A stretch of 64,000 nt of DNA from Sinohyriopsis cumingii (lineage: Eukaryota; Mollusca; Bivalvia; Unionida; Unionidae): contig CM068830.1 of assembly GCA_028554795.2 (NCBI GenBank), forward strand, positions 111,241,214 to 111,305,213. The letters are read 5' to 3'. Each line of letters starts with the position of its first letter. Within the stretch, counting starts at the first letter, position 1. Both the position numbers and the translations under genes were made by a program. The notes under the pieces were generated by a model that worked only from the letters and a program-made list of their open reading frames with translations, ran no database searches and was not told the origin of the DNA. Positions 1-64,000 of the stretch are shown here, piece after piece.

Positions 1-173
1 ATTCAGAAACCGTTGTTTTAATGCAGAAATAGTTATTTAAATGTTGAAACTATTATTATTCAGAACCGCTGTTTTAATACAGATATATTCAGAAACCGTT
101 GTTTTAATGCATAAATAGTTATTTAAATGTAGAAACTATTATTATTCAGAACTGCTGTTTTAATACAGAAATA
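1..173. repeat. Two tandem 86-bp units
   Basis: The stretch starting ATTCAGAAACCGTTG recurs 86 bases later with a few substitutions. Both units carry an internal TTCAGAAC-GCTGTTTTAATACAG half-repeat. The first unit may begin before the window. Confidence 0.8.
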
Positions 174-221
174 TTTACGTAGCTATAAATTAACTTCTAA
201 AACATATATGGTTAGATAAAT

Positions 222-292
222 TTGATAGCTCAATTGGTAATGCATCTGGCCGTGATGCTCGAGGCAGCAGGATTGAATCTCGGTGGTTACGC
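222..292 (+). repeat. tRNA-like sequence (probable SINE head or decayed tRNA)
   Basis: An A-box-like TAGCTCAATTGGTA is followed about 45 bases later by a B-box-like GGATTGAATCTC. The D, anticodon and T arms do not pair properly, so this is not a convincing functional tRNA. A tRNA-derived SINE head or pseudo-tRNA is the better reading. Confidence 0.4.
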
Positions 293-334
293 ATATTAGC
301 TATTTTTATAATAAATTGGGGCTCTGCCAGCCCC

Positions 335-438
335 CTATGCTCAACAGAACCCTCCAAACCACATATCACCGGTGGTTAATACATGTTTTGTGTTACCTAT
401 GGGTTGATTATTGGGATGGATGGTTCTGTTGAGCGTAG
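335..438. repeat. Short inverted-repeat element (MITE-like)
   Basis: CTATGCTCAACAGAACCCTCC (335-355) is matched in inverted orientation at 418-438 with 19 of 21 bases. The spacer is 62 bases. The size and arms fit a small non-autonomous DNA transposon, but no target duplication is evident. Confidence 0.45.
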
Positions 439-545
439 AAAATGGCCTCATTTCATTTCATCTCATCTCATCTCATTTCATTAAATATATTTCATTTCAT
501 TATATATATTTCATTTCATTATATATATTTCATTGCATACGTAAT

Positions 546-934
546 AAACCTGCTAAAAGACTCGAATAGAGGTTCATTCATAATATACGTTTGTGCCGTC
601 CTTAATTAAGATTATCATTCATTCATTGCATATTTACTGAACCTGCTAAAAGACTCGAACAGAGGTTCACATTTCATAATATATGTTTGTGCCATCCTCC
701 CTCTTGGGCCTCTAGACCGTTGTTTGACGGGTTAGGGGCTCTCGTAGAGGGTGTTATTTCATGTGCCTGATGAACTTGGTAGAATGCGATGGCAAGCTAC
801 GAGTTCTTCGTTGTATTGTCCTTAATTAAGACTTCACATTCATTGCATACTTACTGAACCTGCTAAAAGACTCGAATAGAGGTTCATTCATTCATTGTAT
901 ACCCCCTTCCTAAACTTGCTAAAAGACTCGAGGG
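546..934. repeat. Four spaced copies of a 30-base GAACCT...AGGTTC motif
   Basis: ACCTGCTAAAAGACTCGAA followed by (T/C)AGAGGTTC occurs at about 546-575, 639-668 and 856-885, and a degenerate copy at 911-934. Copies are flanked by CATTCATTCATTG runs and by CCTTAATTAAGA. Each of the first three can form a GAACCT/AGGTTC stem. No gene is seen between 1 and 1020. Confidence 0.7.
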
Positions 935-943
935 GAAATATTT

Positions 944-951
<8 letters not shown>

Positions 952-1024
<73 letters not shown>
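952..1024. repeat. (TA)n microsatellite
   Basis: An almost uninterrupted TA dinucleotide run ends directly at the ATG of the following ORF. Confidence 0.95.
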
Positions 1025-1026
<2 letters not shown>

Positions 1027-1489
1027 GAACTATGAAAATATCAATGATGTAATTGTTGCTATTAAAAAATTGGAAAAAGATGGTATTAATATATCCGATG
1101 AACTAAATCCTGAAAAACTAGTTTCTGAATTTGACATTTTACAAGAACGTAAAAACCAAGGAATACACACACTATCATCTGAATACAAGTTCATGAAACG
1201 GATTCAGGCGGCGATGTTTCAGTCGCTAGCTATTGTAGAAGATAATCAGGTGAAGGAATTCGTTTCTCTCTCTGCCGCAGTAGAAAAAATTAGATCGCTG
1301 TTATCCCACGAGTACGAGGAAAAGAAAACAATTAGTACTCGCATAAGACTATTAAGAAAAATTATGTTAGCAAGTAATCTCGTTACTGGTGAAACGATCC
1401 AAAGTAATAATTCTGGTGAAACGATCCAAAGTAACCTCGTTACTGACGAAAATGAAAGTTTTGGTAACTGGGGTCCCTGTCAACGCTGA
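1025..1489 (+). CDS. Hypothetical 154-aa protein, left edge of the virus-like block
   Basis: An ATG-initiated ORF of 154 codons. The protein is charged and predicted helical, rich in Lys, Glu and Leu, and ends with a short internal duplication (GETIQSN twice, residues about 120-135). I do not recognise a family. The start reads TATATAATG, the same start-overlapping motif as several capsid-block genes, although here it lies at the end of a TA microsatellite and could be chance. It is the only plus-strand gene of the block and faces the minus-strand genes. Its intact length amid AT-rich repeats supports real coding, and membership of the virus-like element is inferred. Confidence 0.5.
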
Positions 1490-1509
1490 CCACGTGTAGA
1501 TCTTTGATC

Positions 1510-1950
1510 AGAAATATTATTCTGAGATTATATAAATTCTGAGATTATATTTATTCTGAGATTATATTTATTCTGAAATATTTTATTTATTCTGAGATTA
1601 TATTTATTCTGAAATATTTTTTTTTTTCTGAAATATTTTATTTATTCTGAAATATTTTATTTATTGTGAGATTATATTTATTCTGAAATATTTTTTTTTC
1701 TGAAATATTTTATTTATTCTGAGATTATATTTATTCTGAAATATTTTATTATTTTCTGAAATATTTTATTTATTCTGAAATATTTTATTTATTCTGAGAT
1801 TATATTTATTCTGAAGTATTTTATTTATTCTGAGATTATATTTATTCTGAAATATTTTATTTATTCTGAGATTACATTTATTCTGAAATATTTTATTTAT
1901 TCTGAAATATTTTATTTTTTTCTGAAATATTTTATTTATTCTGAGATTGA
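1510..1950. repeat. AT-rich minisatellite, unit about 17 bp
   Basis: Roughly 25 irregular copies of ATTTATTCTGAGATTAT and the variant ATTTATTCTGAAATATT. It separates the plus-strand ORF from the minus-strand block. No gene is seen in it. Confidence 0.9.
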
Positions 1951-2051
1951 TGGGCTAGTTGGTACTCAGAATCATGCAAACCAAATTTTGATGGGCTAGA
2001 ACTATGTAAAATGATCACATTTTCAGAAAGAAAAAAAAAATATTTCAACAT

Positions 2052-2331
2052 TTTTAGTCGATTTGTCAAGGAAAATTTGTCAAATTGCAGTTTTTCGTCA
2101 GGTCAAACCTCGAGCAGTTTTCTAATTGATTTATCGATAAATTGCTAAAAATCAGTAAAATTAGCTCAAAAAATTAGATTTTTCATGCGATTTTTGTTAA
2201 TTTTTCTGGTAATTTTCAAAAAAAAAAGAGGATTTTAACGATTTATTGATAAATCAATTAGAAAACCACTCGAGGTTTGACCTGACGAAAAACTATAATT
2301 TGACAAATTTTCCTTGACAAATCGACTAAAA
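2052..2331. repeat. Foldback with 90-bp arms
   Basis: The arm 2052-2141 (TTTTAGTCGATTTGTCAAGG onward, through the TTTATCGATAAA box) is repeated in inverse at 2242-2331 with few mismatches. The spacer is about 100 AT-rich bases. It could be a foldback MITE, or a terminal or replicative hairpin of the adjoining virus-like block. Confidence 0.8.
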
Positions 2332-2384
2332 TAGCTGAAAAAAATAACAAATTTGACTGAAAATGCTGAAATATTTCTGATAAA

Positions 2385-2456
2385 ATAAAATAAATATTAA
2401 ATATTTCTGATAAAATAAAATAAAATAAAATATTTCTGATAAAATAAAATATTAAG
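2385..2456. repeat. ATTTCTGATAAAATAAAAT tandem repeat
   Basis: Three to four copies of TATTTCTGATAAAATAAAAT in succession, between the foldback and the 3' end of the next minus-strand gene. Confidence 0.75.
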
Positions 2457-2505
2457 ATCAAAGATAATCACGCAATCAGAATTACAGAACCGATTTATTT
2501 TTTAT

Positions 2506-2778
2506 TTATTTATTTTGAAATATTACTTTTTTAAGTTGATCAAATTCAATACAGGAGTGTGTATAATTTAGAATCTGATCTCTGTTACAAATGATCGCGA
2601 CAATATGTTCTCGACGGAGCTCATCTAACTGTTCTTGTGTTAATAAGAAATCATCGTTTCCGTGTTCATCAATAACTAAATTAATGTTAAATTGCTCTGT
2701 GTTTTGTGAAAACGCTGTTCTGATGGCGTTTTCAAGTACTTCTTTGTCATGTATAAAAACCCTCACATGCTGGTACAT
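2506..2778 (-). CDS. Hypothetical 90-aa protein of the virus-like block
   Basis: A complete ORF whose ATG sits in TATATAATG, the motif shared by other genes of the block. The product is a mixed alpha/beta acidic protein with no membrane segment, Cys cluster or recognisable catalytic motif. It starts 36 bases after the stop of the penton-like gene on the same strand, so it reads as the last gene of the series. Function unknown. Confidence 0.55.
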   Translation of the reverse strand: MYQHVRVFIHDKEVLENAIRTAFSQNTEQFNINLVIDEHGNDDFLLTQEQLDELRREHIVAIICNRDQILNYTHSCIEFDQLKKVIFQNK

Positions 2779-2784
2779 TATATA
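2776..2784 (-). promoter_or_regulatory. TATATAATG start-overlapping motif
   Basis: On the minus strand TATATA runs straight into the ATG of the 90-aa gene. Exactly the same nine bases occur at the 4693 and 5725 starts, which suggests a late-type promoter/initiator fused to the start codon. Confidence 0.55.
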
Positions 2785-2813
2785 ATATTTACTGGATCTT
2801 TAAAATCAAAGAT

Positions 2814-4224
2814 CTATGATTTCACATATAGATTTATTACAAGCTCTTCTCCACGTAGGTCAATTAAGCGATTAAGGTGGTCTCTGAGTTTGAAATTTAT
2901 CATGACAAATACTGATTATGTGTGCGTAGATAAACAGGATTGGTTGGTACTTGCATGATCAAATAGCCAGGGGGAACTTGTGGTGTAAACGTGTATAAAA
3001 TATATCCTTGTTGAGCCTGATTTGATTTTCCAAGATCTATTTGATAACTGCCTTCAATTACGTCACAAACTAGATTAACCACGATTGTCGACATTATATT
3101 AACGATTCCCGGAGATACGTGTCTGCCACCGCCGTGTGGATCATTATTATATCCAAGAACAGTTGGAGGTGGTGCTATTTTTCTCCATGCATCGATTATT
3201 TTAGGAAAGTTTTTGTTGATAATATCATTGAGATTTTCTTTATTTGTTCGGTTGCAAGTGCTGGTATTACAAATGTCGGTAATTGTTGCTCAGTTATTTT
3301 AAAATAATCAAGAAATACATAATACGACGATTCTCTTTCTCCATAAAGTTTGTAATACTTCTCATTAATTACCGAGTCACGAATTTCTCGATTAATATGT
3401 TCTATATCGTCCACAATTTGATTTACATGCTGAGTTGTTTCGATAATTTGTTGTTTTAGGTCATCAGAATAATACTGCGTAATACCTGCAAATAAATTTC
3501 TTAATTTATCAAATGAGTGTGTAAGTTCAGGAGTAATTATACCTGAAAGAAAATCAAACTATTCATCTTGGACTACCAGATGAGTCGGCGGTGTTGCGAA
3601 CTTAAATAGATTATAAAAAAATCTTAATGATGTGCCATATTCAGTCAAAAAATAATCATTGGAAAGGCTTTCTCTGTATTCTGGAGTTGTTATAAATTTG
3701 GCATCGTCAGTGAGAAATTCATTTAATCTTGGTTCTGGTGGTCCATGATATTCTGGCGCAATATCAGGCCAACCTAGTACAGATCTGATTGAAGATTGAT
3801 AAATATCAACGACATAATCAGACGAGTTTATTTCAATCGTCGAGGACAGCGTCGGCTCATGAACATTAATCGATATTTTTGCTTCTTTTCCGGTTATTGA
3901 TTTTATTCTACGTTGAAATTCATCATTGATTTGTTCGACCTCATAACTACCAGTTGGTATTCCAACAACAACCCAGTCAGGTGTTCCATCGGGTTTGTTT
4001 TTATCAGCAAATACAAGCGAATTATTTGCTGGTGTACCATTAAATGATCTCGATCTGATATTTGGCCAGCTGTAATATACCCGTAATTGTGCTAGTGCAA
4101 TTTCATTAGCGCGAATTGCAGTTGGAAAATTGATGTTAAATTCAGGATTAATCGAGCTCAGCGAGATCATCGTGGTCTTGTGCGGGGTTGTGTTCGTCAC
4201 GATCTGCTGGAGTAATTCCGTCAT
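2814..4224 (-). pseudogene. Penton-like (vertex/minor capsid) protein, broken into three pieces
   Basis: Three minus-strand ORFs look like one gene. The N-terminal part runs from ATG 4224 (it reads MTELLQQIV) to a TAG at 3561-3559. The same frame then stays open to 3196. A shift near 3230 leads into the frame ending at 2900, and a further shift near 2905 leads to the final segment that closes at 2814 and contains LIDLRGEELVINLYVKS. Features include a beta-rich N-terminus with LRVYYSWPNI, PTGSYEVEQIND and SIRSVLGWP, then a distal TPQVPPGYLIMQVP. This N- and C-terminal combination is characteristic of a capsid-associated protein of Polinton-like elements that I take to be penton-like; that role is inference. 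TATAATG also precedes an internal ATG at 3094. The start overlaps the end of the preceding gene. Confidence 0.55.
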
Positions 4225-4693
4225 TATTAGTACTCGTACCTTTAATACCAACGCAGTTGTATATTTTAATCATCATTGAAAACTCAAAATCGGATATAAT
4301 TCTATCACGGAGACTCGATGATAACAACGAAGATAACCTTGTGTATGCGACAGTTGCTATGTGCAATTTTATCTTGTAGTCGGGTAATTTTTCATTCGTG
4401 CAAGTACATATTTTTTTTGCAATGATATTAAGCACACCTGCAATTGTCGTAGTTGCACAAACACAAATAGTCACAGCTACTGGTGCCATCATTGTTACCG
4501 CGGATAATATTATTCCAGTTCCAGCAACAACAGCAGATACCGAATAAACAACAGCGTCGATGATAACTAATCGTCGTTGATACTTTTTTATTTTTACTGT
4601 ATATTGTTCGACTCGATCTTTTAAGTTCATTTGCCATTCACACGCTTGATTGTACCTGTAATGTTGCGATGCAACGTCGATTGAGGTACTCAT
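4148..4693 (-). CDS. Coiled-coil/membrane protein of the virus-like block
   Basis: An intact 181-codon ORF starting at TATATAATG. Residues 15-45 are charged and helical. Residues 47-92 form two hydrophobic helices (YSVSAVVAGTGIILSAVTMM and a second segment ending near NIIAKK), consistent with a hairpin membrane anchor. A Cys pair (CTCT) and a soluble helical domain with acidic tail follow. The layout (helix, two membrane spans, helix with an IS-x-x-EF motif) matches a small protein that recurs beside capsid genes in invertebrate Polinton-like elements. Its function is not known. The last 77 bases overlap the penton-like gene in another frame. Confidence 0.65.
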   Translation of the reverse strand: MSTSIDVASQHYRYNQACEWQMNLKDRVEQYTVKIKKYQRRLVIIDAVVYSVSAVVAGTGIILSAVTMMAPVAVTICVCATTTIAGVLNIIAKKICTCTNEKLPDYKIKLHIATVAYTRLSSLLSSSLRDRIISDFEFSMMIKIYNCVGIKGTSTNNDGITPADRDEHNPAQDHDDLAELD

Positions 4694-4699
4694 TATATA
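4691..4699 (-). promoter_or_regulatory. TATATAATG start-overlapping motif
   Basis: TATATA directly abuts the ATG of the membrane-protein gene. This copy is identical to those at 2776-2784 and 5723-5731. Confidence 0.55.
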
Positions 4700-4702
4700 A
4701 TT

Positions 4703-5725
4703 TTATGCAGTAAATAATTGAGGTGTTTCAGCTACAAATTCCAAACACCACCAGAAAGATGTTGCGTTTAATTTCTTATCAGCTGCTTCCAGAATAAATA
4801 TTTCCTCGGTTCCATTTTTTAATATAACAGATACAACCCCGGAAAACTTATCAGTTGAATGACGCCATGGATACGTTGTAAATATTTCAAATTTTGCAGC
4901 ACTAAACACAGACAGCCTGTACACGCCAGTGACTGTTGCGGTATATCTAATGGTTTTATTTTGCTGCGACCATGTTGCAAATCCCAATGATACCGTGTAT
5001 ACGATGTTGGTAATATGCCCGGGAGTTATTCTGGCTGGAATTTTAATCAAACTGGTTTTATTAATGATCTCAGGAATCCCCGTTACAATGTCTTGCTGTG
5101 TTTGTTTGATCGTGTCAATGTTTGTTTTGATATCAACAAGTTTTATGTCAACGACAAACGGAATACCAAAAAATTCCTCTGCGGTTTCATTAATCTTTCT
5201 AAAATTTCTGCGGAGATTTGTAAACGCGTTTGTGTGAACGTCATACTCAGCCCACAACATGGATAATTTACCATCTATGGTGTTGTAGTTGACGTCAACA
5301 TATTTTTTTGTTGCTGCATCTTCGTTGGATGTTGGATCTCTTAAAACTACTATCTTATTCCCATTCATGCTAAGTTCACCTAATATTGTGTCACCGGTAT
5401 TTTTCACGCGATTAGCAACACTTGCTGTAATTTGATTTCTGATGGTTGTAAACGAAATACTTGAATCCCTAATTCTGCCGCTGTCAGTAAACACAGGAAT
5501 ATTATCCGTGACAGCACCGAGTACTCGTCGAACTATATCATTCCATCTGATGTTGCTCGCTTTTAGTTTACCATGTCGATCCTGAAAAATAACAACCTCA
5601 TCTGGGTCAACTCCAGCCAGGTTCATAATATCAACGAGGTCATCTTTAGTCACGTACTTCGACAGATCAATGTCATCGGACTTTTTCTTAATGCGTGAAG
5701 AAGATCTTCCGTAAATATCAACCAT
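4703..5725 (-). CDS. Fibre-like attachment protein
   Basis: An intact 340-codon ORF whose ATG lies in TATATAATG. Residues 20-70 are an N-terminal domain (YVTKDDLVDIMNLAGVD). Residues about 108-145 carry a motif of the kind found in phage and other viral tail fibres: GDTILGELSMNGNKIVVL followed shortly by DAATKKYVD. A helical stretch follows (about 150-215), and the C-terminal 120 residues are beta-rich, as expected for a fibre head. Its place between protease and membrane protein supports a structural role. Calling it a receptor-binding fibre is inference. It is one of the best-preserved genes of the block. Confidence 0.6.
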   Translation of the reverse strand: MVDIYGRSSSRIKKKSDDIDLSKYVTKDDLVDIMNLAGVDPDEVVIFQDRHGKLKASNIRWNDIVRRVLGAVTDNIPVFTDSGRIRDSSISFTTIRNQITASVANRVKNTGDTILGELSMNGNKIVVLRDPTSNEDAATKKYVDVNYNTIDGKLSMLWAEYDVHTNAFTNLRRNFRKINETAEEFFGIPFVVDIKLVDIKTNIDTIKQTQQDIVTGIPEIINKTSLIKIPARITPGHITNIVYTVSLGFATWSQQNKTIRYTATVTGVYRLSVFSAAKFEIFTTYPWRHSTDKFSGVVSVILKNGTEEIFILEAADKKLNATSFWWCLEFVAETPQLFTA

Positions 5726-5731
5726 TATATA
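5723..5731 (-). promoter_or_regulatory. TATATAATG start-overlapping motif
   Basis: TATATA abuts the ATG of the fibre-like gene. The spacing from the protease stop is only about 15 bases, so the motif probably lies within a compact late-gene array. Confidence 0.55.
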
Positions 5732-5739
5732 AGATCTCT

Positions 5740-6210
5740 TTAAAACGCTTTACGCGTAACGAAACGGTTGCTTGTATAATCATGCACGACTTTATGTGGC
5801 GGTTTGGATGATTTTGATATAGCGTTAAGTACATTAATTGCCTCACGGACACATATTGGCGGATCTGTCATTGTTTGTGTGGGTAGCATTGAATACCAAA
5901 CTCTTGAACCAGAGGTTCTTGCGTGAATTGGTGTGACGTACTTGATAAATTCAACAGGTGGAGCTAACCCGTATGAATCAAAATAAACGATTCCACGTGG
6001 ATCAACCGCGTATGATACCCAATGAGTACCAGGTCCTGAATTCGAGTCAAGATTAATAATACCTGTTTCGAGTTTGTTTGGTTGTTTTGGTAATTGATCT
6101 CGCATGAAAACACCTCTGAAATTTTTTATTTTTAATTTTTTAGCAGCATCAAGTAAATCAAAATTTGATGCTGGAGCGTCTAACGTGGAAGCCTTAGACC
6201 TCTCCCCCAA
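5740..6210 (-). CDS. Adenovirus-type (Ulp1-like) cysteine maturation protease
   Basis: A 156-codon reading frame of the adenain family, which processes virion proteins during assembly. The catalytic His is in GPGTHWVSYA, the acidic residue in YFDSYGLAPP, and the Cys probably in PPICVREA, with a Gln eight residues before it. The usual Cys-Gly is Cys-Val here. The N-terminal IKNFRGVFMRDQLP is typical. No ATG is available upstream of the first motif: the frame is open through 6210 into the pX-like gene, with which it overlaps, and 6208-6210 reads TTG. The start is therefore uncertain. It could be a lost ATG, or translation by frameshift at the A8 run near 6241-6248. Length fits small Polinton proteases. 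Confidence 0.75.
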   Translation of the reverse strand: MGERSKASTLDAPASNFDLLDAAKKLKIKNFRGVFMRDQLPKQPNKLETGIINLDSNSGPGTHWVSYAVDPRGIVYFDSYGLAPPVEFIKYVTPIHARTSGSRVWYSMLPTQTMTDPPICVREAINVLNAISKSSKPPHKVVHDYTSNRFVTRKAF

Positions 6211-6623
6211 CGAGATCCTGGCAATCTTAAGCCGCGTCCCTTTTTTTTGTATCCATTTCCAGTTGCTTTCTTTAGGGCCATTCCAGCAGCTGTTCCAACA
6301 GCACCTAACGCGGCTGCTTTTGCTACGGCTGGAGTGGCAGCAGCTATTAATGCTGGAATAGCCGCGAGAAGTGGAAAAATATCACCTGTTTTAATTGAGT
6401 CTTTAACCGCACCCACAGATAGATTGAGTTTGACGCCTGTTTTTGATTGTTTAGCATTGCTGAAATGTTTAAGCTGGCGTTCTGATAATGATAGTTTATT
6501 TTGACCACCCGTGATCTGATCTCGCTTTAGTGATATTTTCATTCCACAGTTTTTTGCTGAATTTGATTGAAGGTTTTTAATCTGACCAGGAGTCAGACTG
6601 ACTCTAACGTGATGATATGGCAT
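6180..6623 (-). CDS. pX/pVI-like minor capsid (membrane-lytic) protein
   Basis: I take ATG 6623 (protein begins MPYHHVRVSLTPGQIKNL) rather than the GTG 21 bases upstream. The N-terminal half has the alternating LTPGQIKNLQ / SLSERQLKHFSNA type motifs. Residues about 85-125 form a hydrophobic Ala-rich stretch (PLLAAIPALIAAATPAVAKA) with GAVGTAAG. The C-terminus is basic, Gly/Arg-rich and duplicated (GRGLRLP twice). This organisation is that of the adenovirus pVI/pX-related virion protein of Polinton-like elements, which in viruses acts in core packaging and membrane disruption. The last bases overlap the protease frame. Intact. Confidence 0.7.
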   Translation of the reverse strand: MPYHHVRVSLTPGQIKNLQSNSAKNCGMKISLKRDQITGGQNKLSLSERQLKHFSNAKQSKTGVKLNLSVGAVKDSIKTGDIFPLLAAIPALIAAATPAVAKAAALGAVGTAAGMALKKATGNGYKKKGRGLRLPGSRWGRGLRLPR

Positions 6624-6658
6624 TTTATGATAAATACTTGACACACTCCAAATGGTGA

Positions 6659-8032
6659 TTAAAGATTTTCCACTGGTGCATCAACGACTCTCATTCGGCC
6701 ACTACCACCTTCAAGTAACATGGCTTTATCGCTGAGTATAACCACGATTGCTCTGTAATTAACATTACCTGTATCTAATGTTGCTTTAAGATGTATATCA
6801 ACGACAGATTGTTTTGGTAGATCAAGATGCTCCAGTGAAAAATAATAAATCGGATACAACGTCCTGAATTCATGTTGTGATATTTGCAACCCAGTATCTA
6901 CATTTTGATCATGTCCCATGAATGACATCAAACGATGATATGCACGTCCTATATGATTTTGTGCATAATTTAGTTCTATATTCTCTGTTTGTTCTTGTTG
7001 TCCGTTTATCCGTAAGGAAATATTTGTAAGACCTAGTTGGTCAAATATCATATGAGAGTGAACTTGATTACCTAATCGATTACAGGTCTGAAACGCAATA
7101 AAAATATACCGTGGTGCAGAAACACCTTGTTGTGATGCTATATGCCATGTAAACTGACCGTTAACATTAGTTTGCATACTACCTGTGCTTGTTGTTAACC
7201 ATGACAACAAGGATTTACCACCTGTGTCCATGAAAGAAATCAACTTTTGTTCTTCTGCGATCGTTGGAGTCATTACCGGCATCCACAGTGAAAGTTTCGA
7301 TAATACTACTTTACCAGCATCACCAACAGGTCTCCACAGAGCATCGTTATCATCACCCTTTCTTACAAGAACAAGCGTGTGTCTAGCTCCAAAAATAACC
7401 TTTTTAACTTTCCTACAAAATCCAAAAATATGCGATAGTGGAATTGTACATGAAAATCTTCTATTGTCTCCTAGCAACATATTTCTACGCGCTGCAAATC
7501 CCAAGTTGAAATTTTCACTAGAACCATGAACCACTGGCCACACATCAGCGTCAGCATTATTGGCATTGTTTCTTGGTCGTCTTATATTATACGGATCGCT
7601 TTCAGAGTTATTAGAATCATCTTTGACAAACATCATTGTAGGACCTGCTGATCTTGTATAATCATCAGAACATCTTTCTAACCCTACTATTGTTGTAGCA
7701 ACATCGACATCATTCTCAATCGATTCAATATTTTTTCCATCAATCATATACGTGGCGCTACTAAATAATGCCATGATCCCGTTGTTGACAAAACCAACTT
7801 TTACTGCACCTCCGTAATTAATATCATCCGTTTTTATAATTTTACCTTCTACCTCAATAAAAGCCTCAGCGGGTAGAAAATATCTACTTGTGTCATGAAC
7901 TTGTAGTTCAATTCTTCCACGTTGATCTGGTGTTCATGCGTCATAGGAATAAAATTGATAATCACGTACCGATTCATCCTTAAGGACAGGTGCTTCCATG
8001 TCAAATGCTGTGTCAGATACGCGCATGAACAT
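6659..8032 (-). pseudogene. Major capsid protein, double-jelly-roll type, one in-frame TGA
   Basis: The frame is open for 371 codons from the ATG at 7774, but the same frame continues upstream to an ATG at 8032, giving 457 codons interrupted only by a TGA at 7936-7934. Conserved landmarks include an N-terminal segment with a GKIIKTDDINYGGAVK stretch and VNNGIMALFSSATY, the central IPLSHIFGFCRKVKKVIFGA and HTLVLVRKGDDNDALWR, and a C-terminal SVVDIHLKATL. I recognise these as a family of short (about 450-residue) capsid-like proteins encoded by invertebrate Polinton-like elements. The double-jelly-roll assignment is from family knowledge, not proven here. It precedes pX and protease, the usual order. 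The TGA means the copy is probably dead, unless readthrough occurs. Confidence 0.7.
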
Positions 8033-8103
8033 TTTATTATAATTATTTTCGTCCAACTCGTTGATTACCGCGTTCGGAAAATTCCATCTCAGGAAGTTCC
8101 ACC

Positions 8104-8540
8104 TCAGGAAATTCCACTTCCTGATATTAAACTTGAGATATTATTTCCCGATTCACTGAGTCCTTGATCTGCTAATGCCGCTAGTTTTTGATTCGCAGCT
8201 TGATTTATTATTTTACTGACGTCAGCGGGCATAATATCAGTACTTGGCAATTTTACTGGTGGTTGTCGTTTTCATCTTATTAATCATGCTGGTCTATCTT
8301 TGATCGCCGAGAACGCCTTACCAGCAACATTAACAATTGCACCAGGAGCTTTTTCACGAACAATATCAATAGCTTTCATCGATAATTGTTTGCAATAGGC
8401 ACTGCTTTTGGGGCTAGCCTTGTAAATAATCCCTGAATAACATCACCAAGTCCATCTCCGTAAATAACTCTATAGATTGGTAATCGTGAGTTTACCGCTC
8501 TGACCGATACGGATTTATGATGACTATTGTGTATGATCAT
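8104..8540 (-). pseudogene. Small basic core-type protein, frameshifted
   Basis: ATG 8540 opens a frame with VIYGDGLGDVIQGLFTRLAP (about residues 24-43). It stops after about 62 codons. A second frame with AIDIVREKAPGAIVNVAGKA continues the same protein to 8284, and a third frame with ADVSKIINQAANQKL continues to a TGA at 8106-8104. The motif GxGLGxxxxGLF plus Lys/Ala-rich helices matches a short protein that sits just upstream of the capsid gene in related elements, possibly a core or minor virion protein. At least two frameshifts. Confidence 0.5.
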
Positions 8541-8574
8541 CCTATTTTATTTACCATTTATTTAATCGCGGCGA

Positions 8575-9676
8575 CTAATCATCAACGAGCTCATCAATAA
8601 GTTCTCGGTAAACGCCAATATCCATGATACCGCCTTGAAATAATCTTCGACAATTATCAGATATTTCATTAACAATTTCTGTTGAGTTATTTCCGGCACA
8701 TTTTCCCCCTATGAGAACTTCTAACTGCGACACATCATTGAGGATATTATCAAGACATAAACCAGATCCTGTTTTAGGTTCATCTTGAGGTGTGCCAGGT
8801 GAATAACTTCGAAATCCACGTGGTGAATCTGTTGGTGTAAATGTCATCACTGGCGCAGAAATTATTTTACGTTGTAAAGGTGCAGGAAGCTGATATGAAG
8901 GTTCCTGCACCGGTGGAGAAAATTGATATGAAAATTCCTGCTACGGTGGAGGAAGTTCGTGCTGGGAGAGTTGTTCTTGTTCCAGTCTCTCTCTATGAAG
9001 TCTTTTTACTTCTTCATAAATACTTTTGAATTCTGGACCTCTAGCTTGTTTTTTGTTTCTATATATGCGATACATCCATCTAATAAGATCATCATTACTC
9101 ATTTTTTTACGACTGGGTTTTAAAATATTAGATTTCTTAAATATACCAAATAACATTATTTCGATAATTTTTTCTGTTTTAGTAGTATTTCTAATATCTT
9201 CAACAAACCCTTCATTAAATCTTGCAATTAGTTCTGCGTTTTCTCCTACTGGTTCGGGTTCAGATGCCGGCGACTTCAGTACGAAGTTTTCCAATATCTT
9301 CACCAATGGGTGGAGGTTGAGCTGCAGCTATATCAGTTGGAAGATCTCGTAAAATCCTTTTTGTTTGTTTGGTTCTTTTTGCTATTTTTTTAGTTTGTGC
9401 CGAAGTTTGTTCTAATACTGGAAAAATACCCTTTTTCCTCTTCTCATCTTCCTCCACAATATCTCCCAATATAGTTTTTTCAACAGCCGCTGAAGCATTT
9501 TCAGTAGATGTAGTGACGGGTTTAAATAATTTTTTAGTGTCCTCTTCGTACTCAACTTGTGCTTCTTGCTGCGCTTGTAGATTTTTTCTGAATGAATCTC
9601 TAACAGAAAGAAATTTTTTTATTGCTTCTAATCGTTCTCGAGATATCCTTGCAGTATGAGATTCCGGATGTACCAT
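8575..9676 (-). pseudogene. Unknown about 365-codon gene at the head of the block, broken
   Basis: Three ORFs form one gene. The first starts at ATG 9676 (MVHPESHTARISRERLEAIK) and ends at 9260. Its continuation in another frame (9306-8941) holds KKMSNDDLIRWMYRIYRNKK. That frame is interrupted by one TAG at 8943-8941 and goes on to 8575. The middle segment is a compact helical domain, and the tail is Pro/Gln-rich. Proteins of this layout accompany capsid genes in invertebrate Polinton-like elements, but I know no function. One frameshift and one stop suggest decay similar to the neighbours. Confidence 0.5.
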
Positions 9677-9680
9677 TATA
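9674..9680 (-). promoter_or_regulatory. TATAATG start-overlapping motif
   Basis: The ATG of the first gene of the block reads ATTATAATG. TATAATG is the core shared with the starts at 2778, 3094, 4693 and 5725. Confidence 0.45.
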
Positions 9681-9698
9681 ATATAATGATTTAATTAT

Positions 9699-9846
9699 AG
9701 CAGCAGAGGGGCGATGACCTCAAGTTGGTTCAAATCTCACGAGTTTTCTAATTAACGAAGTTCTTAAGCAAATGTTCAGCTCGAAATAAGCCTTATTTCA
9801 GGTTTTGGACGCTTCTAAAGTCGGTCTGTTTGCCCCCTCTGCTGCT
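9699..9846. repeat. Inverted repeat at the right edge of the virus-like block
   Basis: AGCAGCAGAGGGGC (9699-9712) is mirrored by GCCCCCTCTGCTGCT (9832-9846) with one extra base, over a 119-base spacer. It starts 23 bases upstream of the first gene. It may be the terminus of the element or a small independent element. GGTTCAAATC inside resembles a pol III B box but no A box is seen. Confidence 0.6.
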
Positions 9847-9849
9847 AAA

Positions 9850-12270
9850 ACAGAACCAGATTGATCTAACTTCATAATTAAAACTATATACAGCTGCTAT
9901 TTTAAAACTTAAATCTCGATGTTCACAGACATAATTTTGTCAAAAACAATTTCATGCTGAAGGCTTCCTGTTTTGCCATATTAGCCGCCATAATGAGAAC
10001 TTCACATTTTTTTCCCAGCTGCATGTGACCATAAAGCCTATCTTCCACTGCTCGCAAATCAATATCCTTCTGGAATAATTTGCATTTTGCAAAGCTCTAT
10101 GAGAAAGATCACACAATCCTAACTTTATAATCTTTTTTGTCTAGCCACCGAAGTTGGAATCAGCAGCCAGCCATTTTAAAGTGTAAAAATAATTCAAATT
10201 TAAACTGCTGCTACATCCGGGCTTCATACAATTGGAAATTCAAAATGTACGACTGCACAGCGGCCAGTTATGGAAATTTCTGTTCTGGCACAAACTTAGC
10301 TAGATATAGTTTGTTTTCATTTTTTTCATTTTCATTTATTTAAATCAGTAAAAATAAAACTATTTATTGATTCCTTTTGGTTTCAAGAAAATCCAGGCTT
10401 TTCAACATCCACAGAGAATATTTTGAATTTTTAAGGTGTTTTCAAGGCCTTGATTTGCAAATTCATTTTTCAAGGCTTTTCAAGGTCCCTTACGGACCCT
10501 GTTTATGGTGTCCAAACAAATATGGTATTCATAAATACTGACAATACTGAACTCCCTTTTAAATATAACTGCACAAGAAAATGACACTTATTCTTTTAAT
10601 GGAGCTTTTTTGAAGTTGTATTATACAAATGAGCATCTAACTGTTCTGGGCAACACTGCAACAGATTACAGAAAACCATGACAAGTATGAAAGACATGGT
10701 GCTGCTAATCCTTTCCATGATGTGTTGCCATTCAGGTATCAGTAAACAATGATAAACAATAAGCTGGTCATTTGTATAATCGCAAGCTGTGTTTACAGAG
10801 AGTAAGTCACTGATCTGCTTGACAGTGTTTTTAATGCTAAAGGCGTATTGAACAGTCTGTGGTACTTTAACTAAATATAATAGTTGACATGGACCAATAA
10901 CAATGCTTATTAGCAAACAGGGATAATTACAGACGTGGGATAGCCTGGTGGCATCCAACAATCTGCTTGAATACAACAGTGGATATGGAGAGTTAAACTG
11001 TGACTTTAGCAAATGTCCAAATCAAGTACAATAATTTCAATGCAAAATTTTCAGCTGATAGATGCTGAAATGTATTTTTCATTTTTTTTTAATTACAACT
11101 TTTAAAGTCTGAATTATGGTGTCTACATCATTACTGTTATATCCAGAAGTACATTATAGCAAGTCATGTTATAATGGTGGAGAAAGGACTAATCATAATT
11201 ACACTAATTATTAATAAATTATTATCATTATCTAAATGATTATATCGTATCACAATATCTATTAATAAGTAGCTCAAGTTGGCCTGAAAATCCTCACCCA
11301 TGCCAAGAAATATGGGTAAGTGAGATGCTCTCCTTAGAAATTTATTCAGCAGTAGTCCACTAGCCCAAGGCTATCAAATTTTCTGTTGCACTAGAAGTTT
11401 TCATGATGATCATAGTCTGATGGCTAGTAAAGTTTCAGTTGTCAGCATTTTTTAAAAATATTACAAGTATAGGTAATTTTTGAAAATCTGAATGATTTGA
11501 TTCCTCTCAGAGCTAACTGTGCAAATCCCTAAGATTCAGTTGCTTCCATTGTTAGTTAGAACATTAGAATTTGACTTACATTTTAAAAATGAGGCTCTAT
11601 AAATCTTTACTGATTTTGTTAACTACACAAGATAAAGTTGTATGTCAAAGATTGTTAGTCTGAGGTAATTGCAAAGTATCTAAAATATGTACGAAAGGTT
11701 AGAAGAAACGCAGATTAAAGAATTTAAAACCAGATTTATTTTTGTCAAACCTCTACTATAGTGAAATGATCAAAAGTCATATAATAATTAACCAACACAT
11801 CTTTAGAGTGTTGGAAATCATGGAGACACAATTCTGCACAAAGATCATGTTGTTTGTATATCTGTTGTGAAATCTTCACAATGCCAATACAGTGTCAATG
11901 AGAGATCTGCACACCTTGCTTTCACTGTAGCATGAAAGACACAGCAGAAAAGGAAGGTCTTTACATTATGGTTAAGTAAGACCTGTATTGATTCTAATGC
12001 AATGTCACAGCAGATATGCAGAAATTCCCCTCAGCAGATATGCAGAAATTCCCCTAAGGTGGAAAGCCCCATATCGCATAAGGATTAGTTGGGATTACAG
12101 GAAAGGGGTGGATATTGATCTATTCCCCTTCTCTAGTCTGAGCCCAGTGCTGGGGGTAGGGGGCAGGGGAGTACACAGTCTGTAACCTATCCCCATACCA
12201 TGAGGCCAATGAGTGATAATCAGAAAATACTTATTCCTCAACTGATTCAGGAAGGTGCACTGCTGATCAT
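9850..12270. other. No gene recognised
   Basis: AT-rich sequence without long ORFs of recognisable composition. A 138-codon minus-strand frame at 10596-11012 has no family resemblance and biased composition, so I do not call it. Confidence 0.6.
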
Positions 12271-12279
12271 TCCCATCCA

Positions 12280-12700
12280 ATGGACACAACAAGCTTCCTT
12301 TATAATGTTGAGAACGGTTCACCATCTTCTGTGTGGAAGAGGGTAACAAGCATCCCTGGATGTGAGATGTGCAGTGCACTGCCTCCCAAATGGGAGGGAG
12401 CAATATATTTGTGTGGTTCTCCAGATGCAGCAACGTGCTTGTGCTGTGCTCCACCTCCCTACCAGAAGTATCAGGCCAGTGTGCTGCTCCACCTAACAGA
12501 AGGGAGCAGCATGCTTGCATCATGTGGGCCACCTCCTTAATGGAAGGGAGCAACACACTTGTGTGATGGTCCAACTGCCAAATGGGAGGGATCAGTTGCC
12601 TACATGGGTCACAAGGTGAGTGGTACATCACCTCCCTCTTGGGAGGGAGCAATACACTGCCCTGAACATGAGTGTTCAACATCTCCCTTTCAGGAAAACA
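12280..12700. repeat. Degenerate GC-rich tandem repeat
   Basis: A loose array of about 45-70-base units built on CCTCC-x-ATGGGAGGGAGCA followed by ACACTTGTGTG-type palindromic boxes. Overlapping open frames on both strands are a by-product of the repeats and composition. Confidence 0.6.
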
Positions 12701-12799
12701 ACCAAGTCTTCAAATGTTCACTTCCTCCTCTGGAGGGCCCTCACATGCCACCGAAGCTGGACCCATAAAGCCCTGGGACCTTTGGGTGATCTGCTGAGC

Positions 12800-15700
12800 T
12801 GAAGACCTAAGCCTCTCACAGAATGTTTTTTTGGTTTATTTTTTTACTTCCACCTTGGGGAGTCTGTGAGAAAAACCTGAAAATTCCAATTACAAATGGG
12901 AGCAAACATTTTGTTTTCTCCATCACCCATAGGCATGGCTGGGATCAGCTTGATTCCAGGTTATAGAAGGCCATAATTTGCAATGTGCACAACAACTTTT
13001 TGCATTTTGTACATTTAGCAATAGATGCAGTATGGGCGAGTATCCCAAAGGCCCTTCTTGTGCCACTGCCCTATAGTGTTCTGACATTATTTAGATTTTA
13101 AAAAGAAATTTTAATGGTCTTTGTCCTTTTGTTTCTCACTGCAACCTTTTACTGACGAAAAATAGAAAGATGAAGTAACAGTTTATTTTTTAGTCTCTCT
13201 TCTTGCAAGAGTTTGAAATTATTAATATACATGTTGTCAGAAACAATGATGATAACAAAATTCTTTTGAGAGAGTGAGAGAGGAAGACACAACCGCTCAG
13301 TGCCCTTTAATGTCAGGCAAGTTGTGCTGCTGCTATTCCTTAACACTAACCTAGTTGTCTCCCTCTCGTATTAGGTATTTACTACATCTTGTAGGTAATT
13401 ATGCCAATGGACAAGAAGATAACTGCTGCCTTCACTAAAGAATCATTCTTTGCTAAGTGTTTTGTATTTATGCTAATCCTGATGCATGAGTGATTTTGAG
13501 CCTCTCTCGCAGTATACAATTGCTATAAGGAAAACGACTGGGGAAATACATATATATACAGCGACGCAATGAAGAAAATCTCTCTCTCTCTCTACATTAT
13601 ATATATATATATATATATTACACTTTTAAATGTACAAAAACTCCGGTCTCGTCACTATTTAGAAAATAATAACTAGACTGATTCAGAAGAACTATCGAAA
13701 CACTTAATTTCTATACAGCTGTAGCAGGATCATATATTTTATAATTTTATATATTCATGTTTTAATTAGGCAGAAGTAGATATATTATTTTATGTAGTTG
13801 ATGTTTATTAATGAGTGAAATAAAGTCATCAGTTGCTATTATTGTGTTATTCTCATTTTACATATATTTAGCCACTTAGGTAACATTGAACCAGGATTAC
13901 TGGTTCAGTTTTATTCACTGAGCAATGCAGCTACCCTGATTACTGTTCATGCTGGGTTGTTCTATTGTATTACAAGTGGTAAACAACTTTCTGAATGGTT
14001 AGTTTGGTACTTGTCTATATAAACGACATAGGATGAACAGCATATTAGTGGTATTCAGTCCAATGGAGCTTCTGAAGGGTGGTGGTCATGGCATTGCATT
14101 AAAGTACCTGATGATTCTTGTGCTTGCAAGAAAATGTGAATTGGCGTTTGTCCCATATCATAAGGGTGTATGTAACAAAGCAGGAGAAATGTATCAGTCT
14201 CCACTTATCAACCTCATTGCACAATAAACCCAATAATGAACAAATACTGGACTTGTATCGTCTGTTCAGTGAGGAGAAGGCAAGTGCTGTAACACAACTA
14301 TTATACCGTACACCTTTTTTTCTTTTTTTTTTTGGTACATAAATAAACAATGCAGATTTTAAAAAATGTAACACAAATTAAAACATAAAATGGTCATTCC
14401 CAACATTAACATGATAAAAACAATGTAGCACAACATATAACACATAAAATACATCAGATTGATCCTTAGTCAAGATTAAAAAAACTGTAGCGACCATGAT
14501 ATAGAAACCAGCTGCAAGACCTGTTGTCTGAGGAAGGAAGTATATGTCATAAAAAAATATACCGGCATGGAAAACAAAGGAACTAGCTTCAGAGACCTTG
14601 TGAGTACGACACACCATAAATTAAATAATGCAAATAGCAAAGAGCAACTCCTGAAAAACAATAATAAATACTTCGTTTCTTCCAAATTGGTTTTGATTTG
14701 TTACAGAAAAACAAAAACTTATACTATGTGGGATACAGAAACTCCTTAAAGCCTTTAGACATTTTTGGATGGTCTGGTGAGGGTAGGGGAACTTCAAAGG
14801 CTGACAGCTTAACATTATAAGCTAAAGATTGGACAAGTGCCCACAAATAAAACAGTATACAGTTCACCGTTCATAAAATAACTTTGATAAACCATCCAGC
14901 TACTGTAGAACGTGATCTGTGGATTATATATTGGTATGACTAAAATATGCAATGAAAAAATGGAATGCAACGGAAAAAAGGAAAGCAGTGGATATAGAAT
15001 AAGCAATAAAAGTTATTTTTGTTTGTTTTTAATTTTTTACATTGACAGTTCATAAATAATTAACTTAAATACAATACTAATTTCATCTTTCAGTTTAATT
15101 GTAATAAGGTTTTTGCTTTTATATGTTTGTGTTATTAATGTTGTTGATTGGCCTAGGAATTGTGTTCACTATTGTATTGTTAAAATATTATCTTCTATAT
15201 CTTTAAAAAAGAATTTCAATTGCATGTATATGCATAAGTTATACAAATACCCTTTGATATATGATTATATCCATTGTTCTTAAGAATTATCTTTTAATTA
15301 CTTTATCGTGCATTTATTTAAGTCATTTAATTGGGAAGTTTGCCCATGGTGAGAACTGTAATTTCTTTCCTTTCATTTTGTTTTACAATCAGTGAATGTT
15401 GACCAGTTAAGCAATATCAACTGGATATGCTTCTAGTGTAACCTCCATACAATAAAGTGATAGGAGAGAAAGAGCAGATAATGAGGTTACTGAAAGGGGC
15501 ATTAAGTCCACACATCATGGCATCCTAGACAAAGATGACAGATCTGGACATGCCCCAAGCCAGATGCCTGAGTAGATTGCATCATACCAGCAGTTCTCCA
15601 CTGTGTGGGAGGATGTATTCACATGAATAGACAATGGTTTCTTGGCACACAAAAAAACTACACAACAGCATTGGGTAATGTATTTCTGCTAGTAAAATGC

Positions 15701-15870
15701 AGTTTGCAGCTAACTAATTGTTGCTTTTCCATGTATAGGAATTGAGTGCAAGCTAATCAGTATGCAAAAATTAATCATGGTTACTCAGTTAGCTGCTGTA
15801 TTTCTTTTTTTGTATTGGTACGGTAACACTGCCATATACTTAAAACATTTTTAAATTTCTCAAAACAGCA
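12800..15870. other. No gene recognised; short microsatellites
   Basis: AT-rich DNA with a CT run (13577-13594) followed by a TA run (13599-13618). Frames of 60-90 codons at 14.0-15.0 kb show no recognisable motifs or splice context. Confidence 0.6.
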
Positions 15871-15875
15871 TACCA

Positions 15876-17556
15876 CATTTACCATATGTCTGGAAGCCAT
15901 ATTTATTGGGACACCATAAATTAATTTTAGAAGTAATTCTTTGTGCACCATATGTTCTGAGACACATTGGGTTATTTTAGTTATAAGTTGTGGGACACAT
16001 CTGTAATCATTCGAAAATTACAAGTCGGATAAATATAGTCCAACTTAAATATTATTTTACAAAATATAAATCTGTGTACTTTGAGATGAAACTCTTTATT
16101 CCACTGCAGTAGCATCTCATCAACACAACCCTTCTCCTGTACATGTACAATCCATTCTTTCGGTACATGCATATTTTTTTGGGCTTTCTCATACAGTGAA
16201 AAATTGTTATAGGTAACACATCACCTGTGGCGTAAAATGCAATGGATAAAGTCAGACTTTTTCAAATCTACACCAGTCTTACTAATTCCCATGCTTTTGA
16301 CATCTTATTGTCAGTCCATCCAGGAATGTGATCAAAGTACAATAGAATTTCATCCATGTTAATGATCACAGTGTCAGCGAAATCATCTACTTCTCTTCTG
16401 GCCTTCACAAATTCATCACATAATTTGATTTTCTCTGAGTCTTCTGGGCGACGCTTGGTCATCAATGTCTGTGCAGGAAGCACTATATTGTGTCACTTTA
16501 AAAATTGTTCCACTGTTTTAATTTATTTTTAAAATTTCCATGAGTACCAGTGAAAAGGAACCAAAGTTAGCTTCCATATCTCTGCTATCTTTGTATATTA
16601 AAATAAAAAATAACAAATTGGCACACTTAAAAGAATCCATAGTCAGCTTGCATTGCAATAAAATAACCTTTGTACCGATATCCTTTAAAAAGAGAGAAAA
16701 AAAAACGCTTCAGAGTGTCCAAAATTTCGAAGTAGGCTTCAGATGTTGGCTTGCTTTGTAATAAAAATAACCCATCTCTGATGTCCTGTCAGTAGGTTCA
16801 AAGAAGGAGTTTACTGCTTGCTGCCAGTTGTGTTTATTCACCACCTGGGCTTCTATGTGCCTGACATATGTGGCTACAATTAATACAAAGGAGCATTGAT
16901 GTATGCAGGTAAATAGTAATGATACTTTAACCCATGCTAGCAAAAAGATTGTCACTTACACTCAAGTGAATGTGTTTTCAAATAATAATTTTTTATTTGT
17001 GACATACTATCATACAGTAGACCTGGATATAATTCAATCTTGATTATTTTGCACCTAACACTGTGTCATGCATGAATGACAGTTGCCTTCAAGATATCGA
17101 CTGACTATTTCCCTCTTGTATGTGATTTTGTCAGATCCAGTTTTTAGCCAGATAACATATTCAAACCTCTAAGCACAACCACACACACTTGGTTTCTGAA
17201 TGTTCCCGTCAATGAACAATGTGGCACGTCTTATCGGACATAAGCGATACACGCTGCATATCAAAGCCTACAATAAATATACAGATTTCATGAATATTTT
17301 ATTCTTTAATGCTCATGTTGAAGAAAAGGAATAAATGATAACCATACAAGGTTAGTTTCTTTCTTGTTATCAAATAAGTGTTTTATTTATATATTATATT
17401 TTATTGCAACGTGCAGTAGGGGGAGCACAAATACAATACAAATTCATTTCAATTCTTAAGTCTTGGAACATATGACCTAGGTGAAAAAGTTTCACCATGA
17501 TTTCTGGGACAGGAAAAAAAAAATATTTTATCATGTCCCAACATATATGGTAAATA
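15876..17556. mobile_element. pogo/Tigger-like DNA transposon relic
   Basis: ATTTACCATATGTCTGG (from 15876) and the inverse at 17542-17556 (ACATATATGGTAAAT) form imperfect inverted ends around a transposase relic. GGGACA follows at a similar distance on both sides. Ends are approximate. Confidence 0.5.
15990..16483 (-). pseudogene. pogo/Tigger (DDE_1) transposase fragment
   Basis: ADTVIINMDEILLYFDHIPG contains the NMDE of the DDE_1 catalytic core. Downstream, in shifted frames, the pieces VHVQEKGCVDEMLLQW and neighbours match the segment that follows in Tigger/jerky-type transposases. Several frameshifts, and no N-terminal CENP-B DNA-binding domain is visible. Confidence 0.7.
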
Positions 17557-17559
17557 CGG

Positions 17560-18070
17560 AAGATAAGCAACACATTAAGCTTTAATCTGTGTGTAAAAAT
17601 TCACATCCAACAATCTGATTCTGCACTCAGGTCTGAGACTGACACCTTCTTAGCCAAATGAAACAATGTAAACCATTCATGCCCTACCTACACTAACAGC
17701 ATTTAGTACTGAATCAATATGATAGCATGGTATGACAGCATGTCACTTTGACCAAACAGATGTCCTGTCTTAAAATTTTATATGGATTTTCAGCACGTAT
17801 GCCTCAAAATGGATGGAATATCTTCCAGAATGAATATACTTAATGCCTTATCACACAGCAATAAAAGAACTGAACACAACATTTATTAAATTATCTGCAG
17901 CTTAGGTTTCTTCAGACATACACGCGCAGCTGAACAGAGAATGGAAGCTGTGAAATTATAACATGCTATTTTCTTAAACATAAAACTGGAGGTGTCTATC
18001 AAACATACTGAGATGGTTACTATATTAACATGAATACATTCATTCCTTAAACTGAAAATTCTTCATTCCT
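17560..18070. other. No gene recognised (intron or intergenic)
   Basis: AT-rich sequence directly downstream of the immunoglobulin exon. Presumably the following intron. Confidence 0.4.
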
Positions 18071-18073
18071 TAC

Positions 18074-18433
18074 CTGAAATACGTATGACGAACTCGGCTT
18101 TTACAGGATCTGGTGTTGGATCTAGAAATGTGCAGGACCATGTTACATTGTTGTCGACCTTCTGTAATGGATTAATTGTCAAATTGTACATGTCACGCTC
18201 TGCGTCACATGTGTAAGTTATCCGACCTGGATCAAAGGAACTATTAACCATGGTAAACACTTTACATTCTGGTCTATTAGTGCTTGGTCTTAATGTAAGA
18301 ATATCCGAATTAGAACCATTATACCAATAGATAGCTGTTTCATTTCCCTTGCCAATGTATCGACATCTGAGGGTCAGTGAAGAACCAAGTGATGCTGAGT
18401 TTGGACCAGGAGAAATTTCAGCATTCCTGCACA
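18074..18433 (-). CDS. Immunoglobulin-domain exon of a host gene (partial)
   Basis: A 360-base exon with a consensus acceptor (polypyrimidine-TTTTCAG at its upstream edge) and donor (CAG|GTAAGG at its downstream edge). Both junctions are phase 1, the classic symmetric arrangement of Ig-domain exons. The encoded domain has the first Cys in SLTLRCRYIG, the core Trp in AIYWYNG, and the distal Cys in NNVTWSCTF, with an extra Cys in ITYTCDAE. It would be an extracellular Ig-like domain of a secreted or cell-surface protein. No other exon of the gene is recognised in the window, so the introns must be large and the specific protein cannot be named. Confidence 0.8.
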
Positions 18434-18842
18434 CTGAAAATATAAAACAGTACATTGACTGGACTAAAGGCAATTTGAATATTAATTACAGCGAAGCCTT
18501 CTATTTATTTTTTTCAAGTAATTGCCTTAAACTGAAAACCATAAGTCTGTATCAACAGTAAAACGAAATGAAAAATGGCGTTAAACCCTACAACAACATC
18601 TCACCTCTGTGTGGGTTACTTAGCACAAGACCATCAAGAGCCATATTTTATGTTACAGGGTTCCACAGAAGTTGCTGTAGTGTCCGATTCTAAGACCTAT
18701 AAAATGTTCTCTGCAAATTGTTGCAAATCCTTTGGTTCCTATCTATTTCCATCCCCTGCATACTAATTAAAATTCTGAGTATCAGCAAGCCTAATGCTGG
18801 AATATTCTTTGTTGTAGTGGATTTAACATCATTTTTCACCCA

Positions 18843-19064
18843 TGATAGGCTATTTAAATGGCAGCCAGTGTAACAGGTGGCTGAAGAAGAACCCAGGAAA
18901 ACCCCACTTATAATGAACCAATGTCTCATGAAAAGCCACTGGCAAGCACTCTCACATACTCATGTTGCCCAAATCCCGAGACTCAAACCCATGGAGACAG
19001 AGGTGAGATGGCAGTGATTGGGAAAGGCAAGCACTTTAGACCACTTGGCCACCCAGGGCCCAAC
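18843..19064 (-). mobile_element. SINE family A, degenerate near-full copy
   Basis: Read on the minus strand it starts with the tRNA-like head (GGCCACTT...GGTTTGAGTCTCGGGAT type boxes, inverted here) and ends in the GGCTGCCATTTAAATAGCC core. The layout is that of the copy at 28676-28916 but more diverged. A detached tail-like piece (GCGTTAAACCCTACAACAAC) lies at 18577-18597. Confidence 0.65.
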
Positions 19065-19079
19065 AATGTATATACGGTG

Positions 19080-20190
19080 CTATGAATACAACCTTTATAT
19101 CCACTTGTAAAAACTTTTATGCAATTAATGTGTATAGTGATGTTTGTATTGTTTTGTTCCCGAGTTTTTCTTACTGTAACAATTACAGTATTAATTCCTG
19201 CATTTATACATGGACATGTTTTCAGTGCATAGCAGAGAGTTTTTCAATAATTAGGTTCAGGTAATGGGTGCCTGAAGTCTTCACCACTTGAACTAATACC
19301 TAAGCATTGGCATATAACAGCATCTTTTTGATGTTTGGAGAAGCTTACTGAAAGTTGCGCCAGTTCTTTAGAACTTGCACATTTATGTTGCTAACTTGGT
19401 GGTACCAAAAGCATGTCCAGACGATATGATCAGTTTTTTTATGATGATTTTCAACAACATTTGTTTATCACACTCTCATTCTCATTGACTCCACAGTAAA
19501 GTGATCAAACCTGCTGGTGTTTTAGCGGCCACCAAATGATGGCCAAATGATGTTGACTGATGAAACTTTAGCTAGCAAAGATTCATCTGCATTTGGAAAT
19601 TATTTTAAGACCTGGCTGCCATTTTTGTATCATTACCCATGGCAATTATTCATACACCATCCTCATATCACTCACTGATTTGTTTTATTGCTAGGCTGCG
19701 AATTTGTGGATCTTCTAAGTAAAATAATTGCAATACACATGTAATTCAATGTGAATTATAATAATTAATTGTACTGCCATGTCAGTAACAAGATAACCAT
19801 GAAATTCAAAGTTAATCAAAGATGTTTACATGGCCAAGTGATAAATATGGCTGCCTCCTGATAATGACGACTCCACTTGAAATCCAGGAAGGAGCGAATT
19901 ATTATTTTGTTAATGAGCTATTTTACTTCGAATTGGGAATGAGAATTATGTAACTGTTTACATTTTCTGTGTGAATAATCACAAAACACAGTAGAATATA
20001 AATAGTAAACCACAGACACTGTGCTGGATACAGTAACAATCTGCTACTTCAGCACCTGGACATTTTGCTAGCCAATACATTAAAATACTGAGTTTTCCAC
20101 TCACTTAATGAATTATATCTGACATTTCAAGCAAATATCCTTTATGTAATAGATGAACTCTATGGCCTTATAATAAGTAACAGAAAAGAG
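19080..20190. other. No gene recognised
   Basis: AT-rich DNA without recognisable coding or repeat structure. Confidence 0.5.
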
Positions 20191-20194
20191 TGAA

Positions 20195-20385
20195 AACAAA
20201 CAAGTTTCTAAAATTCAACAAATAATTTCCCCAGAAATAAAAGTGAAAATTTAAAACGAATTTGCAGCATGTTGAATTATGTCCCTATTAGTCCTAAAAG
20301 TTCTATTACAAGTCCAAATGTTTAGAGTTCCACATGAATTCCATTGGTGTTCCAAAAAAATTCCAATACTGAATGTGCTGATGTG
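20195..20385. repeat. Direct repeat, copy 1 (partner at 22020-22210)
   Basis: The segment around CTAAAAGTTCTATTACAAG (20294 onward) plus its flanks is repeated about 1.8 kb downstream with moderate divergence. The pair brackets the LINE fragment. Confidence 0.65.
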
Positions 20386-21589
20386 CCTGTAGTCTTTAAT
20401 GTGCTAATGTGCCAATGACCTGGAATGTGGTGATGTGTTAAAGGTCTTCTACCACAATATCATCCAAAATGTCCTTAAATGAATTCCCAAAATAATGATT
20501 TATTCCAAGAATTAGTAAAGAGCACTTTATAATTCCAACGAATAATTTAAGTAAATAAAAACACCCAAGCTAGAAACTGAACACAACAATAAGGTTGGTT
20601 TCACTTTGGATGTTAAGGTCAGAATGAATGATTTTGGAGTAAAAACATTATTATATAAAGCTAAGGCACAATAATAAAGCCAGGATGTAGGTCAATTTCC
20701 TTTATAAAGCATTTCATGTAGCTTGTCAACAAAATCAGGAATTTCCAAGTAAAAATCTAAAGTCCTTCACTCCAATAAAAGTAAACATGTTTACCTCCAA
20801 TAATAATGATCTGAATATTTAATACATAATAATAGGGAGATTTTATCTATGTATTATGCTGTTTATAAAAGAAATGTCACTAGTCAACAAAACCATTAAC
20901 TTGAGTATTGACAAAGGTTACTTATAAAATACATATATAACATATAATCATGAGAAAAGTCATGAAACAGTACAATTTCAACATACACAAAAATGGACAC
21001 TTTGTTCTCAATCTTGTTTTTACACACCGAAGAACCTTAAAGGTCAGTGGTCATTCAGAGTAAATAGTCTCCATTAAGTATTTTGATGCTTAGTTGTGTA
21101 TGTAGATTTTATCTTTCCAAAGTGGATTTAAAATTTTTGTGATAACAAAATACCAAAAAACAAGAAACCATAAAAAAAATGCTGATGTAAGTTTATCTTG
21201 TATTAAGAGTATTTTGAATTTCTATGCTCTATTGATCAAAACTTCATTGTTTGTGCCTGTAATTTTCAATAACTCAAAATCCTTAATATCTGATACACGT
21301 CAGTATCAAAATCTAACTGCACTGTTGTAACAGGCATTCAACAGTGTCATGGTAAAATATGACAGATTTGTCCATAGAGGGGCATAATACAAATCTGAAC
21401 AATATGATTTAATGAACCAAACTTGAAAATCCATATAACATTTTCTAAAAGGTCATAATATTATGTTTACTTGAATATAAAGAGAAAAGAGAATTATCTT
21501 GCATTTGTATATATCACAATCATCTAACAAAACTAAACAAATGCCCTAGGTATACATACTCACTCATAAACAGCAAAAAATTTCTCTGC

Positions 21590-22030
21590 ATAGCCTAACT
21601 TCAGGTATGGACACCATTTTACATTCTGATGTTTGAAACACATACAGCACTTTCTGTGCTGTATTCAATAGCATTTGCTAAACAACTTTTGTAATTCACT
21701 AATATACGGGCAAAGTACAGAGACATAATCAGCAAAACTTAACGTTATTCATAAAGAAACTGCCAATGTTGCATCCAATCGAAGACCTATTCAAATCACT
21801 ATTAAAGTAATTAATATACACATTACACAGAAATGGGGATAGAACACCTTGCCGCACACCATTTCTCACACGGAAAGACATAGTTGCTATCTGATGCAAC
21901 TTTAAGCAAAACTGTTGTATGTTGTGCCACTTAAAATGCAAACAAACATCATACAATGGAAGGTTTCTATTGTTATGACGGTATGATCTTTTGAATAATC
22001 TAAGAAATAGAAAAAGCAAAACCAACAAAT
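21590..22030 (-). pseudogene. LINE reverse-transcriptase fragment
   Basis: The minus frame includes MSFRVRNGVRQGVLSPFLCN, the RT block-4 region of non-LTR retrotransposons. It is followed by NVYINYFNSDL and, after a frameshift near 21735, by ADYVSVLCP, where the catalytic YADD would be expected (the first Tyr is lost and the second Asp is Tyr). It is too short to assign a clade. Confidence 0.7.
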
Positions 22031-22210
22031 TGTAAAATTCAATAAATAAATTATTACCCTACAATACAAAGTGAAAATCTAACAGGAACTTACAGCATTG
22101 TACATTAAATCCCAAATAATCCTAAGAGTTCTATTACAAGTCCAAATGTATAGTGCTCTGAATGAATTTCAGTGATGTTCCAAATGAATTCTAATCTTGA
22201 ATTTTAATCT
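22020..22210. repeat. Direct repeat, copy 2
   Basis: Matches 20195-20385 around GTTCTATTACAAGTCCAAATG and the flanking AT-rich stretches. Confidence 0.65.
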
Positions 22211-24950
22211 ACTATACAAGCAGGAGTCCCCATCATTGGTGTTTTGTGATTTTAGACCACCAAAAATACTTCAAAAAGATGGAATCCTCAGTTCCTCACT
22301 TTAGTTAATGCCCAAGGCATTGTAGGGAATCTTACACATCCTGTGTTAAGAACGTTGACAGGTCAGCCAAACATTCAAAGGATGAGTGCACACCAATCAG
22401 ACAAAGTAGACTAGAGAGCTCACAAAGTAGACAAGAGTCTAAATTTGCATATGGGAAACTTGAGCATCTGTAGGAAGACTTCAGTAAATTTGGGCAGTGC
22501 ACGAAAGAATTTGGTCGAGAGAAACTGAATTAGCATCTAGAGTGTGGTCACCATGTTCTAGGTACAAGGAACCTGGGTGGGTGGAAGGATTCAAAGGAAA
22601 GTCACTCTGAGTACAGGTAATAAATTGGATTGAATTGAATCATAAAGGAACTGGATTTGAGAGAAGTTTTCTGGGTGAAAGTGAAGCAGCAGTGCCCTGT
22701 TAGAAGAAAGAGAGAAAGGAGACAAGGAAATCAGAGAAGGAAGGAAGAAAGAGAAAGAAAAGTGGTGAAAAGGAGAAGCATATTTGTATAGAGCTCACAA
22801 ACCAAAATTTACACTTACGACAAGCTTGCAGGAAGCTTGCTGCAAGCTTAAGACAAGATAGCTGAGGATTTCAGTTATGACTTTTAACCAGAATAGTTTT
22901 GAGTAGAAATTGAGAACTTGTGTTACTATAAAGATTCTTTAAATTTTATTTGTTTATAATATTTTTAATTTAATGGGTCTTGTATTTGTATATGTGTTGA
23001 CTTAAGCTGACTGGGGGCTCAGAAATCTTAATGCACAACTGTCAGCCATATTATTCTAAATACTGAAGACCAATCATTACACGGATATATCTTCAGTCTC
23101 GGACATGATTATTGGTATTTTAGTTACTCTAGTGTGGTCAAAAGGAGCAAAGCAATGCACCAACATGCTACTGAAATAAATCATACGTAATAGATGCAAA
23201 TGTTGGCTAGAATATTTAATGTGTGCTGCTTGAGGAGAATCAGCTTGCAGTGAATAACCAGTTTTTAACTTAGCAATAGCGTTTTTAATCATGAGCAGAA
23301 GTTCTCCATGATGTAGTATATTTACTTAAGTCAGTCAATACACTGCTTTTGTGGGTTTCACCTTAATTGAGTTATGTATTTCACAGTAACGACTTTGCAA
23401 CACTGCAGCAATGTCTTGCTAGCCTGTCACATTACTCATGGACTTTGATAGAGGTGAGTGGGTTCTTTTTACTCGTACCAAACATCTATCCAAAATGAGT
23501 TAACATCTTACTGCTCAGCTTCTTAGCATATGAAGCAGCCCTATATCTAGCTTCTTCCTTCTTACCTTAAGGCACACTTAAACTGAACCCTGGATTTCCT
23601 TAACATATTGTATAGAATACCTTGCCTAAACCATTATCATCCTGAAAGATATAATAATCCCTTGCCTCTTTATGCACGTCTTTTATATAGGTGGTATTAA
23701 AGGTATACTCAGTCAAAATTGAAGAAGAACTTACAAGTCGAATCTCTAAGCGAAATATCAGTGCTAAATTTATTAAAAGGGTCAATTCTATAATAGGTCA
23801 CAGGGAAAAGAAATGTGGCCTCCCTTGCATACTATGTTATTTATGGGTAATTTGAAGTATTGGGCTCCAATAGGCAAAATTTATTGAGAAATTGCCCACA
23901 TTACTTCGAATTCTAATTGTGCTCTTTCTCGAAGTTCTGCATGGCTGTGAATGTTGGACTTGGATCAGAAGGCTTATAAGAAATTGTTATCAGAATGTGT
24001 GTGGTCCTGTGTGTTTTGATATATATATGTGTGTGTGTGTATATCTATCTCTTGTGTACTTTCAAATTACATTATGTGTAAGAATAAAGAATCTTTACAA
24101 AATAAATTCTGAGTAAATTCTCAGTTATCTGATTATTTCATATTTGTTTTCAAAGATTTATGTATGTATTTCATCTGATTATCTATTTGGCAATTTTTTT
24201 TTAAAAATTGTACTTGATGTTTTTATAAACATTTAATATATTTAATAAAATAATGTTTTAATTTGGATTGATTGATTTATTTATTTATCTTTTAAGTTAG
24301 TGACATTTAACCAATTTTAATGTTTTTTCTGTATTCTGTTTGTAACAAGTGTGATTCTGAGTATGTTGCTGGAAAAGACTGAATCTAACATTTTGTTTAA
24401 GAATCTTGCACAATAAAATAATGAAAGTCATTGAGGAAACTTTTTCTGATGGTAGGGTCATATTTCACAGTAGTGAAGGGTACATCTTGCTGTTTGGTTA
24501 TGTCTTAAGGACATTTTCAGACTTTAGACCTAAAAGAAGGTATTTATTTTTGGAAAGATATATTGGGACCATTACATGTACTATGGCCCCATGTACTGAT
24601 GTTTCATGGATATAAAGTCTACAAAAAATTGTTGCTTGATGTCTTAGAAACAACTTTGTTTCATTAAAATTATATTTGGAAGGTATTCAAGGTTTAAAGG
24701 GATTGTTAATATCACCCATAGAGTTATATTTCAGTGATGAAAGTTGCTGCATGATGCATGCATGCCATTTCCAGAAATTTAATTACTTAAAGACTGTTTT
24801 AAAGGATAGAAAGGTCTTCAAGGGCGTTGCCCAGAGTTATATTTCACTGTTATGCTATTGTCACATTTGCTAAGCCCCAGCTATAAAGTCATGTATAAGC
24901 TATAATCTACTGTCTTGGAAATATACTGCAGCCATGTGTTTGATGTCTGC
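22210..24950. other. No gene recognised
   Basis: Non-coding, with a purine-rich AGAAAGAGAAAG stretch near 22700-22760 and a short GT run near 24028. No motif-bearing ORF. Confidence 0.5.
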
Positions 24951-24954
24951 AGGT

Positions 24955-26520
24955 TACTGTTAAAATTAAAGTTGTGTGCTTGGATGGGCTATCACATGAC
25001 GTCATACTGGGACGTTGTTATGTGCTGCCGCAATTGAAACCTGCACACCGATGCCAGTTAGTGCTACGGAAATAGGTCCAAGAGTGGGCAGACAAAACCG
25101 ACGCCAATGGATGTTACATCAACACTGGTAAGTAATGTACTTCAGCCGAGTTGAGGAAGCTGCAACTCTGATGCAGTTGCATAATTATGCTGCAGAAGAA
25201 ACAGAGAAAGAAACTTTGAATGGTGTACTGAAGTTTGTATCCAAGAAGGGGATCTTGTGTCACCACACCAGAAAAGGATGCGAGCATTTCAAGCAAGTTT
25301 TGTGCCTAAGGAGAAGTGAGGTGAAAATGTCTTCACCACCAAGGAAAAGGAAATGTATTGCTCAAAAAAAGAAGTTTAATTTGGAATAAATAAAAAATTG
25401 GCCATGCATTCCGCCATTAAACATTGATTTTTGCACACAGTGTGTTACAACATCGGCAAGCTTTCTCACATATCCACATTGGCCGAGCCAGAGACTCGAA
25501 CCCACATAGACAGAGGTGAGATGGCAGTGATCCCTGACAGAGCTCTTTAGACCACTCGGGGCCCCACTGCAGCTCCTGTGCATTTCTCACAGCAACAGTG
25601 ACAGCGAAAGAGTATTTTCTCTTTAGCTGCAGAAAATTTGTCAGCAATTTTAGTCACCAAAATCAACCAACAGGAAAGAAGTCTGAACTGTTTAGAAAAC
25701 TAGTTTAAGATCAAGCAGTTGAAGAAGTTCAAGTCTGCCACAGTATCATGTCTTGATAAATAACCACAAGATCAAGAAGTTTATGAATACCATAATAAAT
25801 AGAAACGAAGATATATTTCTGCAGATATGTAGTGTTTTAGTTTTATATTGCGATCTTGATATAGTGTAGTATTGACGGTCAGAATGGATGGAGTTACTGT
25901 CATGGTATTGTTCACTAATTCATGTCCAAATTCACGACCTTTTATCATTAATTTCACTAATTGTGAGCTTGGAAGGTTGGCAGCTATGCAAGGAAATCAT
26001 TATATTTTAACGGTCGTAGATTACGCTATATGCTATCCGGAGGCTGTTGCGTTGCATAATATTGATTCAGAAACCGTCACTGAAGCGCTGCTTGGGATTT
26101 AGTCAATAGTCAGAGTGCCCGACAAGATCCTGACTGATCAAGGGACACACATGAGTCACCTGATGGGACAGGTGAATTGACTGATCTCGATTAAGCACCT
26201 CACGACTACAATGTATCACCCCCAATGTAACGGACTGGTCGAGCGGTTTAACAGGACTCTGAAAAACACGCTTAAGAAGCTGTGTGAAGGTTATCCCAAA
26301 GATTGAGATCGGTATATTCCTGCCATGCTTTTCGTATATCGGGAAGTACCACAAGTGAGTTTAGGGTTTGCTACCTTTGAATTCTTGTATGGGAGGACCG
26401 TATGTGGTCTCATCACTGTACTGAGACAGCTGTGAATGGAAGATCACGCTGTTGAAGACGTGCATACTACCTATTAATACATCACAGATTTGTGAAACAA
26501 ACTGGAAGAAAATTTTCTTC
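24955..26520 (+). pseudogene. Ty3/Gypsy retrotransposon relic: protease end and integrase core
   Basis: Around 24960-25060 a frame reads CLDGLSHDVILGR, the distal retropepsin motif. From about 25930 the integrase catalytic core is recognisable (YILTVVDYAICYPEAVAL, then DKILTDQGTHMSHL, then YHPQCNGLVERFNRTLKNTL), which preserves D-D-E positions in outline. It has at least five stops (for example after position 26099) and large internal deletions: RT and RNase H are missing. A SINE fragment lies in between. Confidence 0.7.
25436..25575 (-). mobile_element. SINE family A, 5' head only
   Basis: On the minus strand: GGGGCCCCGAGTGGTCTAAA (A-box region) then GTGGGTTCGAGTCTCTGGC (B box), then TGTGAGAAAGCTTG. 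It lacks the core and the ACAAC tail. Confidence 0.75.
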
Positions 26521-26539
26521 GCACAGCATAACTTACAGA

Positions 26540-27545
26540 TCATTTTCTTTTTTAATGATGTGCTCTTGTGTATAATTTATATATATACAAAACTCTTGAC
26601 TTTTTTTCAACTATGCATATTGACATAACGGTTTTCAATATTTAGAATTTCGTTTTTTCCCACCATTGTGTAATAACCCCCCCTCCAAGGGTACCTTGTT
26701 TATATTAAGCATCATAGGTATTAAAGTTATATTTATGTTATTGTGTTTGCACAAATATACTCCTATTACACCCAAAATATACAAATGTATCTTCTTTGGC
26801 TGGCATTTAGTTGACAAAAATTCATAAACATTGATTATACCTAGATTAACCAAATACACAAAATCGCTGCCTCATTAGCTACAATATACTGAAGTAAGTT
26901 CTTTCCACCTGGTACTGTAGGTGTGACTAGAGCTTATTTTGATGTCTAATAAGTTTGTTAAAAATCAAGGTTTTCAGCAGCTTCACTGTTTATGTATTAT
27001 AAAAGTAAAAATAATAGAAGTGAAAAGGCATTATTTTGTCTGTTTCCTTACCTACTAACTTTGTCAATGATTAGTTCCAAATAAAGACGATAACATTTTA
27101 TTCTGAATAACCAGATTTGTAACCAGTTGGTAAATGGATGTGCTCCTTGTAAGGGTACTTCATGTTGGTATAAGCATACTGATATAAAATAACATATTGT
27201 ACAGTATATTTTTGAACAAACAAAAATAATCTATAAAATAAAATCAACAAATATAGTTACATACCCCGAACATGCAATAATAGTAAATATTTTTTTTATA
27301 TAAAAAGGATTCATATCTAGATGATAAGCAATAAATATCAACAATCTCAAACTTAAAGATTTTTAACAAGTACGTTTCTCTTTGTGTCATAGTCAACTAA
27401 TATAGTGGATCCTGTGTTATTTGTCTTGTTTTTAATTTAGTTTCATGATTAAAAATAGGAAATTAAATAAGTAGGAAAAAATGTACAATCACATGAAAAA
27501 AATAACTGAAATAAACAATAAACATTATACCTTATGAATTACAGT
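26540..27545. other. No gene recognised
   Basis: Very AT-rich sequence. Nothing supportable. Confidence 0.5.
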
Positions 27546-27558
27546 AGCGTAGATCCCA

Positions 27559-27792
27559 CGATGTGATGTGATGTGATGTAATTTGGATTTTTAATGTAGC
27601 TTTAACAATTTTTCTGTCATATCACTACGATGTCCGCAATGTGGCAGTTTATAGTGATGTCTAGCACTGGGGCATCATGCCGCAGACATGTAGCATGATG
27701 TCCCACCCAGTCACATTATCCTGACACCGGGCCGAACCTCTTAATGCTGAGCGCCAAGCGAGGCAGCTGTAAGTACCATTTTTGTAAGTCTT
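27559..27792 (-). mobile_element. SINE family B, 5'-truncated, with 11-bp target duplication
   Basis: Flanked by perfect CGTAGATCCCA duplications at 27548-27558 and 27793-27803. The left edge carries the (GTGAT)n tail, so the element lies on the minus strand. The body matches the full copy at 40725-41263, including CCCAGTCACATTATCCTGAC and GCCAAGCGAGGCAGCTG. The tRNA-like head is absent. Confidence 0.85.
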
Positions 27793-28149
27793 CGTAGATC
27801 CCATGAACATATAAATACATTTATCACGAAATTAACACAGAGACTGGCAACTTGAGGTGAATATGAAACAAGAAATTAACTGGAGAGAAATTGGGACATT
27901 TAATCCAGTTCCAACTTTAAGAAGTGCTAAGTTTGGTGATAAATATATTTACTTATGTACCACTGTTATTGTTCTCTAAGCCCCCATACATTTTCACTGA
28001 CCAGGCTTTTCCCCACATTGTCTGTTGTTTGTACACATCTGCACTTCACGTTCGTAGCTTCAACAAATTTCAAGTTTCTGCTTGGTTCTTTATATATAAA
28101 TGTCATGAACTTTTTCATTTATTTTACCTTTTCTGTCTCTGACATCGCA

Positions 28150-28640
28150 TCAGTCAGAAGCACCAACAGTGTGGGACACCGTAGCATTGTGCAATTTAAA
28201 ATCACCTGTTCTGTAAAGGGCACAACATAGGTATAGATGTTGATTTGTCATCATTTTCCCTATGTTATCAATTAGTTCTGGGAATTTAGACTGTTTCCAA
28301 TTAGCTGCTGATTGGAGTTTATGGTTCACTGATCCACTATCCTTATTCATCAGAGGTTAGTTACTGAAGTTTCCCTTAATGGCAACTAAATGTAAATTTT
28401 AAGTTTTTTACAAAGATATCTTTCCCTATAAGCTTTGAAATAGTTGTTATTAGCAAAATAAAGGTCTAAGTTTAAACACTTGGTATCAAATTCCACATCA
28501 TCACTGGCAAATACAATCCCGAATCTTCATTAAAAATAACATTTATAACCTTTTCTGTCTGTAAATGAGGTCAAGTCTCGCTCCAAGTGTCTCACAATAT
28601 TGTCTTTTATGTGCTTGTGTGTTCCCCATTATAGCTGATA
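28150..28640 (-). pseudogene. MULE transposase C-terminal fragment
   Basis: AANWKQSKFPELIDNIG with LCCALYRTGDFKL, and upstream in other frames a segment with HIKDNIVRHLERDL. The pieces fall in order along the C-terminal half of the OTU-MULE type transposase seen at 56.7-59.5 kb. Several frameshifts. Confidence 0.6.
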
Positions 28641-28675
28641 ATCAAAGTTATTAGAAACATACTTTTAATCATGGG

Positions 28676-28916
28676 GCCCTGAGTAGTCTAATGTGCTCTC
28701 CGTTACAGATCTCTGCCATCTCACCTGTCTGTGTGGGTTCGAGTCTTGGATTCGGCCAATGTTGGTATGTGAGAAAGCTTGTCAGTAACTTCTCATGGGT
28801 CAGTGATTCTTTCCGTGGTTTCCCGGGTTCTTCCTCCACCATTAATACTGGCCGCCATGTATAGCCTATCTTGTGCTGAAAAGTGGTGTCAAACCCTACA
28901 ACAACAACATTTAATC
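28676..28916 (+). mobile_element. SINE family A, full-length copy
   Basis: The tRNA-like head has GGGGCCCTGAGTAGTCTAAT and the B box GTGGGTTCGAGTC. The body includes TGTGAGAAAGCTTGTCAG and TACTGGCCGCCATGTATAGC. The element ends AACCCTACAACAACAAC, a simple (ACA)n-like tail. About 240 bp; this is the reference copy for the family in this window. Confidence 0.85.
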
Positions 28917-28919
28917 ACA

Positions 28920-31900
28920 GCTAGTCTCAGTATCACTTAACTTTTAGACAGTCTTATGCCAAAGGCAGTTCAGTCAACTCAAACTTAAAATTTTAAGACA
29001 GTAGCATTTTCATAACAAATTCTATGTGCCTACATTTCAAAAAATATCAAAGGACTGAATGACCTTTTTTTATTCCTTCTAATTACTATCAATATCACTA
29101 TAATTTAAAGGCACTATTGTTGTCTTATGTTCACTCTACTGAATTTACCATTGTAAAACACAAAATACGATAATAATAATAATAATGCTTTATTTATAGA
29201 TGGTGACTCATTAGTCGAGGATTATTCTCCCTTGAGGCCCTCTTAAGAAGAGTATAACAATGCACATTATATGAAGATAGCAATAATTACTGTTTATTTT
29301 AACATCTTTAGTATTAAGATACTAAATTCCATTATCTAACAGAAATACATACATGCTCATGACATCTCTTCATAAATACTGTAATATTTTCAGCAGATTT
29401 TACATGTAGTGGAAGCTTGTTCCATATAACTGTACCAGAGTATTGAAAACTCTTTTTAAATTGCTTTGTTCTTGCTTTTGGTGCTAGAAGGTTTCCATGT
29501 GATATTGATAATAGTGGTTAACTTTGTGATCTCTGTGCACATGGTAACTATTATATCATATATGTGTTAATATGAATAACATTTCTATTCAGAAATCAAG
29601 ATGGAATGGATTACACATTATTTACATGGAATAATTAGGTTTATTAATATTTGCTAAATTTAAAAAAAGATTAGAAAGAATAGAAATAAGATGGTTTACT
29701 AGTTAGTGATTTTACTCACAAGATACAAACTCAAAGATACCAGTAAAGTACATTTAATATTATGTTACTCATGAATGGCTCTTTAAACTATTTATTTAAA
29801 TAATTTAAAGCGAAGAAAATATGATTTGCTCAAAATATCTATACAAGACTAGGGTTATTTTATACACATGACTACTTTATAGTCTGCCATACTGGCCAGA
29901 CTTATGAAAAGTTCAAAATATTTTATCAAAGTAACTAATTACATTTTCTTTATTGTAAACAATAAAAATATTTTAAAACATTCTAAAGATGATAGCTCAT
30001 ATCTTTTTATTTTGGCTACAATGAAGAAAGAACTATCTTGTACAAATTAAAAGAACAGAGTCTCTTACCAACCCCTGCAACATATCTACTCTACTGATAT
30101 TTTCATCTCATACATGATACCTAAAGAACATGTATATTTGGATGGATTTGGTGGTGGACTTTGGTGAATTTTTGGCAGAGTTGCTTGTGGATTTGAGTAG
30201 ATTTTGGTGTTTTGTGTAACCATATTATGGCTGTTAGATTCTTACCACTGCCCTCTGCAACCCATCACCAGTGAAAAGTTTTCTGATGAAGCTTCCAGCT
30301 GAGTGATTTTTTCCTAGAGCAACTTATCATTATCCCTTATTCAATGCAGACATCTGTTCAGTACAGTGTTCAGACTCCAGCTATGAAGTGGTCCCCAGAT
30401 TCAACAGAGAGGATTTATGAGTTTCCCCAGACTGATTTCGTACAGAACAACTAACTTTCTTATTTGAATTCCCAAATGGTGACAACCCCATTTTGATATG
30501 ACCATCCATTCAGGAGGAGTAGCTATAACAAGATTTCCATGAATTTCTCTGTAAACTGAATAAAAATAGTCTCTATGAACATTCTCCATTGTAAAACCCA
30601 CTTATGGAATTGACGCAAAACCAGACACTCGGTGTGCCGATATAATGATAACAATGTAACAAGGGGGTGCTTCCATCAGCAACGTGCCACCATCTTACTA
30701 TTTTTGTACAGAGAGTGTAGACCTCTTTACAGGTACTATGACACCAATGTGACAAAGTAACAGAACCAAAACCAGTAAGCTTTCAAACTTAATTATCACA
30801 GTTATAAATGAAAATGTCAGGGGAACTTGTAGTACTAAGAAGCTAATCAAAACTAGTCCTTGTAAAGGTCAATGAATGTCCTGAATGAATGAAAATTGCC
30901 TTAAACATTTCAAAACCGGAAATGTACTGGTCCTCCAAGAACCATGATGTTTTCAAGATGACATTGTCCAGAATTACTCTGAATAATTTATATCAGTTCT
31001 AGTCCAAATAATGAGCACTTTCTATTTGAAATGAAAAGCCCAAACAAATGTTTTTCCTCTAGAATAGTATCTAAGTACAACATAAAACAAAAAACTGCAG
31101 ACTTACAACAGGAAAACAAGAAATGTGAATGTCTCCAAAATCAGAATGAAACTTATTGCTCAGTTCTGTTTTAATAAACACTATGTCTATTCTGACTGTA
31201 TTTTACAGTAGACCCCACGTGACAAAATACACTACTGATTTTACATCGAATTGGCCTATTCATGTGACCTAGCCCAGCCAATGGGAAGTTAGAATTATTC
31301 TAGAAATATTGAACCAACATCAGCCAATGAGAAATTAAGCGAAAAAGTGCCACTCAATTCTTCTTATTATTAATAACTGTGAACACATACGTAAACATCT
31401 ATTTATTGATCCAATGCAATATTATGCTTTTAACAGATTCAGGCCATGTAGGCAAAACCAACTAAAGATAGTATCAAACTCGATACATATATATGAAAAT
31501 AAAGATTGAAGTAAAAAACATTCATAAATTTTTTTACTTGTATCCACAATAGATGAGATGTGATATTATTTGTTAAAAGAATAAGACCCACACCCCATAT
31601 TTGTATTCTTTTTTTTGCCTTTAATATTTTTTTTAGGGTGCTCAAATTTCACACTTGTTGCATCCTTTCCTTTGCACAGACATCTTCATTTATCTGTGCT
31701 GTGATCATTATTTAACCTTGTTTAAAAACATAATCTTAAGTTGTTATGGTATAAAAAAATTCAGCAAAATACAACTATGCAATAAAGCACCAAAAAAAAA
31801 AAAAACAATAGGAAAGTATATACAGACCTGTATTTAACTTTTCATAAGGAGCATTAGAGAAAAAAAATAGGCAATCTCCCCCACAAAAAAAACATACATT

Positions 31901-32430
31901 ACCCGATTTGTATTCGTTATATACACTGTACAAAAAATGCTCACATTTTGGAGAATTTTTTATATTTATTTGTTGCAGGCACTAAAATAAGTTGTTTGCA
32001 CTTACTATGAGCAAAAGCCATGAAAAGGATTATATTTTATTTGCCAATATGTAATTTCTGATGCTATGACTTTAACAAAAATACCATATTTATGTAATTG
32101 CAATGAAATTTTAAATTTGACCCTTTATCATAAGTTTTAGTCCTACAACGTAAGACACATCACCCGATATTTTTGTTTTGGCGGGCGAGGTCACGCTATG
32201 GATTGTTTTCACAGATGTCACGATTGTGTACGCAAATACCCAAAATGCAATGAGTGCATATCTTGTGCCGCCATTCTGAGTCCTTAACAAACCTATATCA
32301 ACACGAGTCATCTACAGATATTAGTAAAGTATTAAATACAATAAACGTATAATAGACTATGTCTGGGATTTTAAATTACACTATATTAATAAGGAAACAT
32401 TATGTAAGTCTAAGGAAGGGGGGGGGGGTC
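28920..32430. other. No gene recognised
   Basis: AT-rich, with an (AAT)n run at 29171-29186. Segments near 30830-31160 resemble parts of 20.2-20.6 kb loosely, suggesting shared dispersed repeats. No motif-bearing ORF. Confidence 0.5.
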
Positions 32431-32439
32431 TCTCCCCAG

Positions 32440-33123
32440 CCCAGTATTACTTAAAGCCTCAAATATTTTAAATAGGTTTAAAAGATTAAGAGCAGAACCA
32501 CAATCTCTATGGGAAGGTATCTATATATACCGTTATGGATTCACATTAAGAAATAGGTGGGACATATATAAAGATAATAAGTTAACCAAACAATTAGAAA
32601 TACCCAGAAATCAAAGGAATATAAAAGAATTACTATTAAAATATAGAGACAAAAAAGAGCTCTGGAATAGGGAAGAAAAACTGACTTATAACTGGATAAG
32701 TGAGGATATGACAAAAGACATTAAAAGCATAGTAGGAAAAGAAAATATACACATAAACTGAAGAAGAGCATGGGGATACTGGAATAAACTAGGCTCCCTG
32801 AAAATTCAAAACCTCTGCTTCAAATACATGCACAATGCATGGTTGACAGGAGAGCTAGCAATGTGACTGCACATGGTCAGAGTACCGCCAAAATGTCAAC
32901 TGTGTGAAAAAGGACCATTTTCGAAATTTCATGTTATGGCACAATGCGAAAACTCCAAAACTAATAGGCTAAAAGTCATAACTGTAATAAATAAAATGGA
33001 TAAATACAAACACCAAAACATTTTATATTTAGATGGAAACTTTAACAAAAAAATATATAAAATTACTGATTACATCGTTACAACTGTGAGGGCCTGTGGC
33101 CAAGTAATAATGATAGGGAAATA
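32440..33123 (+). pseudogene. LINE ORF2 C-terminal fragment
   Basis: The frame 32873-33123 contains CQLCEKGPFSKFHVMAQC, the CxxC-x8-H-x4-C knuckle found at the C-terminus of many non-LTR retrotransposon polyproteins. Upstream, in the same region, WNKLGSLKIQNLCFKYMHNA precedes it, with a stop in between (near 32862). The RT domain is missing. Confidence 0.55.
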
Positions 33124-33129
33124 ATAGTA

Positions 33130-34630
33130 AAAAGGGTCGAGAGGCGGGGGCAATGAGAACTATCAATAGTGGTAGTTACCCAAAAGGGTTATTGCCTCAG
33201 CTACCTCAAAATAAGTAGATCCCTGAATTTTTTCCCCATAAAATCTTTTGTTTTGTAAATTAATATCTTTAATCATTTCTCTGTGGAAACCTAGGGAGAA
33301 AGGACAGGGACCTCCTGTGGGGAAAGTACGAGACAAGGAAGCCATGGGGCTAAGTCACATGGCGCTACGTGAAGTGAACATGCCAATGGAAGAGTCTAGA
33401 AATAACACCCGCATGGAGGACATGGGGACTTACAAAAGAAAACAAAACATAACCTTTGTCTCGCAAACATAACACCTGTGCAGTTATTCTACTGTACAGG
33501 ATAACCCAAATGGGAAAGTATATGGCAATTGTTTGGAAATAAAACATCAAATAAAAGGTAGCCAAGTTCGAGGGAGTGAACTATGGGAAAATAAAGAGTA
33601 TACGGAGCTCTCTAGAACACAGCTGACCCTGGCTTAATACTATAAAGCGAAATGTGACACACTATTATAGCATACACCAAAACAATAAGTTTTTTCTTTT
33701 TTCTCTAAAATTAGTGCATCATCACTTCGCAAAAATTCAAAATTGAAATAAATCAATCAAATAAATTATAAGAAAACGCATTAGATCCAGGTTATAAGGA
33801 TCGTAAAACAACTGGGTACAGATTTGATATAGAAGGCAATCCCTACACGAATACAATCATAACATGAACAACATATAGCATACTCACCAATAGCACACAC
33901 GGGATATAGGGACCTCCAGCCAAGGTATAAAAAAAATAGGAGATGAACTCCGAGTAAAGTGATAGAAACCTATTGGAGAGACCAAACCTACAGAAGACAC
34001 TAGGAATGTAAATACTCGGTCAAATTTTTGTACCAAATGCTTTATTAAAAGCAGAAAACAAGCAACATATTGGTGGGCTTCAGAAACACATAAAACACTT
34101 TTATCTTTGGTTAGGTGGGTGGGGGCATCTGTCTGGTGCCCCCCCTCAGTCATCACGTATATTCAAGATAATAATCTGCTTTAATTGTCGATTAGGATTG
34201 TAACGGGGGCAATTCTTTACAAAATCTAAATAGGGCTTTCTCTGCTTGATGGGGGGGGGGGGCTGATGCAACCAAGCGAAGTTAGCAGACGAATGGATAG
34301 AGTGAAGCCTTGAAATAGTCCCCACTTATTTCATTTATTCTAACCCAGGTTAGTTTCTAATAAAAGGGTTTTCGGTGATATAATTTAGTTACTAGAGAAA
34401 GAGAGAGAGTAAGACAGAAAGTTCTAAAAGTTGAATGACAGAAAGAAGAGAAAGAAATATGGCTCATTTTATTAAAGTGAAATTATTACTTACTGAAATC
34501 AAGAAGCAAAGATGAAATTCGAATGAAAATAAGGCTTATTTAAAGTAAATAATTAGTTAAATAAGCAGTTACAAATTAAGGATGTGTTTTAGGTCGATGG
34601 AGACTAAATTTAAGAAGGAAATTAGGAATG
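33130..34630. other. No gene recognised
   Basis: Non-coding, with G-rich runs near 32418 and 34249-34262. Small frames here have no recognisable features. Confidence 0.5.
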
Positions 34631-34632
34631 TA

Positions 34633-34688
34633 TGTTGTTGTTGTTGTTGTATGGTTTAACGCCATTTGCAGTACATGATAGGCTATAT
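34633..34688 (-). mobile_element. SINE family A, tail half split by the following transposon
   Basis: On the minus strand it reads ATATAGCCTATCATG...AATGGCGTTAAACC...ACAACAACAACA. It continues after the 5.75-kb transposon at 40441. Confidence 0.8.
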
Positions 34689-35046
34689 CACAGGAGTCTG
34701 ATGTTTTATCAATAAAGTACGGCAAAATCTCTAACAATATGAAATCCCTTTATCGATAATATAAATAAACACAAGGAGTACAAGCATGACCACAACCCTT
34801 CGCCCGATTCAACTTTTCACATGCGTCTTTTATCACTTCAGAATCACAAGAAGACTGAAAAACTACACATATACATTCAAAAGACAGTAACGTACCAACG
34901 CATAACTCTTAAATGACCATGTCCTGAATCCAATCCGGTGAATTAACCTTTATTTTCACCACTTTGGTCAAAATCCCTTTCTAGCAAAATCAGCTGGACG
35001 GAAGCAGTGCATTCTACCGGTTTCTACCCTGCAGTAAATATGCCTA
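34689..35046 (+). repeat. Left terminal inverted repeat of the 5.75-kb transposon
   Basis: Matches the inverse of 40083-40440 throughout, for example ATCAATAAAGTACGGC, CTTTATCGATAATATAAATA and CCCTGCAGTAAATATGC. Confidence 0.85.
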
Positions 35047-35216
35047 ATAACATGATAAAATTAATTTCACAAGATAAAATGTTTATCTTGCTTTGTATTT
35101 CAGATTGTATCATTTTATAATTTTATTTAAATTTCCAGAACAGAAATATGTAGTCAAAGTTTTGATAGTAGAAATAACGGTTGATGACGTCACCTACCGT
35201 CATAAATTTCCCTATT

Positions 35217-35871
35217 GGTGGCGCTCTACAGTTTCGTATTTTGCATAGGGTTAGAATTTTAAGGAGAAAGAATTTCCCATGATTTCTTCACTGGTTATAC
35301 AGGCTATATAATAAAGACTTTGTATATCTTAGGTGCTGTGAAAAGAACTTTTAATTCCCTTTATTTTGATGTATGATTGATGGCTGTACTATGAGTTCTA
35401 GAGTATACACCTTAGGCTCACTTAAGATGTGCTCGTTTAAAAAAACTGCTAGCTCCGCATGGTCATTTTCACTTCCTGGACTTCAGAGGTAAATTGTAGA
35501 AAAAAGAGCCGGTAACTTTTTTTACTTTTCAGATATTTTGTACTTGGTTCATTGCACTTTCAGTAAATGCTATTGTCTACTTCAGCAAAATTTGTTTTCC
35601 CTATTTTAATAATTGCTAAAGTTAGTGTACTTTTGATTAATTCTGGTTAATTTGTCAAGCACAGGGGAGCATCCATTTTGTTGTACCGTGTGTTTAGATC
35701 ATGTACAATTTCCACAAGCACAGTATCCAAAGAAGAAATGTCAGCCACATTACATAAAAGTAACATAGAGGTATGCCAACATTATCTCCATTGTGAATCT
35801 TACAAATGCAAACAACTTCACCTTACCTACGTCACTCTCTCAAAAGTTCAAATTAATTGGTGAGCGCCACC
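35217..35871 (+). mobile_element. GGTGGCGCTC-ended element, copy A
   Basis: Starts GGTGGCGCTCTACAG and ends with the inverse TTGGTGAGCGCCACC, so it has short inverted ends like a MITE. Copy B at 39464-40036 is highly similar and in the same orientation, but lacks about 82 bases near the left end. No clear target duplication. Confidence 0.7.
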
Positions 35872-36281
35872 ATAAATAGTATTAGGGTGTATACCCATGG
35901 AGTTATTGCTGTTTGTATTAATATTGGCTCATTTAGTTTATATTCACTAAATTTTAGAACTTAAAATGTGTCTTTCATTCCAAAATATGCTTTAATTAAG
36001 AGGTTGCAGGTAGGCTTGAGAAGAGTTAGGTCCCTTGGCATTGTATACAATTTGGCATTGACTAATGGTAATTAGAAACCTCTGTGTGTACCTCCTTTTT
36101 TTTAAATACTGCATTAGTTTCACCATTCTCAAGGAAGATGATATCAGTTATTCTTTGAACTGGTAATAATATGGGTATTTTTTCTTTTTTCTAATTTTTA
36201 AATAAAACTATATGCACAAAGATGTAAAACAAAACACAACAAAATTCATTGTCATGGTGTTTAATATTGTTTTTATTTTCA

Positions 36282-36690
36282 GATAAAAATTCTATAGTAT
36301 CATATGGTCTTGATATGTCACAAATATTTCACAGTAAATTAACAGATCAAGAATTAATTACATTTAAAAGAGCTTTAGCTCGACATACACAAGTCACCAG
36401 CAAGTGTCACATTTGGACAAGCTCACATGACCGACATGGTTATGGAATAATTTATGTAACCTTTCGTGGGAAAAGAAAGACTGTTTTGGCTCACCGACTA
36501 AAGTTTTATGTAGAAACTATGGTAAACTCACTACCATATCAGTGGGAGGTATCGCATAGATGCCATACAAAGACGTATAAATCCTGATCATTTATCACTT
36601 GAACCAAAAAGAGTAAACGTGGCTAGAAAATCATGTAAAGCCAATGGTGAATGCCAAGGCCATAGGGGCTATGGGAGGTGTGTACTGTGA
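36282..36690 (+). pseudogene. HNH/His-Me finger protein with zinc-binding loop (homing-endonuclease-like)
   Basis: An acceptor-like TTTTTATTTTCAG precedes 36282, so this looks like an exon. Conserved landmarks are CHIWTSSHDRHGYGI (Cys and GYG), VLAHRLKFY, VSHRCH and, after a frameshift near 36575, INPDHLSLE followed by a C-x5-C-x6-GYGRC segment, ending at the TGA at 36688-36690. This is the pattern of the zinc-binding-loop His-Me endonuclease family. It lies divergent from the transposase within the same transposon. Whether it belongs to the transposon or was captured is unknown. One frameshift. Confidence 0.65.
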
Positions 36691-36792
36691 TAGTCAGGTA
36701 AATTTAATATTGGTTAAATGGTGTTAATTTAATGGATTTAATGTGTATGAATGTTCATTGGTTATAAAATTATTTACTGAACTGGCAAACAT

Positions 36793-38602
36793 TTAATTTT
36801 GTATAAGTTTTCTGTTGCATTTTTGTTTGTGTTTTATGTAGCGTATATACTTATATTGACGACTCAATTTCCTCTCCCTATCTTTTACTGTTCTTTGATC
36901 TTGTTCTACCATGTGCTGAAATACTGGATCAGATTTATTAGAAACAATTCCACAAGACTTGGCCAGTATGAGTGTAGACTTTCCTGTACCATACACAGAG
37001 CTATGAAGGGCTGAATGACACAATGCATCAAAATTTCTGCTCCATACTGATGTCTTAGGTGCATATGTAAAAATCCTACTGTGCAAGCTTTCACATTTAT
37101 TAGTGTTTAGAAGGCGTGAAATTTTACTTAGCTTGACATCTGAGACAAAATGTCTTAGTACCGATTCAAGCTTTTCAATATCATCAGAAGAAAGAGTTAA
37201 GTGTTTACCATATGGCAGAAATTTTGAAGAATAGGATGCTAAATGGGCAAGGCAGACTAAGGATGTTTTTCGACAATTTCCATGCTTATTACTGAAACAT
37301 TGGATAATATTTTGGACGGCTGCCTTTGCCTTTGCCATAAATGCTTCTTCAGAACTGAAATGTTGTTGTATGCATACAAGCTCAAAATGTACTCTTCTCC
37401 TGATAGCAGTTGCGATTTTTTGTTGAAAGAGTTGTTTGTCCTTACCAGGGAAGGGACCAATTAAATGTACATTTTTGACATGTTTTTGAAGGGTGCACAT
37501 AGCATGTAAATTGTCGTATGGGTCTCTGAACCTTAGCCGAATGTTCCCGGGCAGTCTTTTCAAGCTGAGCGCTTGCATCACAAGTTAAAGAATCAATCTT
37601 TAGTATGTTTAACAGGTCAAGCTTATTTAAATTTTCCTTTGCTAATTTGGTTTCTGTGGAGGACATCAAGTCTTCTGTGCGATGATTTTTTTTGCAGTTT
37701 AAGTGTATGCAGGTTTTTTTCCCACATAATTTGTTTGCAATGGACACACAGAGGGGAAGTTTTCTGCTTGTGGAATGTTCCACGACTATAGCCACAGACT
37801 GTGTGGCAGACTCCCCCCTACTCTGTGGTCTGTGGCTGTATGCAGTGTCTGTCTGTACCCGAATGCCTTTGTATGTTAAAACTGATTAACCTCATGAATA
37901 AATTTTTGATTTGCCACTAAAGCATATTCATTGACAGTTATTATAGTACTAAACAGTTCATTAAGTTTCTTGTATAAGTAGCCAGAAGGAGGCTGAATGT
38001 TCAGACATGATATGATAAATCTTAGGTCAGTCACTCCAACTTTGGTCTTGTGGCAACATCTCATTTAAATTTCCCGTGATTGGGCCTCTCTTTCTCTGTC
38101 CTGGGCACTTTTCTGGAAAGGCTGCCTGTTCTGCTTCCTGAAGATTACAGTTTGTACACTTAATGGTCAAAAAAACACATAGTCCTTGAGTTTTGCTTGC
38201 ATACATCTGTGGACTGTATCGCAAGCAACTTCCAGCTCTATCATGCATTATGTGCAACTTTTCCAATATAATATTAAGTTTTTGTATGTTAATTATTATA
38301 TTTCCACTGATGTTGTCCACACCGGTTGCCTCCTCATGTGACCCAACAATGAAGTTTTCTTCATTTTTTCTCTCCTTTTCAGGGTGAAGCTTGGATGGCA
38401 CTTGATTTGGGCCACAAGATGATAGTGACTCTTCATAAACATCTAATCTTGGCTGCTTTATTAATGGAGATGCAGAGCCAGATTGCAACCTAGATCCTGG
38501 TTGGTCATTCTTGGCTATCTGTACACCATAGTTCCATGGTTGACTCTTTTGTGTGAACTGTTGTGGACGCTTTGCTCTTTTCATAGGTCTTCCGGCAGCC
38601 AT
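36793..38602 (-). pseudogene. Mutator-like transposase (frameshifted)
   Basis: Starts at ATG 38602 in an AAACATGG context with a basic N-terminus (GRPMKRAKRPQQFTQ). A C-x2-C motif lies in IKCTNCNLQEAEQAAFP. The gene then continues in other frames: 38064-37876 with CLNIQPPSGYLYKKLNE; about 37860-37442 with HLNCKKNHRTEDLMSSTETK and KIDSLTCDASA; and 37581-36793 with HGNCRKTSLVCLAH and TNKCESLHSRIFTYAPKTS plus RNFDALCHSALHSS. These match the Mutator-like transposase domain found in many invertebrate genomes. Acidic residues fit a DDE enzyme (for example DSLTCD), but I cannot assign the triad. At least three frameshifts make it inactive. It would excise and insert the surrounding element. Confidence 0.7.
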
Positions 38603-39463
38603 GTTTTCTTAGGAAGTAGCTAATGTAGGTTGATGTAGTATCAGTGACGTCATGGTTACCAATTGTTCTTGGTTGTGATGGATCTTAGACAGGATGTGAC
38701 ATCATTGTCAGGCTGGGGCTTGAAATTGTTAGGAAGCAACCCCCCCCCCCATGTATAAAAGCCTGCATGTTTGGAGGTTTTTAATTTGTTTGATCATATA
38801 ATGCAGTAAACTTATTTCATTTTCATTGTAATCAATTGTGTATGTAATCAGCAATCACATTCATTGTCCATGGAATGGTCTCACCAGGAGTTAATTCCCC
38901 CTGACTTTTCATTTCAATTCTTTGGCATGCAAAGCATTAGTAGGGATTTAAATTAGGTTCCTAGTAACAAAGAAAAAGTAATTATTTACCAAAATTATAC
39001 ATTTTTGTCTACGGTTATGAAGTTATAGCATCAAGGACTTAATTTTATTAATCCAATGCTGGAAAATTGTTGCACTATTGTCTCAAACTATATGGACTTT
39101 TCCCCACTTTTCTCTCTTGATTTAAATGTAAACATGACTAAAGTATAGTATGCAACTTGGGAAATGATCAGAATACATCATTTAATGTTGGAATTGAAAA
39201 ATAAAACAAATAATTCATATGTATTTTACTTTTGAATATATTTCTTTCATGTACAAATTACAGCATTTCCTAGTGACATCAGAATACAGTTTTGACGTCA
39301 TGAAACTACATTCAAGCTACTTCCGAGGGGTAAAGTAAATTAATTATGTAGTTGTCATCTTGAAAGTAAATACCATGCATAATATATCAAAATATTTGAA
39401 ATTGAATACACAGTAAGACAAATTTTTCTGCAAGTTGACAACACATTCTCATTGATTCTTTAA
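38603..39463. other. Non-coding interior of the transposon
   Basis: Upstream region of the transposase, with a C-run at 38741-38751. No ORF of note. Confidence 0.5.
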
Positions 39464-40036
39464 GGTGGCGCTCTACAGTTTCGTATTTTATATCTTAGGT
39501 GCTGTTAAAAGAACTTTTAATTCCCTTTATTTTGACGTATGATTGATGGTTGCACTATGGGTTCTAGAGTATACAGCTTGGGCTCACTTAAGATGTGCTC
39601 GTTTAAAAAAACTGCAAGCTCCTCATGGTCATTTTCACTTTCTGGACTTTCAGAGGTAAATTGTAGAAAATAGAGCAGATAACTTTTTTCACTTTTCAGA
39701 TATTTTGTACTTGGTTCACTGCACTTTCAGTAAATGCTATTGTCTACTTCAGCAAAATTCGTTTTCCCTATTTTAATAATTGCTTAAAGTTAGTGTACTT
39801 TTGATTAATTCTGGTTAATTTGTCAAGCACAGGGGAGCATCCATTTTGTTGTACCGTGTGCTTAGATCATGTACAATTTCCACAAGTACAGTATCCAAAG
39901 AAATGTTAGCCACATTACATAAAAGTAACATAGAGGTATGCCAACATTATCTCCATTATGCATCTTACAAACGCAAACAACTTCACCTTACCTTCGTCAC
40001 TCTCTCAAAAGTTCAAATTAATTGGAGAGCGCCACC
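39464..40036 (+). mobile_element. GGTGGCGCTC-ended element, copy B
   Basis: GGTGGCGCTCTACAGTTTCG at the left and TTGGAGAGCGCCACC at the right. Direct-orientation partner of copy A with only scattered substitutions apart from the 82-base gap. Confidence 0.7.
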
Positions 40037-40082
40037 ATTACTGAAAGATTCTGTGCCGTGTTCGGTACAAATATTAGACCCT

Positions 40083-40440
40083 AACGCATATTTACTGCAG
40101 GCTAGAAAGTGGTAGAATGTGCTACTTCCGTCCAGCAGATTTTGATAGAAAGGGATTTTGACCTAAGTGGCAAAAATGAAAGTTAATTCGCCGGATTGGA
40201 TTCAGGACATGGTCAATTAAGAGTTATGCGTTGGTACATTACTGTCTTTTGAATGTATATGTGTAGTTTTTCAGTCTTCTTGCGATTCTGAAGCGATAAA
40301 AGATTCATGAGAAAAGTTGAATCGAGCGAAGGGTTGTGGTCACGCTTGCACTCCTTGTGTTTATTTATATTATCGATAAGGTGATTTCATATTGTTAGAG
40401 ATTTCGCCGTACTTTATTGATAAAACGTCAGACTCCTGTG
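40083..40440 (-). repeat. Right terminal inverted repeat of the 5.75-kb transposon
   Basis: Inverse of 34689-35046; see the entry for the whole element. Confidence 0.85.
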
Positions 40441-40512
40441 GCCATACATGGCGGCCAGTATTAATGGTGGAGGAAGAACCCGGGAAAACCCCAGAAAGAA
40501 CCACCGACCCAC
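40441..40512 (-). mobile_element. SINE family A, core half of the split copy
   Basis: The inverse reads CTTCTCGTGGGTCGGTGG...TACTGGCCGCCATGTATGG. The 5' end is truncated at the same CTTCTCGTGGG point as the SINE inside the polymerase gene at 51189. Confidence 0.8.
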
Positions 40513-40710
40513 GAGAAGCCACAGGGGCTCGTTACAAAGAAAATCAAGAGATGGGGGTTCTAACCTGTAATAATATAACACAAGGGAAGACACCGGTCCA
40601 CACCCCTCGGCAGTTAGTTTATCCTAATTGCGTCTGCTAATTTCCAAATTCGGCCAGTCGTAATCAAGAATAGTTCAATTTTCAAAACAGCTCGACACAC
40701 TTCTTTCAGT
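40513..40710 (-). repeat. Dispersed repeat X, first part
   Basis: Inverse of 47597-47807, including GGACCGGTGTCTTCCCTTGT and CGACTGGCCGAA. It is interrupted by SINE B and resumes at 41278. Confidence 0.75.
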
Positions 40711-40724
40711 TTGTGATATAATGG

Positions 40725-41263
40725 ATGTGATGTGATGTGATTTTGATTTTTTTAACGTAGCTTTAACAATTGTTCAGTCATATCGCTATGATGTCTGCAG
40801 TGTGGCAGTTTATAGTGATGTCTAGCACTGGTGCATCATGCCGCGGACATGTAGCATGATGTCCCACCCAGTCACATTATCCTGACACCAGGCCAACCAG
40901 TCCTAACACTAACCTCTTAATGCTGAACGCCAAGCGAGGCAGCTGTTGGTACCATTTTTTATTTCTCTGATATGACTCGGCCGGGGATCGAACCCACAAC
41001 CTCCCGCCAGAGGCGTAGCTATGATATTTTGCGCCCTGGGACGAACTATAAAATTGGCGCCCCAGCCCCCTTCCCGTTTAATCACATTTTTGAATATTAC
41101 CCTTGTTTACTTATTATAATGTAACGTTGTAAGCCTCATTTTGGCACCCCTGTACCTTGGCGCCCAGGGACATATGTACCCCGCTGCCCCCCCCCCCCCC
41201 CCAGCTACGCCTCTGCCTCCCGCATCCGAGGCGGACACTCTAACCACTAGGCGACCGGAGTGG
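40725..41263 (-). mobile_element. SINE family B, full-length, carrying a hAT-type insertion
   Basis: Perfect 14-bp target duplications TTGTGATATAATGG lie at 40711-40724 and 41264-41277. The minus strand reads a tRNA-like head (CGCCTAGTGGTTAGAGTG, then GTGGGTTCGATCCCCGGCC), a body shared with 27559-27792, and the (GTGAT)n tail at the left edge. The head is split by a 208-bp MITE. Confidence 0.9.
41008..41215. mobile_element. 208-bp hAT-type MITE
   Basis: Perfect 13-bp inverted ends CAGAGGCGTAGCT / AGCTACGCCTCTG and perfect 8-bp target duplications CCTCCCGC at 41000-41007 and 41216-41223. These are the signatures of the hAT superfamily. It is non-autonomous, contains a C-run at 41185-41202, and is inserted in the head of SINE B. 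Confidence 0.9.
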
Positions 41264-41277
41264 TTGTGATATAATGG

Positions 41278-41400
41278 AGAAAATGCAATAATTGTTCGCC
41301 GATCTTGACGTATGGACATCATCCCTACTCACAGCATGACAGTCTTGGATTTCACCATTGACCGAAAGGTAAGATCCGAACAAACTCGAGTGCGCAATTC
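41278..41400 (-). repeat. Dispersed repeat X, second part
   Basis: Inverse of 47456-47592, including CCGATCTTGACGT and CCATTGACCGAAAGGTAAG. Confidence 0.75.
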
Positions 41401-41404
41401 CACG

Positions 41405-43050
41405 GTAAATACAAGCAGATGAAATCAAAAAAAGAAATGGACAATTTTATTGTGCCATGGTAAATTTAGATTATTAGCGTATATATTTATGTATTTACCA
41501 AGGGGTCTTTGAAGTTCTATGTGACCTACTGTTATTGTTATGCGTTGGGGTGGAATGTTCCCAATATTTATTTGAATTACTATGGAATTCCCACCCTGGG
41601 TTGTTTTTGTAGGAAGTGAAATTAGTTATTGAGAGAGGTAAAGCTCCAAGGACCCAGTCAGCAATACTGACAATTAAATTATTAAGAACACAAAGGTGAA
41701 ATCCAAAAGAATAACAATTTAATACAAATTAAACGATATTAATTTCTCAACCAATCTTCTTCCTCTTGACCATGTGACAACCTATTTCATCACGTGATTA
41801 TAGTGTGAGATGGCTTTCCCCTGTACTTGGTTTCTATTCATCTGTGTTACTCCACCAATTCCTTTCCTCCTTCCGGCATTTTCTGTATTCTGATTCTTCC
41901 TATCCTCTTCCCCTTTTGTCTTCTTTTCTCCTCCTCCTCCTCCTCTCTCTCTCTTCCTCCAGCAACTAGGCTTGTTCTCGGCCTACATCCTGTCTCTCTG
42001 AGACTCGGGACTTGACTACCCGGTAGTTCTGTCCCCAAAAGCTTCCTACGAAAAACACAAGGACATTAGCATTTGTGTTAGCCATCTCACCTCACACTAC
42101 ATCAACAATCAATCTATCATCAGATCAATGCTATCTACATCTTTGGTCACGCATTCGTGCACATAAAAAAACCCACATGTTCTTATAGAAAACAATGTTG
42201 CAATAAAGCGGTATCCTAATTATCATACAGAAATCACTAAATTGCATAACATCAATATATATATATATTCTTAATCTCATTATTCTCAACAATATCACAA
42301 AAAACAGGCGCATTTCTGTACATTACTCCCCCACAAGTGTACACAAATATTCAAATATCCATATTATTTACATTTACACACTGCAACCATTTCCAAAGTT
42401 ACAATTTAATTCAACAGTTGCAAAATCTAGAAAATCACATAAATAAATACACTAGTTTACCACGAAGTAACTAAACAGCTTATTACAATATTAATTCTAA
42501 CGAGCGAGCAATGTACATAATCATAGCTCATTTCTCAAGTAAGCATGTAAATTAAACAATACAAAGGTAATTCTATGTACTAACAATTCTAGTAAGTAAA
42601 TATACATACTGCACATAATTACAATTACAATACCGTAACAATCTGCAACAATCAAGCAAATAACTCACTGACCTTTACGAAGCTTTCTGTCCTTGAATGT
42701 ACCAAGGTTTTTCCCGCCAAATCACGAGTGGCTCCCAAAGTTATTGCTACAACTTGTCAGCACGATGCTTCACAATGACTAATTCGTTCCCAGCCCAAAT
42801 GACTGTTAAATTCTGGTTCGAATTGATGGCCCCACCCTTTCTCAGTTCTGATTGGATATCAATTCTACCCCAGTCGGTCCAGATTAACAGACGAGCCTCA
42901 GGCCATCTGTCAATGCAGGGATATTTACAACAGCATTGAGGGTCCTTTGTTCTTGAACAAAGCTTTTAACGTCTGTATGTGAGTTTTAACACCTAACGAA
43001 GCAGCTCTTGTACAAACACGAATCGCCACGACAGTGCAGGGTCGACATAC
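41405..43050. other. No gene recognised; possible retrotransposon flank
   Basis: Contains a pyrimidine-rich run near 41925-41960 and a TA run near 42256. It lies at the 3' side of the Ty3/Gypsy relic and could hold its untranslated region and LTR, but I see no matching second LTR. Confidence 0.35.
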
Positions 43051-43058
43051 TCATGGCG

Positions 43059-43250
43059 CTAACCCATTCTTTTGTTCCTCGACTTACGTAATCGCGGCAG
43101 GAAAATGTGACAGGGTCCCTCAGTCCTACACTCATGTAGGTTCTTTAAAATGTGACACCTTATCTCAGGAGGGGCCACCAATAGCAACAATGACTGCTTA
43201 CTATGAGTGGTCTCCCAATGCTTATATAACAGGCCATCTTGGACCTCCAA
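43059..43250 (-). pseudogene. Gypsy integrase N-terminal region
   Basis: DGLLYKHWE followed by LLLVAPPEIRCHILKNLHEC and a degraded continuation. This is the zinc-binding HHCC region that precedes the integrase core; it then ends. Confidence 0.6.
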
Positions 43251-43723
43251 ACTAGTCCACTGTCTCAGCAGGGACTTCGCTTCCTGTCTCTACCAAACTA
43301 ATTGAAAGGGAAGAGGTTTTTCAGCACCTTCTTCCTTTAATTGCAACACTAACCCTATACAAAGGTCATTCTGTTGAAACTCTTAGTTGTTCCACACCCA
43401 AGTGCCTAACCAATTCGACTCGCTTTTGGCTTTACCGCTGGAGCCATACACCTCACGTGCAGTATTTTGCTTTGCTTATTCTCTACAGAAGTCTCTTCGG
43501 ACTGTTTGAGAAACTGTTCCAACAACAGTCCGGTTTACAATTTCTTTGCACTAACACGCAAGCAGTCCTGGCAATCGTCGCGCTTACATTTATGCGGGAT
43601 CCTGCTTTGTCTATTTGCATTTCCATGCGAAGAACCTTTACGGTGTTATATTTCAAAGTCATACGCATCTAATACTGATAAACATCGCGCGACCATGCCT
43701 TCTGGTTCTTTGAAATTTTTAAG

Positions 43724-44728
43724 TCACTTCAGCGAACTATGGTCTGTCCTGACAATGAATTTTCTTCCCCACAAATAGTGTTTGAATTCTTTGACTAATG
43801 TAACTACAGCTAATAATTCCCTGTAGGTAATACAATAGTGCCTCTGTTGTTTATTCAGAGTCCTACTAGCGTAAGCTATAATTCTCTTCTTATCATCTTG
43901 GAGCTGCGATAAAACCGCTTCAGTACCATACGAACTTGCATCTGTGTCTAGAATAAATGTTCCATCCCTGTTGGGATATGTCAGAATAGGTGCTGTTGTC
44001 AAAATTGTTTTCAGCTTATCAGAAGCCTCATGATGGGGTTGTGACCAAGTAAAGGGTTGGTTTTTCTGAGTCAACTGAGATAAAGGATATGCTATTGAGG
44101 AGAAGTTTTTAATAAACCTCCTATAATAGGAAGCTGTACCAAGGAAGCTTACTTCCAACACATTTTTCGGTGTTGGCCAATTTTTAACACTCTCTTCCTT
44201 CTTTGGATCACATTTTATACCGTCTTCGAACATAATGTGTCCAAGATAAGAAATGTGCTTTTGAAACAAAGTACATTTTAACGGTTTAAATTTTACGTTG
44301 GCCTCTTGGAAGCACTCGAAGACTAATTTCAAATTTTCCAGAGCTGGTTCAAAAGTACTACCAATCATGATAATGTCATTTAGATATGCTAAACACTGCT
44401 CAAAGTCATTCCGTGTAGCATGACTTGGACCAAACGCATAAGAGAGCGAGTTAGATAGACCAAACGGCAATACCTTAAACTGAAATATTCCTTTGTAACT
44501 AGCAAATGCTGTTTTCTCTCTATCATTTTCGTCTAACGTTACCTGGCAGTATCCACTAGCAAGATTTAACATGGAAAACCATTTTGCCCCAGACAGTGCG
44601 TCAAGGGAATCGTCAATTCTAGGAAGCGGATATGCGTCTTTACCAGTTACAGCATTCAATTTCCTGTAATCTACGCAAAATTGAGGCATTCCATCTTTCT
44701 TAGTTACCAAACAATAGGTGCAGCCCAA
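43724..44728 (-). pseudogene. Gypsy reverse transcriptase and RNase H
   Basis: A long 334-codon frame. RT blocks include FCVDYRKLNAVTGKDAYPLP, WFSMLNLASGYCQV and VLPFGLSNS. The catalytic box reads YLNDIIMIGS, so the first Asp of YxDD is Asn. RNase H follows with FILDTDASSYGTEAVLSQ and ends in RTDHSSLK; a frameshifted continuation is recognisable to about 43500. The lost Asp predicts a dead enzyme. Confidence 0.85.
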
Positions 44729-45506
44729 GGGCTATCACTTGGTTATATTACATCTTCAGCAAGCGTGCGTTCAATCTTTTTCCACTTCTTTCTGAGATAA
44801 TGGTAATCTACGAGAAGGCAATTTTATAGGTTTACTGTCACCAGTGTCTATTACATGTTTTATTTTATCAGTTCTGCCTAACATACCATCGGGTCCTACA
44901 AAGACATCGGCGTACTAGGCTATGAGTATCTGCAACGATCTCTTTTTGTTCGAATGAAACCTTTTCAGATACTCTGTCTACCAAAGGTTTAAGATGATTT
45001 GGCACTGGTTTATCTGAATTGCAAGGTGTCTCGAATTTTGAAACAGTCCCAGAGCAAACATTGCACAGGATGTGTTTGAGCTATCGGTACCCCTTTCTTC
45101 AGTGTGAGCGGTTCAGAGGTAAAATTCACTACGGAAATAAAACACTTCGGAATTCTCAATTTTTACTAAAGACTTTGGCAAAATCAAACCAGTTTCTTCT
45201 GAAAATTGTTTGAGAGGTTCGACCATGCCCTCTCTGGTTATTTCCCATTCTCCCTGTATGTATCCCTTAACAAACATATTTGATTTTGGAGGGATAGCGA
45301 TCGAGTCCGTGACATTTATTCATGCACAGGAAAAGCTGTTTTCCTTTCTGATTTTCAGCTTTCTAATTTTCAGAATGCCATTCTTCAAATTTAAGTTGGC
45401 ATTATTTTTTTTCTAGAAAATCCAAACCAATTATTCCAGGTAACCCGTCTAGATCAGTCTAGATCAGCAACTATTGCGTTCCTTTCAAAAGCTCTACCAC
45501 CCATCT

Positions 45507-45970
45507 TTAATTTGAAGACAGCTTGCCCATAAATGTTGAATAAACCTGCGTCTGTAGCTGTTTTAAATCAGGTTTTCCCGACACAAGTCTTTTAAAAACT
45601 TGTTTAGAAATAAGTGTTACAGCGGACCCAGTATCTACTAAAAATTTCACAGACGTTTGACACATGCGGACAGACACAAAATGACAGGTTTTGGCAATAG
45701 CATTTACTCTTAAAGTTGGCCTTTCAGAGTCTTTATTACTCTTCTTACTGTGTTTATAACAGTGGGCCAAACTGTTGGCCTCAAGACCAGTCCGTTCTAG
45801 TTTAACTCTACACCATTCTTAGCCGATTGTTCCGGCTTCACCTGATTATCTAAAATACTATTAGGTCTGTTCGGGTTCTTTTTCATGGGGCAGTCTCGAC
45901 TCATGTGACCCAATCCATGATAAGTGTAACACTCTATCTGATTGGCTCTGGCAGTCTGACGATCTGCTCG
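45507..45970 (-). pseudogene. Gypsy zinc knuckle and aspartic protease
   Basis: The protease motif is FLVDTGSAVTLIS. Upstream, CYTYHGLGHMSRDC is a CCHC knuckle whose second Cys is Tyr. The stretch between is frameshifted. Confidence 0.75.
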
Positions 45971-46084
45971 ATAGGTAGTATTCCTATCCTTCTTTTATAT
46001 ATTGCCAATTACCATATTTATCTGTCCTTGTATTTTCTGTCAACAGTTTCGCCACAGTGTCCACAGATTCTTGGATAGCTTTAA

Positions 46085-46851
46085 CTACCCTTGTAAGGTT
46101 ATCAATATTCGAACGCGTGTTACTGTCTTTACTTTCTGGTTACCTGTCTCGGTATTGCTTTGGGGCAGGTCCTGTTTAGACCCAAGAGCTCTAACAGGGA
46201 TCTCCTTATTTATAGGTTTCTGTAAATTTGGCCAAGCCCCTTCAAAGGCCTCATACTCAATGGCACTGGCCATTGCATCATCTGGAGTTTTGGGATGCCC
46301 AAATTGAACATACTTTCTAATTTCCTGACTCCCTAGCCCACATATATATTGATCTATCAATATGTCTTCCCTAGCCAAAACGGGAATCATCGGAAATGCG
46401 TGACAGGCTAGTCGCCTCAACGCATAACCATAGTCTGCAGCGGACTCTGGTTTTTGTCTGTTTCTAAACTCGCATCTATAAGCAGTTTCCCTTTCTATCG
46501 GACTGAATCTTTGTTCTAAACCAGCTTTAAGAAAGTCATAGTCCCCTATTTTAGTTCGGTCTAAATCACCTAGTAACTGTTATGCTACTTCTCTTAAACT
46601 CATTGCAAGTTGTTGAGCTCTTTTACTTTTATTCCAATTATTCCAATAAGCAACTTGCTCAAATGTACAATATAATCTTGCCATTCAACGTTTTTGCCAT
46701 CGAATTTGTCAGGTTCTTTTTCTTTCCTAAATCGTTCGGTACCTTCTGAGTATTTATTTTGCCCAAATTCATTCGCTTTGTTTGAATCCTTGTGACTGAA
46801 GTCACCACCAGAACGATCGTACGCAGTACAGTTAGAATTGTGTATTACCAA
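46085..46851 (-). pseudogene. Gypsy gag remnant
   Basis: Two frames: EKEPDKFDGKNVEWQDYIVH (N-terminal capsid) and ILIDQYICGLGSQEIRKYVQ (C-terminal capsid), both typical of Ty3-type gag. Stops lie between them. Confidence 0.7.
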
Positions 46852-47150
46852 GTTTACGCAACGCCCACTTGACCTTGAATTGGGCTAATCGTTTCACACG
46901 ACTCGGGATTCCTCAGCTTCTGATGTCAAGTGACCACTATCTACCACCCAAGAGCAAGCTGAAGGCACGGACTCATTTGTGCAACAACCATTTGAACAAC
47001 AGGAAATATCTCACAATATACTGTCATCCCATGCAGCATCTCGAGTTTTGGAGAGATTCTTTTCGTGCGAATTGTTTCTGTCAGCACGAAGGAAATGGGA
47101 CTCCAATTTTTGTTTTTGTGAGAGGAAGCGACGTTTGAATACTTGACCAA

Positions 47151-47312
47151 GGGGTCATCCATAAATGACGTCACGCGATTTTGGCCGATTTTTTACCACT
47201 ACTCTCCCTCGTCACACATTTTTTAAACAAATTCCTTGGCCTCGTCACACATTGTCACAAATGTGTGACCCCCTCCCCCCAAGGTGCGTGAGGTCATTTA
47301 TGGATGGTCCCC
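47151..47312. mobile_element. 162-bp MITE with GGGGTCATCCATAAATGACG ends
   Basis: The left end GGGGTCATCCATAAATGACG is mirrored at the right by GAGGTCATTTATGGATGGTCCCC. The interior holds paired TCACACATT boxes. The superfamily is not assigned. Confidence 0.75.
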
Positions 47313-47436
47313 AAGAAGCAGTGTTACCGCATGTCGGATTGTGCACATTCTGCTTTTTAGCGAATTGGTCCACAAAATAACGGTGTTTATTTTCCTTGCA
47401 TGTGTCCTGGTGATATAATTCATCACTTTTAATAGC

Positions 47437-47815
47437 GTTTTCACCATTGACCGAAAGGTAAGTTTGTTCGGATCTTACCTTTCGGTCAATGGTGAAATCC
47501 AAGATTGTCCGAATGCAAAATTGCACTGTGAGTAGGGTTAATGTCTAGACGTCAAGATCGGCGAACAATTATTGCATTTTCTCCATTATGTCACAAACTG
47601 AACGAAGTGTGTCGAGCTGTTTTGAAAATTGAACTATTCTTGATTACGACTGGCCGAAGTTCGAAATTAGCAGACGCAATTAGGATAATATAGCAGTGTT
47701 GGAACTGCTGAGGGGTGCGGACCGGTGTCTTCCCTTGTGTTATATTATTACGGGTTAGAACCCCCATCCCTTGATTTTCTTTGTAACGAGCCCCTGTGGT
47801 CAGGAAAGATAACGC
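47437..47815 (+). repeat. Dispersed repeat X, uninterrupted copy
   Basis: It matches the inverse of the two parts at 40513-40710 and 41278-41400 and shows the empty SINE target once (inverse of TTGTGACATAATGG). It contains a perfect 24-bp hairpin (47439-47462 with 47474-47497, 11-base loop). Confidence 0.8.
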
Positions 47816-48169
47816 AAGACTCTCGCCATGACAGCTTTTCTACATAAGGCTTGAAAGAATAAAAGCAAGATGTTTGAAATTCCAATGTTTTTCTTGAAAA
47901 AAGGAGAAACTTCACGCATTTGGTCTGGTGTTACTTTGCGCACAAAATGAGATATGCCGTTTGCGTGGCTAGAAAATCAAAATGGCAGATATAGATTATT
48001 CTATGTCACGTGAAAACAACGGATTTCTCCATTATCCATATCTATATACAGTACCTGTGATATAAGCCTGCTGAACCACGAATATAAGAGTTAACAGTTT
48101 CATGTCGATTGTCAATGCCATCAGAGAATTATCCTTGACTCAAAATTTGACTTTGCAAGTTTCGCTATT

Positions 48170-48300
48170 TGAAATTTTAGGCGGCGGCACGATTTACCCA
48201 ACTATACCCAAATACACCCAAATACTGTCCAGAAACAAGCACGTCATACAATTACAACTAAAGAGATTTTAAATTAATTGCAAAAGTTAAGTTCTGGATT
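48170..48300 (+). repeat. Dispersed repeat, inverse partner of 60806-60920
   Basis: GGCACGATTTACCCAA and CCAAATACTGTCCAGA are shared in inverted orientation with the segment at 60.8-60.9 kb, together with AAGTTAAGTTCTGG. Confidence 0.75.
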
Positions 48301-48448
48301 ACACCTTCGACATTTAGATACAATTAGCTATTGTGTGGTCAAATTTTGTCTTTTGGTAATTTGCTGTTTGATGATCAATATATGTATATATAACCAAATA
48401 CTTCTGAAGACCTCCCAAAAATATATGTTTAAATGCTACTAAAACATG

Positions 48449-48824
48449 AGTAGTGAATGGGGGTACTTTAGCCTCTATGGGAATTAGCGGTACAGGACCC
48501 CTTGGGATCGTTTAGCCCCAATGGAAATTTAACATGGGGGAAAAATCGTGGGATCGTTTAGCCTCAAGGGGAAATTAACATGGGTGGGACAGTATAGCCT
48601 CAAGGGGAATTGAATATGGGAAATGGAATAGGGTGGGGACCCTGTTTTATTATGGTCCCGACCTGATAGGTCTATGGAAAGTGAACAGGGGAGAGGGATA
48701 TAAAACACGCACACACACACACGCACACACACATATAAAATAAAAAAATAAAAAGGGTAGGCAATTGAAAGTCAATCTCTTTTCGAGAAATTGGAGTGGC
48801 CCTGAAAAGGGTCTTTAGGTTTAT
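48449..48824 (+). repeat. Left Polinton terminal inverted repeat
   Basis: Matches the inverse of 55763-56126. It contains three spaced copies of (T/C)AGCCTCAAGGGGAA-type boxes (for example GGGATCGTTTAGCC at 48504 and 48552), then a CA microsatellite (48708-48732), then the histone-type module at the inner edge. Confidence 0.88.
48760..48813 (-). terminator. Histone-type 3' stem-loop and U7-like element (left TIR)
   Basis: On the minus strand GACCCTTTTCAGGGCC (48813-48798) is followed by ACTCC and, 10 bases on, CTCGAAAAGAGATTG. It is the histone stem-loop with TTTC loop and one stem mismatch (A opposite C, a G-to-A change). It points outward to the left end and lies 28 bases after the stop of the minus ORF 49068-48841. 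Confidence 0.75.
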
Positions 48825-48840
48825 GTTAATGTATCCATTA

Positions 48841-49068
48841 TCATAAAGGGCACCGCATTGGTCTTCTTTTCCTTAGGCTGCGCCTCACTGTAGGACCGTA
48901 AATCAGGACTCTTTTCAGGCATTCTTGCCTCTCCACGTAAATCCTACTTATCCATAGGGTGGTGTCGGTCCTATGGACAAGTGTCCACTTGGACCGGACA
49001 TACATGGGTATGTCCGTCCGAAACATCATTGTTGACACAAGGGTTGAAGATTGAACATCGGTCCACAT
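48841..49068 (-). CDS. Hypothetical 75-aa basic protein
   Basis: ATG-initiated ORF ending in an Arg-rich tail (VRRSLRKRRPMRCPL). I recognise no family. Support comes from its placement: it lies divergent from the 49288 gene with a shared upstream region, and its stop is 28 bases before an outward histone-type stem-loop, the usual mRNA spacing. A second frame ending near 48824 is an alternative. Confidence 0.4.
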   Translation of the reverse strand: MWTDVQSSTLVSTMMFRTDIPMYVRSKWTLVHRTDTTLWISRIYVERQECLKRVLIYGPTVRRSLRKRRPMRCPL

Positions 49069-49230
49069 CTTGAGGCTCCGAGAACAGGTGAATCAATGCA
49101 GTGAACTGCGTTTATTTATAGGTAGAGAAAGGATTGAAACGGATTGAGTTCATTGACCAATCCAAACACGCGTTACAAAATTCATTCAGCCCACGTCCAA
49201 TCGGAAGAGAGCAGTCTGTGACGTCACGTG

Positions 49231-49241
49231 GTCTATATAGA
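49231..49241 (+). promoter_or_regulatory. TATA box of Polinton gene 1
   Basis: CTATATAGATT lies about 50 bases upstream of the chosen ATG at 49288, a normal RNA polymerase II distance for a short leader. Confidence 0.45.
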
Positions 49242-49287
49242 TTCGCTAGCGCCTGTGTGTAGTCAATATATGCGAGAGTTTTTGAAC

Positions 49288-49703
49288 ATGACGGAAACTC
49301 AGAAAACGATCTATTGGGGTGCATCAGCAGTGGAGACCGCCCAAGGGAACCCGGACTTACTTTCAGAAGAGGTGAATTGGGATTTTGTGGATTTTCTTAC
49401 CTCGCAAGAATTTGTTCCGGAACCTTCGTCACCTTCATTACCGCACGTGGAGAATTTTAGACAGAGACAGAAAGAAGAATTGGAGAAATTTATACAACGG
49501 CAAAAGGAAGCGGAACAAGCTTTTCTCCTACAGCAACAGCAACAAGAAGAAGAGGTAAGAAAAAACAAGAAGAAGAAGCAAAGAAACAAGAGGGTGAAAG
49601 TCAAACCGTCACGATACTATTGGACATTTTAGCGGAGTTAAGGAGTCTGAAACAAATGTATCAGACTTCTTTATCACGACTGAAGAGAACCTTCCCGAGC
49701 TAA
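49288..49703 (+). pseudogene. Polinton small gene 1: Gln/Glu-rich coiled-coil protein
   Basis: I choose ATG 49288 (MTETQKTIYWGASAVET); ATG 49270 is an in-frame alternative. Residues 60-95 are a strongly charged Gln/Glu coiled coil (RQRQKEELEKFIQRQKEAEQ). The frame runs out at 49632, but after the AAGAAAAAAC run (near 49559) another frame continues the coiled coil with EGESQTVTILLDILAELRSL and stops at TAA 49701-49703, which looks like a one-base indel. A GAG|GTAAGA donor-like site sits at the same place, so splicing is an alternative. Function unknown. A histone-type stem-loop follows at 49846. Confidence 0.55.
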
Positions 49704-49845
49704 ACACGCCAACCCTGTGAATAAGCCTACCGTACCACCCTTAGTGATTTCAACCAAATCATCGTCATCAGAAGTAGGCCTCGGCCGTGGCAAAGGCTTA
49801 AGGCAGTTAAAGTTGATTGCTTAAACTCACCCCTACACCAAAAAA

Positions 49846-49899
49846 GGCCCTCTTAAGGGCCACACACGTCTCTCGAAAAGAGATAGACTTTCAATTGCC
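49846..49899 (+). terminator. Histone-type 3' stem-loop and U7-like element, gene 1
   Basis: GGCCCTCTTAAGGGCC (49846-49861) has a perfect 6-bp stem and CTTA loop. It is preceded by CCAAAAAA and followed by ACACACGTCTCTCG and the purine element CGAAAAGAGATAG. TTTCAATTGCC then follows, as in the terminal repeats. Confidence 0.75.
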
Positions 49900-50095
49900 A
49901 ATAACTAAAAAAAAAAAAAACATTTTACCCCTATACGTGTCTGTGTATGAGTGCGTGAGTGTAGGTTCTTATTTTAAAATCAAAAACCCAAAGACACTTA
50001 CCTTTTATAATTTTATTCTTTTATCAATATTTACAATTCAATTCACAATTCAAAACAAATCACTCTTGAAAAGTTCATTGACTTCTTCTGTCTCA

Positions 50096-50613
50096 TCATT
50101 TACTCTGTTTTTTCAATTTCTTCACAGACACAGTCTTTTCCTCTTCTTCCTCCTCACAGTCTTCCCTTCTTTTCTTCTCCAGTTTCTTTTTCTTTGCCTC
50201 TTGTGAATAGAATTGTCTTCTTTCTTCGTCTGAAGAATCCCTCTCTTCTTCCTCTGAAGAACCCCTCTCTTCTCTCTTCTTTTGACTCCTCTTGTTTCTT
50301 TTTGGGGCAATCTGGAGACCAATGTCCTTTTTCTTCACAATAATAACAGGTATCTTGACTTTTGTCTTTTCTAACCCCTTTTTTTTCTTTTTTGACGGTC
50401 TGAACACTCTGAAGACCAATGCCCTTTCTTCTGACAGATATAGCAAGTATCTTCAGTTTTACCTCGAAAGGAAGGAGAGTAGTCCGTCGGCTGGTATGAA
50501 GAAAATTTTCTAATGACCCCTCGCAAAGCTCTGATGAAACGTTCGATTTGGCTAGTCTCTTCCATCGTTGTGCTCGGTTTAAGAGTGAAATGAATAGTGA
50601 AAGGACAACACAT
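50096..50613 (-). pseudogene. Polinton gene with two CCHC zinc knuckles
   Basis: ATG 50613 opens a frame with CYICQKKGHWSSEC (CX2CX4HX4C). After a shift at the GAAAAAAAAGGGG run (about 50380) a second knuckle CYYCEEKGHWSPDC appears in another frame, and a further frame gives an acidic Ser/Glu stretch (SSEEEERDSSDEERRQF) and a Lys-rich tail ending at 50096. Zinc knuckles bind single-stranded nucleic acid, so a replication or packaging role is possible (inference). It is divergent from the polymerase gene with a shared 90-base upstream region. Confidence 0.6.
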
Positions 50614-50699
50614 AGCCTTTTTTATACGACGGTCTGCGATGACTATTAATTAGCCCATTGTATTTAAACTTTGGTCATTTGACTTTTTGCTTTCAAGAT

Positions 50700-53600
50700 C
50701 AAACGATCCAATTCATTTGAGAAGAAAGAAGAAGAAAGTAAGAGGCAGAAACGTGATCTATCGCCTCGTACCAGGGCTGAAGTCTTGGCACAAATTCATG
50801 CCAGTGATTTTGAAGATGACAATAGTGAACCAGAATCCAAACCCTCTAAACAAAGTTCACTACCCTTAGTTAACCCTGAAAAATACTATTCCATTCGAGA
50901 GACGGAAAAGCCCTCCTCTAGAAAATTTAGAACCACGGCTTACAAATACACGGTGAAATTTAAAGATTTCAAGGCCGAAGTACCGTTAGAGAAAACAGAA
51001 GGGTTCATCACCAGGGTGTGGGATTCTTTGCTCACCACACTCAAGCGACAATGTCAACCCAAAGAAGACGATCGCTTGAGACTTTCCATACAACACGACG
51101 GTTTGAAATCCCCTGTTTGGATCGAGTTTAGCGTCCCTGCAGAATTCATTGCTTCCAAAGTCATGGACAAGAATCAACACGTACAACAGTAGCTTCTCGT
51201 GGGTCGGTGGTTCTTTCCAGGGGTTTTCCGGGTTCTTCCTCCACAATTAATACTGGCCGCCATGTATAGCCTATCTTGTGCTGAAAAATGGCGTTAAATC
51301 CTACAACAACAACAACAACACGTACAACAATCCAATGACCAGTTTGACATCACCGATGGAAAAGCCACACTGGACATGACCCACGTCTCTCCTCCTCAAG
51401 GGACAGGACGCAAAAAGATGTTATAGGTGGACGACCTTCGCAGCACCAAAAAGAGTCTCGTCCGAATTAACAACCCTCAAGACCAGATGCGTTTAGCCCG
51501 AGCCATCGTGGTGGGACGAACTTATGTCAACAAGAACGACACGGTAGAATGGAAAAGAGCCTGGAAAACTATTCGACAATCGGACCGAGCCAAACAACGA
51601 AACGAATCAGAACTCTTGTCACGACAAGCTGGCCTGTCCAATGACACATCCTGCAGCATTTCTGAGATGCAAAAATTGCAAGATGTCCTAGCTCCACGCT
51701 ACACCTTGAAAGTGCACCCTCAAGAAGTGCGCAGACCTCTGTTGTTTCGAGGCCAAGACTTTAAGGATGGAAAATACATTCACCTTTATCATCGCGATGA
51801 CCATTTCGATACCATTACCAGTATCACCGCATTCCTGGGATACGGTTATTACTGTGAGAAATGTGACTATGGCTATAACAATCGAGAGCAACACAAACAT
51901 TGCGGATCGAAATGTTCAGGATGTTTGGCCTGTCCACCCTGTCTGAACGAAGGGCAAGAACCACTGCATTGTCCTGCTTGTCTGCGCACGTTTGTCAGCC
52001 CTGCCTGTTACCAACAACATCTGAAGACGCAAGGTTCACAGCAGAAATGTGCTTGTCAACTCCTGAGATTGTGCACTACCTGTGGACAAGGCATACGTAC
52101 CAATACTGTCAAGGCACACGTATGTCGAGGAAAGAAAAAATGTCACATTTGTCATCACATCGTGGACTTGGAACACCAATGATACGTGCAAAAATACCAA
52201 CCCCAACCAGAGAAAGAGGATGGTCACAAGAATAAAAAGGCAATTTCATCTTTTTCGATTTCGAATGCATGCAAAAGAGACCGGTATTCACATTCCTAAT
52301 TTCTGCGTGGCTCATCGAGCGTGCGAAAGGTGCATTCAAGAACCTATCTTCAGTCATTGCCCTCACTGCAGCAAGATTCCTGGAGGGCGTGAAAAAATCT
52401 TTCGGGGACCGAACACGCTAGCCGATTTCGCCCAATGGGTCTTAGACCCCATCGACAAGACGTGGAGCCAAGAGGACATCGAATGTTACGGAGATTGTCA
52501 TCGTCATGCTACGGTGATGGCTCACAATTTCTCCGGATACGATGGACAGTTTCTTTTGAGATAATATACGGAACAAGGCACCGAGCGTCCTAAAGTCACT
52601 TTGAACGGAGCCAAAATTATTTTCATGCAAGTGGGACAAGTGCAGTTTAAAGATTCGATGAGTTACTTGGCCATGCCTTTGAGTCGAATGCCTAAAACGT
52701 TTGGAATGACAGAAATGGCTAAGGGGTACTTTCCACACTTTTTCAATACGGAAGCCAATCAACACGCCGTTCTACCCCATTTACCTGAGGTTCACTATTA
52801 CGACCCCGACAACATGCGTACCGAACAACGAGAAGCTTTCTACGCTTGGTACCAGGTCCATGCCTACGACCCTTTCGACTTTCAGGAAGAAATGCTAAAG
52901 TATTGTCGTTCCGACGTAGACATTTTACGACGATGCTGTGGAAAATTTCGAGAACTGTTCATGGAACACGGAGGGGTCGATCCTTTGAAAGAAGCTTGCA
53001 CCATTGCCAAAGCGTGTTCCTTAGTGTACCGCCAACGATTCATGCCTGAAAACACCGTGGCTGTCATCAGTCCTCAAACGACCAACTATGTCAAACGTTA
53101 ATACTCGGTCAAAGCCCTACGCTGTTTACATTACTTGTGTGACAAGGAAGACAAATGGATTCAGCATGCCCGCAACGGAGGGGGCGAAAAGACCATCAGA
53201 ACGCATTCGGTCGATGGCTGGGACCTAGAAAACCCCAAGCGCGTGTACGAATTTAACGGTCACTTATTTCACGGATGTCCCGTCTGTTACCCTGACCGCA
53301 GCACTAAAAATCAGTTTTTACAACGAACCATGGAAGACTTGTACCAGACCACTTGTCAGCGACGTCTAAAGTTAGAACAGGAAGGATACCAAGTGGTGGA
53401 ACTGTGGGAACACGAATACGATCACCGTTTGAAAACCGATCCCGAGTTTAAACGTCTCGTGGAAAGTTAACACGGACTTATACCATCCCGTCTTACCTCA
53501 TCATTGCCAGGGCAAACTGATGTTTCCCTTGTGTCGTACTTGTGCCGAAACGTGCAACCAAGATTAACCTTGTCAGCACACCCAGGAAGAACGGGCCTTG

Positions 53601-54704
53601 ATGGGGACGTGGGTCAGCATAGAATTGTTCAAAGCTCTGGACATGGGAAAACAACTGTTAGAAGTGTACGAAATTTGTCACTTTCCCAAGACACAACAAT
53701 ACCACAAGGGTGACCCCAAGCAGAAAGGCATTTTCGCAGACTACGTGGATGCCTTTTTGAAACTGAAGCAAGAAGCCAGATGCTATCCGTCCTGGTGTCA
53801 CACTCCCGAAGACCAAAAGACATTCAAAGAGAAATACTGGGCACAAGAAGGCATCACTTTAGATCACATCGAGAAAAACGAAGGCAGGCGATCGTTTGCC
53901 AAAGTGATGTTAAATTGCTTGTGGGGTAAAATGGCACAACGACCGTGTTTATCCAAGACGGAATATTTGACAGAACCTTCTCGCTACTTCCAGATGATTC
54001 ACGACAAAACTAAATTCATGAAACACGTGGACGTCGTTCGCGAAAATTTGATCTTGGTCAATTACGAAGAAGATCTGGACTTTGTACAAGACGACCCCTT
54101 TGGAAATGTCATCATTGCGGCTTACGTGACAGCTCATGCTCGCTTAAAATTGTACGAAGCTTTAGAACTGTTAGGGGAACGCGTCCTGTACTTTGACACG
54201 GACAGTTGCATTTACATCGATCACCCGAGTCAACAACACCCTGACATCGAAGGAGACCGTTTAGGAGCCTGGACAGACGAGCACCCCGACGACAAGATTC
54301 TAAGTTTCGCCAGTGGTGTTCCTAAAAATTACGGCTACGAATACCGGGACAAACAAAGAGAAGTGCACACGAAGTGTAAAGTGAAAGGATTGACTCTGAA
54401 TTATCGTACCAGTCGAGTGGTCAACTTTGGGGTATTGAAAGAAGCCTTGCAATCTGGAGAGGATGGAAACTTTAAAGTGGCCACCTATCAACCCAACAAG
54501 ATTGTACGTTTACCCACGTCGACCCTTGGAAAAAGTCTATTAAATCGTGTACCAGAAGCGAGTGCGACTTCCCAACCACTTTACTTTGCTGTATGGACAC
54601 GTTGGTATCAATCATCCCGCCTCTGCACTCCCAAGAAAAAAGTAAAAGGAGACTGGGGAAGAAGATGTGTGTGTGGTGCCAGGCCTGGAAGGTGCCATCA
54701 TTAA
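50700..54704 (+). pseudogene. Protein-primed family-B DNA polymerase of Polinton type (inactivated)
   Basis: Landmarks in order: an N-terminal domain (KFKDFKAEVPLEKTEGFITR); a Cys-rich zinc region (51850-52140); Exo I FFDFEC near 52250; Exo II MAHNFSGYDGQF near 52520; Exo III KYCRSDVDILRR near 52900; an inserted nuclease-like segment (EFNGHLFHGCPVC ... ELWEHEYD, 53250-53420); motif B FAKVMLNCLWGKM near 53900; and motif C YFDTDSC at 54192-54212. Motif A and roughly 100 residues around it are missing between about 53468 and 53475. Stops occur at 51424 (TAG), 52180 (TGA), 52562, 53099, 53468 and 53565 (TAA), with frameshifts near 52250, 53470 and 54540, and a SINE at 51189. No ATG is evident. 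The frame opens after TGA near 50682 and an acceptor-like CTTTTTGCTTTCAAG is present. It would replicate the element from terminal-protein primers; this copy cannot. Confidence 0.88.
51189..51316 (+). mobile_element. SINE family A inserted in the polymerase gene
   Basis: Perfect 13-bp target duplications AACACGTACAACA at 51176-51188 and 51317-51329. The body runs from TAGCTTCTCGTGGG to the (ACA)n tail and is 5'-truncated. Confidence 0.92.
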
Positions 54705-54730
54705 CCAGGTGTCACTGGAGTTAAAAAAAC

Positions 54731-54775
54731 AGCCCTTTTCAGGGCTACCCAATACTCTAGAAAAGAAATAGTAAT
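54731..54775 (+). terminator. Histone-type 3' stem-loop and U7-like element, polymerase gene
   Basis: AGCCCTTTTCAGGGCT (54731-54746) has a perfect 6-bp stem and TTTC loop. It is flanked by AAAAAAAC before and ACCCAA after, as in metazoan histone mRNAs. CTAGAAAAGAAATAG follows at about 54757. The stem has A-T in place of the first G-C pair seen in the other copies, a compensated change. It lies 27 bases after the last stop of the polymerase gene. Confidence 0.88.
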
Positions 54776-54832
54776 CGATTTGCCAATGTGTGTATGTAGA
54801 GTAGTGTGAATATGAACACTATTTTTTCTTGT

Positions 54833-54861
54833 GTGTGTGTGTGTGTTTGTGTGTGTGTGTT
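54833..54861 (+). repeat. GT microsatellite
   Basis: TTGTGTGTGTGTGTGTG run downstream of the polymerase terminator. GT/CA runs also follow the modules in both terminal repeats. Confidence 0.9.
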
Positions 54862-55158
54862 TTGCAAGCGCTCAAGTACATTAATGTGGTTGGTACATTA
54901 TTGGGTTTAATAATAATGCTCTGCGTGTGTGAATAGTAGATTTGGGGTTTGTTTATTGCTGTTTCACGTATGTGGATAGTAGATAATATGAAATGATAAA
55001 AGTAGGGGATGTTTTCCTTCACGTCCGCGCGTTTTAAGTAATGATATAGGTAATATAAATTTTATGTCTTTGGGGATGTTTTCCTTCACGTCCGCGCTTT
55101 AACTATAAGAACACACAAGGTTTGATGTTCGAATCCTTCTAAGGAATAAACAAAGAAG

Positions 55159-55684
55159 ATGGAGGTGACAAAATTATTCAACAATTTGAGAGATAGCTAT
55201 TTTTGGATCATGGATGGGACTTATGTAGTAGAAAGACTGAATAAGGAAGGAAGATTTGAAGGTAGCCTGAACGATGTGAAGAGTCTTGGAATAGCAAAAG
55301 ATCAAATAGGGGGAATGATTGAGGAAGAAGTAGAAAGGATCAGAGGATTCATTGACCCACCTTACGTGAGAGTACTCAGTAGGTACTTTAAAGGAGGCCT
55401 TGGATCATATCATAGAAGATAGGAGCTTCCTAGAAAATAGCTTTCATTGGACTGACTGGTGGTACGTAAAGTGGGGTTGTAACCAGTTGATAAAAGCAGA
55501 AGAACTAATTAGAGAGGTAATGAAAGTAGAAGTGTTGAAGATAAAAGAAAAATGGAGCAAAGAGAGAAAGGAAGAAGAGAAGAAGAAGAAGAAATTAGAG
55601 TTTGAAAGATTAAATAACAACTGGATGAAGCTCCAACAGAAATTCAGAGAGATGGGCCATCCTGACTGGATAACAGAGGAGTAG
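55159..55684 (+). pseudogene. Polinton small gene: unknown protein, frameshifted
   Basis: ATG 55159 opens 87 codons (MEVTKLFNNLRDSYFWIMDG). A second frame from about 55385 continues with LKEALDHIIEDRSFLENSFH and HWTDWWYVKWGCNQ, then a Lys/Glu coiled coil, to the TAG at 55682-55684. One base is lost near 55390. I recognise no family. The segment is purine-rich on the coding strand. A histone-type stem-loop follows 88 bases after the stop, in the right terminal repeat. Confidence 0.5.
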
Positions 55685-55762
55685 AAGAAGAGGAAGAAGA
55701 AAGGAATAATGAAAAAAGTGAGGACTTGGTGGAAGAAGTGGAGGAGTTAGAAGAAGAAGAAG

Positions 55763-56126
55763 AAACCCAAAGGCCCTTTTCAGGGCCACTCATAGGTCTC
55801 GAAAAGAGATACACTTTCAATTGCCTTAGCCCCATTTTTTTATTTTGTTTATTGTGTGTGTGTGTGTGTGTTTTATACCCCTCTTCCCTGTTCCCTTTCC
55901 ATAGGCCTATCAGGTCGGGACCATATTAAAATAGGGTCCCGACCCTATTCCATTTCCCATATTCAATTCTCCTTGAGGCTATACAGTCCCACCCATGTTA
56001 ATTTCCCCTTGAGGCTAAACGATCCCACGATTTTTCCCCATGTTAAATTTCCATTGAGGCTAAACGATCCCAAGGGGTCCTGTAATGCTAATTCCCATTG
56101 AGGCTAAGGTATCCCTATTCACTACT
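55763..56126 (-). repeat. Right Polinton terminal inverted repeat
   Basis: Inverse of 48449-48824, with the same GT microsatellite (55853-55871) and AGCCTCAAGGGGAA-type boxes. Outer end abuts AACATG. Confidence 0.88.
55772..55825 (+). terminator. Histone-type 3' stem-loop and U7-like element (right TIR)
   Basis: CCCAAAGGCCCTTTTCAGGG continuing to GCCACTCA: the perfect GGCCCT/AGGGCC stem, TTTC loop and A-rich 5' flank are those of animal histone genes. GGTCTCGAAAAGAGATAC begins 9 bases after the stem. It points outward to the right end. Confidence 0.9.
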
Positions 56127-56132
56127 AACATG

Positions 56133-56700
56133 CCAATACCATCAAAATGCTCTCAAATATATATAAATATACCTAAATTTACTCGGATGTTTCTATTCTA
56201 TGTCACAACTTCCGTCTTTATTTTCATAGGCCTGATAATTATTTCTTTATTCGCATTAATTCAAGTTGTATTTTCTGCTGCTGAGTTCGTTCGGCAGTTT
56301 GTTTCGTTCTATTATATGCAAGCTCCGACAATTTAAATAATTATCTGGTAACTGACAGTCATGGGCTGAATTAATGACATCAACCTTGGTTCTTTCGAGT
56401 TCTCTGTCGCAACTGATAAGCAACTGTATTGTGAAAGGCACAATACTGTACTGCACCTTTTTGGTAACTTTTGACGTTGTAAAGGTGACTACATTCATAT
56501 ACGGGTGTAATTGTAAAGTCAAATTAGAATTAAAATAATGTTATGTTTTATCTTTTATTGAAGTGGCGAAAATACATTAATATAGCAGTTATTTCCTAAA
56601 TACAGATGTATCTGTCATACAACTAGCAATAAAAGCGGTTACAACCTTATATAATTTATTTCACAATGCATTAATTATGTACATGCGCATGTTACAAAAT
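56133..56700. other. No gene recognised
   Basis: Flank between the Polinton insertion and the MULE gene. AT-rich, nothing supportable. Confidence 0.5.
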
Positions 56701-56705
56701 GTTTA

Positions 56706-59460
56706 TTAACGGTGCTTTATATCTGTTGCCCGTTCAGCTCTTGGTCTTTTCCGTTGTCCCGGTTTTCGTCTGGCAGTTTGTTTCGGTCGCTTGTACTTGT
56801 ATGTTCCATCTGATGAATGGACATAGCTGGACTCAGCTACCGTGGCGATCGGAGCAGCAAGAAATCTCTTGAAATTTTTTTCTTTCCCCGTTACACTCTT
56901 TGAGTGCCAGGCTTGTTTGTCCAAAAGAAAAGAAAAAGCCTGTAGTTGCCAGCACTAGACAAAGCTCGACGTAGGTCTATGGTCTGCGTTTTTTAACGGA
57001 AGATAACCTGTCTACAAGTTCTGGGAGCTTTAGCTGTTTCCAATCAGTGGCTTGTTTGAAGCGATTGTTTAAGGGCTCTGCTTTGTTATTGGTCCATAAC
57101 TTAGAAATGATATTTGCTTTTAATGGTTGGTAAACATGTTTTAAAATTTTACCTTTGAAATGTGTTTCATAGTAGGTTTTAAATCTCGGATATTTATCGA
57201 AATAGATAGAGAGGTTGTCTTCTCGCTTTGAAAACTCGAGGTTGTCTTTACTAAAAACTAATCCGTCTATGTCTTCACTGAAGATTATATTTATAATCTC
57301 TCTCTCTCTTTTTCATCAGAACTAGTTTTTTGAAGAAAATGCCTAATGTTTTCTTTCAGATGTTTTGTTCACAGCAGATAATTTGCTTTGGGAAAATTGT
57401 TTGTTAAAGAATTTCGTATTGCTTTCTCATCATCTGTGCCAAATGTCAAAGTTTGTGAATCTAGTTTTTCTCTAACATGGGGAAAAAAATGGTGATAAGT
57501 ACGCTGCTCACCATTCCAGTGAAGACAAAGAGGTCCAAGAAAAATTGGATATTGCATAGATTTTCTGCTAATGATGCTTCTCTTTTTATAACACGTTGTT
57601 ACAAACACTTTACCAAGATTAAACGTTCTGTCGATGCCGATCACACTGCCTTCCGCCCCCAAACAGTCTTTTTTTTAAAGTCTAATATTTGATCGTCAGT
57701 GTACATATTTATAATTGGTTGTTTGCTTTTCGTAATAGTAACAACCTGGACGAAAGGGTTGTCGTGTAGCTCTCCGATTATTGTCAATATCTCGTCTGCA
57801 ATATTGTTTCCAGGCACCCTCAGAGGTATTTTCTTTGTGTTTTCTCTGTAGATTTTATCCTGGAGTTGGCGACCTGATTTAGGGGCCATGAAACTGTCAT
57901 CATCAGCCATCTTGCTTTGAAACTGTCATCATCAGCCATCTTGCTTACCACTTCCGTCGCCTTCTCCCTCCCCACTTTTTCGTGTGCCATTTGGAGGATA
58001 CGTGGATCAGTTCTTGCATACGATTCGCCACTTTTTGAGTTTCCATGCGGATGATTTGAATTTGATTTCTTTACACCTAAATACTCAATCACCGCGAGGG
58101 TTTTTAAATGGCTAAGCCATTTGGGTGATTCAGTTAGAGTAATAACTCTCTTCCTGTAGCTCTCATCGTCTTTTAACTTAGTGTAGCAGCGATGGAGAGT
58201 TAATATATATGTGGGTTGAGGATCAATTGAAACATAAGTTACATTTTTTTCCCACGATCTTTTCAGGCAAAACTGACCATTTTTCTTGAAAATATTTTTC
58301 AATTTGTTTTCCTTAGTTACAACGAATACCTGGTTTGCAGTGGTGTCTGAGTCAGATTCTCATGGCCCACAGTCATCGGGAAAGTCGTTCCGTTTTTCCC
58401 TTCATTCTGTTGATGCCTCACTACAACGTGAACATTGATTTTGTGTCAAAGGTACTCTTTCTGCTGGCGCATCTTCACTTAAAAGCGTTTTAAATAGTTC
58501 GCCATTTTCCAACAACCTGTTTCCTGGATTTTCCTTAACTTGTTGGCGCTCAATACTCAGTGGTACAATGACAAGGGACTTCTTTTTCTTTGGTAAAAGA
58601 TATATCTGCTTCATTATCACTGTCCGCATCAGTTAAATCTTGAAGATTATCTAAGTTGTTCGATGACGAAATTTCACCTTCCAGTGATATTAATGATACA
58701 TTAGAGTAACACCTTTTGGCGTGTAGACTCCCTGTAGATGCCACTGAACTGGAAGATGAAAGTCAGCGTTTGTGGCTAATACCATATTCAACAGTATTGT
58801 CATCCGTTGATGGATACGCTATCATATGTACCGCATGAATAACTGTTGAGAAGTGATTGACGGCGTACCACTTTCCCGGTCCTGGTGTTGATACATCTCC
58901 ACTCTTGTACCAAAGGATTGCTAGCTGCCGTCTGTTCTCAAAATCTCCAGATGGTTTGAATTCGGTGTTCAGAGTTTTGTAGGCGATATCATTTGTCCCG
59001 TTTGCATATGGGTATGTCACTCTTATTTTCATGTTAACAGCATATGCCAAAGCTATAATTGTCCACGCATTGGAAAATTTTCCGATGACGGCAGAGTCCA
59101 GACAAGACTGTGCGTAACTGCTAGAAAACAGTTTTATTTGAGGTCTCTGTGTATGCAGCATGTATTGTTCCCCGCTTGTAAGAAGTTGTATACACGTGTG
59201 GTACCTTAGTTTCACTGACATGGTTTCGTTACCACAAAGCAAGATAGAGACGGCATTGAAGAAGCAGTCTCCATCAGCGCTTGTCGTCAGGGGGATTCCA
59301 TTTATGTGGTCGACGTAATTGTCCATCACCTCAGCAGCGACTCGATCAACGTCTGGCAAATAAGACGTTGGCTCTTCTGGAATTTGTAATTTCACTTTGA
59401 ACATTAGCTCATGCTGAACAGCCTCCTTTAGTTTGTCTATGTTTTTGTATGCCGCCGCCT
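56706..59460 (-). pseudogene. OTU-domain plus MULE transposase gene
   Basis: The frame begins after an acceptor-like TTTTCTTTTCTCTCAAG at 59461. Residues of 59404-58763 form an OTU cysteine-protease-like domain (TTSADGDCFFNAVSILLCG with the D...C pair; the His is probably in AVNHFSTV). Then come an acidic linker (58744-58402), a domain with ILTLHRCYTKLKDDESYRKR and SPKWLSHLKTLAVIEYLG (58302-57820), an NPFVQVVTITKSKQP segment (57910-57641), and the MULE catalytic start SVIGIDRTFNLGKVFVTTC (57662-57369). The C-terminal basic tail SSYVHSSDGTYKYKRPK ends at 56706. The region 57360-56930 encodes the rest in broken frames. At least four frameshifts and stops. It is a transposase of the MULE group with an N-terminal OTU domain. 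Confidence 0.75.
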
Positions 59461-59469
59461 TGAGAGAAA

Positions 59470-60252
59470 AGAAAACCGCATTAAAATAGCCGATAAATAC
59501 TGGACTTAATGCAGATTTTGAGTTTCTTCAGACATTAGTAATATGCATGAAACGCGAATAGCATCGTGATATGTTGTATCATCCCAAAACGGCATGGGTA
59601 GACGCATGTATCAAGGATATGAAGATCGGTAGCGTTCTATGAGATGGCGTTATGCGCACGGACAGACAAATGAAGAGGTACTCAATAAGATACCTATACA
59701 TATTATAGACTGTTGTATAGCTTGAAATCTCCGCTTCACATCATTAGTTTTAGCCTAGAAATACGTGGTACCATCACAAAACGGCATGGTTAGATGAACG
59801 TAGCCTGTATATAAAAATATTTAAATTCGCAAGCGAAAATGAATTTTAAAAAAATACAAACATTTTTATTTTGCATCTGTACAAATGTTGTTTGGCACAG
59901 ATGGCTTTAAAGTGGTTAGAAACTTAATCAGTTGCTATCAAATTTATCCAAACCGGTGGTTGTTTACAACCCATATTGAACATGCCTATAGGGTAGTGAA
60001 GTGCTGCTGTAATTCGATTCACGCGTGTTACAACCACAAGTAGCCGAGTATACACGCGTTACGTCATTTACCATTGTGGCGCTACAAAGACAGTTCAAAT
60101 GATTTACAACAAATATATAAAAGTTATAGTGGTCACCTGTTGTTGTTTGTCAAAATCGTCTTGCGAGAAAGCCAAACCAATATACTCGTTGGAAATCAAC
60201 GATGTTGACTCTAAAACTCCTGGGACTTGCATCGTACATTTGTGTACTGATT

Positions 60253-60289
<37 letters not shown>

Positions 60290-60800
60290 CGTATTTAGAC
60301 AAATGTGTAGCAAATTCTTAACAAGATATGCAATAGAAAGTAGTGGTCAGAGTCTATATTTTTTTTAGCAGAAATAAGCATAAAGTAAATAAAAGAAAAA
60401 ATTTGACCACACAAAGGCCAGTCCAGACACAGAAACTATATAGCAGATAAAACATTAGAGCATATACATAGCGAAAACTTATAAGAAAAAACAACACAAA
60501 AATATCAGAGAGTTGGAACAGGAACACATAAGTCTTTGAATGTTTCGAAAAAAGAGCCGGGGGGGGGGGGGGGGCACACTCGAGGCCAATAGCTAATTAT
60601 ATCTAAATATTGAAGGTGTGTCCACAAATAAAAATTAACATTATTGTATAATATAGATATCTAAGTATTAAGTATGCAAATTAGGGACATGTATATGTCG
60701 TCCCGGACTATGTCAATAATTTCCGAGCAAATGGTAATTGGAGATGTATGAAACGTTTCGTACAACGAATTTCTAATTGCTTTAGTCATTTAAAGTATTC
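59470..60800. other. No gene recognised
   Basis: Contains a TG/TA microsatellite (60257-60288) and a G-run (60559-60574). ORFs through them are repeat artefacts. Confidence 0.5.
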
Positions 60801-60805
60801 ATTTT

Positions 60806-60920
60806 TGACCCAGAACTTAACTTGACAATGACTTTAATTTGTTTAGTAGTAAATGTATCAGTTGCTTGTCTCTGGACAGTATTTGGGTATATTTGGGTAA
60901 ATCGTGCCACCCAATTTTAG
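60806..60920 (-). repeat. Dispersed repeat, inverse partner of 48170-48300
   Basis: CTGGACAGTATTTGGG and TTGGGTAAATCGTGCC are the inverse of the 48.2-kb segment. Confidence 0.75.
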
Positions 60921-61500
60921 GTGACAAGGTATAGTCTCGTAAATTTTGCAAATTTCTATACTGAAGGCTATGACGTGACTTTTGTATAATATTTTTTTTT
61001 ACTAATTAAAGATATTGATATATTTGTGAACTAGGTGTTTCGGGCTTATGTTGTTCTTGAAATTGATGTCAGGCATGTATACATTCCATAGCTAATCTGC
61101 GGTGTGTTGATAGTGAAATACCAATAGTCGGCTAGAAGAAGAGCTAGCCTCCCATAGCAGTAAACACATGGTTTGGGCGAAATAGAATGTTTCAAAAACA
61201 GCTTGGATGACAACTATTTAAAGTCTCATCAGCCTGTTTAGTACACACTGTTTTACAGAAATGTCATCTAGGAAAAGGGCTCGTGTTTGCACTGTGAGCA
61301 TCACATGGTGTCATAAATGACCTTTGGACATGAAAATTGTTGGTAGAAATTTGGGATTTGGGGTGCATAAAATTCTTCTGCTATGAACTGCCATTGACTT
61401 CTCTGGTCAAGTGGATAATATTTGTATGCTTTGTTTTAATATAGGTTTCTAAAAATATGGACCTTTTTGACCTCACTTGTGTATTTTATTTTTTTATGAT
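60920..61500 (+). repeat. 585-bp direct repeat, copy 1
   Basis: Starts GGTGACAAGGTATAGTCTCG and shares long blocks with 63411-64000: TTTGTGAACTAGGTGTT, AACAGCTTGGATGACAACTA, AGGAAAAGGGCTCGTGTTTG and TTTTTGACCTCACTTGTGTA. Confidence 0.88.
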
Positions 61501-63410
61501 TTTTTTAATACTAGGTCACTGATTGCATCATTCACTTTTTAAAACTGGCCCCTGCCCCTTAAGGAAATTTAATAACTTTTTTGTGGTGCAGTTAGCCAAA
61601 TCAATTATACTTGTATGATTCTTTTTCTATATTTAAATAATTTGTATGCATTATTTTCATTATATTTCCTTTGTTTTTCCATATATCACTTAGTGTTGTA
61701 TGTAATGCTGTTTGGAGAGGGAGGTAAATGTCTCGTGTACCTCAGTGTGAGAACTGTTTACATCATGACAAAGTACCATATTTTGGACTTAACTTACTAA
61801 ATATAGGAACAAAATGGTAACAATAATGTATTGTCTTGCACTTTCTGTAGCTGTCAAGGTTTTGCACCCCTGTTTTTATGAATAATATTCACATTTCAAT
61901 ACAGACACACACAAACTATTGCATAGCATGTCAACATGCATTCTTAAAAGTAATTTAACACCACAGGAGCAGAAAGACTTAAGAGGAATCATATATAAAG
62001 ATACTTTTGTGAATGTTGAATGTCACTAGTGGAATGATGCTGCATATGGCATATTGCTTGCTATGATTTGGTGAGAAAAATGAAAGTTGTAACACACCAA
62101 CATAGTTTCTATCTTCATGACCTCACTCTGAAGGTGACATAAGAGATTCATATCTCACACTTGGGTGATAATAGGAAATGTTTCATGTTATGTATATATC
62201 TTTAAATTTCTAGGTTCAGTTAACAAAGGGGGAAAAACTTAAAATTAAGTGACAGTTTCATGCATTTGACAAAACAGATGCATTTTCTCCTATGAAATTA
62301 TTATGTTTTCACTGAATGTTAAAAATACATCACTATCCTTATTTCTTTTCTTTTTGCAGGTCTCAGTTTGGTAAAGGATAAGGATTAATCGGATAGTCAT
62401 GCTAAAAGAAACAATAGCTTGAATCTCATCCAGATACTCATTCTGATCAACTACACAAGAAAGTGACTTTCATGGACAGATATAGCTACTGCAGTAGTTG
62501 TTTTATGGTACGTGCTTATTAAAAGTCAAGCAAGTGAAATGCTTTTTACCTTGAACTGAATTTTCCACTGTAAATATTTGTTCAATAACTTATTATTTGC
62601 TGTGAATTTGTAAACTCCAAAAATCATTAAAGTCAGTTGTAAGTGAATTGGTATCCAAGAAGAAATTTCTCTGTTGTATTGAGTAATGTATATGTATGGT
62701 CAGTTTCAGTGGTTATGTTTCAATTAATTTATTCATTATGTCACTTTGTATGTTTAACAGGGTCCCACGCATCAGTATATCAATACTCCAGCAAGGTCTA
62801 ATGTTATTGATTAAACTTTGATCTCTCCAGATTAGTTATACTTTTGTGTTCTGAATACCCCACACACACACACACACACAACACTGATGCTGATATAAGT
62901 ATCTCCAGAATGATAATGAAAAGTTAGGAACTGCTTGTTTTATATCAGTCTAAAAGTACTTCTAAAGCACCTGATTTACTTGAGTGTGTGATTTCTTTAA
63001 GTTTGCTAGAAGAGTTTATAGAAACTTTTCATTTCTGTCACTGACAAATGACATAGCATTTCTGTTATTCCCTCCTAAAATTTATAACTTCCAGATCTCT
63101 TATTGACATATATGAACCATTGTAAAGGAATTTTGATTCTGTACTGATGCTATGGTACTAGACAAAGACCAAAAGCATTGTAGGTTGCAAACAATTTGAA
63201 ATCTTTCAAGAAATGCAGTCAGTCAAAACTCAGTATATATAATGAAATGCCGTTTGGGGCAAAGTACATGTAGTCACTTTTCTAAAAGCATAATACCATC
63301 TTCAGTTTTATGCACAGAAAGTTTTCCTTTATGCCATTGTACTAGATAATGTCTAAATATGTGATATGTACACAACTTTTGACATCAACCATTTTCAGCC
63401 AAATTCTTAA
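61501..63410. other. No gene recognised, between the direct repeats
   Basis: AT-rich with a CA run at 62862-62881. No motif-bearing ORF, so a retrotransposon bounded by the repeats as LTRs is not supported. Confidence 0.5.
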
Positions 63411-64000
63411 GGTGCCAGGGTACAGTTTCGTAAATTGGCTCCTGGCAAATTTCTTAACTTAAGGCTATGGTGTGACTTTTTCAGCTATTATTGTTTACTA
63501 ATAAAAGATATGGATATATTTGTGAACTAGGTGTTGCGGGCTTGTGTTGTTCTTGAAAGTGATGTCAGGCATGTATACCTTCCATAGCTACTCTGCGGTA
63601 TGATGGTCGTGAAATACCAATAGTAGGCTAGGAAGAAGAACTTGACTCCCATAGCATTAAGCACGTGGGTTTTGGCATATAGAATATCTCAAAAACAGCT
63701 TGGATGACAACTATTTTCAATTACATCAGCATGTTTAATACGTACTGTTTTGCATAATTGTCTTCTAGGAAAAGGGCTCGTGTTTGTACTGTGAGCATCA
63801 CATGGTGTCAAAAATTACCTTCAGACATGAAAATTGGAGATAGAAATTTAGGATTGGGGTGCATAAACTTCTGCTGTGAACTACTATTGACTTCTCTGGT
63901 CAAGTGGATACTATTTTGATGCTTTATTTTAATATAAGTATAAAAAAATATGGATCTTTTTGACCTCACTTGTGTATATGATGTTTTAAGATTTTTATAC
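63411..64000 (+). repeat. 585-bp direct repeat, copy 2 (cut by window end)
   Basis: Starts GGTGCCAGGGTACAGTTTCG. Same order of blocks as copy 1, with roughly 15 percent differences judged by eye. Confidence 0.88.

Follow-up and report, generated by a model that had tools for sequence, protein, structure and literature searches.

A Polinton-type element with short terminal genes

The window analysed, a stretch of 64,000 nucleotides from Sinohyriopsis cumingii, contains a 7.68-kb element (Table 1) that is flanked on both sides by a 6-bp duplication, AACATG, and bounded by inverted repeats of ~375 bp at each end, with an inner block (48537-48722/55854-56039) that is 95% complementary. Together with a match to DNA polymerase B, putatively of the protein-primed type (PF03175), these termini support the identification of the element as a Polinton in the first-pass annotation. 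The polymerase gene is broken in the window copy and aligns in pieces (tblastn) to residues 1-1349 of a 1378-aa relative. It has 215 homologues; among the 120 matches listed, the named ones come mostly from marine invertebrates, with some ants.

Six ORFs of this internally deleted copy were scanned, and neither a Pfam match to an RVE integrase nor a double-jelly-roll (DJR) capsid was found among them. Across the host genome 126 DJR matches were scored, one of which shares its strand with a family polymerase lying ~4.8 kb upstream (C3:96751188 and C3:96755994). The family has thousands of copies in the host genome. Among the copies listed, left-type and right-type signals are spaced 13-18 kb apart, which is compatible with a full-length Polinton of 15-20 kb.

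Table 1. Features of the element and its immediate flanks, in window positions.
Feature	Position	Strand	Evidence or remark
Left target-site duplication copy, AACATG, 6-bp	48443..48448	.	Termini search
Polinton-type element with internal deletion, 7,678 bp, termini AGTAGTG...CACTACT	48449..56126	.	Termini and repeats
Terminal inverted repeat, left	48449..48822	.	
Histone stem-loop and purine element 3' of gene A	48773..48818	-	RF00032 26.0 bits; one A.C stem mismatch
Gene A, ~76 aa	48844..49068	-	tblastn 84% over residues 1-76
Divergent A/B promoter	49069..49287	.	
Gene B, relatives mostly 183-195 aa	49288..49821	+	tblastn 57% over residues 1-190
Histone stem-loop and purine element 3' of gene B	49841..49886	+	RF00032 33.8 bits
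DNA polymerase B (organellar/viral type), broken, C-terminally truncated	50698..54617	+	PF03175; tblastn
Gene C tail, residues 132-150 of 150, fused to polymerase via internal deletion	54645..54701	+	
Histone stem-loop and purine element 3' of gene C, outer pair A-U not G-C	54726..54772	+	RF00032 33.0 bits
Promoter element of host H2B type, one mismatch to the host H2B promoter	55008..55030	+	
Second H2B-type promoter element, then TATA	55075..55097	+	
Gene D, frame broken in window copy	55150..55681	+	tblastn 55-59%
Terminal inverted repeat, right	55763..56126	.	
Histone stem-loop and purine element 3' of gene D	55767..55811	+	RF00032 37.8 bits, above gathering score
Right target-site duplication copy, AACATG	56127..56132	.	

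Genes A and B lie at one end of the element; genes C and D, probably with a further gene before C, occupy the other. A relative of gene A at locus L032 encodes 77 aa with a pI of 11.3. At the same locus the A-B cassette is inverted relative to the polymerase, and at locus L045 gene D is found beside gene A. The window also holds a second Polinton piece (at about 3.5-9.7 kb) with no histone signal, which does not make a clean control because it may be the middle fragment of a related element.

Histone stem-loops in the window

Four metazoan histone stem-loops had been proposed within the element from the letters alone. The Rfam covariance model Histone3 (RF00032) matched all four on the proposed strands, with stems at 49846-49861 (+), 54731-54746 (+), 55772-55787 (+), and 48798-48813 (-). 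The matches were far above background, with scores of 26.0-37.8 bits and E values from 7e-8 to 0.0017 in a 24-kb scan, and window positions 1-40000 gave nothing up to E=1. The gathering score of 34 was passed by one of the four, the site at 55767-55811. The pattern GGCCCTNTTNAGGGCC, with up to two mismatches allowed, occurred six times in the window, where shuffles lead one to expect 0.09; all six occurrences fall at the four sites, and two of them are reverse-strand readings of the palindrome.

A 6-bp stem had been described at each site; it is present at three, whereas the minus-strand copy pairs at five positions of six. The compensated pair change noted in one copy was recovered in the outer pair of the gene C site. 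The description of each stem-loop as lying just after a gene holds for genes A and B but needs amending for the others: the one at 54731 follows a 19-residue tail of gene C joined to the polymerase, and gene D is broken. The polymerase itself was considered as a gene ending in the histone signal and rejected. The window copy carries a deletion that joins it to the tail of gene C, a motif scan found no signal at any of the 28 polymerase copies examined, and RF00032 at its gathering score had no match in 18 polymerase-copy loci plus L090/L091 (20 sources, 91 kb).

Two of the four sites fall close to where the terminal repeats end internally and therefore do not count as independent within this copy.

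Conservation of the signal across the host genome

The host genome contains 33,110 occurrences of the exact stem-loop with the purine element 13 nt behind it, and none of the reversed-pattern control. All 75 RF00032 matches scored there, the best candidates only, exceeded the gathering score. The top 30 of them sit in copies of this element family, and the 3-kb loci around those 30 stem-loops gave no match to any of five histones by tblastn.

At least four conserved short genes of the element have the signal behind their stop codon, on the sense strand. At loci L030-L059, an open frame of at least 60 aa ends within 60 nt of 41 of the 59 stem-loops, and in 36 of these 41 the distance from stop to stem is 18-27 nt. 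Among gene ends not picked by RF00032, some of which adjoin an RF00032-picked stem-loop of the neighbouring gene, the signal was present at 24/24 ends of gene B, 11/13 of gene A, and 12/13 of gene C. These counts omit ends lacking the C-terminus or followed by fewer than 120 nt of sequence, as well as L100 (the same place as L032) and L060/L061 (the window copy and its duplicate); with L100 and L060/L061 retained, they were 25/25, 12/14, and 14/15. Gene D yields no independent count because all nine of its counted ends had been picked by RF00032. When 12 loci, including that of the query itself, were chosen by the gene B protein instead, RF00032 gave 19 matches above the gathering score (35.6-45 bits), of which 12 mark the gene-B ends, one per locus, and seven are additional, against none in control loci; other copies thus retain the stem-loop. 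The purine element had been placed some 10-15 bases downstream, and the motif GAAAAG indeed lies exactly 13 nt after the stem in 44 of 47 cases (48/51 before the same loci were dropped).

Mean pairwise identity of the stem-loop is 0.962, 0.950, and 0.922 at the ends of genes A, B, and C, respectively, and no other part of those ends is as well conserved; these figures include the L100 and L060/L061 rows and cover only copies with a stem-loop score of at least 16. Conservation is lower in the 15 nt surrounding the purine element than in the stem-loop; in gene A the identity there, 0.795, is below that of the coding tail (0.897). The outer stem pair is A-U in 44 and G-C in 39 of 84 copies, with one mismatch and no G-U, the tally covering those of the 100 listed stem-loop places for which letters were available. 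The change tracks the gene classes and may represent a single event.

These data bear on the idea that the stem-loops act mainly as DNA, as palindromic modules near the terminal repeats serving recombination, cassette swapping, or replication of a linear element. The occurrence of a ~57-nt module in both orientations within one element fits that idea, as do the turned A-B cassette of L032 and the neighbouring D and A genes of L045, which recombination between repeats predicts. A palindrome working in DNA, however, requires neither a 3' position on the strand of the gene nor a purine element at 13 nt, and yet the module lies 3' of preserved gene ends on the gene's strand, mostly at the narrow distance from the stop given above, with the purine element spaced as in host histone genes. 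We consider a primarily DNA-level role very unlikely.

The polyadenylation signals AATAAA/ATTAAA occur within 250 nt past the stem-loop at 31 of 86 sites, as frequently as in shuffles (31.5), so their frequency leaves room for the use of poly(A).

Likeness to host histone genes and their promoters

The host H3, H4, and H2B genes have the same stem at the same 13-nt spacing from GAAAAGA and score 35.9-38.2 bits with RF00032. Genes A-D share with replication-dependent histone genes the stem sequence, the 4-nt loop, the A-rich 5' flank and ACC-type 3' flank, the purine spacing, the closeness to the stop codon, a TATA box near the start, and a short, apparently intronless build. They differ from them in their products, which match no Pfam family over the cut-off, histones included. 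Searches of the host genome for U7 (RF00066) and SLBP (PF15247) gave no match, with the built-in controls equally silent; the presence of both is implied because the host genome holds a histone array bearing these 3' signals.

In addition, stretches of 21-23 nt found in the host H2B and H4 promoters recur at genes C and D, a likeness beyond what the first-pass annotation had observed. We take the ACGTCCGC core to resemble an HINFP/MIZF site. Among the 81 of 100 listed promoter places that lie below 5.42 Mb, an exact stem-loop lies within 1.5 kb on the same strand at 47 and on the opposite strand at none; the remaining 34 have no exact stem-loop within that distance, the exact pattern being one that misses variants. 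The promoter element is not exclusive to genes C and D, because three weaker matches without a stem-loop lie in the flanking DNA of L090/L091. It was not found in genes A and B, and the A-B promoter shares no k-mers with histone promoters beyond chance. In the related loci compared, the TATA box precedes the ATG by 52 nt in gene A and mostly by 54 nt in gene B.

Since the host's histone genes hold the same stem, spacing, and promoter sequence, the 3' ends could be functionless passengers that were acquired with fragments of those genes. Passengers would not be expected to be better conserved than any other part of the gene ends compared, to follow several different genes, to show paired changes in the outer stem, or often to outscore the host's own stem-loops, and we regard this origin as highly improbable. 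Even harder to credit is a role as decoys that titrate SLBP and U7 and disturb the host histone supply rather than serving the element's own mRNAs: the very high copy number would suit decoys, but a position downstream of the stop in conserved frames, with TATA at a near-fixed distance before the start, speaks for ordinary mRNAs.

Proposed use of the signal by the element

We propose, with high probability, that the short terminal genes of this Polinton/Maverick family use working copies of the signal by which metazoan histone mRNAs are processed at their 3' ends. As in histone mRNAs, SLBP would bind the stem-loop of the element, the GAAAAGA motif 13 nt further on would be paired by the host U7 snRNP, and CPSF73 would cleave ~5 nt after the stem, yielding short, apparently intronless mRNAs without poly(A). 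With these 3' signals and, for genes C and D, the histone-type promoter elements, genes A-D would belong to the host's histone programme and be transcribed during S phase, while host chromatin and the DNA of the element are being copied, presumably to the element's benefit. We also lean towards a broader reading, a regulon mimicking that of histones, in which the promoters of genes C and D and the 3' ends on all known terminal genes would draw on the NPAT/SLBP/U7 pathway, with the messages timed and stabilised with S phase. The interpretation offered in the first-pass annotation is supported, for a signal known from this one genome and with the polymerase copies excepted.

Like other Polintons/Mavericks (self-synthesising DNA transposons, or adintovirus-like proviruses), the family has terminal inverted repeats, a 6-bp duplication, polymerase B, and a high copy number; what sets it apart is the histone stem-loop at the ends of its terminal genes, accompanied in some of them by histone-type promoter sequence. 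No description of a Polinton with genes ending in this way is known to us, and stem-loop-ended non-polyadenylated mRNAs are considered exclusive to replication-dependent histone genes. If our reading is right, the histone 3'-end pathway is open to takeover by a selfish element bearing its signal, and partly the promoter sequence too, at tens of thousands of genomic sites, and Polinton gene expression is coupled to S phase. Such transcripts would escape poly(A)-selected RNA-seq. The timing and mode of Polinton expression, an open question, thus becomes directly testable.

Relatives and precedent

No useful relatives came out of viral_contigs, whether the query was the polymerase piece, a 30-row alignment of it, either of two metagenomic relatives, or a 15-row gene-B alignment; 13 distant loci with 25-49% identity were taken for phage-type polymerases and set aside. 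Two strict stem-loop patterns matched there 16 times and once, and all 17 matches were judged from their sequence context to be due to chance. No relatives were found in genome_contigs, and six phage records gave a weak match.

A literature search returned no work pairing a Polinton with the histone stem-loop, histone mRNA, or U7 snRNA, and none pairing the histone stem-loop with a transposable element. The only precedent that we saw in it is a count of six histone stem-loop matches in Polinton-like viruses/virophages (PMC12220804), left uninterpreted and given in section 16 of that source as a bare number, with no genes, positions, or interpretation in that section.

Histone-type stem-loops in the window element

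Histone stem-loops with a downstream GAAAAGA purine element had been placed by the first-pass annotation at four positions of one Polinton (48813 on the minus strand; 49846, 54731 and 55772 on the plus strand), and all four were confirmed. The Rfam Histone3 model (RF00032, the histone-mRNA 3' stem-loop) matched each of them (37.8, 33.8, 33.0 and 26.0 bits; E-values of 7e-8 to 0.0017 in a 24-kb scan) and nothing else in the window up to E = 1. Only 55767-55811 passed the gathering score of 34 in a plain Rfam scan; the minus-strand stem-loop has one mismatched stem pair.

The element is bounded by terminal inverted repeats (termini AGTAGTG...CACTACT) and a 6-bp target-site duplication, AACATG; by these features and its polymerase it is of the Polinton kind. 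Gene content was assigned from the other genomic copies (see table). The window copy showed neither an integrase nor a capsid gene; elsewhere, a polymerase of the same family is followed, ~4.8 kb downstream, by one capsid-type gene, a proximity with a chance expectation, by our own estimate, of ~0.06 between the two lists. Since public sequence sets contain relatives of gene B (19 proteins, 56-91% identity), the family is probably wider than Sinohyriopsis cumingii.

Each stem-loop was also said to sit just after a gene. At 54731 this holds for the tail of gene C and fails for the polymerase: an internal deletion, recognized from the other copies, fused the polymerase end to that tail, and the signal therefore belongs to gene C. 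The polymerase was ruled out as its owner, as polymerase copies elsewhere lack the signal (0 of 28 loci in a motif scan of ~1.5 kb of downstream sequence; none in an Rfam scan of 18 of these loci together with L090 and L091).

A probable CCHC zinc-knuckle gene converges with gene B, its domain having been found in the related locus L032. Because AATAAA was seen by eye in its downstream region, the CCHC gene may be conventionally polyadenylated.

Features of the window element, its surroundings and related copies
Feature	Coordinates	Strand	State or place	Basis
Polinton-type element	48449-56126			
Gene A		-	in element	comparison with other copies
Gene B		+	in element	comparison with other copies
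Polymerase B		+	broken	comparison with other copies
Gene C		+	last 19 residues remain	comparison with other copies
Gene D		+	broken	comparison with other copies
GATGTTTTCCATCACGTCCGCGC-type promoter elements	55008 and 55075		before gene D	motif match in window
Probable CCHC gene	49980-50640	-		domain in L032
Second Polinton-type stretch	3559-9676	-		
Double-jelly-roll capsid	6659-7774	-	in second stretch	
Adenovirus-type protease	5740-6210	-	in second stretch	weak match below cut-off
Nested repeats	40440-47800			
Inverted-repeat arms	40519-40725 and 47582-47799			
Reverse-transcriptase/RNase H fragment	43724-44728		between the arms	
Outward polymerase pairs (host assembly G000)	C5:60313888/60326202; C9:110981966/110995170; C12:34530763/34544736; C12:35412984/35426946; C17:115743556/115755790	opposite		

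Position and conservation of the signal

In the top 30 RF00032 loci of the host genome (L030-L059), a motif scan found 59 stem-loops, and in 41 cases an open frame of 60 aa or longer terminated no more than 60 nt upstream; the stem lay 18-27 nt after the stop in 36 of these 41. Of the signal-bearing genes, A encodes 76-78 aa, B 183-195 aa and C ~100-150 aa; D exists in two variants. Counted on ends that were not RF00032-picked, some of which adjoin an RF00032-picked stem-loop of a neighbouring gene, and after removal of duplicate entries and of copies belonging to the window, the signal was found at 24/24 ends of B, 11/13 of A and 12/13 of C. The two A misses were a mutated stem-loop and a truncation into the terminal repeat, and the C miss was a partial match (35% identity). 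The cleanest sample consists of twelve loci picked by gene B protein alone, one being the query's own place: all 12 B ends exceeded the Rfam gathering score, with 7 further matches, and other element copies thus keep the stem-loop. The nine D ends counted were all RF00032-picked and are not independent.

No other segment of the compared 3' ends of A, B and C is as conserved as the stem-loop, whose mean pairwise identities are 0.962, 0.950 and 0.922, respectively; the last coding stretch reached 0.897, 0.824 and 0.772, and the sequence around the purine element 0.795, 0.829 and 0.864. The outer pair is G-C in A (12/12) and B (22/25) and A-U in C (13/14). Across 84 genomic copies with their letters displayed, there were 44 A-U, 39 G-C, one mismatch and no G-U. 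This pattern may represent a single ancestral paired change.

In the 2.9-Gb host assembly, RF00032 gave 75 scored matches, dispersed over the chromosomes and each exceeding the gathering score; these 75 were the scored share of 589,472 first-look candidates. The top 30, taken as 3-kb loci, are copies of the element; five histone queries run against them with tblastn detected no histone gene. The exact pattern RGCCCTTTTCAGGGCYAC-N11-GAAAAGA occurs 33,110 times, its reversed form 0 times. Host stem-loops in the histone loci L093, L095 and L099 fall outside this pattern because the loop is TTTT or the post-stem bases differ; these three gene types therefore add nothing to the 33,110.

Likeness to host histone genes

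Host H4 lies in a tandem array and has more than 100 copies there. The histone array (L093-L099) has a unit of ~8.27-8.29 kb, its H4 copies lying mostly on high-numbered contigs. The H3, H4 and H2B ends (L093, L095, L099) read GGCCCT-TTTT or TTTC-AGGGCC with GAAAAGA 13 nt on, a spacing shared by 44/47 element copies. Host signals scored 35.9-38.2 bits with RF00032, and element signals in the twelve gene-B-picked loci up to 45. In the sequence features tested, the element 3' end is of histone type. Host histone genes and the element have this downstream sequence in common, so a single U7 could act on both; a U7 search of the host genome gave no match, its built-in control being equally silent.

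The promoter likeness of genes C and D to host histone genes, as read from shared motifs, adds a new part to the picture. The host H2B promoter contains GATGTTTTCCATCACGTCCGCGC and the H4 promoter TTTCTTTTAGGTCCGCGCGTTT. Among L030-L059, GATGTTTTCCATCACGTCCGCGC was found with 0-1 mismatches in 13/13 right-arm loci (exact in 5) and, with up to 3 mismatches, in none of the 17 others; TTTCTTTTAGGTCCGCGCGTTT was found with 0-2 mismatches in 5/13 right-arm loci (exact in 1). TCCGCGC lies within 400 nt of the start in C (8/9) and D (9/9), and in none of 30 A and 29 B. A TATA box precedes A by 52 nt, B by 54 nt (5/6), C by 58-66 nt (5/6) and D by 46-56 nt (6/7), as measured on the examples listed, six per gene at most.

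The promoter element presumably resembles the HINFP site. In its 21-nt form, the H2B-type motif has 32,574 genome copies (control, 0), and in the first 100 places listed, copies cluster with others on the same strand, gaps of 68-77, 662-821 and 844-908 nt recurring between them. For 47 of the 81 listed motifs compared, an exact stem-loop lies within 1.5 kb on the same strand (at 421-517 nt in 33 cases); none of the 81 has one on the opposite strand within that distance. This spacing and grouping suggests that another such gene precedes C. Flanking DNA lacking a stem-loop contains three weaker matches to the motif, and the element, compared with histone promoters only, may be a general host promoter element. 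At H4 genes, HiNF-P recruits NPAT, according to PMC5706932.

On our best reading, the terminal genes, short, apparently intronless and TATA-driven, would be expressed in S phase, and SLBP and U7 would process the 3' ends of their transcripts; we infer every step after transcription from the sequence. Downstream poly(A) signals are neither enriched nor depleted (31/86 versus 31.5 expected). Our literature search found no work linking Polintons with the histone stem-loop, histone mRNA or U7 snRNA, or the histone stem-loop with transposable elements. The nearest precedent is a set of six uninterpreted histone stem-loop matches in Polinton-like viruses or virophages, given as a count only in the relevant portion of PMC12220804.

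Neighbouring and rearranged copies

The second Polinton-type stretch of the window contains no histone stem-loop and could be the middle fragment of a related element. In L032 (194-3042) and L045 (187-2947), stem-loop modules are repeated in inverted or direct orientation and seem to have served shuffling: L032 carries the A-B cassette in reverse orientation, and gene D adjoins gene A in L045. Five polymerase pairs, 12-14 kb apart and facing outwards, would be inverted double elements or long-repeat forms. L061 (G000 C7:113497304), 2.2 Mb from the window element on the same chromosome, is near-identical to it: across the 4 kb that were compared, identity rounds to 100% and the L061 copy is 3 bp shorter. 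It is either a recent duplication or an assembly effect. The nested-repeat region shares a short repeat with 51189-51271 inside the Polinton.
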